Shown here one piece after another: positions 1 through 64,000 of a stretch of DNA of 64,000 nucleotides. The position numbers and the translations under genes are program-made. The stretch is from Arbacia lixula (Eukaryota; Echinodermata; Echinoidea; Arbacioida; Arbaciidae): NCBI GenBank assembly GCA_963669155.1, contig OZ022577.1, positions 10,621,395 through 10,685,394 of the forward strand, in the 5' to 3' direction. The stretch's first letter is position 1. Each line of letters starts with the position of its first letter. The notes beneath the pieces are model-generated. The model was not told the DNA's origin, ran no database searches, and saw nothing but the letters and a program-made list of their open reading frames with translations.

Positions 1-2714
1 CCCTCAGATGCCCCCTTCTAATCGCTGACTTCCTCACCTTTCCTTACCATCTCGTAAGCACCTCCATATCGCTCCCTTAACACCAATCTCTTCCATTTCG
101 ATGCAGCTTTCTTAACCACCCATCTCAAAACGAACTGGAGCCTGTGATGAATCGGGTAACTGTTGTGCTCTTCACGCCCAATTATACCCCCACTCCGGAC
201 CCCGCGAGAGACACGCCTCATACTCCCCTGCTCCCCGTCGAATCTTCAAGGAACCATAACGAGAGGAGAGATGACAGGAAACGGGCAAATCAGGCCCTGG
301 GCTGTAGGTCGAGGAGATAAGATGAGATGAGATGAGATGGGGTGAGATGAGAGGAGGGCGGAAGCTCATGTTGAAGAAATATTTCTTTCCCGCCGTGAAG
401 CAAAAAGCACGGTCGACCTACTTAACGCGTTATCGTACGCACGGGGGCACGGCACCGGGAAAGGGGTTGAACTCGGCGGGGAAGTGGGGCGAGAAAAGCG
501 GACGATGTATTGGTGGTCACAGTGGTCGGACTAGGTTGAGGTCAACATGTGCTGGGCTACAGTCATGGCATGAGTGAGGAAAGCAAACAGACATGAGAGG
601 AAGGTCGGGGCTGAGAGATGGAGAGAGCAGGAAAATGAAACAAAGGGAAAGGAGGAGGAGAACCCGAACAAGGACCTTAAACCAAGTCCTCTAATGATTA
701 GAGCGTATTTGTAAATGTAAGACACCGTTTATTAAATAATTGTATTGAGGTGCACAAAATGAAAAGGAACATCTTTTGAATTCGGTTTTGGTATGGGGAT
801 TGAAAAAGTGTTATTCCGCCGTGGGCGGTGCGAATATGTTTTCTCATCAGGTAGTAACTGTACCAAATGGTATTATGGTGCTCTGTTATTGAATACAATG
901 AGACACTACTTAAGCATAATTCTCTCTTTGACTGACTGTCATTATAAAGTCTTCAGAAGGAAATATAGAGAAAAGCGATTTCGACGGCAAGGGTAAATAT
1001 ATGCTTAATAATGACGACGATGATAACGACGCCGATGGTGATGGTGATAATGATGAAAATGACAAACTGGACTGGACTGAACTGGACGAACAAAAAGTAA
1101 CATCAACAGAAATAGAAAAGGTTCTACGGTTGATGATGTTGATGATGATGGTAATGATGACGACGGTGGTAAACAAGATAACGAATGTTGTTGGTGTTAA
1201 CAATGAAAAAATAGGATAAAAGTAGGTCAATAGTGAAAATTGGAACAGAACGGTGTAAACAACATTTCAAATATTTCTTCCTTAAATTGTCTCCCTCATA
1301 CCGTTACCTTTAGCACACATTCCTGACATGCAATTCCTCATTGTTCATTGCTCCGCAATCAATTCACACAACAGTAATTGTGTCGGGGAGAGCAAATCAA
1401 ATAACAAATACATCTTTAATATATAAATGCAACCAACGCGATAAATTTGTGATGAAAGAGTAACAATTGCGTTCTAACCACGCGATAGCAAATGCATTTA
1501 TCATGACGTCGGTGGTTTTTCCCGCTAACAAATTGAAGACGTACCAATCAATACTGCGCGACTGCACTCGTATGTGTGTAGAGAAAGAGAGAAAGCAAGA
1601 GGAAGAAGACGCCAATTTCATATCAAATTGCCTTATAGAAAGAGCTGTAGTTGTATATTCATGCATCTGACAGAACCAACAGAAGGGGAACGAGCAGGAG
1701 ATAGAGAAGGAATCAACATGGTAGCTATGACAACATCACAAGTATCCGTCCGTCTTTTTCACTCATATCCGCATGCAGCGATGAAAATATATTTATATGT
1801 AAACCTACAAAATAGAACACGCACTTCCCCATAAATGATAGACGCGCGTATTTCGATAAAGAAACTGCGACGCATAGAATCCACCTACAGTTTTGGACCA
1901 ATTGTGTGGACATGAACGTGAGATTGCCGGTCAAAGCGAAATAACTCCTGCCAATGGCATTCTTTCACGCTCACAATACAACTTTCCGTTATCACATGAT
2001 ATTGAAATGTGAGAGGGAGATGGAAAAGAGGTTATTTCGTACCCATAGGCTTCACAACTTTATACCTGATTACCGCATTTCTATCCCAGTTTTCGTCATA
2101 ACTCACAGTCAAGAGATCTCAATAACGCGAAATCAACCTGTACGGAGCGGAAAGAAACCCCATTTCCATTATATTAATGACAAGGCCATTATTCGCGTTG
2201 TCAAGGAAACTGCATCAAAAGAGCATGAATCTACGTAATGAATGCTATTGGAGCGAGATTGATGATATAGTGGGGTTTTCTCTTTTTTTAAAAGTTAATT
2301 TGATTTTATTTCTGTGCTCTTCCCGGGGGGCAATGTTAATATTTCAGTGGTGTCCGGATATCGAATGTCAGAGTGCGTGAGCGATCGATGCAAACAGTTC
2401 GGTCACTTTGATAGCGATACTAGACATAAGATTTATTTTGAATTGTGGATAGATTGGACATAATAAAGAAAAGGCTAGGGGGGAGGGGGGGTGGAGAAAG
2501 TGGTAGAGACACCGGGAAAGGAAGAGACAGAGAAGAGGAAGTACATGTAAAAGGAGAATAAAGACCCGACATACAGACGGGTATACATCAAAGGAAGTGG
2601 GTAAATTTAATCAAGGATAGTTTTACTCTACTATAAGGTGACATATAGTCTACTCTAAAAGAGTTGTTTTGATATAAGCTCTATGAATAAAGTTGAAGTG
2701 ATATATGTATTAAA
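1..2714. other. Intergenic, no gene recognised
   Basis: No homology or convincing splice structure is visible. Bases 1-690 are richer in G+C and CpG than the rest of the window and include a short GATGA-type repeat near 320-350. This could be the edge of an unseen neighbouring gene or a promoter. At about 1010-1160 there is an imperfect GAT/GAC trinucleotide repeat. The remainder is AT-rich with only short open frames. Confidence 0.5.
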
Positions 2715-2736
2715 GTGTGTGCGTGTGTGTGTGTGT

Positions 2737-2789
<53 letters not shown>

Positions 2790-2800
2790 TGTGTTGTGCG
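2715..2800. repeat. (GT)n microsatellite
   Basis: Nearly pure GT dinucleotide run with a few GC/AT interruptions, directly visible. Confidence 0.95.
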
Positions 2801-3292
2801 TGTGTTGTTAGACAATAAAGTTTGGATTGAATCCTGGTGTCACGAATACAATCATACTCGTCTCTGTCAACAATGTCTTATTAGGGGAGTTTATCTCATG
2901 TAGATAGTAAACTGTTGCAGCGGGAAAGAAGCCATCATATCCATAATGATAACAGTATTACATTATATTGTTCTCATGATTGATATCACTACTGCTCCTA
3001 CTACTGCGAATGATATTGCTGCTACTACCACCACTCAAATAATCATCGTATAACACTATCGTTCATCACCTCTGGTATGCCTGGACGATTGTAATCATTA
3101 CATGCGAAATCGAAATGAGATGAATAGCTCGTGGCGTTTTCCCACTTACTGTCGGGGTTCAGAGAACTTCAATTACGAAAGAAAAACAAACAGAATATTG
3201 TAATGAGCAATTTCAATGATCTGAATACACAAACCAATGTTTATATTCCGGTACTTCTTTCTATCTGTCCCCCATCCCCACACCCCCTCCCC

Positions 3293-3295
<3 letters not shown>

Positions 3296-3347
<52 letters not shown>

Positions 3348-3692
3348 CTCCCTCTCTCTCTCCCTTTCCCTTTCATGCTCATTTATTGTAATAGCCAACA
3401 TGGTTCTTGCAACATTATCATTATCATAATAATAATTATTCCCCTCCCCCATTGTCACCACACCCCATTCTTTCTTTTTTCTGTCGACATCCCTTTTATT
3501 TAACTTCTCTCTCTTCCCTCTTCTCTCCCTCTCTCTATCTCTCCTGTCACATTTCTCTTTCTTTTCTTTCTCTCTTCCTCTCTCTCTCTCTCTCTCTGTA
3601 CTGTTCAGTCACTGAAATAGCCTGTAGCTTAGGTGGCGAGTACAATAACTGTTTTTTATGCCCCCCCCCCCCACTTTTTTACCACCCCCACT

Positions 3693-3744
<52 letters not shown>

Positions 3745-3764
3745 TGATATGCCTCCCTCCCCCA

Positions 3765-3830
<66 letters not shown>

Positions 3831-4060
3831 GCTCTCTTTCATTTATCTTAACGAGGTGGTGCGTTCATTACCTGTGTTGATTATGGTTGCTAAAGCGTGG
3901 ACCTGCTGCTACAGTCATCCTATACTGGTCAGCCAAGCGTCATAATCAAGTTGCCGTGAGCTGAGCCCAGGTAGCACCGGCAGAACGAGGACAGGGTTAA
4001 GCCCGTTATAATTGAACTGACCCACATCTACTGGCGTGATGAGGTATAGAGTGCGGGAAT

Positions 4061-4102
<42 letters not shown>

Positions 4103-4358
4103 AGAGAATGAAAAGAAAGAGAAATGTGACAGGAGAGAGAGAGAGAGAGAGAGGAATAGAGAGAGAGAGAGAAATAGAGAGAGGGGGTGGTGGAGAGAGA
4201 GGGGGGATGGAGAAAGAGAAGGAAGATAAATGTGACAGGAGAAATATAGCAATACAGTATATAGAGATACATGGTAAAAAAAAGTGGGGGGCATAAAAAA
4301 CAAACAGTTATTGTACTCGCCACCTAAGCTACAGGCTATTTCAGTGAATGAACAATAC

Positions 4359-4448
<90 letters not shown>

Positions 4449-4607
4449 AAGAAAAGAAAGAGAAATGTGACAGGAGAGATAGAGAGAGGAGGAGAGATGG
4501 GGGTGAGGGAGAGAAGAGCGAAGAGAGAATTTGAATAAAAGGGATGTCGTCATAAGAGAAAGGAAGTTAATAAAAACGTCACTGGTGGAGAAAAAGAGTG
4601 AGAGGAC

Positions 4608-4639
<32 letters not shown>

Positions 4640-4720
4640 ACGGGGAGAGAGAAACAAATTAATGAAACAAGAGAAGAGAAAGAGAGAAGAGTATGAGAAA
4701 TAGAGAGAAGGGAGGAATAG
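3296..4720. repeat. CT/GA microsatellites arranged as a large inverted repeat
   Basis: From about 3296 to 3840 the plus strand is mainly (CT)n; from about 4060 to 4720 it is mainly (GA)n. The unique sequence between the runs also matches in inverted orientation: the segment at 3600-3670 (containing CCTGTAGCTTAGGTGGCGAG) reappears reverse-complemented at about 4283-4360. CTCCTGTCACATTTCTC near 3540 and GACATCCCTTTTATT near 3487 also have inverted partners near 4466 and 4532. The arms are therefore about 3470-3840 and 4060-4560, around a unique spacer of about 200 bp. Confidence 0.85.
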
Positions 4721-6236
4721 ATAATGGTGTATAGATAAGGAGGGCTTGTATATCTATCTTGATGAAATGGTAATTGTGTTCGTACAGGTGTTTGATATTT
4801 ATAGTTTCACCTGGTGTGGTACATTTCGGGCTACACAAATTAGATTACTGGAATATATTTTGTGTAATTACAAAATGAGCTGTGAGTTGTCAGAGCGAGT
4901 GATGAAGGAAAGGGGGTGTTGTAAACAATGGAAAAGGAAAAGAATAGAATCAGAGAAGAACGAACAATAAGGGGAAAATATGAAAAGGAAATGAATACAC
5001 TTTAATAAAATTGCCTAGATTCGTGTTGTGCATGACATTGTGTGTGTTTGTGTGTACGTGCTATGTCTTTGTGCAAACATAGCATATTAATACCTATATA
5101 TGTCAGTGTTCTCAATGTGGTATATTTTAGTGCTTTAAATAAATCTGACCGTCTGCAAATTCTGTTGTTGATGCAAAGACTCCAAAATGATAAGATCTAT
5201 CGATGATGCAGGCCTACAATATGAAAACAAATACTTTGAAGCACCTACAGGTAAGCAGTGTGAGGAACCAACATGACAGTTATCCAGTACTTGACTGATT
5301 AGCTCAGCCCTCCAACATGTCCAAGGGGAGGTGAAATTAAAGTCTCGGAAAACATTTTTGGGAAACACTACTCACCAACCGCCCACACGCATGCCAAAGG
5401 GCTCCTCAAAAGTTAATATATGTTAACTAGTTGTGAGGATGTTTGTGTGTATGTTTACCACGTTCACACGGAAGTGCTATTGCCAGTGTTTTCCCGTCCG
5501 GTTAAAGCAAGAAGACCGCTTCACGCAGCGTTCTTTAAAATACCAAAGCGCTCAGCCGCTTCACCAGAGCCGCCCCCCCCCCCCACACACACACACACAC
5601 ACACCCTCCCGACAGGTCTAACTATCTCATCACCGTTGGCATGGAGATGTGTAGTAAGCCAATATGTTTCCACAGCCTGGTAATGTAAGGGTTCAGTTTA
5701 TCATGAAAGCGGGGAGCCGTTTCCGTGTGTACGTATAAGCCAATTCGGGTCACGAGTGCGATCTAGAGTAGATGATAATATTTGAGAGTAACGACAAGCA
5801 AACAAGCAAGCAATCAACAAGAGCCAACAAAGCCGCTACAGTGATGATGGTCAAGAGATGAATAGAAATAGCGTGGCTGTACTAAAAGCAAATCCGAAGT
5901 AGGTCGTTCTGACCTGTTACGAATCAATAAGGGTGCCATTTAAACCTGCTTTCCGGGAATAATACTTAAACGTAGGCATATTTCCTTCCGGTCAGCGGAA
6001 CAAGCTACGCTTACAAACTGAGGGTTGAAGGTTGAAGTCTCAGTGAGATGTAATAATGAATGAGGAATCGAATGTCACGTATTTATCGTTATTTATGAGA
6101 AGGTTGAAAGAGTGACAGAGGAAAAGAAATAGTCAATGAGAGTGATTAAGAGGGCAGCGGGCGGGCGGGAGACAGAGAGAGAGAGGAAGAGAGAGACAGA
6201 GACAGGACAGAAAGAGACTGAGAGAGACAGAGAGAC

Positions 6237-6283
<47 letters not shown>

Positions 6284-7193
6284 CAGACAGACATAGAGGA
6301 AGAGAGACAGACAGACAGACAGAGTGAGGTATGTCAGTAATAAAAAGGCGAAAGTATGAGAAAGAAAGGAGGAGGACGAAGAGGGAGAGTGAAAGCGAGA
6401 GAGAAGGAGGTGGAAGAGAAAGAGGGGTGGAGGTAGAAAGTCTGTTAACATGAATAAAGACTATTGCTTCGATCTGCAGATATGGCCGAATTCATTTTGT
6501 TTTAATTCTAATCTCCTTCGTATTCTAGTTCACCTTAATTATAATAGATAATACATATACGGACACTATAGGAACAGTTTGTGACATTTTAATCTCATTT
6601 TTATTCCAGCATATACCGTATCATGGCTGTCCAAGTGGTATAAAATAAACAAACAAAACAAGTATTATAATGGTGGGTATCTGTTTGTTTGTGTCTTTGT
6701 GTGTATCAGAAACATAAAAGAGAAGGAGAGAGAGGGGGGAATGGAGAAGGGGAAAAGAAAAAGAGATACATGATGATAGAGAGTGGCAGAGGGAGGGAGA
6801 ACGAGAGAGGGTGGGAAGAGATGAGTAGATGACGATATAGTTCCGTTAAAACAAACCGCGAGATGGCGTCCAAGCACTTAGAATTTACTCCATATTGCAT
6901 AACAACATCGGAACACTACGAAAACTACCTACTCTCACGCGAAAAGTCCACATTATATCGCTCGTTATACAGCGCCCAACGAACGAATCATACAAAATAC
7001 ACGCCCAAAGAATACAATACAACACGTCCAAACATAGAATTAATTTAATGCTACATACATATGTGTACCTATTCTATTGAACCCCAGTGCCTCGTAGTCT
7101 CACAGCTGCAACCAATTGCACATTCAAAATATTCGCATCTCTGTACGATTAAGCTCAATAAAAATAGCACGTGATTGCAACTTCCATGAAACA
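4721..7193. other. Intergenic, no gene recognised
   Basis: AT-rich sequence with simple repeats: poly-C followed by (AC)n near 5573-5603, and a GA/ACAG-rich stretch at about 6165-6330. A donor-like CAG/GTAAGC occurs near 5249, but it has no convincing partner acceptor or conserved reading frame, so no exon is called. Confidence 0.5.
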
Positions 7194-7472
7194 GGGGAGT
7201 GTTTCACCAACGAATGACTGGTCACCTTTTGTTGTGCTTTGTCAGATACTCAATGATTTTGATCTGATCTTCATAAATTAAAGTTCTTGTTGTTAACAAG
7301 CGTCTGAATACAAAGTTTATAATTTGTCAACTTTTATTAGGATTGTTCGAAATTAGCTCCCACTAATGTTAAAAAAGGAACAGATTGGGATATCTGATTT
7401 AACACAAGTAAGGATCACCAGTCGTGCGTAAAGTCGTTCTTAGCTTACGAACAGCTTGGTGAAACATCCCCC
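7194..7472. mobile_element. Foldback MITE, family A copy 1
   Basis: A 279-bp element whose ends are inverted copies of each other: the left begins GGGGAGTGTTTCACC and the right ends GCTTGGTGAAACATCCCC. The right arm reads GGATCACCAGTCGTGCGTAA, the complement of the arm seen in other copies. The interior keeps the family marker of a run around GTTAACAAGCGTCTGAATAC. Related copies lie near 7530, 16661, 23455, 34083 and 50151. No coding capacity. Confidence 0.8.
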
Positions 7473-7529
7473 AGAACCCATGAAAGCAATAATGATACGA
7501 TGCTTGGACAAAATGATATTAGCAGCTCT

Positions 7530-8060
7530 GGGGGCGTTTCACCAAGTTGTTCGTAAGCTACGAACGATTTACGCACGACTGGTGAGCTGTCCTTGTGTTA
7601 AATTCAATACTAGTACCCCAATTTGTTTTCAATGTGTTAACATCATGGGAGTTAATTTCCAACAATCCTAATCAAATTTGACAAATCATTCACTTTGTTT
7701 TCAGACCTATTTCAGCAAAAATTATTTTTTTATTTAAAAAGATCATATTTCACCTATAGCTGATGGGAAACAATATCATTGAGAATCTGATCCAGCACAA
7801 GAACAGGTCACCAGTCATGATTAAAGCTGTTCGTAGCTCCAGGGCTACCAACATTGAAATTCAACTATCAGGAATATATTCGGAAATGTCATCAGAAATC
7901 AGGGAGGTGTCTATCAAATGCAGGGAGATTGAGTGATGTGATGAAATCCAGTGCAGTATTATTGATCTACTTTCAGGGAGTCTCCTGCAAAATCAGGGAG
8001 ATTTGGCAGCTGTGGTAGCTCACGAACAGCTTGGTGACCCCCCCCCCCCCTCCCCCACCT
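7530..8060. mobile_element. Foldback MITE, family A copy 2, carrying a nested element
   Basis: The left end GGGGGCGTTTCACCAAG and the right end GAACAGCTTGGTGACCCC are inverted repeats of family A. The copy is longer than its relatives because another element (7840-8033) sits inside its right arm. A C-run follows at 8041-8060. Confidence 0.75.
7840..8033. mobile_element. hAT-like MITE nested in a family A copy
   Basis: About 194 bp starting CAGGGCTACCAAC and ending GGCAGCTGTG, so the ends are similar inverted repeats. It is flanked by CGTAGCTC (7832-7839) and GGTAGCTC (8034-8041), consistent with an 8-bp target duplication carrying one mismatch. Both fit hAT-type insertion. Removing it restores a normal family A arm. 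Family assignment is inferred from ends and duplication only. Confidence 0.6.
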
Positions 8061-10020
8061 GGGGTGAGGGCCTTGCACAATCCCTCTGTCCAAAAGAGTT
8101 AGTCACATAAGAGGGATTTTATTAGCAGCTCTCGGTGCTACTTGAGCTAATGCATTAACGGTGTGGCACAAATGCAGGCAAATAAAGAAACAAACACAGA
8201 AACTTGGATCAAATTTCAGATATTTTTATTCAAATAGTTCATACATAGAAGTTGAAAAGTGGAAGAGAGAAAATGATACTTATATTTCACAATGATTGAA
8301 GATTGAAATAGAATCTATCATGTTCAGCATTTAAAGAGAAATATTAGAAGAAAAAAAACACACAAGAGAGACTTCCATTAATCAAACAATTCAACATGCC
8401 TGCAGCATTTAGCCTTCTGATGTCTTACTGCTCAGTAGAATTATGGAAAATACATCAAATCATGAACAAAAAAAAATGAAAAAATATGGCAATATTTATT
8501 TTTTAAAAATCAACTGCAATTGTTCATGTCACTAAAATGCTCATACAGATTTGCTCTGACCCAGATATGGAATCCTTCACTGTTTACGGTTACTGAAAGG
8601 GGTAAGATTACATCATTGGTAGCTAAAATGTATCATTTCAAGTATTAGATACTTCTTGGAACTGAACAAGTTCGTCAATACATAATGACACAAACAGATT
8701 ATTAGCTCAGAGGAATAGAATCCAGTTTATATCAGATACACAAAATTAACAATTTCTTTCCCGAATCATTTGTTATATTTGTGAAACGGGGTTAAATTGA
8801 GACTTTTCATTGTTTGCTGCATATATTTGAATGTGATTTAAAACAGAAAAAATCATTACAACAGCTTTATAATGGCATGAGTTGAACACATAGCTTTCAA
8901 GGAAGGAAAATGTAGCATGTTTCTCTGAAATAAGAAGGCATATGATGTCTGAGGAAATCCCTCATAACACCTATCACAGTATCCTATGTTGAGTATCTTT
9001 CATCCATGTTGTAAACAACAAATGTTAACACATTGTGCATTCATACAACGTAGCATGTTTTCAAATGTCCATAATAAAGTATAAAGATAAAGAAACATTG
9101 GAAGAAAAAAACACACTAAGTACACCAACAACAAATAACATATGCAATGCCTGTGAAATGTCTTAATAAATATTTGGATGTCATATTTCAGGATACTATT
9201 TCTACTCCACCTCATGATGTTTTAATTACCATGAAATATTATCATATTACTGACTGAGCTTCATTTCGTACTATCAATATCTTCACCACAGAAAAAAGTC
9301 AGGTTTTTCTTCTGTACATGTACAATATTGATGAAACATTGGAAATGCCAATTTTCGTCATTTATGTCCACATACCATCGATGGTAGTAAACTACCACAT
9401 GTCATTTACCTTTGCAGCAGTGAGGACGAAAGAACACAAAGATACCAAGAGAGGGCGGTATCACTCCCACGCAGTCATACAGCGACATCATATAATCAAG
9501 AGTGAACACCAACATTGCTTCGTTTTACTGTTTTTAAGTCAGTTACGATACAGAAATTGCACTTTTAGCGAGAGATAATGAATGAAAGTTTCGATCAAAA
9601 ACCCTGATATCCACAGAGAGAGAGAGAGAGAGAGAGACAATTGGCCTATGCACCATTAAATAATTTTATCTACAGGCTACAACAAGTACTAAGGCAAGTC
9701 TAGAGAGCACGCAAGTATACACAGCAAATGGCATTTTTGGCCTTTTTCTTTTTGTACAAAAATAAAGTTACGCTAGACTATTTACAACACGTCATCAATG
9801 CAGAGTAAGAATAAGGAAGCCTAAACGTGATACAGCGATAGAGTTATGTGGCATGTGTGTAGCATAGGACGGTCAATGGGGAAGAAGAAGTCCATCTGAA
9901 TAGGAGCAGAATAAGCAAAAGAAGTTTGGTGACATTTGAACAAAAATCAGACTTTTTCTTTCTTTCTTTTAATAAGGTCTAGAGGGTCTTTCCCATTTCA
10001 GTCTGGAGACTGAATCAAGT

Positions 10021-10302
10021 GGGATGTTACAATTCTAGCCCTGCTTCCTGGATACATGAAAATATCCTGCACACACATGTGCACCATCTCCACTCCCTAG
10101 GGAGTATTCCTTGCCCGCTAGACGATATCGGCGCTGGGTCAAGATCATTCACATAATCGTCCACCTGCTACCAGGTACCCATTTATACTCCTGGGTGGAG
10201 AGCAGCAATATGGACAAAGTATCTTGCTGAAGGACACAAGTGTCATGGATGGGATTGAACCTGGGACCTTGAGATCTACAACCACTTCACCACGACATCT
10301 CC
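10021..10302 (-). mobile_element. tRNA-derived SINE, copy 1
   Basis: On the minus strand this begins with a tRNA-like head (GGAGATGTCGTGGTGAAG, then a B-box-like GGTTCAATCCC) and continues into a non-tRNA body and tail. The copy at 49199-49495 matches it along its length: both contain the tract around CACCCAGGAGTATAAATGGG and end near GTAACATCCCAC. Two dispersed copies with the same RNA polymerase III-type head support a SINE rather than a tRNA gene. Confidence 0.8.
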
Positions 10303-10863
10303 AATTGTAATACTGTACGCATGTCACAATCACTAGACTTAGATACACATAGGAACAACCATCATTATGTTAACACTGGAGGTTGCAGCGTTGCATACGT
10401 AGTCGTCTTGTTAGTTGTATTTTGTTATCCTCTTCAATTTTTCAGTAAATTCAATTCACTTGTATTGCAATTATTCAAAAGCACATTGCATACTGCTCGT
10501 TTAGACTTACACCTCTAAGCTTAATGATGACACTAATCAAAAGAAAGCAAAAGCTGTTCCTCATCTCAACACAGACAGAAATAATAATCACTGATTATTA
10601 TAAAAACACACCAGATTCCTTTGCAATCTACCTTGAACACAATGACAAACTTTTTAACTGAAAATATTTTCTCACAGGCATAATTCTTCCATTTGAGGCC
10701 TGAGAAATTGACAATGTATGTTACACTCAAGGAATGAAAGATAAAAAATAAATGAACACTTAAATGCAAAACTACTGTACACATGAAAGACTGTCGGGCT
10801 TCAATTGTGAAAAGTTTGCATATTTCATCATATTACAATATCAATTAATGTAATCATTGTTAT

Positions 10864-11097
10864 GGGCAATTCCACGGGTTTGGTTAAAGTCGTGTAACAT
10901 GAGTAACCAAAGCTTCTTTATTTTATATCTTGTCATACTTTTGCAGAAATTATGTAAATAATTATTTAGGAAGCAAACAGTCCACCTTTCCATGACACGC
11001 CATAATATCCTTAGCACAGGAACTTCTTTTTCAATAAAAAAAAAAGACCCTTTGGTTACTGATGTTACACGACTTTAACTAAACCTGTGGAATTGCC
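10864..11097. mobile_element. 234-bp foldback MITE with 4-bp target duplication
   Basis: The ends are long near-perfect inverted repeats: the left starts GGGCAATTCCACGGGTTTGG and the right ends CCTGTGGAATTGCCC, pairing over roughly 48 bp with few mismatches. TTAT is present on both sides (10860-10863 and 11098-11101), consistent with a target-site duplication. No coding capacity. Confidence 0.85.
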
Positions 11098-12201
11098 CTT
11101 ATGTATACATTTTCACATTTTTACAGTATAAATCAATCAAACATATGTATATCATTACATTCTCATTCTACCCCCATTATTGATTTCATCAGATCGTTAT
11201 CATTTAGATAAAACAAAAAGTTACCTATAATTTAAGAAAACACAATCATTCTCATTGACATGATACATAATATAACTGAAGAAGAAATAGTTCACCTTAA
11301 ATCAAGTTATCGCCTTGTTTTGTTTAGATTCTATCTACTGGTAAAATATCCTTTGTTATTTATCTAGAAAATGTATATTTCATATTTTTTTAATATCTTT
11401 ACACTGTTGTTTTGTTAATATCATACAATACTTATTAAAAGATCTCTTGTACAAAATTTATCATCATCCCTCCCATTTTTAAAATGTTTTCAGCTATTTT
11501 ATAATATACGAAAATACATCCTAGTTAACAATGCATTATCATTTTTCAGTACAACATAAAAAATTATGAAAATACATCTTTATTAGTTTCCAAACTTGAA
11601 ACATACTTTGGTAGAAAGGTAATGTTCTGTCATCTCATAATTCTTTCTTTTTTTAGAAACAGAATTTGTGAAGTTTGTTAGAATAATAATAATAAATCTG
11701 AAAAATCAGCAGTTGCCTTGGAAATAGGTGATCTTCATACCTTACCAGGCGAGGGATAACAACTGTTACACCAATCATGCAAATCTTTCCATAAATCAGG
11801 GGGCAAGTTGTCACATTTTGATGTCCCCATAACATCTTGTCTTGGATCTTGTCATGTCAAGAATATGAAGAGGTCAAACTATGAAATGGGTACTAAAACC
11901 TGTTTCTAAATGAGTTTACTCTTTTGATGCGATATCATCTATACACAATGCGAAATGGGCCATGGGGGTTTGTTTGCCATTAGTATGCATTTGATATCAA
12001 CAATGTGATTTGGCTCCATTATATTAGCAGTGTTGACAGGCCTCACTTCACAGCAAGCACACACAAGAATTCTATCCTCCGGTGCATTCCCATTGAGCAA
12101 TAACACAGGTACCATCATAGGTACTGTAACCACATATAAGCGGGCCATTCTGCAAGTAAGCATTAATCATGTATCATCGTGTATGACCCACGCAATTCTT
12201 T

Positions 12202-12207
12202 TTTATT
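12202..12207 (-). terminator. Candidate NEK9 poly(A) signal
   Basis: AATAAA on the minus strand about 390 nt after the NEK9 stop codon, followed by a moderately GT-containing stretch. It is the nearest canonical hexamer I noticed below the stop. Other hexamers lie further downstream, so the true end is uncertain. Confidence 0.4.
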
Positions 12208-12598
12208 CTTTTTTTTAAAGGTACCTTCTTCAGTGATGTTTGATTTGTATCACAAAAGAATGGAAGACTTTCTTCCTAAAAGCATCAAATATTGTGATTT
12301 GTGCAAAGGTATGAAAGATTTTTCTACTTTTAAAAATGATAAGGACAAACGGATGAAATTGCGCATAACACAACAACTTGCCTTCCTCAAAACTGATGTA
12401 TGCATGTAGCATTTCCAACTGGCATCGCTAGAGGGGGTCACCATGCACAACGTGTTGCACTACTCTTCCAACACTTCCCCGCATCAACCAATCAGAGCAC
12501 ACCCAGAGAGAGAGTGCAGTGAAAAGAGACGCCAATGCTTTGGAATGTGTGAACATAGCCGGTTATCTCTGTGTCCATACCATGGCCGGAGGGAGGTT

Positions 12599-15500
12599 TC
12601 AGACGCCGGTGCCCTCCATCTGAGACATCCTCTTTTCCAGCTGCAGTATCCGAGCTTGCTGGTCTAGAACCATGTTTAACAGCTGAAAGGTAATAGAGTG
12701 AGCGCATGAGGATAACAAATAAGTAACACCCAAAATATTCTGTAAGAAAGGGAAAAAGGGTTCTTCATTATACATACATTTGTCATAGTATAATATTGAT
12801 TGCAATCAAAGTGTATATTTAAGTACAAATTCATTTCAATTTGATCAAGAATTTATTTTCATGCTTTAATGAATAAGTGAGGTGAAATATACCACACAAA
12901 TATAAAAAAAATAAATATAACACATTTTGATTGTAATTTTACCAGTTGCACATATTCTCATTGAAAGGACTTCCCTGGGTAAATAAGACCATTTCATTGT
13001 TATGTGTAAACTGCAATATGACCCAAGAGTGCAAAATCATGCTCCTCCTTCTTTTTCTAAACACTTTAACACAAATGCCTTCAAGGCAAATGTGCATTGC
13101 ACACAGGAGTGTGATGCCATTTTGGGTATGCTGCACATTCCATTCGTAATTTTTTTTTTCAATATGAGTGATCAATTCTCAGAGGGTACATGGCACAATG
13201 TGCTTGTTTCATGAAAGGAGGGGCTTGAAAAAAGCCCCGTAAGCAATATTTTTTCCCATGCCTCCTCCTCTTCCTTCTCACTAACATCCCCATCTCCCTT
13301 CTCACCTTCTGGTTCTCGTGCTCTAATTGCCTGACCCTATCCCTGGCCAGCCCATCTTCCTACCCCCTCCTCTCTACTACCATCATCCCATCTTCCTCCT
13401 CCTTCTCCTTACCAATCTCATCCCCATCTCCCTTCTCACCTTCTGATTCTCATGCTCCAGTTGAGTGACCCTATCCCTGACTAGCTCCACCTCAGCATCC
13501 CTGGCCAGCCCCATCTTGAAGGAATCGCCCGACTGGGACAGCTCCGCAAAGCTCAGCTTGGGCACAAAGTGTGGCCGGTGGAAGCCGCTGTCGGAGCACC
13601 CCGTCCCGTCCGTCAGATCTCCCCCACCCCTGGGGGGAGGAGGGGAGGGCTCAGACTCAGGAGCCATGGGGGGCGGGACGGGCGTAGGGTCGTCGTCCTC
13701 CCTCCCTGGGGGTAAATCGTCCAGATCATTGCTGTTGGTGGACCCTGTCATGGATGGCATGGGGATGAACTCCGCTTTCTCTAGCTCCTGTGAGAGAAAA
13801 AACATTAGAGATGCAGTTCTTGATGAGAATGGAAGGGTACATTAGAGTTTAGAGCAATTATTACAAACTATGACAAAAATTAGGAAGATTCAAGAGTACA
13901 ATCAGGCAAGACAGAACACAATGCTTAATCATTTTGGTACAAAAAGTATCAATCATATTTTCATAGTCTGTCCTGTTTCTACAAATTGGGAACATTGCAA
14001 TTACAATGTACGGAACAAGCGATTGATTGATTACGCATGTAACTTTTGTTTGTATGACCACTCAATCAATACACATATATCATATGGAAGAAAGTATGAT
14101 TCATTGCTCACTCTAATGAAGTACACATGAGACCTTCTCATTGCTGCAAGTTACTTAAGCTGCTATCGTAAAGAGGGTCATTATATCATATGGTTATTTT
14201 AATCTCACTTCTTCACTAGGTTGAATTTCAATACTCCCCAATCACAGCCAGGGAGGCGTAGTGCTTTCTTCAAGTCACATGTTTACGTTCACATTGCTCT
14301 CACCACCCTCCTCCCTCTCACTGGTCTCATTCACACTTCTCCCTTCACACACGGTACTTACATCCACAAGCCAGGGGCATGGTGCTTTCTTCCTATCCAT
14401 TCACATTGCCCTCACCACCCACATCCCTATCAATGGCCTCGTTCACATTTCTCCCATCATATAGAATACTTACATACTTCTCCCTTCACACACAATACTT
14501 ACATCCACAAGCCAAGGGGGCATGGTGCTTTCTTCCAGTCTATTCACATTGCTCTCTCCACCCTCCTCCCTCTCACTAGTCTAATTCACACTTCTCCCAT
14601 CATGTACAATACTTACATACTTCTCCCTTCACACACGGTACTTACATCCACAAGCCAGGGGGGCATGGTGCTTTCTTCCAGTCCGTTCACATCACTCCCA
14701 TCATCATCCTCCCTCTCACTAGTCTCGTTCACACTTCTCCCATCATGTACAATAATAACATACTTCTCCCTTCACACACGGTACTTACATCCACAAGCCA
14801 GGGGGGCATGGTGCTTTCTTCCCGTCCATTCACATTGCCCTCACTACCCTCCTCCCTCTCACTGGTCTCGTTCACACTTCTCCCATCATATACAGTACTT
14901 ACATCTACAAGCCAGGGGGGCATGGTGCTTTCTTCCAGTCCGTTCACATCACTCCCATCATCATCCTCCCTCTCACTGGTCTCGTTCACACTTCTCCCTT
15001 CACACACGGTACTTACATCCACAAGCCAGGGGGGCATAGTGCTTTCTTCCAGTCCGTTCACATTGCTCTCACCACCCTCCTCCCTCTCACTAGTCTCATT
15101 CACACTTCTCCCTTCACACACGGTACTTACATCCACAAGCCAAGGGGGCATGGTGCTTTCTTTCAGTCCCTTCACATTGCTCTCACCACCCTCCTCCCTC
15201 TCAATGGTCTCGGTCACACTTCTCCCATCATATAGAATACTTACATACTTCTCCCTTCACACACGGTACTTACATCCACAAGCCAGGGGGGCATGGTGCT
15301 TTCTTCTTGTCCATTCACATTGCCCTCACTACCCTCCTCCCTCTCAATGGCCTTGTTCACACTTCTCCCATCATGTACAATACTTACATTCTTCTCCCTT
15401 CACACACGGTACTTACATCCACAAGCCAGGAGGGCATGGTGCTTTCTTCCAGTCCATTCACATTGCCCTCCCAATCCTCCTCCCTCTCGCTGGTCTCGTT

Positions 15501-18500
15501 CACACTTCTCCCATCATGTACAATACTTACATACTTCTCCCTTCACACACGGTACTTATATCCACAAGCCAAGGGGGCATGGTGCTTTCTTCCAGTCCAT
15601 TCACATTGCCCTCACCACCCCCCTCCCTCTCACTGGTCTCGTTCACACTTCTCCCATCATATAGAATACTTACATACTTCTCCCTTCACACACGGTACTT
15701 ACATCCACAAGCCAGGGGGGCATGGTGCTTTCTCCTTGTCCATTCACATTGCCCTCACCACCTCCTTCCTCTCACTAGTCTCGTTCACACTTGTCCATTC
15801 ACACACGGTACTTACATCCACAAGCCAGGGGGGCATGGTGCTTTCTTCCAGTCCATTCACATTGCTCTCCCCACCCTCCTCTCTCTCACTGGTCTCGTTC
15901 ACACTTCTCCCATCATGTAGAATGCTTACATACTTCTCCCTTCACACACGGTACTTACATCCACAAGCCAGGGGGGCATGGTGCTTTCTTCCAGTCCGTT
16001 CACATTGCCCTCACCACCCTCCTCCCTCTCACTGGTCTCGTTCACACTTCTCCCATCATATAGAATGCTTACATACTTCTCCCTTCACACACGGTACTTA
16101 CATCCACAAGCCAGGGGGGCATGGTGCTTTCTTCCAGTCCATTCACATTGCCCTCACCACCCTCCTCCCTCTCAATGGCCTCGTTCACACTTCTCCCTTC
16201 ACACACGGTACTTACATCCACAAGCCAGGGGGGCATGGTGCTTTCTTCCAGTCCGTTCACATCACTCCCATCATCCTCCTCCCTCCCACTGGTGCCGTTC
16301 ATTCTCCTCCCGTTGCCGTACCCCTCGCTGGTGTCGTTCCCCGAGTCTCCCGTGCGGCTGCTGCTGTCCTGGGAGCTGTTCTCCCTGGAGGGGTACGACG
16401 GCTGGTCGCCGTTGGCTGGTGTACCTGAGGAGGCCCCCACAGCAACGGCGGCTGCTGCTGCCTGGTCAAGACCACTCTGCTGGTCAGCTTCCTGGTCAAA
16501 GCTGGCTGAGAACACACTGTCCTGGCTCACCTGCGAACTCACTGTCGGTGTCATCACAAAAAAAGCAATTTGTGCATTTACGTTGAGCAGTTATGATATA
16601 CGTATCCCAGACCGCATATCAAAAGCAATAACTTCAAAGCACCCTGACTTTATCTGAGCAGGGGGCTGTTTCACCATGCTGTTCTTAAGCTACGAATGAC
16701 TTTATGCATGACTGGTGACCCTCTCTTGTGCTTTATCAGATTTTCAATGATTTTGATTCCCATCAGCTGAAGTTGAAATCTAATCTTTATAGATTAAAAT
16801 TCTTGTTGCTAACAAGTGTCTGAATACAAGGTCTATGGTTTGTCAAATTTGATTAGGATTGTTGTTAACACAGGAACAAAATCTAATTTAGCAAAAGGGT
16901 AACCAGACGTGCGTAACAATGTTTGTAGCAAATAGCTTGGTGAAACACCCCCCCCCCCTGGAATTTGATATGAAAAGGAGCATCCATTTCAGTAGCTTAA
17001 CCATCTTTGTACCATTCTGTAAATTAGTCAAACTTATTCATACATGTGAGTGATGATAAAGATGCTCCTGTTCAAATGAATGACCCGACCTCTACATTCA
17101 GAAATAATGTCAACCTGGAATGTGGTGGAAGCAACAACCATGTCATATCTTATCTTTCTTTGCTTTCCTACTTCCGCTGACAATAATGTCATTTCATCTC
17201 TAGTGATGACGATCTTACCTTTGCTACTGGTGCTATCCATTCGTGGCGATTGGTACCTCTTGGATTTGGAGATCACTTTTTCTTTAAGAAAGAAAAAGAA
17301 ATTAATAAAAAACACAACTGGTAATCACTCATTGTATCAATGGCATGTGATTAGTTGTGCTAGGATCATTTGATCACTTCTGTGTGTATTACAAGCCTTG
17401 ATGGATATATTGACTGCCAAAGATACCCAAGTAAGTTTATACATACATGCAATTCTGAAAGATAGGACTATCTAGCCCGCTATAACATTTCAACTGGCCT
17501 ATGTGCAAGACTAGTAATACAAGTTACACATATCGTATTGACCGGCGTATAAGCCACATGTTTTTTTTTCTTAAAAATCATGCGTAAGTCGGGGTGCAGC
17601 TAATACACAGCATTAGCAAAAGTTGGGAGAAGTTTACACATGTGGGACCATACGTTGTGTGACAACATTCAACAACAAAATAGATGACTTTGTTAGGCAT
17701 CAAGTGTGACACAATTGACGTACCGCTAATATGATCTCAATCACATCATCAGCATAATTACCGGTACTAAGAGAAAGCACCAGGAGTAGTATTTGTCCGA
17801 GACAACTCAAAGATACCACTAATGAGAAAGCTACAGCTCAAACTCTGTTAGATGGGGGCACCATTGTTTCTTTGATCTGCGTAAACTTACGTATTTCCAG
17901 GGTGTTTTTTTTTTTTCAAAGTGCATGCTCAAAGTCGGGCTGCGGCTTACGTGCGGGTGCGGCTAATACGACGGTCAGTATGGTAATCATTTTCCTCATT
18001 GGCAGAAACGTCTCAACTGGAGACTGACACACACACACACACACAGCAAATAAAATTAAAATGTTTGAATTTCCCATGATTCCCCTCGCTAGCCTCCATA
18101 AGACTAGGAGTCCACTAAGTCCCCAACTACTGTATGAGCTGATATTTTTGTGAGGGTTTTATTTTTGCAAATTTCGCGAATTGCTGTCTTGTCACGAATT
18201 TAATAACACATAAAAACATTGCCACATAATCCTGATCAATAAGTGCATGCACCTCACACTGCTCCATGCGTACATGTAGAAGCTTTGTTAGTCTCATGAT
18301 GAAGTACGCGGTACCATATATAATACTGGCAATGCATGTGGTCGACCGCTAGCTAGCATAGCATTGCAGCGCACCATCAAGCGCTGCGATAAAATGCAAG
18401 TACATATGTCTACATATGATAGCAGAGCAGTGCATGAACATCATAGCGCGAACGCTATCCATACGCAAAAATATTGGCTTCTAGTGTGTCACCACTAGAA

Positions 18501-21500
18501 CTAGGAAGCAGAACACTCAGCCCAAAGTTACACCAACAGATGAAAAAGTTGACACTTCAGCAAATTCAGAGGATATCTCGAACATACTGAAACAGTTGCT
18601 CACTGATGATGAATTCTAGAGACTACTTCAGCAATGTGTGAGCAAGATCGTATCCAGCTCAATCATCGAGGTTCGAGAGGAGATCGTCAAGCGACTTCGG
18701 GAAGTTGAAGACAAACTCGAGAAGCAGGAAAGTTTGTTGTTTGATCTACAGAATGAAGTTGAGAAGAATCACACCAACATAACAGCACTTGAAGCAACTG
18801 TTACCAAGATGTCCAACACTATCCAGTCTCTGACCAGGTCGGCAGATGACATCCAACAGTACAGCAGGAGGAATTCAATCAGAGTCTACGGTATCCCGGA
18901 GGTGCCAGGAGAGAACACAGACGAACAAGTCAAAGCTTTTCAAAGATTTTAGAAAGGATTGTTGCCAATAGATTACTTGTATACCTCGATAAATATAACT
19001 TACTCAGTGATTGTCAATATGGCTTTAGAGCAAACCACTCATGTGAACTCGCTTTGATTGATGTACATGATTATTTAATGTCAAATGTTCAAAAAAAGCT
19101 TCATTCATATGGTATCTTTATTGATTTAACCAAGGCATTTGACCTAATTGATCATAAAATTCTTCTATATAAATTGACTAACTTTGGTGTGCGTGGCATC
19201 TCGCATAAATGGTTTACTGAATATTTGTGTAATCGTTATCAATTTGTTTCATATAATTCTTTTAGATCGCCAAATGCAAAGATGACTTGTGGTGTGCCCC
19301 AAGGCTCTATTCTAGGACCATTATTGTTTTTGTTATATATTAATGATTTGTGTAAATCTTCATCATTCTTCCATTTTACTCTATTTGCTGATGATACTAC
19401 AATCATAGCATCTCATGAAAATATTGATAGACTATCTGAAATAACTAATAATGAATTGTCAAAAGTTACTCAGTGGTTTAAAGCAAATAGATTGACTATT
19501 AATACTGAAAAAACCAAGCTTTTGTACTTTGGAAATAGTAAATCATGTGATGTTTCCAATATTGAAATCTTTATAGATCACGTCAAATTGTCATTCTCAC
19601 CTTCAGTAAGATTCTTGGGTATACTATTCGATAACAAATTAAGTTTTGATGATTATAGAAGAGAAGTTAGTAACAAGATATCAAAGAATGTTGGACTTTT
19701 ATTCAAACTGCAATCTGTGTTACCTGAAACTCATCTTTTTATGCTGTACAATTCATTTGTTTTGTCTTATATTCAATATTGCAATGTTGTTTGGGCTAGT
19801 ACAGCACCTACTAAGTTAGATACCATATATAAGTTACAGAAAAAGGCTCTACGAATTTGCACATCATCTTCTTATATTTCTCCATCCAAGCCACTTTTTC
19901 TTCGCTTAAAGACTTTGAATATTTTTGACCTCACCAAGTTTAAGATAGCACAGCTAATGTATCGTAATGAAAATAACTTACTTCCTGTTAATATTGCAAA
20001 TTTCTTTTCGTATAATACCCAATTTCATAATCATAATACACGTTCTAGTTCAAAATTGCATTACCATCAGGTTAAAACAACTAAAATACTTCAATTATTT
20101 AGACATCAAGGTCCTATAATTTGGAATTCTCTCAGTTCAAATATAACTTCTTCCAGTACAATAAGTTCTTTTAAAGATAAACTGAAAATTACCTTTTTAT
20201 CTAAATATTCTACGTAACCGAACGTAAATTGTCCAAACGATTTAATATCATTGTACATGTATGTATTATAGGGTGTATGTGTGGGTGTGCCGTTGTATGA
20301 CTGTGTGTATGTCTGCTATTATTTATATGTTTTTTGTTGTCTTTTATATGTAATCAATTAGGAAAATTACATTTTTGTAACAATTGTGCATTTATTTATA
20401 TTTTATATGTAAGGGAGCTGCACCCTCAAACCTGTAAAGCTTTTTTTTAAAGCTTCCATTTTCATTTTCTCTTTACTTATATGTACAGTGAATGTTTATA
20501 CATGTATTTTATGATTTTGAAATAAAACCCATTTTGAATTGAATTGAATTGAATTGATATACAGTAGTTTCCAAGCCAATGATAAACCCACTTTACATTA
20601 TCTTCGTCAGCCTTTCTGCCAGCACTCACCAACGATAATGATGGTGTTCCAGTACCTGCAGGACAGGCCCGACACCATGTGCAGTGAGCCAAAGACAGGG
20701 CGGGGTGTTGGGATGAACTGCTTCTTCCTGTGGGAGGCCGTCAGCTCGTCGCAATAGCCCAGCCGCCCGCTGTCAGTACTCCCAAACGAGAAGATCTGGT
20801 TATCTGCGAGGAGAGAGAGAAGAAACATGTATCAGAGAAGTGTCAGGAGCTCTTATGTCTCATCAGCTTTCCCAGCATTTCAAGCAAACAAAATTCCCTG
20901 CTTTTACCCTCACTTTTTCCTGATGAAGTCTCAAAATTCGATGATAATCATTTCAACTAATTTCCAGTTTCACATGTTTTCTTTGTTGTTGCAGTGAACT
21001 ATTTGCAGTATAAAATGCAACAAAATTTAACAAAGTCTGACTACTTTTGATTTTGGGGGCAATCGAAATTCTCTAAATTATCATTGATTTGAGGCACTTT
21101 TATCAAATTCCCTGACTTTTCCCTGACTAAAAAAAAAGTAAAATAGTTTTCCCTGATTTCCCTGATGGTCTGGGAATCCTGTTAACGAAGAAGATCCTAC
21201 GTTCAAATCTCATTTGTGATTACACTCTTGTGGGAGCATAGGTGGTCTAGTGGTTGGAGCTCTCACGTCCCATACAATAGAACATGGGTTCAAACTCCCT
21301 TATTGCTCACACCTTGGAAAAGGTAGTCAGGCTTTCCATTTCACTGTACAGCTGGAAACTTCAGGTACAGCCAGTGCAACACTGCCAACATTTGGCAATC
21401 TTATATGTACAAGATAAGGTTCGCGGATGTTTCAATCTAGTTGTTTGTTTCTTACGTGATCCTTTTGGCGACAATATCCGTTCAATTTATTCAACCCATC

Positions 21501-24500
21501 TGACAGTACCGGTTAGTAAAATGACATTGCATATAATACCAACAAATAGTCATGGTTTGGACCACAAAGAAGCAGTGTTTGTAAGCTGGAACCCTCTATG
21601 GAACACAAAAAAGAATAACTAGCAAGTAACCGTTATAAAGTGACTTACCTGTTGTGGCGACGATAGTGAATGCATCCCCGCAGCTGGCAGTGACCACCTG
21701 CTTGCCGGTCAGTTCTCCCTTGACCTCACAGACTCCAGACCGCCCCTTCGTGTCACCCACTCCCAGCTGCCCAAACTGGTTGGACCCAAAGGTGATCAGA
21801 CGTCCCGTGCCTGTACAAACAAGGTGGTGTGTACATGGAGGTGTGCATCAAACTAGCACTGATTTATTCATATTCACTAGGGTTCTCAGCATTTCAAGAA
21901 AAAAAATTCTCCGATTTGGATGTTGTTTTGATGTGCGACAAAATATAACAAAGTCAGACTGACGACTCTTGATTTTGAGGCCAATCAAAATTCCCTGACT
22001 TTTCCTGATTTGAAACATTTTTATTAATTTCCATTCAGCCAAAGCCCCATTTCTGCTACAGGGAGGTTTGTTTAATCATTTGTTGTTGTTTTTGTGACTG
22101 ATTGAGTTCTGGGTTTCATTTTAACCTATGACATCTGACCTGATTAAGATCAACCTCCTTTTTAGGGCAAGGATTAGGGTTAGAGTTAGGATGTTTTAAC
22201 AATAACCCAAGGCTAACAGTAAACAGCTTAGAATTATGAAGACCTCTAAAACCCAGGATGCCGATATTTAACTGTCAACAAAAATTGAAAGTGGCATTTG
22301 AGGAGGAAATGTTTTTTGATAGAATATCTTGGTGCTGACTTACTCTCGACAGCAGCGGAGTGGGTGTGGCCTGCAGACACCGCTCTGATATTATAGCGAT
22401 TGAGAGGCTTGACGATGGTGGGCACGTCCTTATATGGTATGTCGTAGCACTCCTGCAACACAAAATAGCAACCGGTTCATAATCAAACTCAGTTTAGAAT
22501 CACTTCCACGGAGCGCTCTTGAAACACAAAACAGTAATTGGAGCCATGGTGCATATAGATTTTTAATTATTGTAACTTACCATCAATGGTAACTACCATG
22601 GCAACAGCCACAGAGCTCTCATTATTGCACCTGTTGCCATGGTAGTTACCATTGAAGGTAAGTTACAACAATTGAAAACTTATATGCAAAATGGCCCAGG
22701 TTATGAAAGAAGAAACTTTAATCGCTAGCCCTGTAATATTTCTCTGTACATGGGTATTGCCTTGGTACACATGAATGATTCAGTGCTAATAATCACAAGT
22801 TTAAAAAATATCAACAACATATACATGTACTATGTCTGATTAGCCAGTTTGCCAGTCTTTACCTGTTTTTTTGTTTCTTCAAAGTTATCCTTTTATTAGG
22901 GTTTCAGTTTCCTTTAATCATTTAAGATTCATTTTAAATATCATTTCAACATCATTGCCACAATCCTAATCATTTGATTCGCTCCTTCTACCTTGACGAT
23001 TCTTTTCCTGAGGCCGGCTGTGACGGTGTTGAAGCCCAGTCGGTTGTGTTCGTTGCTGCCACATGCGTACACCTTGCCGTCCGTAGTCACAAAGAAGGAC
23101 CCTTCTGACCCAGCACAAAGCGACCGGATCACCTTCTTACCAGGAAACGTCACCTAGGGTGAATCAGGGGAAGGCCAGTTTATTCTGGAAGAGTCTTCAC
23201 ATAAGGTAAAGGAAATCATTCTGTTCATAGCGACATGTGTATAAAAACATGTGTATAATGAAATATCCTTTAACCGATTTTCGTCAAACCTTCACTAATA
23301 TGTTTCTTCTTTTATTGAATCCAACATCATTTCAGGGCGGATTATCCCTTTAAGGAAAGGAGGAGAAGTGGTAATGAGAACAGCATGTAATCATAGCATA
23401 ATCCAGGTTCAAATTTGGTGTACTTTCAACATTTTGAGAAGATTCTTTCCTTGAGGGTATTTTACCAAGCTGTTCATAAGCTAAGAATGACTTTATGCAT
23501 GACTAGTGACCCTTTTTTGTGCTACATGAGATACCCCAATTTGTTCCTGTTTTAAACGATTTCCAATAACAAATTTATCAAACCATAGACTTTGTATTAA
23601 GACACTTGTTAGCATCAAGAATTTTAATTCATAAAGATCAGATTTCAACTTAAGAACAGCTTGGTGAAAGATCCCCCTGGTGTCCGAAAATCAAACAAGA
23701 ATAGGACCCATGGTCATGGTAGCACAGCATTTGAATGATTACAGGTCCCGTACACTTGACCACTTCTATTCTACTCCTTACATTCAAAGTCAAGCCAAAA
23801 TTAAAAACATGTATTTAGTTGCAAATATGATATTCAGTGCATTATGAACAGCTCGGTGACTACCGATAGTCCCATTCATACCTTCTGGGGTAGCTTGTAA
23901 TCCTCCTCATCACCAACGCCAAGCCTCCCTGGAGAGATGGGGTGAGAATGAATGACAGCATTGCAAAAAGGGGTACAAGGTGCACACTCAGATGCCAACC
24001 ATTATACTCCAACCCCCAAAAATGAACACTACAAGATGGTAAAAGTCCACAAAACATTGTACTTTACAAGAAAACATTTGTGTTTTTTATAAAATACAAA
24101 CCAATATCAATGCTTTGTAATCAAATTCATGAAAGAAATCATTTCATACTTTTCAAGAGAACAGAATTATTTTTGGTAATCTCTTTTAAAGTAACACATT
24201 AGGAAATGTTTTTTGGATGAAACAAAATACTGTCTTGTTTTTGTCTTTCTTTCATACTCAATATGATATAATAGTCCTACATATGTAATTGGAAGCTCTA
24301 TTGAGCACAAAAGAGTGACATCATATGAATATGTTGTCAAGACAACTGGTTCTTCACTATGTGGGTGGAAAAAACAGCAGTGATCACGACCTGCAAGACA
24401 ATGTCAGACCAGTGAAACTCTCACTTATTTGATGTTGTTTAGAACTTGAAACCTGCATAACAATGGATATGATGAGAACAAGGCAGTATTCTATTTCATT

Positions 24501-27500
24501 CTAATGGGTATCATACGACATACAACATGCACAACATACAACATGCACGCCAGTCAAAACAACCGGATGAGACCACTCACCAAACTCGCCGCATCCCCAG
24601 GAGTATACATGCTTCCCCTCTGTCAGGGCCAGGATGTGGTTGTCTCCGCACGAGATTTGAATCACCGGCCTGCTGGCGAAGAAGGGCACCTCAAAGGGAC
24701 TGCGCGCCTCCTCCTCATCGTACTCCTCATCATCGCTTTCTGGTTCGTAGTCCTCACCTCTCCCCAGACAGCCGTAGTAGTCGGACCCAAAGGTGTAGAT
24801 CTTGCCCTCGTCTGGGTTGAGGGGGAGGAACAAGATGTGAATGCAAGTACAGTCATTAAAGGGAAAGTTCACCCTGAAATTAAGTTGGTTTCAATCTCGC
24901 CCCCGTCTGGGTTGAGAGAGAGGAATGGGATGTGAATGCAAGTACAGTTATTAAACGATTAGTTCACCCTGAAATCACATGTAAGTTGCTTTCAATAAGT
25001 TAAGTTAAGTCGACATTAAGTTGACAAGAAATTCGGTTTCAGTAATTACAGGGATAGTGCACCCCAAAATAAAGTTGGTTTCAATAAAAGCAGACACATG
25101 AAAAAAAAATATTACTGAAAGTTTCATGAAAATCCGTCAGAGGATAAGAAAGTTATGATCTTTTAATTGTTGATTTTGTGATGTTACATGCGAGGTGCTC
25201 TCCTATATGTTGTGTAAATTTTTTTTTATTAAAGTCCATTTTCTCAAAAAGATGCACATTCTTTTACCTGGGCATCTGATACACCATGAGAAACATGTTT
25301 TTACACACATTTCTACATGGATAAAATGTATTCTGTTGTCAAAAACAGAAAGGGAGCAATTTATGGAATCAATAAAAAAAAATCATATCGCACACACAAC
25401 GCAAAGAAATTTCAAAGGATCATAACTTTCTGATCTTTCTCATCCTTTGACAGATTTTCGTCAAACCTTCACTTATATGTTTCTTTCATGTTTCTGCTTT
25501 TATTAAAACCAACTGAACCTCAGGGTGGACTATCCCTTTAAAGTCTGGATGTGTCAAGGCCTTTCTCAATCAACCATTTACATATACATTTACATTTACA
25601 TATAAATTTACATATACATTTACATATACATTTACATATACATTTACATATAAATCTTGTACATATGATATATTTGGGTATTTACATAATAGTAAAAATG
25701 AATAAAAATGGACAAAAGCCCGCTCCAGCTGACCTGTGACACAGGCGGTGAACTCTTCTCCACAGGACACTGCTTTGATGGGAATGCCTTGGAGCCTCTC
25801 CACCTTCTTAGGAGCCTTGTAGCAGGCTGTGTCTCCATGCCCCAACTGACCCACCAGCTCCTGACCACCATGGATGTTCTGGGAGACAAAGGTAAGATAT
25901 AATAGATGGAACATTCATGTAAACTATATATATAGCCAATGACCCATTTACTGACCGGTACATACTGGTGATCAGGCGATGTTTCCTTCCGAAAATTTAA
26001 TTGGCGCTTATTTCGGAGCTGCAAAGGTTCTAGATATCTAATTTCGTATTCTAAATGGTAATATTTCCCCAAAATATTGAAAATACTAAAGTTTTTTTAA
26101 GATTTCATGGCAATTTTGATAAAAATTCTGGAGTCTCAAAGTAACTGTGTCAATATTTGCATGCAAATTAAACACAAAAATTCAGGAAAATATGCAGTGA
26201 TCTCATACTTTGCTGAATTCTACTAACTGTTTTGACACCGCGCATGGCTGTTGAGCTGACGCACCCATAATAAAGCACTAGGAATCAAATTTTGAACCTT
26301 CCCACTTAGGAATATCGTGATCGTGTGTGGGGTATTAAAGAAATCCCAGCATTTGTGCAATTAAATTCAAGACGGATCCATTTGTTCAGCCATTGTTGTG
26401 AAACCATAAGTCAGGTTGCCCTATAATTTTCACAGTGTGTTTTGTGTAATATTGTGAACAAATTATAACATAGACTGTAATGATTTGAGCTGAGAAGGAC
26501 AAAGTAGAGTAAACTGTCCTATTGCACATACAACTGACCTGCAAGTTTTTGATCACCATGAACATTCCGTCATACAGAAGTAAACTGAATCAACTGACCT
26601 AAAAAAAGACACTCCTAATACATGATTCAGTTCATCTTGAACTTATTTATCTATATGTTTGGTGTGGGGGCTTTGTTGGTTCATTTTTCTTTTTTGTTTG
26701 AGGAGGGGTACAGGGGGGGAAGGCTGGGAGGAGAAAGATAAGGAGGCTGGTTGAAGACTTACTAACTGGTGACATTGTCTCACAATAAATGTCTTGACAA
26801 TAGGCTGATTTGCAGGTTGTCTGCGCCATATACAGCACATGCCCATACTGCATAGCAAACAGTCTTCACATTTCACACTGACTAATCAACTAACAAGGGT
26901 CTGTGACTAGTACAGAGGTGGAGGAGGGGGAGGTGGGTGGAGGAAGAAGGCGAAGAAGAGGAAGGAAGCGGGCGGGGCGTGACATTTGGAAGGCTCTGAC
27001 TTACCGCCCACGTGAAGAGTTCCTTCTCCACGGTGACAGCGGCGAAGTGGGCTTTACCGGCGGCGACTTGGACAGCACTGTTGCCTGCCTTGAACGTCTC
27101 CAGCTTGAGGGGGGTGAGTCGGCCCCCTCCCCAGTAATACACCTGCACAGGAGGGCAATGAAGGTGAGAGGATAAGGGGTAGAGAGAGGGGCAGAGAGAG
27201 GGGCAGAAGGGAAGACAAGGCAAAGGGGTACAGAGAGAAGAAAGAGGAAAGGGAAGGGGGTGGAAACACAGGAGAGAGTGTGGAAGAGAGAGGGGGAAAA
27301 AAAGAGAGGGTGGGGAAAAAGGGGGACAAGGGAAAGAGGGGGAGGGAACAAGGGAGAGGTTGGGGGAAAGAGGGGAAGGGACAAGGGAGAGGGGGTGGAG
27401 CAAGGGAGAGGGTGGGGGAAAGAGGGAGAGGAAAGTCAATGAATAGAGAGGAAATGATGGAGGTGGAGGAAGGGAGGGGGAGGGAAAGAAGAGAAAGGTG

Positions 27501-30500
27501 AATGAACGAGGCAAAAGGACAAGGGCAGTGGAAGGAAAAATAAGGCAGATAACAATAATGTCATTCCATATTTCTGAAATAAACTAAACAAAAGTATAAT
27601 ACACAACAAATTTATATAAAGATCTATTAAATGACTTGATGAACATTTTCAGGTTGATGGCAGTTTATCAAAGTAATATGACACAATAAATGCATGTATC
27701 TCCACATTCCATTTTTCACACGCAAAGCATAAACACATCATCAGTGGGGTGATAAACCTACAATAACAAATGCTAGGGCCATCTAGGGAAAAATAGTTGA
27801 AGCTGAATGATGCGGCCACCATGTTTAAAGAATACTTAATAAATTAATTTAAAGATAACTAAGATGTGTACCTGACTGTTGGTGATTGTTACGACAGGGA
27901 CTGTTTCAGCTTGGAAGCTGCTTTGACTTCTAGCCTTCCTCACTGTTCCGTTCAGCTCCCAGATTCTCCTCTCTCGCTCCCTGCAATCGACAGACAAGGT
28001 GAACAGGGGGTTAAAGGGGATTTTAGATTTTCTTTGCTGGCTGCGATATATATCGAAATTGCGATCAATTAGAGGATCATTAGGTGGTAACGTTATCGGA
28101 ACTGTGCTGATTCCCTAGCAATGTAGAAATAAACTCAGGATCTCAAACTTGTTTTGTATGTTCATTTGAAATATATCTTTGATGTAATACAACTAAATCT
28201 CTGCCCAGTAGAACCCTTTAACTCTTCCTTTGCCAGATACAATGCTGCTCTATGTGATTTGTGTCTATAACTGGGGGGGGGGGGGGGGGGGATACACAAA
28301 TGACACATAAAGAGTTAAAGGGATAGTCCACCCTGAAATTAACTTGGTTTCAATCTAAGCAGGAATATGAAAGAAACATATTAATGAAGGCTAAAGGAAA
28401 TTCTGTTAAGGGTTGAGAAAGTTATGAACAAGTTTTTTTTTGTGACATCACGTGTAAGGTGCTCTTCCATATGTTGTGGAATGTCCCTTTTCTCAAAAGG
28501 ATATGCATCGCCTTATGTTTGCATTTGATACATCATTAGAAACACATTTTTACTTGCATACCTTGATGAAAAAAATCCTCCCTCCATAAAAATACAAAAA
28601 GAGCAATTCATGGAATAATAAAGCACCTCACATGTGACATCACATGATTGAGATTTCAAAAGATCATAACTTTCTTATCCTTTGATGGATTTTCGTCAAA
28701 AGTCACTCATGTGTTTCTTACATGTACATGTATATCTGCTTCAAAACCAACTTAACTTCAAGTGAACTATCACCATAATACTATATCATGCAAAAGTGAC
28801 ACATCACTATAGAAAGAAGAGGTTTTAGTCAAGAAATCAATCAAAAGGTTATGAAACCCTGAAAATAAGTTGAATTGAGCAAGTACAGCAACTTCAGAGA
28901 TTCAGACAGGGAAAAGTTTGAGATAATGAAAAGTAGAACAATGAAGTTATTAGTGTTAAAATATCTCTAGTCTCTAGCCATGTTATCTTGCTCTGTAAAT
29001 CCAAGGTAGACAAGTAATGCTCTAGGTATTGTTTTGTTTATCCGTGGTATCCAAGAACAATGAAAACAATGTGCAGTTCATCATTGCCGGCCAATGGAGT
29101 TGCCCATGAAGGTTAAAGGGATAGTCTACCCTGAAAATAAGCTGATTTTATTAAAAGCAGAAGCATGAAAGAAACATACAAGTGAAGGTTTAAAGAAAAT
29201 TTCTAAGAAAGTTTTGATCTTTTAAAGTTTTGATTTTGTGACACCTTATGCGTGGCGCTCTCCCATATGTTGTGTACAAGTTTTTTCTTGAAAATGTGCA
29301 TTTACTCAAAAAGATATTCATCTTTTTACCTGTGCATTTGATACATAATTAGAAACAAGTTTTTACACACATATATCTATGAAAAAAAATAATTGTTCAT
29401 CAAAAACAGAAAAAGAGCAATTAATGGAATTATACAGCACACAACATATGGGAGAGCCCCTGACGTCACAAAACTGAAATTTCAAAGGAGCATAACTTTC
29501 TTATCCTTTGACACATTTCCACTATGTTGCTTTCATGTTTCTGCTTTTATTGAAACCAACTGGATTTCAGGGTGAACTATCCCTTTAAGGTATGTCAGCA
29601 CCTTTGGCCAATTTTTTTCTCTGATGTTATTTTATTTCAATTCAATGTATGACCAAGGTTTCATTCTCCGTCAGTGAATATCTATAACTAGCTCCACAGA
29701 GTCATCTAGATGAAGATGATTATGTTGTCAAGAAAATAAGTCTCTTCCATCTGCGATTATTCTGTAAAATGATATTGCTGTGTTCATAATGCAACACTTT
29801 TGCAATTTTACATTATTGCAGTAGTCTTAAGTTGGACATGTATGACCTAAGCCAAGGATATGGTACAAACTATTCACCTCTGACCTCTAAAAACGTCAAA
29901 GTGTATAAGCTTCATTTCTCCTCTGTAAATTACCTTTGCACCAATGTTCCTAAAAATTATCAATCAGGCTTATAAAATACTTAATATACATTTTCAGTTT
30001 AGAAGGCAGCTGACTTATAATCTTTGATGCATTTAATCCAACATCTAAGAATTTAATATGTAATATGATGCACAACATATACCAACATTAGAATAAATCC
30101 ATTCAGCTGATCCCAAGATTAAACAAAAATTAGACAAAGTTGATTGAACTCTGACCTCTGAGGGATTTGACCTACATCAATCCCTCTGTCTTCCTATTAT
30201 ATGCGAAGGACTAAGTGCAGTAAATATGTTGAGAGGTTTTAGCGATATTTTGCATGATTGAACATCTTTCAACAGGTTCAATGACCTGAAACTCAGATAG
30301 ATATGGCCGTAAATCCAATTAATTCATCGGTTCCACATACTACATGTGTGTTCAACTATGAGGTTTGAAAGAAATCTGCAAATTGGCCCCTAAGATATAA
30401 ATAGGCAGACGGCAGATGCATAGATACATGTAGCTGCATAGACAAGCCAAAGTATGATAACCAAATGCCAATTTTTGGTAGAGGCACAAACATACATGTA

Positions 30501-32315
30501 CATAGGCTTATGAAATGATTATACATACATGCATCCTTTGTACATACAGGTTTATCAATACATACATACACATACATACATACATACATACATACATACA
30601 TACATACATACAACGTAAGATAATGCTCATCAATATATATTACAAATGACACTATTACAAGACACCAAAGTAATGTAGTCGCATACTAGCATGACAACAT
30701 TGTACAGCTTCATTGACATTATTCAACATCCATTAACAATTCAATTGTTGAACAAACTTGCCAAAGGGGTTTATTCAAGCATTCATAGCAACTGCAAATT
30801 CCTACACCCCCTGTATACACTTGATATCATCATGGGAAAAGCCATGCAATTCTCAATACAGACAACAATATAAGCATTTCAATACAAAACAATAAATAAC
30901 AACAATATAAGAAACAAGAATGGTTAACACAGAAGTTATATATGTTTGTATGTCTTGGATAAAAACAAAAAGGTTGCCAGGTTAAGAGAAGGGCAACTTA
31001 ATAGCCATGGTCCCCGAACCCTCCACCAAAGACCCATTACAGGCATCCAAGACAGGAAATATGCACAACATTCAACAAATTAAAAACACAAGACAAGTAA
31101 ATATGTACACTTTTTGCTAGGCTTCAATGTTTCCTCCAGTAAATACAGATAAACCGATTCCTCATGATCTAAACAAATGCTATTCGAGACGGGTTTTGTC
31201 TACATCGCATGACCATTTGGAACGTTTGAGACAAAGCACGTTATAGACAATCATTATCTCGTAGTTGATGTTAGAAAGAAATACATTGTAAGATTGAGAA
31301 TTGTCTTACTTTTTCTTGTCACTGAAGATAGGCTTGGCCATGATCTCAGCAGCAGTGGGCCTGTTCTCTGGATCCTGATGGCAAGAAAGAAGCCAGAATG
31401 AAGAATAGCAGTGCTTCCCTATCCCACCTCATCCTACTGACTGATCAAAATATCACAAGTCTAATCAACACCAAACAATACATGTTTCCATGTCAGCCAC
31501 CGAATCTAGGGCATTAAAAAACAAACCCACGGACGGGACGGAAAGACGGCGGGGAGGGAAAAAAAGCACAAAACACACTTTCCGCATTTAGCACACACAG
31601 AGAAAATAGGAATGAGGGATTGCTAGAACAAATAGCCCAAGTATTGTGGATATATGGGCTGTTGCCATGGCAATAATGTCTACATGTCAACACCAATTAA
31701 AGCATGGGGGTGTTCAATTACTCTGAGTCAGCCCTGACTGAAACGGTGCAGATTTGTCATAAGGTCAGGTCCTCTTTGCCATCTCTCACATGTGGTCCTA
31801 AATCTGGCTCTTTTCCCCCTTTCCGCAGCTGTATTACCAGCCTCTCCCCTCCCTCGCATTTGCCCCGTCAACCGTTTCCAAACTTTGTTGGCACCCCTCA
31901 GCTTTTCCCCCCTCGCTTTTTCATGACAGTATGCACACTGTGCTTGAACTACAGGGGAGACAAACACGCTGTCATCAATCAGTTGCTACCTGACTAACTG
32001 AAATGCCAAGACAGCCTTAATGTCTTTCCCATTAATTTAAAACAGGGCAAATGTTGGACAATCACCAAATCTATTTCCTCTCTGTCGCGTCTCCCCCTTC
32101 CAACTATGACTCTCTGTCTCTTGACCCCCCCCCCCCCCCTTCCCTCTTTCTCTCTTGTTTTCTTTTTGTTTCATCTCTCCCTCTCTCCTCCCTCCCTTTT
32201 TCTGCTTCTCTTCTCTTCACTTAATCTTTCTCCCTTCGCATTTTGGCCCTCCCTTTTTGTTCTACTTCCTTCTTCTTCCCTTCACCCCCCTCCCCTTATC
32301 TCTCTCTCCCAACTC

Positions 32316-32348
<33 letters not shown>

Positions 32349-35300
32349 GTCTCTGTCTCTGTCTGTCTCTCTCTCTCTCTCTCACTCTCTCTCTCTCTCT
32401 CTCTCTCTCTCCCCTTGTCTCTTCCTATCTCTCCCTCTCTCTCTCTCTCTCTGTCTGTCTGTCTCACTCCCTACTTTATCCTTATATTTATTCTTCTACT
32501 TCTCTTCTCCTGCTACTCTGACTCTCCCCTCCCCTTTTTTTATCATTCCCCTCTCTACCTTATCTTTCCCCTTCTCCTTGTTGATTCTCTCTTTCTCTCC
32601 CTACTTTCTTCTCCTCCTTTCCTCCCCCTCCCCCAAATCTCTCCCTCTACTCCCTCTCTCTTTCCCTCCCCCTCTACTCCCTCTTTATTCCTATCCCTCA
32701 TCCCCCTTTCCCCTCCCCCTCCCCGTCCCCCTCACTCTCCCTCTCCCTCTCCCGCCCCCCCCCCCCTCTCTCTCCCTCCCCCACCCCCACCCCCTCTCCC
32801 TTACTCTCATGTTCTACTTTCCACTAAGCCAATTCTCCCTATAAGTAAGCTAATCCTTGTCAAGGACCTGTTCATTCCATTCCTGCCATTGCCAGCTCTC
32901 CACCCACCATAAACAGACATTCTTGTGTAGCAGCAATTATCTGGCACAGAAAAGCCAAAACTGAGCCAAAACCCGTACCATGCTACAAAGTCACACCTAT
33001 CAATATGCACTTCTCAAGCATTTTTTCTCCCTTAACTTTGGCACATTCTTCACATAAAAAGCTGGAAAAAGGTAGAAATACAGGTAATCAATGTATCAAT
33101 ATAACTAACATTTAAACATAATTCAAATAATACAACTTTCATACCCAGCTGCTTGTTCAGTATATTGGTCACATTGTACGTGTCAATAAAATACTTTAAA
33201 AAACGGACAGGTGGTTCAAGAGTACCACCGGGCAGATTTAATTCTCTTACATCAGAGATACATCTCAAATGAACATACAAAGCAAGTTTGAGATCCTGAG
33301 TTTATTTCTACATTGCTAGGGAATCATTTTTGATGTCACGTGTCAATAGGTCTGTCAGGGCAGTTCCAATAACAATTCCACGTTGCGATACTCTAATCGA
33401 TCGCAATGGCGATATATCGCAGCCAGCAAAGAAAATCTCAAAACTGTTCGTGTGCGCGCCACTCACAATCGTTTCCTCTGTGCGATAAATCGCTTAGGTT
33501 CAATAATAACGTATGCATATTCATCTCGCTGACATGCAACAAAGTGGGGCGCTTAACATTGAGATAGCCGATGTTCAGCACGGAGTATTACTTAATTGCA
33601 TTGTTTTCAATTTACAGAAAATATCATACCCCACAACAGTATGATGGATATGCAATTCTAGTACCAAAACAACGAAACACTGGTTTTGTAATGCCAGGTG
33701 GTCCCCTTTAAGTCACTGTCCATTTAGGAGCAGATGCTGGTTCAAATCCCTCTGGTTCCAAAACATTTTTTCTGACTTGTTTTCCAATCATTTACAGCAT
33801 GGATGCTATACTTACTACCGGGTATATGCCTACATATCATTTTAATTGAAAGTGCTCCACAATTCCCTTTCACTAAAATCTAGCCAAAATAAAATCAGTT
33901 TAATTTGTGAATTTTACCTGTCCCTTAAAAAATATGTTCAGCTGAGAGTGATTTCAGGCCACAGCTTGCCCCAATCACAGTAATCTTAAACTGGATTGGT
34001 ACATTCAGCATCGTTCACACAGTTTCTCTACTCCAATGATGCAATGGGGCATCTGGCCATCTAAATATCTCTTAAAGATCTTGGGGGGGGGGGGGGTTCA
34101 CCACACTGTTCTTAATCTAATAACGACTTTACGCACAACTGGTGACTCTTACTTGTGCTAAATCCGACACCCCGATTTGTTCCAGTTTCAACATAGTGGA
34201 AATTAATTTCAAACAATCCTTATCAAATTTGATCAATCATAAACTTTGTATTCAGACACTAGTTAACAACAAGAAATTTTAATTATAAACATAACTTTTT
34301 TCATTTCAGTGACAGTAGCTTCCTAAAATGTCAAGAAAATGGCAATAAGAGATAATGATAGACCATTTCTTATTGTCAGTACGAATTATGAAACATAACC
34401 AGGCTCTCTGACTTATTTCACACCTAATCAAAATTACATACACTTACAAACCTCCTTTCAAGTAAAAGCTTTATCTGAGGATTTCAAAACAATTTTGTGA
34501 CATGTAACTCCTTTGATGCCACAAAAATGCTCTTCCTATGGGATATACATGCACTACTGTGTACAAGAATGCACCAACCAGACTAAAAGACTTATCATTG
34601 AACTTACCTTTTCCAGAAGCTGCCTGACAAGAGCATTCATTTCTGCGCTGAATTTTTTGTCGATCTCACCGATGTCCTTCTGAACAATGCCCCACACTAC
34701 CTTCAACTGATTCTGTAAATAGATGCATTTTTCATAACTCGTCATCAATCTCTACAGGTGGGACTGAAGCTTCACTCAGAGAGGTACAGAGAGAGGAATG
34801 TGTTGCAGGGTAACCATAACTACAGGGTAAATACACTTCACGGAACCATGAAAGTATATTAAGAACTTAAAGTTACAAGTTTCTTATCAAACTGACTTTA
34901 CAACCATAAACAATTATCTTTACACAAATACAAATGTGATGCTCACAACATGAAAGTCCATACTTAAATGAATGTAAAAAAATCTGAGGGTTATAATATA
35001 ATATCTATCAAAATAGTAATTACAGCAAATTATGTTCTCTGCATATATGTACTTGAAGCAACAGCCACAGATTTGAGCCATGGCTTCGGTTAAGACAATT
35101 TACACATTGAGACAATTATGACTCGTCACCCTTTTAGTACTGCCCCCATGAAAAAAAAATGACATTTGAACACTAGGATCAATCCTGCCCTGCCTCTGAA
35201 AAACAAACATCATCACCATCGAAACATGAACGCACTGTTTGCATTCAAATGCATTAATGAGTCAAATTGAAACTAAAATAGCATTTTATTATCCTTCACC

Positions 35301-38273
35301 ATGTCAGCATGACCATTGTTCAACTGCATGAGTCGTACACATTTTGTAACTCTCATTTACTGTACGCTAATAACTCAGCACATGAAATTTTTGTTTGCAC
35401 AAATACAAAATGAACTCTGGTCATGGTGTAACAGTTTGCAATATATCTACACAAATATGTTCAAAATAAGGTAATATGACATTTCATTGAAATGGAAGTA
35501 TTTGGGTGAGAAGTCCACTTACTGAAGCCTCGAACACACGTCGTAACGTCAGCAGCTCATACAACACACAGCCCAGAGCCCAAATGTCACTCTTAGCATC
35601 ATATCTAGATAAAAAAAACAATCAAAGGAGCATCCACTTTAAAACAAAGTTCTGATGATTTATTAAACATATATACTTTAAATGTTGTTATCATGTTTGA
35701 TGATGGATGTAGCCTACTTGTCATTCGTTACAGCTATCAATAACAACATTGTACATGATACCAAGTGTTAACAGGTTGTAACAACTCAATAACCAATCTA
35801 AATTTACATTTCTGAATGAAGTTAAAGGACAATGAAATCCTCATAATACTGTAAGTTGAATTGAATGACAGCAACAAATCACAGAAACAAATTTAACATT
35901 TGTATTTCATAAATTGGTTCATGTCTTTTGTATTTTTGTCATTTAATAGTTGTAAGTAACTTACTTAGAGAGAAGCCTAAACTTGGACTTGAACTTGAAC
36001 ATTTAGGATACATTTCTCTGATTGATTTTTCCACTTAAGATTTCTCAAAGAAAAATGATTTGATGATGAGTCTTGAGCGTGTGAGTACGTGTGTAGAACT
36101 TACTGTTGCCCTTTGACCAGCTCAGGAGACATGTAGAAAGGAGTTCCAACAATCTGAAGATCAATCAAGGACAACAAATATAATCATTTCTAAAGTAAAA
36201 AGAGTACAACACAACCCTGCTACATCAAACCTCGTAAAAGAAGGCATCATGTATATAGTTATACCACACTAACATAAAATGGACGCACCAGTAGTGTGTA
36301 AGAGACCATCAGGCAAATCCTTTAAGAGTGGTAGTTAACTAGATAAAATCATAAGTTGCAATATAGACCTCAGTCAGTGTCCCCTCCTCAGAAACCTCAG
36401 TTATTTAGTTCCATGAATACTATTACGTGTATACATGGTTTAGGTTCATTTGCCTGATGCAGCTATTAGAGACTAGTGAAACGTAATGACCGCCCGCAAA
36501 GTGTAACTTACAACTTTGCATTTTTTACAACCAATTCCATTAACTAATCTACAATTGTTGGTTATTGATACAAATTAAACAATACATTACATATGAAACT
36601 CACCGTTTCTGCCATTTTGTCTTCTCCCAACACTTTCGAGATGCCAAAGTCACCTAGTTTTATCAGGCCCAACTTTGTCATGAAGATATTTAGGGTTTTG
36701 ATGTCCCTGATGAAGAAGATACAAAGAAAAAAATACATGTAAGAAGTTAAATATGCTCACTGTAGAAATAATAGTTCTAGACATAGTACCGTTCTTGATT
36801 ATAATGATGATGACGATAATAATAATCATCATAATCATTATCATATCAACAAAGTGCAAATGTAACATACATGTAACTCCACACAGAATGTCAAGACAAA
36901 AATTGACACTTTTATACAATATTTGAAAGAAGTGATCAACCTTCAGTGGATAGATTTGCATCAAGGAGTTTAAATTATAGATAAAAAGGACCCATTATTT
37001 CTACATAATATCATTTTTGTGCAAGAATATTTCCATTTTTAAAATAAAATCATGCGTAACACAGGTCATTAAAAAGGTTAAATTATTTCTACATAAATCT
37101 TTTACGGGTATGAATATTTTTGTAATTGAAATGAAATCATGCATAAACAGGTCTATAAAAAGGACCAATTATTTCTACATAAATCTTTTATATCCACAAA
37201 TATTTTGGTCATTTGAATGCAATCATGCATAACACTGGTCACCAGCATGGAGGCATCATCAAAGTCTACAGAATGATTGCTCAAAATTCCACACTATCTA
37301 GGATTGACATGCACAAACATAAATATAGATCAAATTATAACCCTTGAATATGGGTCTCCAAATCTCCAGATCTGGTCAAAACAGCTACCACTGTTTCAGT
37401 ATAGTACAACACGGTGTCACTTTGGCTTGTGGTCACTATCCTCTACTTTCAGTTTTACTGACTTTTCTGCAAGAGAAACTTCTTCTGCTTGACGCTTTCC
37501 ATCACATGCTATTCCCACAAGTACATCAGAAAATATCCTATGTTTTCCTTAGAGTTTTAAAGTTGTTTTCCCATCCATTTGCTACTGCATAATTCTGGTT
37601 GATTCGTACATATCAGAAGTGGGTATAACAACATGCAAAGAGATAGCAAGATAAGTGATCATTTTAGAATGAAGAAATAGCAATGCCTTACCTGTGAAGA
37701 ATGTCAATGTCATGAATATATGCAACAGCTGAGATTGTTTGAAACATGTACCAGATCACCTCCTGAAAAGAATACGATACATATGATATACATTAACTTT
37801 ATGTGCCATTGAGACATTTTTTTAATTGGTAATACATGCAAATCTCATAGATCAGCAGCATGTCTGGTATACAGTGTTAACCCTTCCTGTACCAAGCAAA
37901 ATGCTGCTCTATGGGATTTGTGTGCATTGCTGGTAACAAAATACACATACAGCACAAAAGGGTTAATCATTCTATCCAATGATACATTCACATTTCTATA
38001 ATCAAGCTTGTACTGTATGGTACAAAGTGAAACTCACATCCACACATCTCTATCTACAGGTAAGAAGGGAGGACAAAGGAAGAGGGTAGAGGGGGAGTGG
38101 AAGGAGAGAAGGAGAAGATGGTGGAAATATAAGAGAGGAAAGGAAAGACGGGAGAAGAATCTTTGGTAGGAAATACATGTAGAGGAGAAGGTGAGTTAAA
38201 GAGGGGAAAAATGGAGAGAATGAGAGGATGATAGAAATGATAGATGAAGGGAAAGAGTGGAAAAAACTCTTGA

Positions 38274-38314
<41 letters not shown>

Positions 38315-41300
38315 GGGAAAGGTGAGTGAAATATGAAGGAAATATGAGGGAAATATGAGAGAGGAAGAAGAAGAGTGGAGAAGAATCTTGGAGAGAGAGG
38401 GGAAGAAGGTGAGTGAAAGAACGAGGATGATGGGGAGAAAATTAGTTAAAGGGTGGGAAAGAGGACACATGTATAACAGGAATACAAGGAGAGTTAAAGG
38501 AAAATAGAGTGAAAGATAAGGACTGGACAAGCAAGAGGCTTAAATAATGAGAGGTAAACTGCATACCGCTGGTAGTTCTAGACAAAAAGAATCTTTACTA
38601 CGATCATCTGCTCTTATAGTATGCTTTACAGGGATATTTTGAATAATGCAATCATTTATCATTTTCAGTGCTTTTCTCTGTCTGCCAAATATTCTGTTTG
38701 CTAAAGACTACAATACTGTACAATGTACATGTGGGTGAGCATGTTCATGACATAATGGATGTCAAGCAATACCCATTGTGCTTCACACTACCTCAACCCC
38801 ATGCCACAGCTGCATAATTGTGGTAATGGGCTGTTTTTCCCCCGGGTGAGAACCCAAGCGAACCTCAATCTCCCATACATGTAGCTCATATCGTCCTTCA
38901 CTCGCTCTAATTTGCACCCCACATCCAATTTGAGGTTAAACATGTGCATGTCCCTTCTTTGAGGTCATGCGTCCTTTTTGGTTAGGAAGGGAACAGACAC
39001 CTGAACCTGGAAAAAGTCAAGACAAACACTTACGGCAAAGTGGGGTACAGTTAATGTACAAGTACAATATACAAACACTGTACACAGATTCCCACAGTGG
39101 TGGTGACGGCATTTAACCCCCATTTGATGTAGTACAATGTCTGGGTGGCTACAGGACCAAATGTCAATCCCCTTTCTCTCTTTAGAGCCCCGTTCATATG
39201 TAAACCATAATCATGATGATACCGCAGTTTATAAGATTAGCTTTGCCGCAATATTACAGTATGTTTCCTAGGTCTTGAGCCATAAAAGAGCAGCAAAATA
39301 GCCAAAAGAAAAGAAAAAAGCAAATACCCCATCATTTAAGTGACTCCCGCTCATGAATGCAGCAATCGGTATCAAGGCATCAGCAAAATTGCTGCAAATG
39401 TCGCACTTATTTTGTGGATGTGTGGTGCATATGAATGGGATTTAGGATACCATACATGTATGGGTTAATTAACCCTATCTACGGGGTAGGAGTAAGTCCA
39501 GATTTGTATGCTGTTGCATCTCTCATATTGTATATTTCTAATTATTACACATACAATGTATAGGCCTCTTTCTCAAGAGAATAAAATTGTCTATGATCCC
39601 TTCTAAGATTTGGTTTGATTGCAAAAAATATTGTTACTCTTCTCAATGTACAATCTAGGGGTCCAATATTGTGCACCAGCACAAACAATTGACTGGTGCA
39701 CACACATATTTGCACGTCCACAAAGTTAGGAAGAAATCTAGGGCAGAGTCCTGATAGCACAGTTTTATTGTGATTGGCTCTCCATGAATAAAGCAGTTTG
39801 AAAAACTAGGGGAAACTCTGGATTTTCAGAATACCACCCTAGTCCTCAGCTTGTGTCACTGATGGGCTATATGTTTGGTGTAATAATAAAAATATCAGAT
39901 TTCTTTTGTGGTATACCAAATAAATTGCATTCGGCTCACATGATTGCAATATATCTGGTATACCACTCATGGGTATCCAATATCATATATTACAATTAAC
40001 AGGTACTGGGCATGTTCAATGAATCTACAGTATTATATTCTGTTTCCAAGCATATAGAGGATTAATCAAATTTACTATAATTTTCATACATGTACACTGC
40101 TACATTTGTATACAAATTTGGTACAGTGCCAAGCTGTATCATGAAAAGAAAACCGCAATATCTCAGAAAAGTACAGTTGCATTGTGAAGTTTAAGGTCTG
40201 TTAAGTTTTAAGTTAATGGAATGGTCACAAAGTTCAATGCAAAGGAACTCATTGTTCAAATCGCACAACTGCTATCGGCCAAGAAGTTATATTTAGTAAG
40301 CGGGTGAAAATATATTTTTGACTGAACAGTTCCAAGCAGTGGATTCTGATACAATGAACATCTTAGGAAACTTTCAAAAATGAGAGAAAACCACAGTGTT
40401 TACACAACAACAAAGATATCACAATGGCAGACCGTTGTTTCTGGTTTATCACCGGTACTTTGCAAAGGATCGCACATTCAACTGTACAGTTTGATCTGTG
40501 CACTCATGTCTAGCTCATTAAACTATCATACAATGTACATGTATCTGCTTTCCAATTATTCCATTCCAAAGTTATAACACAAAGTTTCATAACACAAACA
40601 CATTGTGTAATGACTGTGCTAAAAATATCATATTTTTCTCTTCTTTTTTTGTTTAGAAGGTAGCAAAATAGAAAAGGGGTTGTTAAATGAAATCACAAAT
40701 CAAAATTACATTAACAAAAATAAATTCCTAAATATCATTATGATTTATGGTTTCTGAGGTCAACATTCTAGAATTTCAAATTGATTCTGCATGCAGCTGT
40801 TGTATAATTTGAGGGATCGGCACAATATATGATATCTTGACTTTATTCAGACAATACATCAAAGTTCTTGCTTGATCGGATACTCCAATATTTTAATGAA
40901 CAGATAGTTTGGCAGGTGACATTCATCAAAATGTTCAGGGACAGGGGAAAGAAATCACAGGAATCACTGTGACTGACAAGAGTTCTCAGTACAGCCCAAT
41001 TGTGTTACCAGTACACAGTATGGCTGCTTGGCTACGGCTAGTGTAACAATCAAGAGCTCTTCAGAGGTTTGTTTTTTTTCTTGGCAGGTAAATACACACC
41101 TTGATTCAAAACTGTCACAAAATGATGCACAGAACATACACCAAAGGACAAAGTTCACTGAATGAGATGTGCAATGGCACAAGTCGGTGAAACCCTATTT
41201 CTCGCCAAAACAAAAATATTCTTTAAATGCTCTTCCAGAACCAGCGTTTCAAAATCGTCTTTTGAAATCTTCTCTCAAAACACAGATTTGAGGAAAGTAA

Positions 41301-44300
41301 AGTGTTATAAAAGCAGCCTCTCTTTGTACCAGAAAAGCAGGACATAAAAGCTGATTACAGTATTTCATCATTTGTTCATGTTGTTTCTCACATTGTAGAT
41401 GCCCATATCAACATATTGATACTTGTTGACATACAGTTTACATAAGTTTACATACAGTATTCGCAATGAAACTCATCACGTCCACATTGGCACCACATTG
41501 TCCGTTTCAATTACGTTCTCACTTTCTTTTCACTCCTTCAAGTTTTGTCCCCAAGGACATGAGTTGTACTTTCTATACGACTGGGAAGAGTAATAAATCA
41601 CACTTTGAAGGATAGATGATTGCACAAGAAATGTCTTCACACAAACCTCAGGATTTCTGAATACCTATACTTACAAGTTATAATGTACTTGCCTCTACAG
41701 TGTATGCAAAGCAGATTACTTCATTACTGTGTGTACAGTACATGTACATGATATCCTACATGTATGTCCTGTATTTCAATGCATATCAAACTGTATCAAC
41801 CCAAACATATAATCTCATCAGAAATCAATGTCATGGTTTCTTCATGAAACTTGTGTATTCTCATGAAATTTCAACATTTACTGAACACAATATAAATGGA
41901 GTGGACTGCTCCTTTACATTATTTCTGATTGGAATTTAAAATCAGATCAGAAAGCTCAATAATAACACACATTTTTGTACCACACAAATATAATATTTCA
42001 CTTTTCTGATCTCACAAATTCTCAAGTGCACTCAACATACGTACATGTATAGAATTACTGGTAAATCAAATAAATTATGAAATAACTTGGTAAATACAAT
42101 ATATGTGTGACATACCGGTTCTTGAAATAGTTTGTCTTGGTGGACAATTTTCTCATACAATGTTCCTCCTGCAAGAGAGAGAAAGCACACATGCAATTAT
42201 CCATACACTTTAAAGGACAAACACTTATCTAGACTGGTAGTCATCAACAATAATATTCTGTTTACTTTTTGACAAATATAAACATAAATTTTGTTCATAT
42301 ACATATGAAGTTTACACAAATATACAACTGTACACACAATACTTCTATGATTATGTCATTTGTAATGATGACATTAGTTTTACATTTTAACAAACATGGA
42401 TATTATTATCACGTAGAACCTTTCGATGCCTCTTAGTCTTAGCGCCACCCTTGCTTTAATTCGAGTTAACTTTAAAAACAAGGCATTAGCAATATTGTGT
42501 CTCGCCCACTTGCGAAAATAACCAGAAATATAGCGATCTCCGTTGCTACGCAAAAGAATTGTATCCCTGGCTGATTGTGAAATATCTGCCATAGAATGTA
42601 TCATTCCATAAATGAGAAGGGCTATTTCACGCAATGCTACTTCCTCTATCTACTCCCCCTCCCCCACCTTCCCCCTTCTTTGAGATGGAATAAAAAGCCT
42701 CCACCAAGTTCTATTAGATTAGACAAAGACAAAACATGATGATAATCAGTTGCACAATAGAGGCGAAGTAAAATAGTGACTTTGAATAAATTTGCATAAA
42801 TGTGCATGAGAAATGTTTGCCTAAATCTACATCAGTAATGCTCACACATGCTCACACAATTCTGTGCACAAGTTAGGAAGCCTTCACCACGAGTCTTGCA
42901 AGTAAACTTTAATGTATGACCTCAAATGACATTTGACCTTATCATGTGACCTCTTACAGCACAATAACATGCAGGTGCCCCCAGTGCATCCATCATCCAA
43001 GTTTGATTGCCATTGTAGCAACATGTGATGAGTTATGTGTGATAAGAGAGTCTTGCAAGTAAACTTCAACGTATGACCTCAAATGACCTTTGACCTTATC
43101 CTGTGACCTCCAACGGTACCATAACATGAAGGTACCCCCAGTGCATCTATGACCCAAGTTAGGTTGTAATCCAAGCAACCTATGTGAAGTTATTTGTCAA
43201 AAGAGAGTCTTGCAGGTAAACTTTAACGTATGAACTCAAATGACCTTTGACCTTATCCTGTGACCTCCAATGGCACCATAACATGAAGGTACCCCCAGTG
43301 CATCTATGACCCAAGTTAGGTTGTAATCTAAGCAACCCATGTGAAGTTATTTGTCAAAAGAGAGTCTTGCAGGTAAACTTTAACATAGAAAAAGAGAGTC
43401 TTGCACATACTCTTTAATATATGACCTCAAATGACCTTTGACATCATCACATGACCTCCGACAACACCATAACATGAAGATACCCCTAGTGCTTCTATCA
43501 ACCAAGTGTGGCTGCCATTGCTGTAACAGTTGCCAAGTTATGGATCATAAGAGAGTCTTGCAGGTAAACTTTAACATTTGTGACGGACGACGGACGACGG
43601 ACGGACGACGGACGGATGTCATTTGGATCCCTTAGTCTCGCCTTCACCTCCGGTGGGCGAGACAAAAATTATCCACTGCAAACGTTTCCTAATTTGCTTC
43701 TATGATCATGTTATTTGCAATAATCCCATTAATTTCACTTATTGATAAACATTGAAATTAAGTATGTTCATATTTTCAATTAGTCCAACTTTTTTCAAGT
43801 TTTCTGTTTTCTAGTATCTGTATCTCTTACTTGTCTGCTTGTTTTGGAGTAAATATTCTATCAGGGTGAGGTATCCCTTTGACTTTCCCTGGCTGTGGAA
43901 TATGTCAGGAACTAAAGGGTGCATGAATTGTTTAAAAGCACATCGGAACGAACCAACGAAAGTACCAATAGTGCCGTACACTACTTACAGTAAGAGAAAT
44001 CTGTATCTTTGAGACATCTACCATTAGCTTACTTGTGTATTTGTGTATACATTAACTGATATGTCAAGCAAAAATCTTCATCAATCAATACCAAAATTTG
44101 CATACTGCTATCGATCGGGGCTCCACACTTGTTTTCACAGGGAGTCCAGGCATCGTTTTAAGGGATGTAATGTGCAGGACCGCAATTTAAATTTCTAGAT
44201 TTTAAAAGATGTACTCTGTGAGTTTGTGCAAACAGGCACCTGTTAAATGAAGAGTCAAACCCTGCTATAACATATTCCATACATCTTACCGTTGGCATAC

Positions 44301-47100
44301 TCCATTTCAATGAAGAGTGACTGGTCGTCGAGAAAGTGGTTGAAATAGGAGACGATGTTGGCATGGTTCAGCATAGACAGGATCTCAATCTCGTTTTGTG
44401 CGTCATACAGCAATTTCTCGGAGCATCGCGTCAGGTTGACTTCCTTCCATACAACCAAGGAGTTGTCCTTGAGGAGGAAACAAAAGGAAGGTGTATTACA
44501 CTGTAGTTAACGATCTATCTTCATTTTATCTCATTTGTTGTCTGTTTTGAAAGGGGTGCCTCTTTTTGCAGGCCTTATGAAGTTGAGTTTATTACCTAGC
44601 AATGATACAATGTAGCTCCTTTTCTTCCTCCGTTCTTTCCTTCATTTCGTCTTTTTAAACCTCTTAGCACTAGGCTAAGCACTGACAGCATCCCATACAA
44701 ACAAAAAGCAACTTAGTTTCTACCATACTTACATCATCTTTTGGGTTCAAACATTTATGTTGTCCTTGTTTAATGGAACTTAATAACAGGTTAATTAACT
44801 GGTACTTGTGCGGTACATCTTACATGTATATAGGTACAGTATCCTACCACACATCAAACTGCAACTGCATAATCACATAGGAATATAGGAGGAACTTCAT
44901 TAAGTACAATCAGGGTCATCTTACTGGCAGGGGGTGTAATATCAATATCACATTCTTTGGGCAATCATATTTTCCCTCAGCTGTGCCCACTTTTGAAAAA
45001 TATAAGCCCTCAATTCCTTCAATGTGATATTTATTTTCTGTTCACAAAGAAGGAATTTCATCATTTGGGGTACCAAGGGTACTGCATACATACTGTACAT
45101 CTTTGTGTAATGTTTGTACAAATTGCAAGACAAGCAAAGGGTGTAAAATCATATTTATGCCACTGTGAGAAAATCACAAATCTGAATTGTACACAAGCAA
45201 GAAAACTCTGGGCATGTACGATAGTCTCCCTCAAAGTCTTGAAATACATTTGGGTGCATTTTTAAAATATAATTTGAAGCTTGAATGACCATTACTATTG
45301 AGTGTTCCGCACACAATGAAGTGCCTATTTTTCTTCACACGTGTTGTTCGGGTCTGCTTTCGAAATCAAAATTATTTTGACAACGGGTGGCCACCTAGCG
45401 TAAGTGCATAAACAAACAAAATAACACCCATTGCATTCATATCTGCAGGACTGTTTATGTAGGCATACAGTACGTTACAGGTTCAGCCTACATTACATTG
45501 TACGCTGGTAAAACTGTAATATCTGTAATCAAATACACTAAACAGTATTTTCTATGTTTATCGAAAAGTGGCAGTTTACCAAAATATCATCTGACCGGAC
45601 TATTTGGCCAAATTTCAAAACTGGTCCACCTACTAAAAAGCAATTACCCCATAAAGAAGTTCTCAAGGTTAAGTACAGTTGCACAAAATACGTACAGGTG
45701 TGTATCCACATTTTATTTTCATTCTTTTTAAAGTTCAATATCATATCGCAACATTTAGAACTACATGTATGAAGTACAGGCTATCCGATTCACACATGAA
45801 TATATGTTTATATACCCCCGCTCCCCTATTAAATGTCTTGTACATGTACATGCAGTTAGTATGTAAAAGAAATGAGCAAATAGAAAAACCTTTTCATCTA
45901 AATTACCTTTCCCTTCAATATCCTACATGCAATAGCTCATACAGTGTGTACATGTATACATAAATTTCTAATTTTTTGCTTGATCAGATACTGCAATATT
46001 TTCATGTACAGATAGTTTTGCAGATGCTTAATTCATAGAATTGTTTACACCCCGAACACAGTATTTACTTCACTGTAAATGTACGTAAACAGACCTATAT
46101 TTTTATTCTAGTCTAGGTTAGTGTTAGGATTCGAGTTGAAATAGGGTTAAGGCCAGGCGTAGACCAAAAGATCAGTCTCTGTAGGACGTTGGATCCACTG
46201 AGAGTGTATCTGGCTCCTCTGAACGCCCTACTGAACATTACACCTGTACACTGTATGGTGATCGATGCGGGTCACCATTTTGAATATGAAAACGCTAATG
46301 CTAATGCATTTATGAATAAGTAATTTCACGCATGCGCACATTTTTTTCACGCTTGTTTGTGCTATTTTTTGTCATTGAACCGATTGATGATTTAAATATT
46401 CATAGCCAACAACCCGTCGAACAATCTGATTGGTTAAATGTAAGTCAGACTCGAGCAGATTAAAAATGTCTGCGATAAACGTGTGATCAGTGGAAAGTAA
46501 GTCTTTAATATTCACCTTTTTATATATTTAGGGGAAATTTTAGTCAGAGGATTCATAATTATTTATTCCAGGGTATGTCCGAAAATGTAATTTTCGATTT
46601 AAGAATGCCCCGAATGAGACGGTTATTCCTGTCTACTATTGAATGAGCGTTGCAAGTCAAATCTATTCTCAAGACAGGAATAATTAACCGTCTCATTCGG
46701 GGCATTCGGCAATCGTAATTACAATTTTGGAGGGCGTTCAGAGGTGCAAACTAAGCAGATCAAAGTATAGAGACTGATTTTTTGGTCTAGTCTAATCTCT
46801 GAGTCTGACGGCTGAACTACACTGCTACACTGCAAATATAATCCCTGTGAATTAATCCAGTCCTTTTCCGTTGTCGTATTCCACTAGATCGACTATGATA
46901 ATCATGTAACCATTCAAACACAACTTATGCACATTAGTAACAATAAGACTTCATACCTCTGTTTTTCTGTAGAGAACGGCCTCCCCGAATGCCCCCTTCC
47001 CCAACACTCGTACTTTGGAGTACATCTCCTCCTGCAGAGGCTGTATGCAGTCCGTCATCCCCGGGAATCCACCGGGTGCGTCGTCCGAGCTAGCAGCCAT
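12599..47100 (-). CDS. NEK9: NIMA-related kinase 9 (NEK9-like), complete, 22 coding exons
   Basis: Ser/Thr kinase with an RCC1 propeller; in vertebrates NEK9 acts in mitotic spindle and centrosome signalling upstream of NEK6/7 (family knowledge). Exons read from sequence, 5' to 3': 46957-47100, 44290-44467, 42116-42168, 37692-37762, 36604-36706, 36104-36153, 35523-35604, 34608-34712, 31310-31374, 27872-27980, 27005-27142, 25734-25878, 24581-24811, 23882-23928, 22992-23153, 22344-22452, 21649-21810, 20630-20803, 17219-17281, 16216-16541, 13440-13787, 12599-12682. Every junction is GT-AG with matching phase. The sum is 2949 nt, 982 residues, close to human NEK9 (979). The start ATG has G at -3 and +4, and an in-frame TGA lies upstream at 47137-47139. 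Exon 20 is drawn to its first donor; a second donor could extend it by 38 codons. Divergent neighbour: the gene starting at 48210. Confidence 0.95.
13291..13440 (-). repeat. 134-bp duplication of the NEK9 exon 21 donor boundary
   Basis: CATCTCCCTTCTCACC occurs at 13291-13306 and again at 13425-13440, in similar flanking sequence. On the minus strand both copies read as the exon end (EHENQK) followed by a GTGAGAAGG donor. The 13306 copy lies inside the intron. It cannot simply extend exon 21, because reading through the true donor meets a stop before it. It is therefore a decoy or fossil donor. Confidence 0.8.
14245..16290 (-). repeat. Tandem array of NEK9 exon 20 3' ends with splice donors
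   Basis: A minisatellite whose unit holds, on the minus strand, the last roughly 30 codons of exon 20 (ending MPPWLVD), a donor-like GTAAGTACC, and a short stretch leading into the next unit. The donor motif (plus strand TACTTACAT or close variant before CCACAAGCC) starts at 14355, 14496, 14639, 14782, 14896, 15010, 15124, 15267, 15410, 15553, 15696, 15809, 15952, 16095 and 16209. Spacings are 141-143 or 113-114 bp. Long units carry a 29-bp insertion with a second GTAAGT. A decayed partial unit ends the array near 14250. The 16209 unit belongs to exon 20 proper. Confidence 0.92.
16661..16958. mobile_element. Foldback MITE, family A copy 3
   Basis: Starts GGGGGCTGTTTCACCATG and ends GCTTGGTGAAACACCCCC, with inverted-repeat arms (ATGACTGGTGACC on the left, GGTAACCAGACGTGCGTAA on the right). 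The interior matches copies 1 and 4. It lies in the NEK9 intron between exons 19 and 20. Confidence 0.8.
17533..17985. mobile_element. MITE-like element with inverted ends
   Basis: The left end reads CGTATTGACCGGCGTATAAG and the right end GGCTAATACGACGGTCAGTA, which are imperfect inverted repeats. Subterminal blocks (CGTAAGTCGGGGTGCAGC on the left, GTCGGGCTGCGGCTTACG on the right) are similar to each other. About 450 bp, no coding capacity, in the NEK9 intron between exons 18 and 19. Confidence 0.55.
18490..20557 (+). mobile_element. Non-LTR retrotransposon (LINE, Jockey/CR1-L2-like), internally deleted
   Basis: Antisense to NEK9, in the intron between exons 18 and 19. An ORF1-like part (about 18490-18940) encodes a coiled coil followed by [15 protein letters not shown], typical of LINE ORF1 proteins; it has one in-frame TAG at 18617-18619. 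It runs directly into reverse transcriptase from 18940 ([10 protein letters not shown], then QYGFRANHS), open to the stop ending at 20217. RT motifs: [23 protein letters not shown] with the catalytic aspartates, and [10 protein letters not shown]. The endonuclease and N-terminal ORF2 are missing, so the copy cannot be autonomous. AATAAA at 20521 and a TTGAA repeat tail (20534-20557) mark the 3' end, 73 bp from exon 18. The open RT frame suggests recent insertion. Confidence 0.9.
20860..21180. mobile_element. Dispersed repeat, possible hAT-like MITE
   Basis: AT-rich segment with CCCTGA-type repeats. It begins near CAGCATTTCAAGC and ends near GTCTGGGAATCCTG. A related copy is at about 21877-22040 (shared AGCATTTCAAG, AACAAAGTC, CAATCAAAATTCCCTGACTT). 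The CAGGGTTCTC-like and GGAATCCTG-like ends hint at hAT, but no target duplication could be fixed. Confidence 0.45.
21232..21315 (+). mobile_element. tRNA-like SINE head
   Basis: Contains an A-box-like TGGTCTAGTGGTTGGAGC and a B-box-like GGTTCAAACTCC at spacing typical of tRNAs. The sequence does not fold into an obvious complete tRNA cloverleaf and lacks a recognisable anticodon stem, so a SINE fragment is preferred over a tRNA gene. It lies in the NEK9 intron between exons 17 and 18. Confidence 0.5.
21877..22040. mobile_element. Second copy of the 20860 repeat, truncated
   Basis: Begins CTAGGGTTCTCAGCATTTC and shares the body of the 20860-21180 repeat, including AACAAAGTCAGACTG and CCCTGACTTTTCCTGATTTG. 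The right-hand end is missing. Confidence 0.45.
22564..22674. repeat. Near-perfect hairpin (foldback element)
   Basis: Two arms of about 42 nt (22566-22607 and 22631-22674) pair with only a few mismatches: the left contains AATGGTAACTACCATGGCAA and the right TTGCCATGGTAGTTACCATT, around a loop of about 23 nt. It sits in the NEK9 intron upstream of exon 16. Confidence 0.85.
23263..23345. mobile_element. Right-end fragment of TTAA-type MITE, family B
   Basis: Matches the right end of family B (GATTTTCGTCAAACCTTCAC, then CAGGGCGGATTATCCCTTTAA). The left end is absent. Confidence 0.65.
23455..23677. mobile_element. Foldback MITE, family A copy 4
   Basis: Left arm TTTACCAAGCTGTTCATAAG with ATGACTAGTGACC; right end GAACAGCTTGGTGAAAGATC followed by CCCC. 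The interior shares the AGACACTTGTTAGC stretch of the family. Shorter than copies 1 and 3. Confidence 0.7.
24803..24978. repeat. 95-bp tandem duplication covering the NEK9 exon 13 acceptor
   Basis: TCTGGGTTGAG occurs at 24811 and 24906 in matching flanks (ATGTGAATGCAAGTACAGT in both), giving a period of 95 bp. The first copy spans the true exon 13 acceptor. The second recreates a CTCAACCCAG acceptor upstream on the minus strand. Using that copy would add sequence with an early stop, so it looks unproductive. Confidence 0.8.
24856..25541. mobile_element. TTAA-flanked MITE, family B, with duplicated left end
   Basis: Begins TTAAAGGGAAAGTTCACCCT and ends GGGTGGACTATCCCTTTAA, so the two ends are inverted repeats flanked by TTAA, the target of piggyBac-type elements. 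The left-end motif recurs at about 24963 (AGTTCACCCTGAAAT) and 25051 (GGGATAGTGCACCCC). The first recurrence is part of the 95-bp duplication that also copied the exon 13 acceptor. Confidence 0.7.
25572..25662. repeat. 12-bp tandem repeat (ACATATACATTT)n
   Basis: About seven imperfect copies of a 12-bp AT-rich unit, immediately downstream of NEK9 exon 12 in its donor-side intron. Confidence 0.9.
27160..27510. repeat. Purine-rich (GA/GGGA) tract
   Basis: Plus strand almost entirely A and G for about 350 bp, immediately next to the NEK9 exon 11 acceptor. On the pre-mRNA strand it is pyrimidine-rich and so extends the polypyrimidine tract of that acceptor. Confidence 0.85.
28021..28170 (+). mobile_element. 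Dispersed repeat, family D copy 1
   Basis: Contains TCTTTGCTGGCTGCGATATA and GATTCCCTAGCAATGTAGAA. The same sequence occurs inverted at 33266-33450. It lies in the intron between NEK9 exons 9 and 10. Confidence 0.7.
28218..28318. mobile_element. Short TTAA-flanked MITE, family K copy 1
   Basis: Begins TTAACTCTTCCTTTGCCAG and ends CATAAAGAGTTAA, with a poly-G run in the middle. Its relative at 37877-37966 shares AATGCTGCTCTATG and the inverted ends. Its right TTAA is also the left TTAA of the next element. Confidence 0.65.
28315..28772. mobile_element. TTAA-flanked MITE, family B copy
   Basis: Left end TTAAAGGGATAGTCCACCCT; right end decayed (ACTTCAAGTGAACTATCACC). The interior matches the copy at 29113, including GTGCTCTTCCATATGTTGTG and the GATTTTCGTCAAA block. 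Confidence 0.7.
29113..29588. mobile_element. TTAA-flanked MITE, family B, best-preserved copy
   Basis: Left TTAAAGGGATAGTCTACCCT and right CAGGGTGAACTATCCCTTTAA-type end are inverted repeats with TTAA at both borders (29113-29116 and 29585-29588). About 476 bp. The TTAA target fits a piggyBac-derived MITE (inference); no transposase is present. Confidence 0.8.
30560..30612. repeat. (CATA)n microsatellite
   Basis: About thirteen copies of CATA with one interruption, directly visible. Confidence 0.95.
32100..32820. repeat. Long polypyrimidine tract (CT-rich)
   Basis: About 720 bp of plus strand nearly all C and T, including (CT)n, CTGT repeats and C-runs, in the NEK9 intron between exons 8 and 9. 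On the transcribed sense strand it is purine-rich. Long open frames here are low-complexity Ser/Leu/Pro artefacts. Confidence 0.9.
33266..33450 (-). mobile_element. Dispersed repeat, family D copy 2
   Basis: Inverted relative of 28021-28170: contains CATTGCTAGGGAATC and GCGATATATCGCAGCCAGC. Slightly longer than the first copy. It lies in the intron between NEK9 exons 8 and 9. Confidence 0.7.
34083..34300. mobile_element. Foldback MITE, family A copy 5, left end only
   Basis: A G-run then TTCACCACACTGTTCTTAA, GACTTTACGCACAACTGGTG and the family interior (CAATCCTTATCAAATTTGAT). The right inverted arm is missing. Confidence 0.65.
37877..37966. mobile_element. Short TTAA-flanked MITE, family K copy 2
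   Basis: Ninety base pairs bounded by TTAACCCTTCCTGTACC and CACAAAAGGGTTAA, i.e. TTAA plus short inverted repeats. Related to 28218-28318. It lies near NEK9 exon 4. Confidence 0.65.
38046..38545. repeat. Purine-rich (GA/GGAA) tract
   Basis: About 500 bp of plus strand dominated by A and G, with (GA)n then a G-run at 38278-38319, in the intron between NEK9 exons 3 and 4. Confidence 0.85.
42496..43668. mobile_element. Pearl-like element with 157-bp tandem core repeats
   Basis: The ends are short inverted repeats: TGTCTCGCCCAC near 42498 and its complement GTGGGCGAGACA near 43653. Inside is a tandem array with a 157-bp period: GAGTCTTGCA starts at 42891, 43048, 43205, 43362 (34-bp stub), 43396 and 43553. 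It ends in an ACGG-type microsatellite (about 43580-43618) and a short terminal stem (GTCTCGCC paired with GGGCGAGAC). Tandem cores of about 160 bp plus an ACGG microsatellite between inverted ends are the layout of pearl/Helentron-associated non-autonomous elements of bivalves and echinoderms (family knowledge, recalled). No protein is encoded. Confidence 0.65.
44117..44235. repeat. Dispersed repeat copy
   Basis: Starts GGGGCTCCACACTTG and includes AATTTAAATTTCTAGATTTT. A diverged copy starting AGGGCTCCACACTCAC lies at about 63195-63290. It abuts NEK9 exon 2 on the donor side. Confidence 0.5.
46160..46790. mobile_element. Composite foldback element in NEK9 intron 1
   Basis: Outer ends TAGACCAAAAGATCAGTCTC and GAGACTGATTTTTTGGTCTA are inverted repeats. 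Just inside, CTCTGAACGCCCT is mirrored by AGGGCGTTCAGAG. A second, inner palindrome (about 46579-46728) pairs GAATGCCCCGAATGAGACGG with CCGTCTCATTCGGGGCATTC. It resembles one inverted-repeat element nested in another. No coding capacity. Confidence 0.7.
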
Positions 47101-48087
47101 GGCAATCCCCAGTCGTGTCACCGTACCTCGGAGGGCTCAACAGGTCGCAAAATGTCACTTAAATTAGACGTTCAAACAACTGGGCATACGCCAGACGTGG
47201 TGAACAAGCAGATGTGTATACATAGCAGGTCGCTCCGATTGCTAACAGCTTGCTGGGGGTTGATTAAGCCTATTTTAACTAACTGTTATACTATTCCTGG
47301 CAGATTACAGTTTTAGCAAGCCAAAGATTGTCTGTGTTACTACACTGCAGCTAACATAACAGTAAAGTTCCCAAACATATGGGTTCATGCATACGGTACG
47401 GTGTTCAGTACACGGCTGAGCGAGCAATGCATGTATACAGAGTGCATTGCATAGACGTAGTTCCTGTAACTGTTCGAAGGGGTGTGCTCGTGAAAAATAA
47501 TAGCCACTTACTGATGTACCACGTAAACGACTCGTCTAATTACCAATTATACTCGCACTGTCCAGTCTCAATTCACCTTATGGTTTCGGCTTAGCAGTAC
47601 GTACTCCGGGGGAATGTGGGAAGTCCTGTTGAACTGAGTTTCTGAAATCTTGAGCTCCAGGCCATACATCAAGCCACAGAGCTGCACTAACATTACATAA
47701 ATTTGCTTTCTTGATTATGATTTTGGGCTTTGAATTCATGTATAAAGGGATTAATGTGGGTTGTTGTGGTTGTTTGACTAGCAGGGAGGTGTGGGGAAAT
47801 TCCCAAACCCACACCTTCGGGAAAATCGGACTTTGTTTCGAAATATTAACAGTTGCCTCCTCCTCTCTGTCGTCAAAACATTTTTTTTATCAGTGGGCAA
47901 TTTCATTATCTTGTTTTTTCTTCTTCCATTGGCACTAACTCTCCACTACAATTACTTTCCTTTAGCTTCACTAATCTCGTTTCGCCAGATTCTCACCTAG
48001 ACCACTGATTGGTTTATTTTTCTCCATCACGTGACCTAATCGATAAACTTTGAAGATAGAGCTATACACGGCGCCATGGTTGGACGC
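47101..48087. promoter_or_regulatory. Shared divergent intergenic region
   Basis: The roughly 1-kb gap between the NEK9 start (minus strand) and the TATA box of the plus-strand gene. No TATA box is seen on the NEK9 side. Near the plus-strand gene there are an inverted CCAAT (ATTGG, 48008-48012) and an E-box CACGTG (48028-48033). Assignment of these sites is by motif only. Confidence 0.5.
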
Positions 48088-48095
48088 TATAAAAG
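48088..48095 (+). promoter_or_regulatory. TATA box
   Basis: TATAAAAG, 115 bp before the start codon at 48210. This predicts transcription starting near 48115-48125 and a 5' UTR of about 90 nt. It supports 48210 as the first coding exon. Confidence 0.75.
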
Positions 48096-48209
48096 CACCC
48101 CTCAAAATGATGATGGCCGCGTAAACTCTATAAATTCTGCGTCACATCACTCACGTTTTACACGAAAACACCGTAATTCGTCTTTTTGAGGCCCTAAAAT
48201 ACGACGAAG

Positions 48210-51200
48210 ATGTTGCTTTCCTTGCTCTTCCTAGCGTCTGCCAGCATGGTGTGCGGGATCTCCTCGTTCTCTCCCCAGTTTGTACCGGAGGTGCAGGGGC
48301 AAGGGCAACCGAGGCAGACCATCGATGTGGTCAGCGCATCTCACCTTCTGCAGAGCGTTGGTCACTTGGCCATAGTAGACGTTCTCTCTCCTCTCCAGGT
48401 TGCCCTCTCTTCCGTCGATTCTCAGGTGGGCCTCAAGTCGAGACATATAGGCCTATTGCATTTTACACTGCTTGTCATGTCTTTGATCTCCTAAGATTTG
48501 AAGCATAACTTAGCCGATAGTCAGCATAATCGATACGCATTTGTTTTTTGTCAATCAAGGTCATTCTGTAAAGCTACCTCCCATTTTATGATTCTCACAT
48601 TTTTATTACATGCTCATTCGTTAAGGTATACATAATCTTTTGACTTTATTTCATTTTTATTTACTTTCGATTTTTAATAATTTACTTTGACGAAAATTAC
48701 AAGATTAGACTAATTGCACACAAAGAGTAACCATGTTTATTTCATATTTCCAATATATATAAAACAGGGTATATCGGAATTTAGATTGAGTGTGGCAAAG
48801 GTCACTCCTGATATGAAAATGATTGCCCCCAAAATAATTCATCGTTGAAGTAGCATAAAATCACGAGTATTTCACAATGTGTGATGAGATACAGTATCAC
48901 TTATCTAAGGATACAATCCTATAAGGAAAACGAAGAAGGTTGTCTTTGAAGGCGTGAGGTCTTTATAAACAAGTTCATTACATGCGGACTTCTCTGGAGG
49001 GATTAACGTTGAGTGGTAGGTACAGACCAAATAGTCGTTATAGAAAATGGTCCCTGAAAAAAGGTTTGACATAAACTGATAGTGATACTGATGACTTTAA
49101 AGGTAATACTGTGTCTTGCTTTGTAACCAAGACGCTGGGGGTACCAATACAATTAATAAGAACATAATAGTAGAACCATACTTATGTAACACATGATAGT
49201 GGAGGTGTAGTGGAAGTGTCTTGGGGTAGTGTGACTGAAGATTTCAAGGTCCTAGGTTCAATCCCATGTATGGCACGTGTGTCCTTCAGCAAGATACTTT
49301 ATCCACATTGCTGCTCTCCACCCAGGAGTATAAAATGGGTACCTGGTAGGAGGTGGACGATTATGTGAAGGATCTTGACCCAGCGCTGATATCGTGCAGC
49401 GGGCGAGGAACACTCCCCTGTGAGTGGAGATGGTGCACATATGTATGCATTATGTTCTTGTATCCAGCGACCAGGGCTCTAAATGTAACATCCCACTTTC
49501 TCTGGTATAATACCTTAGTAAACATGGTAAAGGTCTCCATGCGCTGCAGGTGGTAAAGAAACAATATAGTAAGGAGTGGATGGCAGAGACATTATGAAAA
49601 GGTACGTGCGGTTCAAATGATTATTATATTGCAGAGTATCTCACACTCATACTTCCTCGTCCGTTTTTATGATTCCTTTCCTCCATCCTCCATGCAGTGG
49701 GGTAAACTCCAGCTGAGTGCCGCCCAGAGGAGGGTGAACATCCCGATGGTATCCGTACCTAAGGGTAAGTTTCAGACATCTTCATAGTTTATATTTGCGT
49801 GACTGGGGGCATTTTTGCGACCGTTTAAGAATAGTTATCGTAATCTCTTCTAAGGTTCAACAGAAAACATGGCTATTGTTAACATATTAACGCGAAATAT
49901 ACAATCACAACGGTTATCCGCATTCTACTTTTAATACATGTATTTACGTACTCTTCTTATGGAGTCCATTATCGATTAGTGTGATTAGTAAAATATGTAA
50001 CTTTTTATGTACGGAGTTCATTCATATTTGCATCATGTTATATACACATATCTCGTAGGGCAGTAGGAAGTCTAGCAGATAAACAGTTTAGACAATTTTC
50101 GTGTGGTTTCCTTCACGAAACACATTAAATTGCTCTATCACCATACGTCAGGGCCCCTATCACATGCACTTTACGCACCACTGGTGATATGTTCGTGTGC
50201 TAAATGAGACACTCCAATTTGTTCCTGTTTTGACACAGTGGAAGTGAATTACCTACAATCCGAATCAAAATGACAAATTACAAACTTAGCATTCAGACGC
50301 TTATTAACAACAAGAATGTTAATATACAAAGATCAGATTTCAACTTTAGCTGATAGGAATCCAAATCATTGAGAATCTGGTAGGGCTCCCAAGAACAGGT
50401 GACCAGTCTTGTGTAAAGTCGTGCATACTTGGTGAAGCACCCCCTGGGAATCAGACATTAAATGATTGTTATGTTATCATTTAGTTTTGTATTTATTTCT
50501 AAGGAATGTAAAATAAAAGTTGGTTTGTTGTTCATGAATAATGGTGTAACATCACTATCCTTTCCATACGAATATGCCAGTAATTTAGCTGAGCATATGA
50601 GAGAGATGAAAATAATTATATGCATGTATCTTTTACTAACTGAACTAAAGTATAAGGCTTAAGGCATTAGAAAACATATATGTCAGAACTTAATACAATG
50701 CAGAACCTACCTAATTTCAAAATACCATAGTCTTCACAATAAGGCACCTTGTCATATTTGTCATTGTTGCCTTTTATTCAGTATCTATTTCCTTGCTTGG
50801 CGCTGACATTTGAAATGTGGGTGTATGTTTTCCACTCTGTTTCTTCATTTCTTTAAAATGAAATAAACATACGAAACATATAATACTTTTGTTAACATCG
50901 TTCTAATTTGAAACATGCTAAGCTTCATGTTGATGCATCCTTGCCTTGCCTTAAGATGTACAACTACGTGATTATGTGTGTACGATGTTTGTTTGTTCAC
51001 TTTATTCGTTCGAAGGCAATTTATGTTAGTTTGATGCCACCTTTCTGATTTCTAAATATCACAACCCCCAACAATGCACTCTTTCATAATTGTCATGTTA
51101 TAGACATTCCAAGTATATTGTTTTCTAAATTGCGTGCTGTGTTTCCCTTATTTGTCCAGATTGCCTTTAAAATCACCTCCATGTGGTTATCAGAATATTA

Positions 51201-52204
51201 TTAGGAAGAAGATAATGACATTTTCAAATGATAATGATAATGAAAAGGAAGAAGATAGATACGGTAAAATACGTTGCAGTAAAGTGCTTTTCTTTTCCAA
51301 CCTCTCCGCTTTTCCTGGTGGAGATGATGTCAATTTGTTAGAAAGGACCTTATCGACAGCTGTTTCCCAATCAGCCAGAAGAGCCGAGAAAGTGCTTCCT
51401 ATCAATTTGTTGAAGTTCAAGTGCAAATGTTATTATCAATCTAAATAGCACTAGTCATGCGTAGAAAAAGAAAAGAAAATGCCAGTCGTAAACTATTCAC
51501 GCGATGGAAACGATATCAAATGTCAGTGACGTGGTCAATCATGTGACCAATCACTTAAGAGTACTGGTCGATTTTCCGATAGAAAGTTCATGTTGCTGAA
51601 TTTTAAACCTCATGCGGATTCAAGTGCAAAGCGTCGGGAAGGAGATAAGATAATGAATGTGATTAATCTTATCCGATATATTGAAATCCTTGTACTCTAT
51701 AAAGTTAAGTTTTTGTTGTGTTTTTATATGCTGCAAGGTTACGGGACATATATTTATGACCTTTTTAGTTTAATGGTAGATGAGTCAAGGAAGCGTGTTC
51801 AGTGCAGACCAGGAGATAAACAAGAAGCGTGACCTATCTTATTTGTCATGCAACTTGAAATGAGAACACTGAGGTTTATCACACTGACATTTGATTGTGA
51901 TGGAGCTCCTTCATATTTGTTTAAACACGCCATGAGAGGAGTCGTGTATTGGGGCTGACTTGGGCAAGGCCTGATAAAAACGGAGGGGGGGGGGCTTCAC
52001 TTTCTATTCGGGATGGAACACTTCAGATAAATAAATAGCTTCTTCATCATCTTTTTGGCACTGTTAATCATATTGACTGGTAAACATGGTAAAGACTGGC
52101 ATTTAAAAATCTATATTGCTTAGGGGGTTCAGTTTGGGAAATACAATCATGTTTAAAATACGTGTAGATAGATATATAGATATAGAGAATAGATGGATAG
52201 AAAC

Positions 52205-52264
<60 letters not shown>

Positions 52265-53759
52265 ATAAATAAATATATATAAATATGTATATATATTTAT
52301 TTGGTACATAGATAGATTCACAGGTAGGCCTATAGATAAATTATTGTTGTGCTGGTATGTTATTTATGTATCGGCAGATGAGTTTAAATGGCTAATAAAG
52401 CTAAAGGTCACATTTTCACATAAATTGGCCCATGTTACGCCATGAAATGTGTACTGATAAGTACAACGTTGTTGGAGCCAGTAGACGAATAAACGGACAA
52501 GGAGCTAGGGTCTATACAGAATCTACAACCGAAATTCAGTACATTGAAGCCTGGCTGCAAGGACAAGTGTCGACCTGTTTCTTCTTTACTGATTATACTT
52601 TTCTGTAATTCCGTTACAGTGTTCGTAATACTTTTATCAATGTAAACAAGAGGTTTATCATTTATATCGTTAAATCAATACTTTTGTCATAAAGTTCGAA
52701 CGGAAAGGTTGGAATTTTGCGCTCCATAGAGCAGTGGGCGCTGGATTTTTACCGATGCATTGAATTTGCCTCCGCTGTTAATTTCGAGTCATTTCCTTTA
52801 TCCCCCCACCCTCCACTCCCTCGGCCTTGACCGTCAAGAAATCGACTTGGCCGGAGTGCTGACCTGCCGCGCTCGTTCTGACCAGAGGTACACGGGATCA
52901 CTGAGGTTTCTCCTGGCTAAGGAGAGGGAGATCGAGGGCCTGGTCGACAACGCCACACGCCTGTCCAGCGGTATCCAGTACGCCTCCCAACTCGTCATCA
53001 ACGACCAGATCGAGCAAGGTACTTCATGTGGCATAGAGGCCATTGCGTCCAACTCCTTATTACTTTTTTTTTTCCACAAGCTTCATACTTAAGTTAACCA
53101 ATACCTAAAACTCAAGCACTAGGTCACATCAGGAACCTTTGTTGTCTCCATAATGCTTATGGTTACAATACACAAAAATTATGCTCCACCTTTTTGTAGG
53201 TAGGCCTATGCTGTTTGTTTATTTTGTTTACGTACTATCATGCAACGCTGACTCAAGGTGTGTTACGCTTTCTTCAGTACTATATTGTAGATCATATTGG
53301 GAAATGTAACCGTTACCAACGTCATTATTAACATTCGTTTAAAAACAAGCTCGTCATCGCGATCTCAAAACATAGAGGAACGAAAATACTTCGCGAGTTA
53401 TAATGATGTTAAATTTTGCAGGCACTCTTCAAGCCCTGACGACCAGGTTGAACAAGTTTCTTGCCGAATTCTCCTCGCTGCTGTCCGGATTTGAGTCCGC
53501 CGTCTGCAATAATAACTACGAACCCCGCTTGCTAAACGATCTGCAAAATGAGTGAGTATAAAGTTGCACATTATTACTCATTCATGTCTTTCATGTTTCT
53601 TCAAGATGCAATGGAAATCTAAACATGTAGTTCATGTTTGGAAAATTTGGTTTCCAACGGAATGGACGGGATGAGTACTGTTGTCAATGTTTACTTAAAC
53701 ATCCAAAATTTCCCATCACAATACCCGTTCTGAAGAAACATATGCAAATATGAGTGTTT

Positions 53760-53840
<81 letters not shown>

Positions 53841-56513
53841 TGCATATCATTTGCTGCCCTGAGAGACAAATACAATAAATAGTATTAGGAATCAGAATAT
53901 ATTTTATTGCAAGAATTCGTAATATCATAGGCAACCTGATATTTCCTTCTACGATCCCGCCACTGTATACTATATCTTCCTCCTGATTAAACAAAATGTT
54001 CTCTCTTTTCCCCTCCACATATTCTCCCTGCCTATTTGCCTTTTTTGTGCATCCACTACACCTGCGAGCCAGGCAAATCGAGTGTCTCGACGTAAGTTGA
54101 TATTTATAATTACACATGATTCATATCCGATCCAAGAAAAGTACTGGACGTCAGAAGTTGGTGGCTGTTGATTGATTATACTACCTCTTTAAGATGAGTG
54201 TCAATGTCGATGTTTGTTTTCAACTTGACAACCTTTACAATCGATACAATTGTATACGTTAGATGTACGTTACTACTACTTGGATATTTTGTTTAATGGA
54301 ATGTCCATATTTTTCATCTGTTTTGTCTAAAAATCGTTCTGCCATACATTAGTCATAATCATTAATGCGCCCCCCCCCCCTCACTCATTCAAATCGTAAT
54401 CCGTCTCTCTTCTCTTATTAAAATCATCCGTCATTATGTTTGATGTTGCAGGGCGACTGCAAGGAGAAGAGAAGGCAAGTATTGCAATTACTAGACTCTA
54501 AACTCTGCACAAAATACTGAAATTAGGAAGGAGAATAATATATATCTAACAAGACTTTTATCTGTTATTACCTTTATCACCTAAACATCCTTATTTCATG
54601 GGTGCTATTCGCTTACTCCTACATACCCCACCTCCGCTGAACAAAGTGACATTCTGCACATTTATGTCAGTGAGAGTGTTTATACATATTTCCGCAATAT
54701 ATTGAAGCATGATAATGATAAAATGATATAATGACGATAATTATGTTTTTTTCACATTCTTTCTCTCGGATCTTTCACACACAGATTCTGCCCAAGAGTA
54801 AGTAACCATTATGAAGTTGCATTGTGTCTAAAGAAATATTATCTACTGGGCCATGAAATATCTTTTTTTTTTTAAATTTATAACAGCAGACACTCAGAAC
54901 AAACATAACCAAATTATTGAAGCAGAATAAAAGAAAGTAAAATTTACCTATACGGTACTCTAAAGTATGTTAATGGAGAACGAACATTCATGACTGGGTA
55001 TTCAGAAAAAAAATACACATGAAAGCATGAAAATATGGATCGGAATGCTACTTCAGTTATATTCACAAAGAGTTCTATTTCACTTCTTACCTCGTTCGCA
55101 GTTCTAACTTTCAAACAAGAACTTAGCATCGAGTTGTATGTAAACAAGTTGTAAGATATTTATTACTTGAGCTGTCAAGATTTTTTTTTCTTCATTCAAT
55201 CATGTCTTTCCTATCGTTTCGACATTACAAGATCCGGGATCTTGTCATCCCATCGTGAATTCCCCGATTTTGTCTTCAGGACGTGATCCGGGATCTTGTC
55301 CGTCATCCGATCATCTCTTTTTCAGGATATCGATGTAACATGATCCATGATCTTGTCGACTGATAATCTCACTTAAATGATGTTAACAAGATGAGATCCA
55401 TGCAAGATCTCTTTAATTCAATTCAATTTGCATCCGATTTTCCAGCTAAAAAGATGTCGACTTGCCAAAATGATTATTTCAGTATGTGGGTGGCACTTTG
55501 AAGCTTTCGTACACTTCCGATCCACCTGCGGTTATCAATATTGGACTTAAACTAATTTACATTTGTATTCTGAAATTCCCTTTGAATTGAGAAACAGCAT
55601 CCGCGATTACCATGTCAGTCTTCATAAATGCGTTTAGCACTGTAAAGCAACACTATCAAACCATAAACAAAGACGTTAAGAATTTAGACTACTATTTGAA
55701 AGTTAAATTGAGGATTATTGACGTATTGCTCAGCGGAACCACAAGATAAAGTGCCAGCCATTTCATTCAACACTTTAACCATTGTCTTTGTTTTCTTCTA
55801 ACTTGTTGTATTCCAGGGCACATGCGTTGACGGAGGTGGTAAGTGTATGATCAGAAATGAAAGATGATTTATATTCCTATTTACTTTAAATATGAAGTAC
55901 ATGGACAGTTCACGTTTAGATCTTTTCGAAAGATCATATTTTATGATCACCTTAAAAAAGAAGAGTTATGCGTCATTAAATATAACTTACTACATTCAAT
56001 AACCGTTATGTCATACATTTGCCCTATGGTGTATTGTTGCATTAATTAATTTAATTACATAATACACATATACTTGGAGCATGATTTACACTGCTTGATG
56101 GATTCTGACCACGTGCAAAAGTCATACCACCACAACTTGTACTAATGCTTCGAGAGAATGGGATCCACTTCATATAACCTAATTTTATTTGTGTCAATAA
56201 ATTTAACACACGTGGCAAAAAATCACCCTCCCCTTACACTTATATTTGTACGAAAATGTGTTATAAAGAACCGTCCTCCATTTCATATAACACTTGAATT
56301 TGTTCAACATAAGCGGACGGTATTTTCACATTTTCCAAACACTGTGTAATAGCCACATGCCATCCCCTTCCCCCATCACCCCACCCCACCATCCCACCCC
56401 ACCACGCCCCGTTCCTATATTGTTTTTTTTTTTAATTTATTATTATTATTATACAGAATGAAGAGGAGACGATGTTCGTAGGTGTTGTCGACCAACAAGA
56501 GTCGACTCAGTGA
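48210..56513 (+). CDS. Predicted secreted protein of unknown family, 8 coding exons
   Basis: Exons with matched phases: 48210-48425, 49698-49764, 52839-53018, 53422-53551, 54452-54474, 54785-54797, 55817-55838, 56457-56513; 708 nt, 235 residues. All introns are GT-AG except that after exon 5, which starts GC (AAG/GCAAGT). MLLSLLFLASASMVCG looks like a signal peptide cut near residue 16. The mature part is helical-looking and rich in Gln, Ser and Leu, with two cysteines (104 and 183), one N-glycosylation sequon (NAT, 132) and an acidic C-terminus. No transmembrane segment follows the signal. I do not recognise a family and assign no function. Exon 1 could instead end at 48398 (CAG/GTTGCC), dropping nine residues in frame. 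A TATA promoter suggests regulated, possibly tissue-specific, expression (inference). Confidence 0.75.
49199..49495 (+). mobile_element. tRNA-derived SINE, copy 2
   Basis: tRNA-like head with GGTGTAGTGGAAGTGTC (A-box region) and GGTTCAATCCC (B box, 49255-49265), followed by the same body and tail as the minus-strand copy at 10021-10302. It is in intron 1 of the secreted-protein gene, about 200 bp before exon 2. Confidence 0.8.
50151..50445. mobile_element. Foldback MITE, family A copy 6
   Basis: Degenerate left arm (CACTTTACGCACCACTGGTG), conserved interior (CAAATTACAAACTTAGCATTC region; GATAGGAATCCAAATCATTG) and right arm GACCAGTCTTGTGTAAAGTC ending GGTGAAGCACCCCC. In intron 2 of the secreted-protein gene. 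Confidence 0.65.
52206..52262. repeat. (GATA)n microsatellite
   Basis: About fourteen uninterrupted GATA units followed by ATAA repeats. Confidence 0.95.
53766..53842. repeat. (GT)n microsatellite
   Basis: Nearly pure GT repeat of about 38 units in intron 4 of the secreted-protein gene. Confidence 0.95.
54452..55838 (+). other. Microexon cluster of the secreted-protein gene
   Basis: Exons 5, 6 and 7 are 23, 13 and 22 nt, each preceded by an AG acceptor (TGATGTTGCAG, CACACACAG, GTATTCCAG) and followed by a good donor (GCAAGT, GTAAGT, GTAAGT). They encode EATARRRE, DSAQ and EAHALTEV, joined through split codons. Exons 5 plus 6 total 36 nt, so skipping both keeps the frame; skipping either alone would shift it. 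Confidence 0.7.
55227..55350. repeat. Three spaced near-palindromes in intron 6
   Basis: ACAAGATCCGGGATCTTGT (55227-55245), GTGATCCGGGATCTTGTC (from about 55283) and CATGATCCATGATCTTGTC (from about 55339) are imperfect copies of one self-complementary motif, spaced about 56 bp. Confidence 0.65.
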
Positions 56514-57652
56514 CGCAAGGCAACGATCAGAACACTGAATGGCCTCATCACCCTGCCCGACACGACCACAACCCTACCTGATATTATATCTATTTCCCTA
56601 CCTGAATGTCCTCGTCACCCTGTCCGACACGACCACAACCTGACCTGATATTGTATTTATTTCCCCACCTTTTTCATCCCCAAATGTTACCTGGTTTTAC
56701 TTGGTCAACTGATCGAGTCCAGCTGATTTGGGTTTTTTTCCTCTTATTTAGCTATTATAGGCCTGAAATATGTACTTCTCTCGGTGAAGCTCGATGAAAT
56801 GCATAAATGTGTGAAATCAGTTATGAAATGTAAAATGATTATGTAATTAATAGGTGGTATGCCTGCCTATTTATATTGTTATATAACTAAATGAAAACCG
56901 TATGACGATTCGAACTAAACCGCAAGAAGCAGTAACTCAACTAAATTACAAAAGTAATTTCGATCGCAATCAAGCAATTAGACGTGGGAGATAAAGTAAC
57001 CATTCGGATTCGCAATGGACAAGAGAGCTACATAGATATGCGTGGAGACTGTTATGGGGGAGGGGAATCTTTTTTAGGAGGTTTACTAGGTTAATGCCAT
57101 TGTTGCAGCAGGATTAAGAGCAAAGCCTCGGTCGAGATTTAAAGAGGGCGACGCAATGTACATGTATTTATGAAAGGAGCACACTTTTCTGATATTACAG
57201 CTGTGTTCATCACGTTTCCTCAAATTTTGAAGTAATATCATGATGCAGATCACTATATCACAAGTCATCATAATAAATGCACCTAAAAGCAAACTGTTGC
57301 ATAGCAGACTTTATCTTTCAACACTGTGTTTGTAAAAAAAACCCTTCCGACCCCTCTAACATTTACGTACATGGGTGTGCTATGTTTGTACCAGTGTGGG
57401 TGTGCATCTATGTTTGTGTGTATGTAGCATGTCTTTGTTTCCTTTTTATCTTTTTGTTAACCTCCATTATTTCATGGAATCAGGGCATTGAATATACAGT
57501 TTTGTTTATGCATCTTAGTCAATAATTTTTAATTTACCTAATTTCATTTAAAAATGTAATTGATATATTTTTTGTTTATAAATACTAAGTTAACATTTGA
57601 AATATTTTTGTGTCGTATATTCAACTGTAAATGTATTTTGCATATTTGGAGG

Positions 57653-57658
57653 AATAAA
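57653..57658 (+). terminator. Candidate poly(A) signal of the secreted-protein gene
   Basis: AATAAA 1.1 kb after the stop codon, followed within 20 bp by a long GT run resembling a GT-rich downstream element. Earlier hexamers cannot be excluded. Confidence 0.45.
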
Positions 57659-57674
57659 AATCACTTTAAAAAAA

Positions 57675-57719
57675 AGTGTGTGTGTGTGTGTGTGTGTATG
57701 TGTGTATGTATGTGTGCGC
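57675..57719. repeat. (GT)n microsatellite
   Basis: GT run with TATG interruptions, just after the candidate poly(A) signal. Confidence 0.9.
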
Positions 57720-58722
57720 GTATGTATGCATCTGTGATTATACATGTTTATGATTTATGCAACTATTCATTGAATTAAATCACAATAAATATCACTGAAA
57801 AACATTTAAAAAAATGAAAAAAATGAAGAAAAAAAATACCCTGCACATGTGTGGTAAGGGGTATTCACATTCAAACAAGGGCAGGGTTTCATAATCGTTA
57901 TTAATGAATTGTAACGAGTCTGTTTGTGTAGCTTCATGATTATGCACAGCCTGATCGACTTTGTCAAATGCTGCTTTCCTCTGAAGCTCTAATGAAGCAT
58001 GCTTTCAGTCGCTTTCAGTCAATTGAAGTTACAAAACATAACTCCTTGTGTGAATATTTCTCTTTTGGGAATTCACCCAGCTCATGTCCATTTTTCCCCT
58101 AACCATTCTGCAGCTTGTATTTGCTATTCAAGAGGAATTTGCACTTAAATACAAGTATACTCATTGCCCCCGATAGTAGGATGTTTGGATTCTCACTCAG
58201 ATTCCACATTTTGCTTGGAATGTTTCCATCTTTTCATAGATAGCTTCATTAATTTTTCAGATGTTATCATATTTCTTTTGGGGTGACAAGTCTGTAAAGG
58301 TTCAGGCGGGCGGTTGAATACAAAGATAGATACAAAGACACGTTTGAAATATGTTTCATTTCATAGATATGATCAGGGGTATGAATAATAAGATCTTGGA
58401 ATTGGTTGTAACCGATTGTCTGGGGATCATAATCCTTCAGGGTCATTAGGCTTCTGAAAAAGAAGGCATTCAAGTGACAACATGATTTGGGAAGGGAGTG
58501 GTACATGGACGAAAATGTAAAAAATAGACATGCTTCAATCCTTTCTTTGACACAGAAAATAATGCGCTATGACAGTTATGTGCATTAATGGTGGAGTAAT
58601 ACACATATTGCTTATAAGGAGTTCAAACGATGAGTTATGTATTTGACTTTTTGACTCAAGCGATGTAGTAACATATGATGAGGTGCACCACTTGGACCCC
58701 AAGATGTATGATTATTTGAGCT

Positions 58723-58895
58723 CTGGAGGGCGTTTCATGAACATTTTTCGTCTGACACGCTGTCTTTTTCTGACAGTTACCATAGAAACAGTCAGAGGCT
58801 AGTGCTTCTCAGCCAATCAAAACCGAGGATTTCACTGAAGTTGTCAGTACTTACCATTTGGTCAGTGCTGACAACGTTCATGAAACGCCCTCCAG
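58723..58895. mobile_element. 173-bp foldback MITE
   Basis: Starts CTGGAGGGCGTTTCATGAAC and ends GTTCATGAAACGCCCTCCAG, a perfect 20-bp terminal inverted repeat with further subterminal pairing (CGTCTGAC with GTCAGTGCTG). No coding capacity. Confidence 0.9.
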
Positions 58896-59681
58896 GGTCA
58901 CAATACCTTTGCCTGAGTATGTGTACCTACCCACTCCACTACCAGCACAACTATATAAGCAACATGTCAACGAAACAATTATTTGTTATATCCGTTTTTT
59001 TATTAGATTTCCTCATTATTCCATAATAATTCCAACAATTTAAACTCATAATCAGGTACCATATAGAAAAGCACTTAATCTCCATTCTTAGAGCGAATCA
59101 AAAACAGATGAACACACCATGGCTGCATATAAATGACTGATACTGTCAATCTGTAAACAGCATTCTTATACCCAAAAAGAAAACGCTTATTTGGCAGTAT
59201 ATCAAATTCAAGAATTATATACATTACAGCACTGATATCATGTGTGTGGTTTGCTGAGTCATTCTCTCTCATATGAAATAGATTAAAACCAATATGGTTC
59301 AATTACTATATGTTAAACAGTGGAAAATACATTCTATTGAATATTCAATATTTCTTGTGTGTTCTATAACTCATGACAAAACCTCACAACGATAACATAA
59401 CCTCAATGAACAGATGAACAATCACCATCCATCATTACTGATGGTACACATCGTAAGGCACTTTGGCAGCGTTACGATGACAGAGAGAAGAAATACAAAC
59501 ATCCAATCTGATAAACATCAAGAAAGAATAATAGTGCATGCTTTGGACTGTGATGAATTTTACCCATTTTTAGACCCCAATGAATTATTCATACTGCACA
59601 TAATAAAACAGTCGTCCAATCATGCACCGCGCAGCAACATGCATAAGTTTGTATGCAGACAAACTCACTCCCGCTCTCATA

Positions 59682-59808
59682 CAGTGGAGCCTGAGATCAA
59701 CGTCGCAGCTGATTGCAATCAAATGCAATCAACTCCATTGATTGCATTTACTGCAGTCTGACTGCGATTGATTGCAATCAGCTGTGACGTTGATCTCAGG
59801 CCCAACTG
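59682..59808. mobile_element. 127-bp mariner/Tc1-type MITE with TA target duplication
   Basis: Begins CAGTGGAGCCTGAGATCAAC and ends GTTGATCTCAGGCCCAACTG. The inverted ends pair over about 40 bp and the interior is also largely self-complementary (TGATTGCAATCA motifs). It is bounded by TA at 59680-59681 and 59809-59810, as for Tc1/mariner insertions. Confidence 0.85.
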
Positions 59809-61917
59809 TACAGTATTACACTAAATGAAAATTATTTACGACCACAAAACATTTGTGGAAGTCGCTGCACAGTGCATTATGTGACAACTTCACCTTATAC
59901 GTGGAATGGAGAATTGGACATGTTTAGGGGTTTCTTATGCGATTGAGACGGGATATTCGTGAGATTATTTTTACAGTTTAAGTTTGCTGTGAAGCAAATC
60001 TACAGCATTTTCAGATCAAGAATATAGCAGCATGTAAGAACAGTACCTTCATATCATCTTTGTCTGGTTGGTAGATACTCTTCTACAAGGTTGATTCATC
60101 AATCAATCTGTTCAAATATTTGCAGAGAAAGAAAGAAGGAAAGGTGGGAACTTGAAACTGTTTCTACTGCTTGCCGTGCAGCTCCATTCTCCACCAGGCT
60201 ACCTCTTGGCTTCTGATTATGGCACAAGACTTCATGAACTAATACTGAAGTCTTCCAACATCTTGCTTATCTCTATCCATGATTCCTCATTATGACAATT
60301 TTCATTCAAAGGATCAAATATTTTGGCTGAGACAATAATCAATATAATCTTTACTGGTACTTTCCATATCAACTAGATTATTGATTAATTTGGTGAAGAA
60401 AATAAGCAAAATGTGCTCTAAAAAGTTCTTGGTTGTCAAAGAGAAAATAAGTTTGCATGTCACAAGTTTCATTTTCACCAACGCAAAAGCAAATGATTGA
60501 AATATTTTACAATTAATTAATACCAAGAAAATTGCACGATAGATTCTGTTCAAAACTTATTAAAATGAAATGACAAAAGAAATAAAATGTACATTTTATC
60601 AATGATCAGTGATACAACTTTTTTCATACACATTTATATCATAACAAAAAACAAATAAAATCTCCTCATAACACAAATCACAACAATTCTACCAAAGACT
60701 TATGGTAATAAAATACATTGTGCGTTCCTTATACATATCAATATAACATTACGCTGAACCGTCGGTATTAGAATACTCCTCTTCACATCTACACTGGGTG
60801 CAACAGTACTAAATTAATACATGATATAAACTGGTATCTGAAACAAAAAAAGAACATTCAACACTATCCCCTCGTAGTCAATATCATTCTTCAATTTCGA
60901 TACATATACTATACACTTTTCAGGATAAAAATGTTTCATATAATGCTCCAAATCTAGTATAAAAAAGTATCACTTCATCTGAGCATGCATCAAGCAACAT
61001 GCATGAGTTGTTCAACAGCTTAGATACATGATAAACACACAGTCAAATCAAGAAGTGGTATTCCAGAAAACTACTTTTGAGAAAAAAACATGTCATCTCA
61101 CAGTTCAAAATCATATTGAAGAATTGGTATTCTATAAAGCTAAGTTACAATAAAAGATAATAAAATTATGATAATGAGCTAACCATACATTTCCTTTCAA
61201 AAGTGGGCTTTACAGATTGCATTTTTTTGTGCAAATGAGTAGAATTGGTACTCTTAGGCAATTGGACAAAAAAGTTAAGAAGTTGCAGTAACTTCTGATT
61301 TTCAGATCTAAACCAAAGATTAAGACAAATAGAACAGCTGCAACCCAGGAAAAGCAAATAAAAAATTGCTTTTAATTAAAATGCTCTTGAATCATAAAAC
61401 ACATACGATTCTCTGTCCGTATTATGCTTTGTGACCATACATGCATTTTTACCTCACACACTATTATTGAAAGGAATCTTATAAAAAAACAAATTGGGAG
61501 CCACCATTACAAGAAATTGATAAGTCGACAGCACTATCGTCAGCCTAGAACGTCGCCCAGTGTCCGTGGTAGTGTGATCATTTGTGTGTGATACGAAAGA
61601 GTGTTCATTGCTTCATACAAGGCACGCCTAGCAGTAGCTAATAGACCCAAACCGGAAGTGCCCAGATCACCAATTTGTAAACAGACCAAAGAGTCTGAAA
61701 AGTGTTAGAGCACCATGCACCATGATATTTAATTCTTAATTGTGATTGGGAGAATTGCACACAACATAATGAGCATCAACTGATTTATCACTGATACTTT
61801 TGGATGGAATGCTCCTATTGCATTGTGTAAACACTTTTGCCGATTGATGGATGGGGGGGGGGGGAGGGGGCTGGGCGGGGGATTCCTGGAAATTATAGAA
61901 ATATATAGGCCTGTATC

Positions 61918-61923
61918 TTTATT
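61918..61923 (-). terminator. Candidate MOCS1 poly(A) signal
   Basis: AATAAA on the minus strand about 450 nt after the MOCS1 stop codon. A plausible site, unverified. Confidence 0.4.
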
Positions 61924-62084
61924 GAACAGCTTGAAACTGATTTCCATCTTTTCCACAAATATGCCTATCATTCTGTATTTAAATAACTCAAACTTCTGTG
62001 TTTTGGAAGCACTAATTGATCCACTTGCATAACGCGATTAAAAACAGATTCAGTTACATTTTTTTCAGAGATGTATATTGCCCT

Positions 62085-62345
62085 TGTTCTAGCCTGGCTT
62101 TCAGGCTGTGAAACATTTCTAATCCAAACTCTTTAATTAGACGTACATAATAGATTTCATACTCTTCATCAATTAATAAGCCTTCTTAATACTAGACTCA
62201 AGTGATCTGTAATCCAAACTCTTTAACCAGAGGTATATAATAGATTTCATATTGGTCTGTAGATTCTTCATCAGTCTTCTTGGTACTAGACCCAAATGAC
62301 CTGTAATAGTTTGGATTATAAATGTGTAACAGCCTGGGAGCAAGG
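62085..62345. mobile_element. Foldback element with internal 90-bp tandem duplication, in MOCS1 3' UTR
   Basis: The ends are imperfect inverted repeats: AGCCTGGCTTTCAGGCTGTG with AACATTTCTAATCCAAAC on the left, and GTTTGGATTATAAATGTG then AACAGCCTGGGAGC on the right. Inside, TAATCCAAACTCTTTAA starts at 62120 and 62210, giving a 90-bp tandem duplication. It starts about 26 nt after the MOCS1 stop. Confidence 0.7.
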
Positions 62346-62370
62346 CTACCATCACCTTCATACTCAAATG

Positions 62371-63137
62371 TTATTCATCAACATCCCTATCAAAATTCCC
62401 CCTCTGGCCTCCTTTTTTCTTCTCCAGCTGGACATCGGTGATGACCATGTCATGGGTGACCGCCTTACACATGTCGTAGATGGTCAGCGCTGCTACCGAG
62501 ACGGCCGCGAGGGCCTCCATCTCCACCCCGGTGCGACCTAAGCACTTGACCTTTGACCTGACGAGGACGGAGTGAGAGGCGTCGTCCAAGGTGAAGTCCA
62601 AATTGATCTTCTGGAGTGGGATGTTGTGGCAGAGGGGTATGAGGGTGCTGGTCTGTTTGGCGGCCATGATACCTGCTAACCGCGCCGTGCCTAGCACGTC
62701 ACCCTTGGCGGCGCGGTTAGCGCGGACCAGGTGGAACGCTTCAGGACCGAGCCGGATCCGGCCCGACGCCTCGGCCTCTCGCTCAGTGGTGTCCTTCCCG
62801 CTGACGTCTACCATCCGCGCTTGACCGGAGTTGTCGACGTGAGTCAGGCGGGGACCAGGCACCGGATCGGATCGGCCCCGGTCCCGATCCGAGTCATCAC
62901 CTCCACCACAGGAAGCGGAAGAGTGAAAGGGACAGCAACACTTAGGGCTGGAATTGGCGTTTTTTGTAGACAGGGAGTGAAACATGGCCCGTGGAGGATG
63001 AAGTTGGGTGCCCGAATTGGATCTGAGGAACATCTCTGGAGGAATTCTCACCTGGGGCATCCTGTATGATTTATGATTATCTATTCTACCAGTCTCTTTG
63101 GCTCCAATTGAAAAGCCCCCCAGCATACTAGGTGAAT
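62371..63137 (-). CDS. MOCS1: Molybdenum cofactor biosynthesis protein 1, terminal exon with MoaC domain (partial gene)
   Basis: MoaC (MOCS1B) converts the GTP-derived intermediate made by MoaA/MOCS1A to cyclic pyranopterin monophosphate, step 1 of Moco synthesis, in mitochondria in animals. The exon opens at an acceptor TGTGTCTTCCAG (phase 1) and runs to TAA at 62371-62373. An unconserved Ser/Pro/Gly linker of about 100 codons precedes LTHVDNSGQARMVDVSGKD, where the MoaC domain begins. Active-site residues equivalent to E. coli K51 (AKGDVLGTAR), H77 (IPLCHNIPL), E112 (GVEME) and D128/K131 (TIYDMCKAV) are all present, and GGQRGNF closes the domain. The MoaA-encoding exons must lie beyond 64000. 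As in other animals, alternative or bicistronic MOCS1A/1B transcripts are possible. Confidence 0.95.
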
Positions 63138-64000
63138 CTGGAAGACACAAAGACTGCAAGCTTTTACTACAAGAGTCATATCACAGTTAAGCTAGGGCTC
63201 CACACTCACTTTTCTCAAATGGAATAAGGATGTACTTTTTAGGGATTTTGTGTATACGAGCCTCTGCTTAATTTTCTAGATTTCAGGGGTCCACAAAATT
63301 TGCAAAGTCATAAATCTTGGGATAAAAGGTAAATTGTTATTATTCATGTGTTATTTGTTTGCACTGAGTCGATTATCATAACTTATCATTCACCTATAAA
63401 TCAAGCACTTGCAAGATTTTGGACAACACATAAAAATAGTAAATGGGACTACGTACTGCCATAATAATTTAATTTGAGGTTTGGTTGCATTTCAAAAGAA
63501 GAAAGAATAGACAACATCATGTGGTTTTGCAACAGAAGCATACATGAATGGACCAGAAATTAATGAACAGCTTTGATTTTTCAAAAAGTGGGCGAATTGC
63601 AACTGACTAACCAGGTAATTTTAGTCCTGCTCACAAGGAAATAAGCTAAATGTATTAACTTTTATATTAAAGCATGTTTAAACAACTGTGAATTAATAAG
63701 CTCATTCTACTTTGTGTCACTTAAATTTCCTGTTATTTCATTTGTTATTCAATATCATGGCACTTTGAGTCATGTCCTTTTCATGTATTATTACTTAACC
63801 AAAATCTAAATCACATCTCCAAAAAAAAGTTTCCAAAATTTTAAAAAGTTTTAAAAAAGTTAAAAATCAATTTCTATATATCTTATGGACCTACCTAAAA
63901 TGTATCAATGATAGTTATATACTGATTTTTTATGTCTCGACTTTCACATTATGGCCTATAGATTCAATTTCCTTTTACCTCAAAAAGCTACCTACAATCT
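63138..64000 (-). other. MOCS1 intron, partial
   Basis: AT-rich. It contains a diverged copy of the repeat at 44117 (AGGGCTCCACACTCAC, near 63195-63290). No further exon is recognised before the window ends. Confidence 0.6.

Follow-up and report, generated by a model that had tools for sequence, protein, structure and literature searches.

Which 5' splice site is joined to exon 21 of a NEK9 gene when the end of exon 20, donor included, lies within a tandem array that places many further donors ahead of a single acceptor? The question is raised by a 64,000-nucleotide stretch of the Arbacia lixula genome, referred to below as the window.

The NEK9 gene and its donor array

The 995-aa reading frame of NEK9 is open through 22 modelled coding exons of 47-348 nt on the minus strand, separated by introns of 450-4353 nt; the start codon and the precise ends of weakly scored exons are choices made in the model. 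The modelled product contains a kinase of the NEK type, RCC1 repeats and a long tail. The tail motif ELENAEFIPMP is present at the exon 20/21 junction, which lines up (genomic tblastn and joined reading) with the human NEK9 sequence, PGWLRK/ELENAEFIPMP. Comparison of the tail sequence with PDB chains gave no match at E <= 1.

Table 1. Features of the NEK9 locus (window positions; donors are listed by their first G)
Feature	Position	Strand	Remarks
NEK9 gene	12599..47100	-	22 coding exons modelled; 995-aa product, kinase + RCC1 repeats + tail; Pfam Pkinase, RCC1
Coding exon 20	16216..16541	-	terminal ~86 nt are the exonic portion of repeat unit 1
Coding exon 21	13440..13787	-	acceptor 13787, top score in intron 20 (5.6)
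Tandem array	14246..16301 (about)	-	15 units, each with an A donor position; then a truncated tail unit that lacks one
Authentic exon 20 donor (by model)	16210..16215	-	first G 16215; GAT/GTAAGT
Second A donor	16096..16101	-	first G 16101; in frame, 114 nt beyond 16215; adds 38 aa
Mutated A donor position	15554..15559	-	GT to AT, reads ATAAGT
12 other intact A donors	14356..15958	-	15958, 15815, 15702, 15416, 15273, 15130, 15016, 14902, 14788, 14645, 14502, 14361; each leads to an early stop
8 intact B donors, inside 29-nt inserts	14468..16072	-	16072, 15929 (GTAAGC), 15673, 15530, 15387, 15244, 14616, 14473; each leads to an early stop
8 gtg/GTGAG(G/A)GC sites	14297..16160	-	16157, 16014, 15758, 15615, 15186, 15072, 14415, 14303; third donor-like series; absent from exon copy
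Two-copy tandem duplication, 134 bp	13259..13487	-	over exon 21 donor; the donors at exon ends 13440 and 13306 are identical
Two-copy tandem duplication, 95 bp	24792..24978	-	over exon 13 acceptor; acceptors 24811 (used in model), 24906

The array overlaps the end of exon 20 and, by the gene model, its donor; the modelled exon end and its GTAAGT form the repeat closest to the exon (Table 1). An earlier note on this DNA had proposed that the repeat unit consists of the exon's last codons plus its donor, and the exon 20 model and the content of the units bear this out, as does the layout its further claim of many donors in front of one acceptor, 13787. The units measure 114 nt, or 143 nt when they carry a 29-nt insert, with single steps of 113 and 141 nt. 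Where the earlier note counted 15 near-identical GTAAGT donors, there are indeed 15 unit donor positions (called A), but the one at 15559 reads ATAAGT; 14 are GTAAGT, and beyond the exon copy the hexamer is kept in 13 of 14. That count also missed a second series (B) in the inserts, and its donor positions (16209, 16095, 15952) were off by six bases, the first G lying at 16215, 16101 and 15958.

Nine inserts are present, eight with an intact donor (6 GTAAGT, 2 GTAAGC) and one that has lost it near 14759, and a total of 22 GTAAG(T/C) donors (14 A and 8 B) thus precede the acceptor. Nine bases, GATGTAAGT, are identical in 14 donors, and the exon context around the donors is near-native. In the third donor-like series, five of the eight sites score 4.1, equal to the A donors, and the other three score 3.6. 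Donor density in the array exceeds chance expectation: with a scoring matrix of general weights, sites reaching at least 4.0 number 20 in the 1970 nt of the array (authentic donor counted) versus 14 in 29,106 nt of other introns.

A 201-base array query against the 607-Mb genome, with the best candidates scored, returned 14 matches, all inside the NEK9 array. Four variants of the exon copy (columns 36, 39, 43 and 44) recur in units u11 and u13 only, as expected from exchange within the array. Analysis of unit distances for the order of growth found no clear lag.

Reading frames and predicted splicing outcomes

The donors appear unequal in their predicted outcome. The frame is kept by only two of the 22 GTAAG(T/C) donors, 16215 and 16101, and by two of the 32 donor-like sites of intron 20 that score at least 2. 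The remaining 20 GTAAG(T/C) donors lead to an early stop 341 nt or more upstream of the final junction, for which nonsense-mediated decay (NMD) is predicted. The idea that the array generates isoforms survives insofar as donor 16101 is in frame, but this is the only alternative donor to keep the frame among the sites tested. The array as read-through coding sequence was ruled out past unit 2; the first 29-nt insert has an in-frame TAA.

On the acceptor side, the runners-up to 13787 in intron 20 score 1.1 (13867) and 1.0 (14904). The latter ranks first among the array's 222 AG sites, of which the next scores -3.3. It lies in unit u11, two bases ahead of the u11 donor, and a 2-nt exon there leads to an early stop. 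Because 14904 is the only array site with a passable acceptor score, recursive splicing or new exons within the array appear unlikely; and since the array lacks a strong acceptor, splicing would mainly select the donor to be paired with exon 21. The crudeness of the acceptor weights counts against this reading: with them the modelled acceptors of exon 8 (1.0) and exon 20 (-2.7) score low, and 14904 scores no lower than either.

Origin of the array and comparison with known systems

A history that could have produced the demonstrated anatomy, frames and stops of the array runs as follows. A piece of about 114 bp across the exon 20/intron 20 border would have been copied once by tandem duplication, and slippage or unequal exchange would later have enlarged the duplicated piece into a minisatellite; a 29-bp partial copy, bringing its own donor, was probably added during growth. 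Every unit retains the exon end, a purine-rich, putatively enhancer-like sequence and (with one exception) a donor. The innermost donor, 16215, is expected in most transcripts and would give normal NEK9, while leakage to 16101 would insert 38 residues and leakage to the 20 other GTAAG(T/C) donors would give an early stop and, presumably, removal by NMD. The cost of the array would be fixed by the strength of the preference for the inner donor. We assign a probability of roughly 0.7 to this reading, that is, to minisatellite growth over an exon edge as a mostly tolerated by-product since the inner donor is used.

Counted for a tolerated by-product are the precedent of a minor, NMD-prone downstream donor in ABCA7 (see below) and the two-copy NEK9 duplications, in both of which the inner site is in frame and the outer is not. 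The outer A donors score 4.1, the same as the inner one on the general weights used, which is counted against an inner-donor preference. According to PMC5585400, an enhancer lying between two competing donors can shift the choice to the intron-proximal one; in NEK9 that choice would fall on the poison donors, and this too is counted against a tolerated by-product.

Judged by its sequence, the array resembles a minisatellite or VNTR that includes an exon's splice donor, a kind known from ABCA7 and IFI6. The human ABCA7 VNTR starts at the exon 18 donor, in intron 18, and the donor one unit downstream gives a minor, out-of-frame, NMD-prone form; its use is put at 2 +/- 1% (a value assigned by listing order), independent of VNTR length, and longer VNTRs go along with reduced expression and with more frequent skipping of the exon that follows (PMC5954066). 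Given that link, a donor array need not be harmless. As far as that account goes, both arrays start at or include the exon's own donor, but the ABCA7 unit is 25 bp, begins with the GT and is intronic, whereas the NEK9 unit of 114/143 bp includes ~86 exonic nt and, in many copies, a second donor. Moving out by one unit breaks the frame in ABCA7 but preserves it in NEK9, and the length effects on expression and next-exon skipping are measurements on ABCA7.

The minisatellite of IFI6 (6-16, G1P3; Turri et al. 1995) reportedly has a 12-nt unit with in-frame steps. By that figure the NEK9 units are some ten times longer, and they mostly break the frame, unlike those of IFI6. Two downstream repeat units of IFI6 act as donors, giving three mRNAs (PMC4526556); both minisatellites thus offer several donors, usable in IFI6 and predicted in NEK9. 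In the potato RdRp gene, an intron arose from a tandem duplication that crossed an exon border (PMC4974935). There, as in NEK9, the duplication spans an exon-intron border, but in potato the duplicated border supplied the acceptor side of a new intron, whereas in NEK9 it was the border with the donor that underwent duplication, with no strong new acceptor in evidence. The earlier note's view that the layout is undescribed may hold for NEK9, on which a literature search bears only slightly, the 8 matches listed of 1,873 naming no such NEK9; the same layout has, however, been published for human ABCA7 and, reportedly, for IFI6.

A regulatory function is unlikely, although several features fit it. 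The 20 poison donors would form a joint splicing sink, through which the balance of SR proteins and hnRNP A1 sets NEK9 output via AS-NMD. Consistent with this are the early stops from 20 of 22 donors, the purine-rich sequence between donors and the A donor broken in only one of 14 non-exon units. In PMC5585400 the intron-proximal site is favoured by SRSF1 or by ESEs placed between competing donors, and the distal site by hnRNP A1, but that paper's own genome-wide data gave no clear confirmation of the effect of a position between donors. In addition, the donor columns of the 15 copies show no significant excess of conservation over the remainder of the unit: units 2-15 have 1 private change there versus 2.25 expected, and nine-column windows as low or lower amount to 14% (all changes) or 32% (private changes) across the 15 units. 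With 15 copies only, there thus seems to be no clear selection to keep or purge donors, and donor-column conservation gave no support for the donor competition, decoy role or splicing tuning envisaged in the earlier note.

It is distinctly improbable that donor 16101 is a regular alternative giving NEK9 an insert of 38 residues in which the PPWLVD motif recurs. In its favour, the step of 114 nt preserves the frame and contains no stop, but 114-nt units in the 16101 frame stay open up to the first 29-nt insert anyway, so openness at this donor alone is no evidence of selection. Very little probability attaches to a platform in which the chief role of the donors is to hold U1 snRNP and shield the intron from early polyadenylation: 22 U1-type sites do lie within 2 kb, but the sense strand of intron 20 has no AATAAA and a single ATTAAA (14203), compared with 30 and 26 across 12000-47100, so there is little inside it to protect. 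Misassembly that inflated the copy number is equally hard to credit. The units differ in substitutions, in short indels and in the inserts they carry (mean pairwise identity 89%, tail unit counted), which argues against simple assembly stutter, and the contig (C2) is 39.9 Mb long.

Tandem duplications at splice junctions

Tandem duplications are common in the host genome (11 in C1 samples taken at even spacing and totalling 200 kb), and among 20 other kinase exons sampled, at least one has a tandem duplication over a splice site, with a duplicated donor. Counting only the 42 NEK9 junctions, three of the five tandem duplications of the window contain a junction (P = 0.0027 for random placement), or two of four with the array set aside (P = 0.024). 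For 82 junctions, made up of the 42 of NEK9 and 40 assumed for the 20 sampled exons (exact ends located only for L034), 4 lie in tandem duplications versus 0.52-0.74 expected (P 0.002-0.007), or 3 of 81 with the array removed (P 0.015-0.038), using a laxer identity cut-off of 0.78 for the 20 exons and a unit length taken as 115. The enrichment is small, was looked for post hoc and is suggestive only. A broader model holds that tandem duplications hit splice junctions above chance, that a nearest-to-exon-body rule neutralises them, and that NEK9 exon 20 is an extreme case whose poison-donor sink reads splicing-factor balance; as a whole we consider it quite unlikely.

Arrays with donor heptamers are common but not enriched, since three GGTAAGT at 90-119-nt steps occur at 288 places genome-wide versus 1204 for a reversed-letter control (overlapping matches, both strands, irrespective of genes); the pattern misses the NEK9 donors, whose GT follows a T. 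Three of the tandem loci compared (W_42886, L028, L048) are connected by a common repeat family of 157 bp.

For annotators, the locus is a warning that a tandem array may lie across the end of an exon. Duplication of a splice site is a classic experimental design, and the NEK9 array is its natural counterpart. The use of each donor junction would reveal whether the inner or an outer donor wins and how use declines with distance, and the array is a good natural test of choice among identical splice signals.

The NEK9 gene and its exon-20 array

The window lies at 10621395-10685394 of contig C2, in a 607-Mb genome of 590 contigs. A tblastn search with the human NEK9 sequence recovered segments of the kinase, RCC1 and tail regions, ordered as in the gene. 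A frame-constrained splice-site search, using general donor and acceptor weights and with the exon 21/22 border corrected by hand, gave 22 coding exons with an open frame of 995 aa, in whose product Pfam detects Pkinase and RCC1 repeats. Based on the long tail with its 11-residue motif, we take the gene to be NEK9 and not NEK8.

Coordinates of the features discussed (window positions)
Feature	Position	Strand	Remarks
NEK9 gene	47100 to 12599	minus	tblastn and splice-site model, 22 coding exons
Exon-13 acceptor duplication	24792-24978	minus	two tandem copies, 95 bp; acceptors 24811, 24906
Reverse-transcriptase ORF of retrotransposon	18850-20217	plus	Pfam RVT_1; within NEK9 intron 18
NEK9 exon 20	16541-16216	minus	gene model
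Unit-A donor positions (15)	16215, 16101, 15958, 15815, 15702, 15559, 15416, 15273, 15130, 15016, 14902, 14788, 14645, 14502, 14361	minus	
Exon-21 donor duplication	13259-13487	minus	two tandem copies, 134 bp; ends 13440, 13306
MoaC-domain ORF	62371-63180	minus	Pfam PF01967; presumably a MOCS1-type gene

The 114-nt array unit comprises the last ~86 nt of exon 20, the donor GAT/GTAAGT and the first ~28 intron bases. The earlier note described 15 near-identical donors, with donor coordinates six bases off (16209 for 16215). The 15 positions stand, but only 14 carry GTAAGT, the one at 15559 reading ATAAGT. A second series had also been missed: nine units contain an additional 29 nt resembling a second, diverged version of the sequence around the donor, and eight of these inserts keep a donor (six GTAAGT, two GTAAGC), which brings the total to 22 GTAAG[T/C] sites. 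At eight further places, though not in the exon copy, the array reads gtg/GTGAG[G/A]GC (matrix score 4.1 at five, 3.6 at three, about equal to the others). Donor-like sites scoring at least 4.0 number 20 in the 1970 nt of array, authentic donor counted, versus 14 across the 29,106 nt of the remaining NEK9 introns. The exon-20 donor itself is ordinary in strength, since it ranks 11th of the 21 NEK9 donors.

Predicted outcomes of splice-site choice

All 32 donor-like sites of intron 20 with a score of 2 or more were spliced in silico to the exon-21 acceptor at 13787. The complete frame survives only from 16215 and from 16101, and 16101 adds 38 residues. The remaining 30 lead to an early stop at codon 892, 901 or 902, and because this stop lies at least 286 nt upstream of the last junction, their transcripts would by the usual rule be expected to undergo NMD. 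Because the spliced products stop early, with the first 29-nt insert contributing an in-frame TAA, 20 of the 22 GTAAG[T/C] sites are predicted to be poison donors.

The acceptor at 13787 scores 5.6; the best of 222 AG sites within the array, 14904, reaches 1.0, and the next -3.3. Because the acceptor weights are crude (the modelled exon-20 acceptor scores -2.7, that of exon 8 1.0), 14904 is kept as a candidate acceptor, though an unlikely one. It lies two bases ahead of the donor of unit u11, and a 2-nt exon from it would yield an early stop. The change in u11 (14902-14904) creates TTGTAG two bases before GTAAGT, setting an acceptor-like site and a donor back to back.

Duplicated junctions and the origin of the array

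Two more NEK9 junctions, the exon-13 acceptor and exon-21 donor, lie in tandem duplications, the latter with identical CAGAAG/GTGAGAAGG donors in both copies. In both pairs the inner site, closer to the exon body, preserves the frame; use of the outer one would bring an early stop, after codon 439 for the exon-13 acceptor and, for the exon-21 donor, after codon 986 and 77 nt upstream of the last junction. From 132 kinase-domain matches in the genome, 40 short ones were picked by eye and 20 analysed, exact exon ends being placed for L034 alone; tandem duplications occur at five of the 20 (L034, L037, L047, L048, L049). At L034 (527-764) a 137-bp two-copy duplication spans the donor of an exon with a Pkinase match (Pfam), from what we assume is a CDK-like kinase, and the donors of both copies are equally strong. 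A 157-bp tandem repeat in the window (42886-43404) belongs to a family also found at L028 and L048, 91.5-98% alike.

Evenly spaced samples of another contig, C1, hold 11 tandem duplications in 200 kb, two being identical copies of one element. At this density or that of the window, 0.5-0.7 of 82 junctions (42 of NEK9, 40 assumed for the 20 sampled exons) should fall in tandem duplications, versus 4 observed, or 3 of 81 if the array is set aside. This is a hint that duplications fall on splice junctions more than expected, graded so because of the small sample and because the question followed the finding. A special link with splicing is opposed by the genome-wide count of donor triplets (GGTAAGT three times in 90-119-nt steps), which at 288 is lower than the 1204 for a reversed-letter control. 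The triplet pattern also picked up a long array of ~39-40-bp units (G000:C1:14669989-14672006), each opening with GGTAAGTTCAG among the rows listed.

Mean unit identity is 89%, tail unit counted. Four variants of the exon copy (columns 36, 39, 43, 44) recur in units u11 (14902) and u13 (14645) and in no other unit; these two also have in common with it three variants found in some others (columns 33, 41, 52), as exchange inside the array would produce. Inter-unit distances revealed no simple order of growth, and a genome search with the array returned 14 matches (best candidates only), all within it. The nine donor columns of units 2-15 carry 1 private change versus 2.25 expected from the unit average; over all 15 units, nine-column windows as invariant make up 14% by total and 32% by private changes, and these column-change counts provide no good evidence that selection kept or purged donors.

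The simplest account is mutational. Tandem duplications are frequent in this genome, and one spanning an exon edge would leave the original mRNA in place provided that splicing uses the site closest to the exon body, as would follow from an exon-definition-like choice; the array would then have expanded in the intron. It is unlikely that the poison donors instead form a regulatory splicing sink set by the balance of SR proteins and hnRNP A1. That rival is based on PMC5585400, in which SRSF1 or enhancers lying between two competing donors can shift the choice towards the one closest to the intron 3' end, which here would be harmful.

Relation to known donor arrays

Splice-donor repeat arrays are already known from ABCA7 and IFI6. 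According to PMC5954066, the 25-bp ABCA7 VNTR begins with the exon-18 donor, and transcripts that retain one unit are a minor, frame-shifting class (2 +/- 1%, by order of listing) whose share is independent of VNTR length. Early-stop transcripts increase on cycloheximide. Longer VNTRs, however, go with lower expression and more exon 19 skipping, so by analogy the array may possibly carry a cost at NEK9. An IFI6 minisatellite of this kind was reported by Turri et al. 1995, as summarised in PMC4526556. No NEK9 case appeared among the best 8 of 1,873 open-literature matches, which is weak evidence of absence. What sets the NEK9 array apart from ABCA7 and IFI6 is its long unit that includes coding sequence, its doubled donors and its frame logic.
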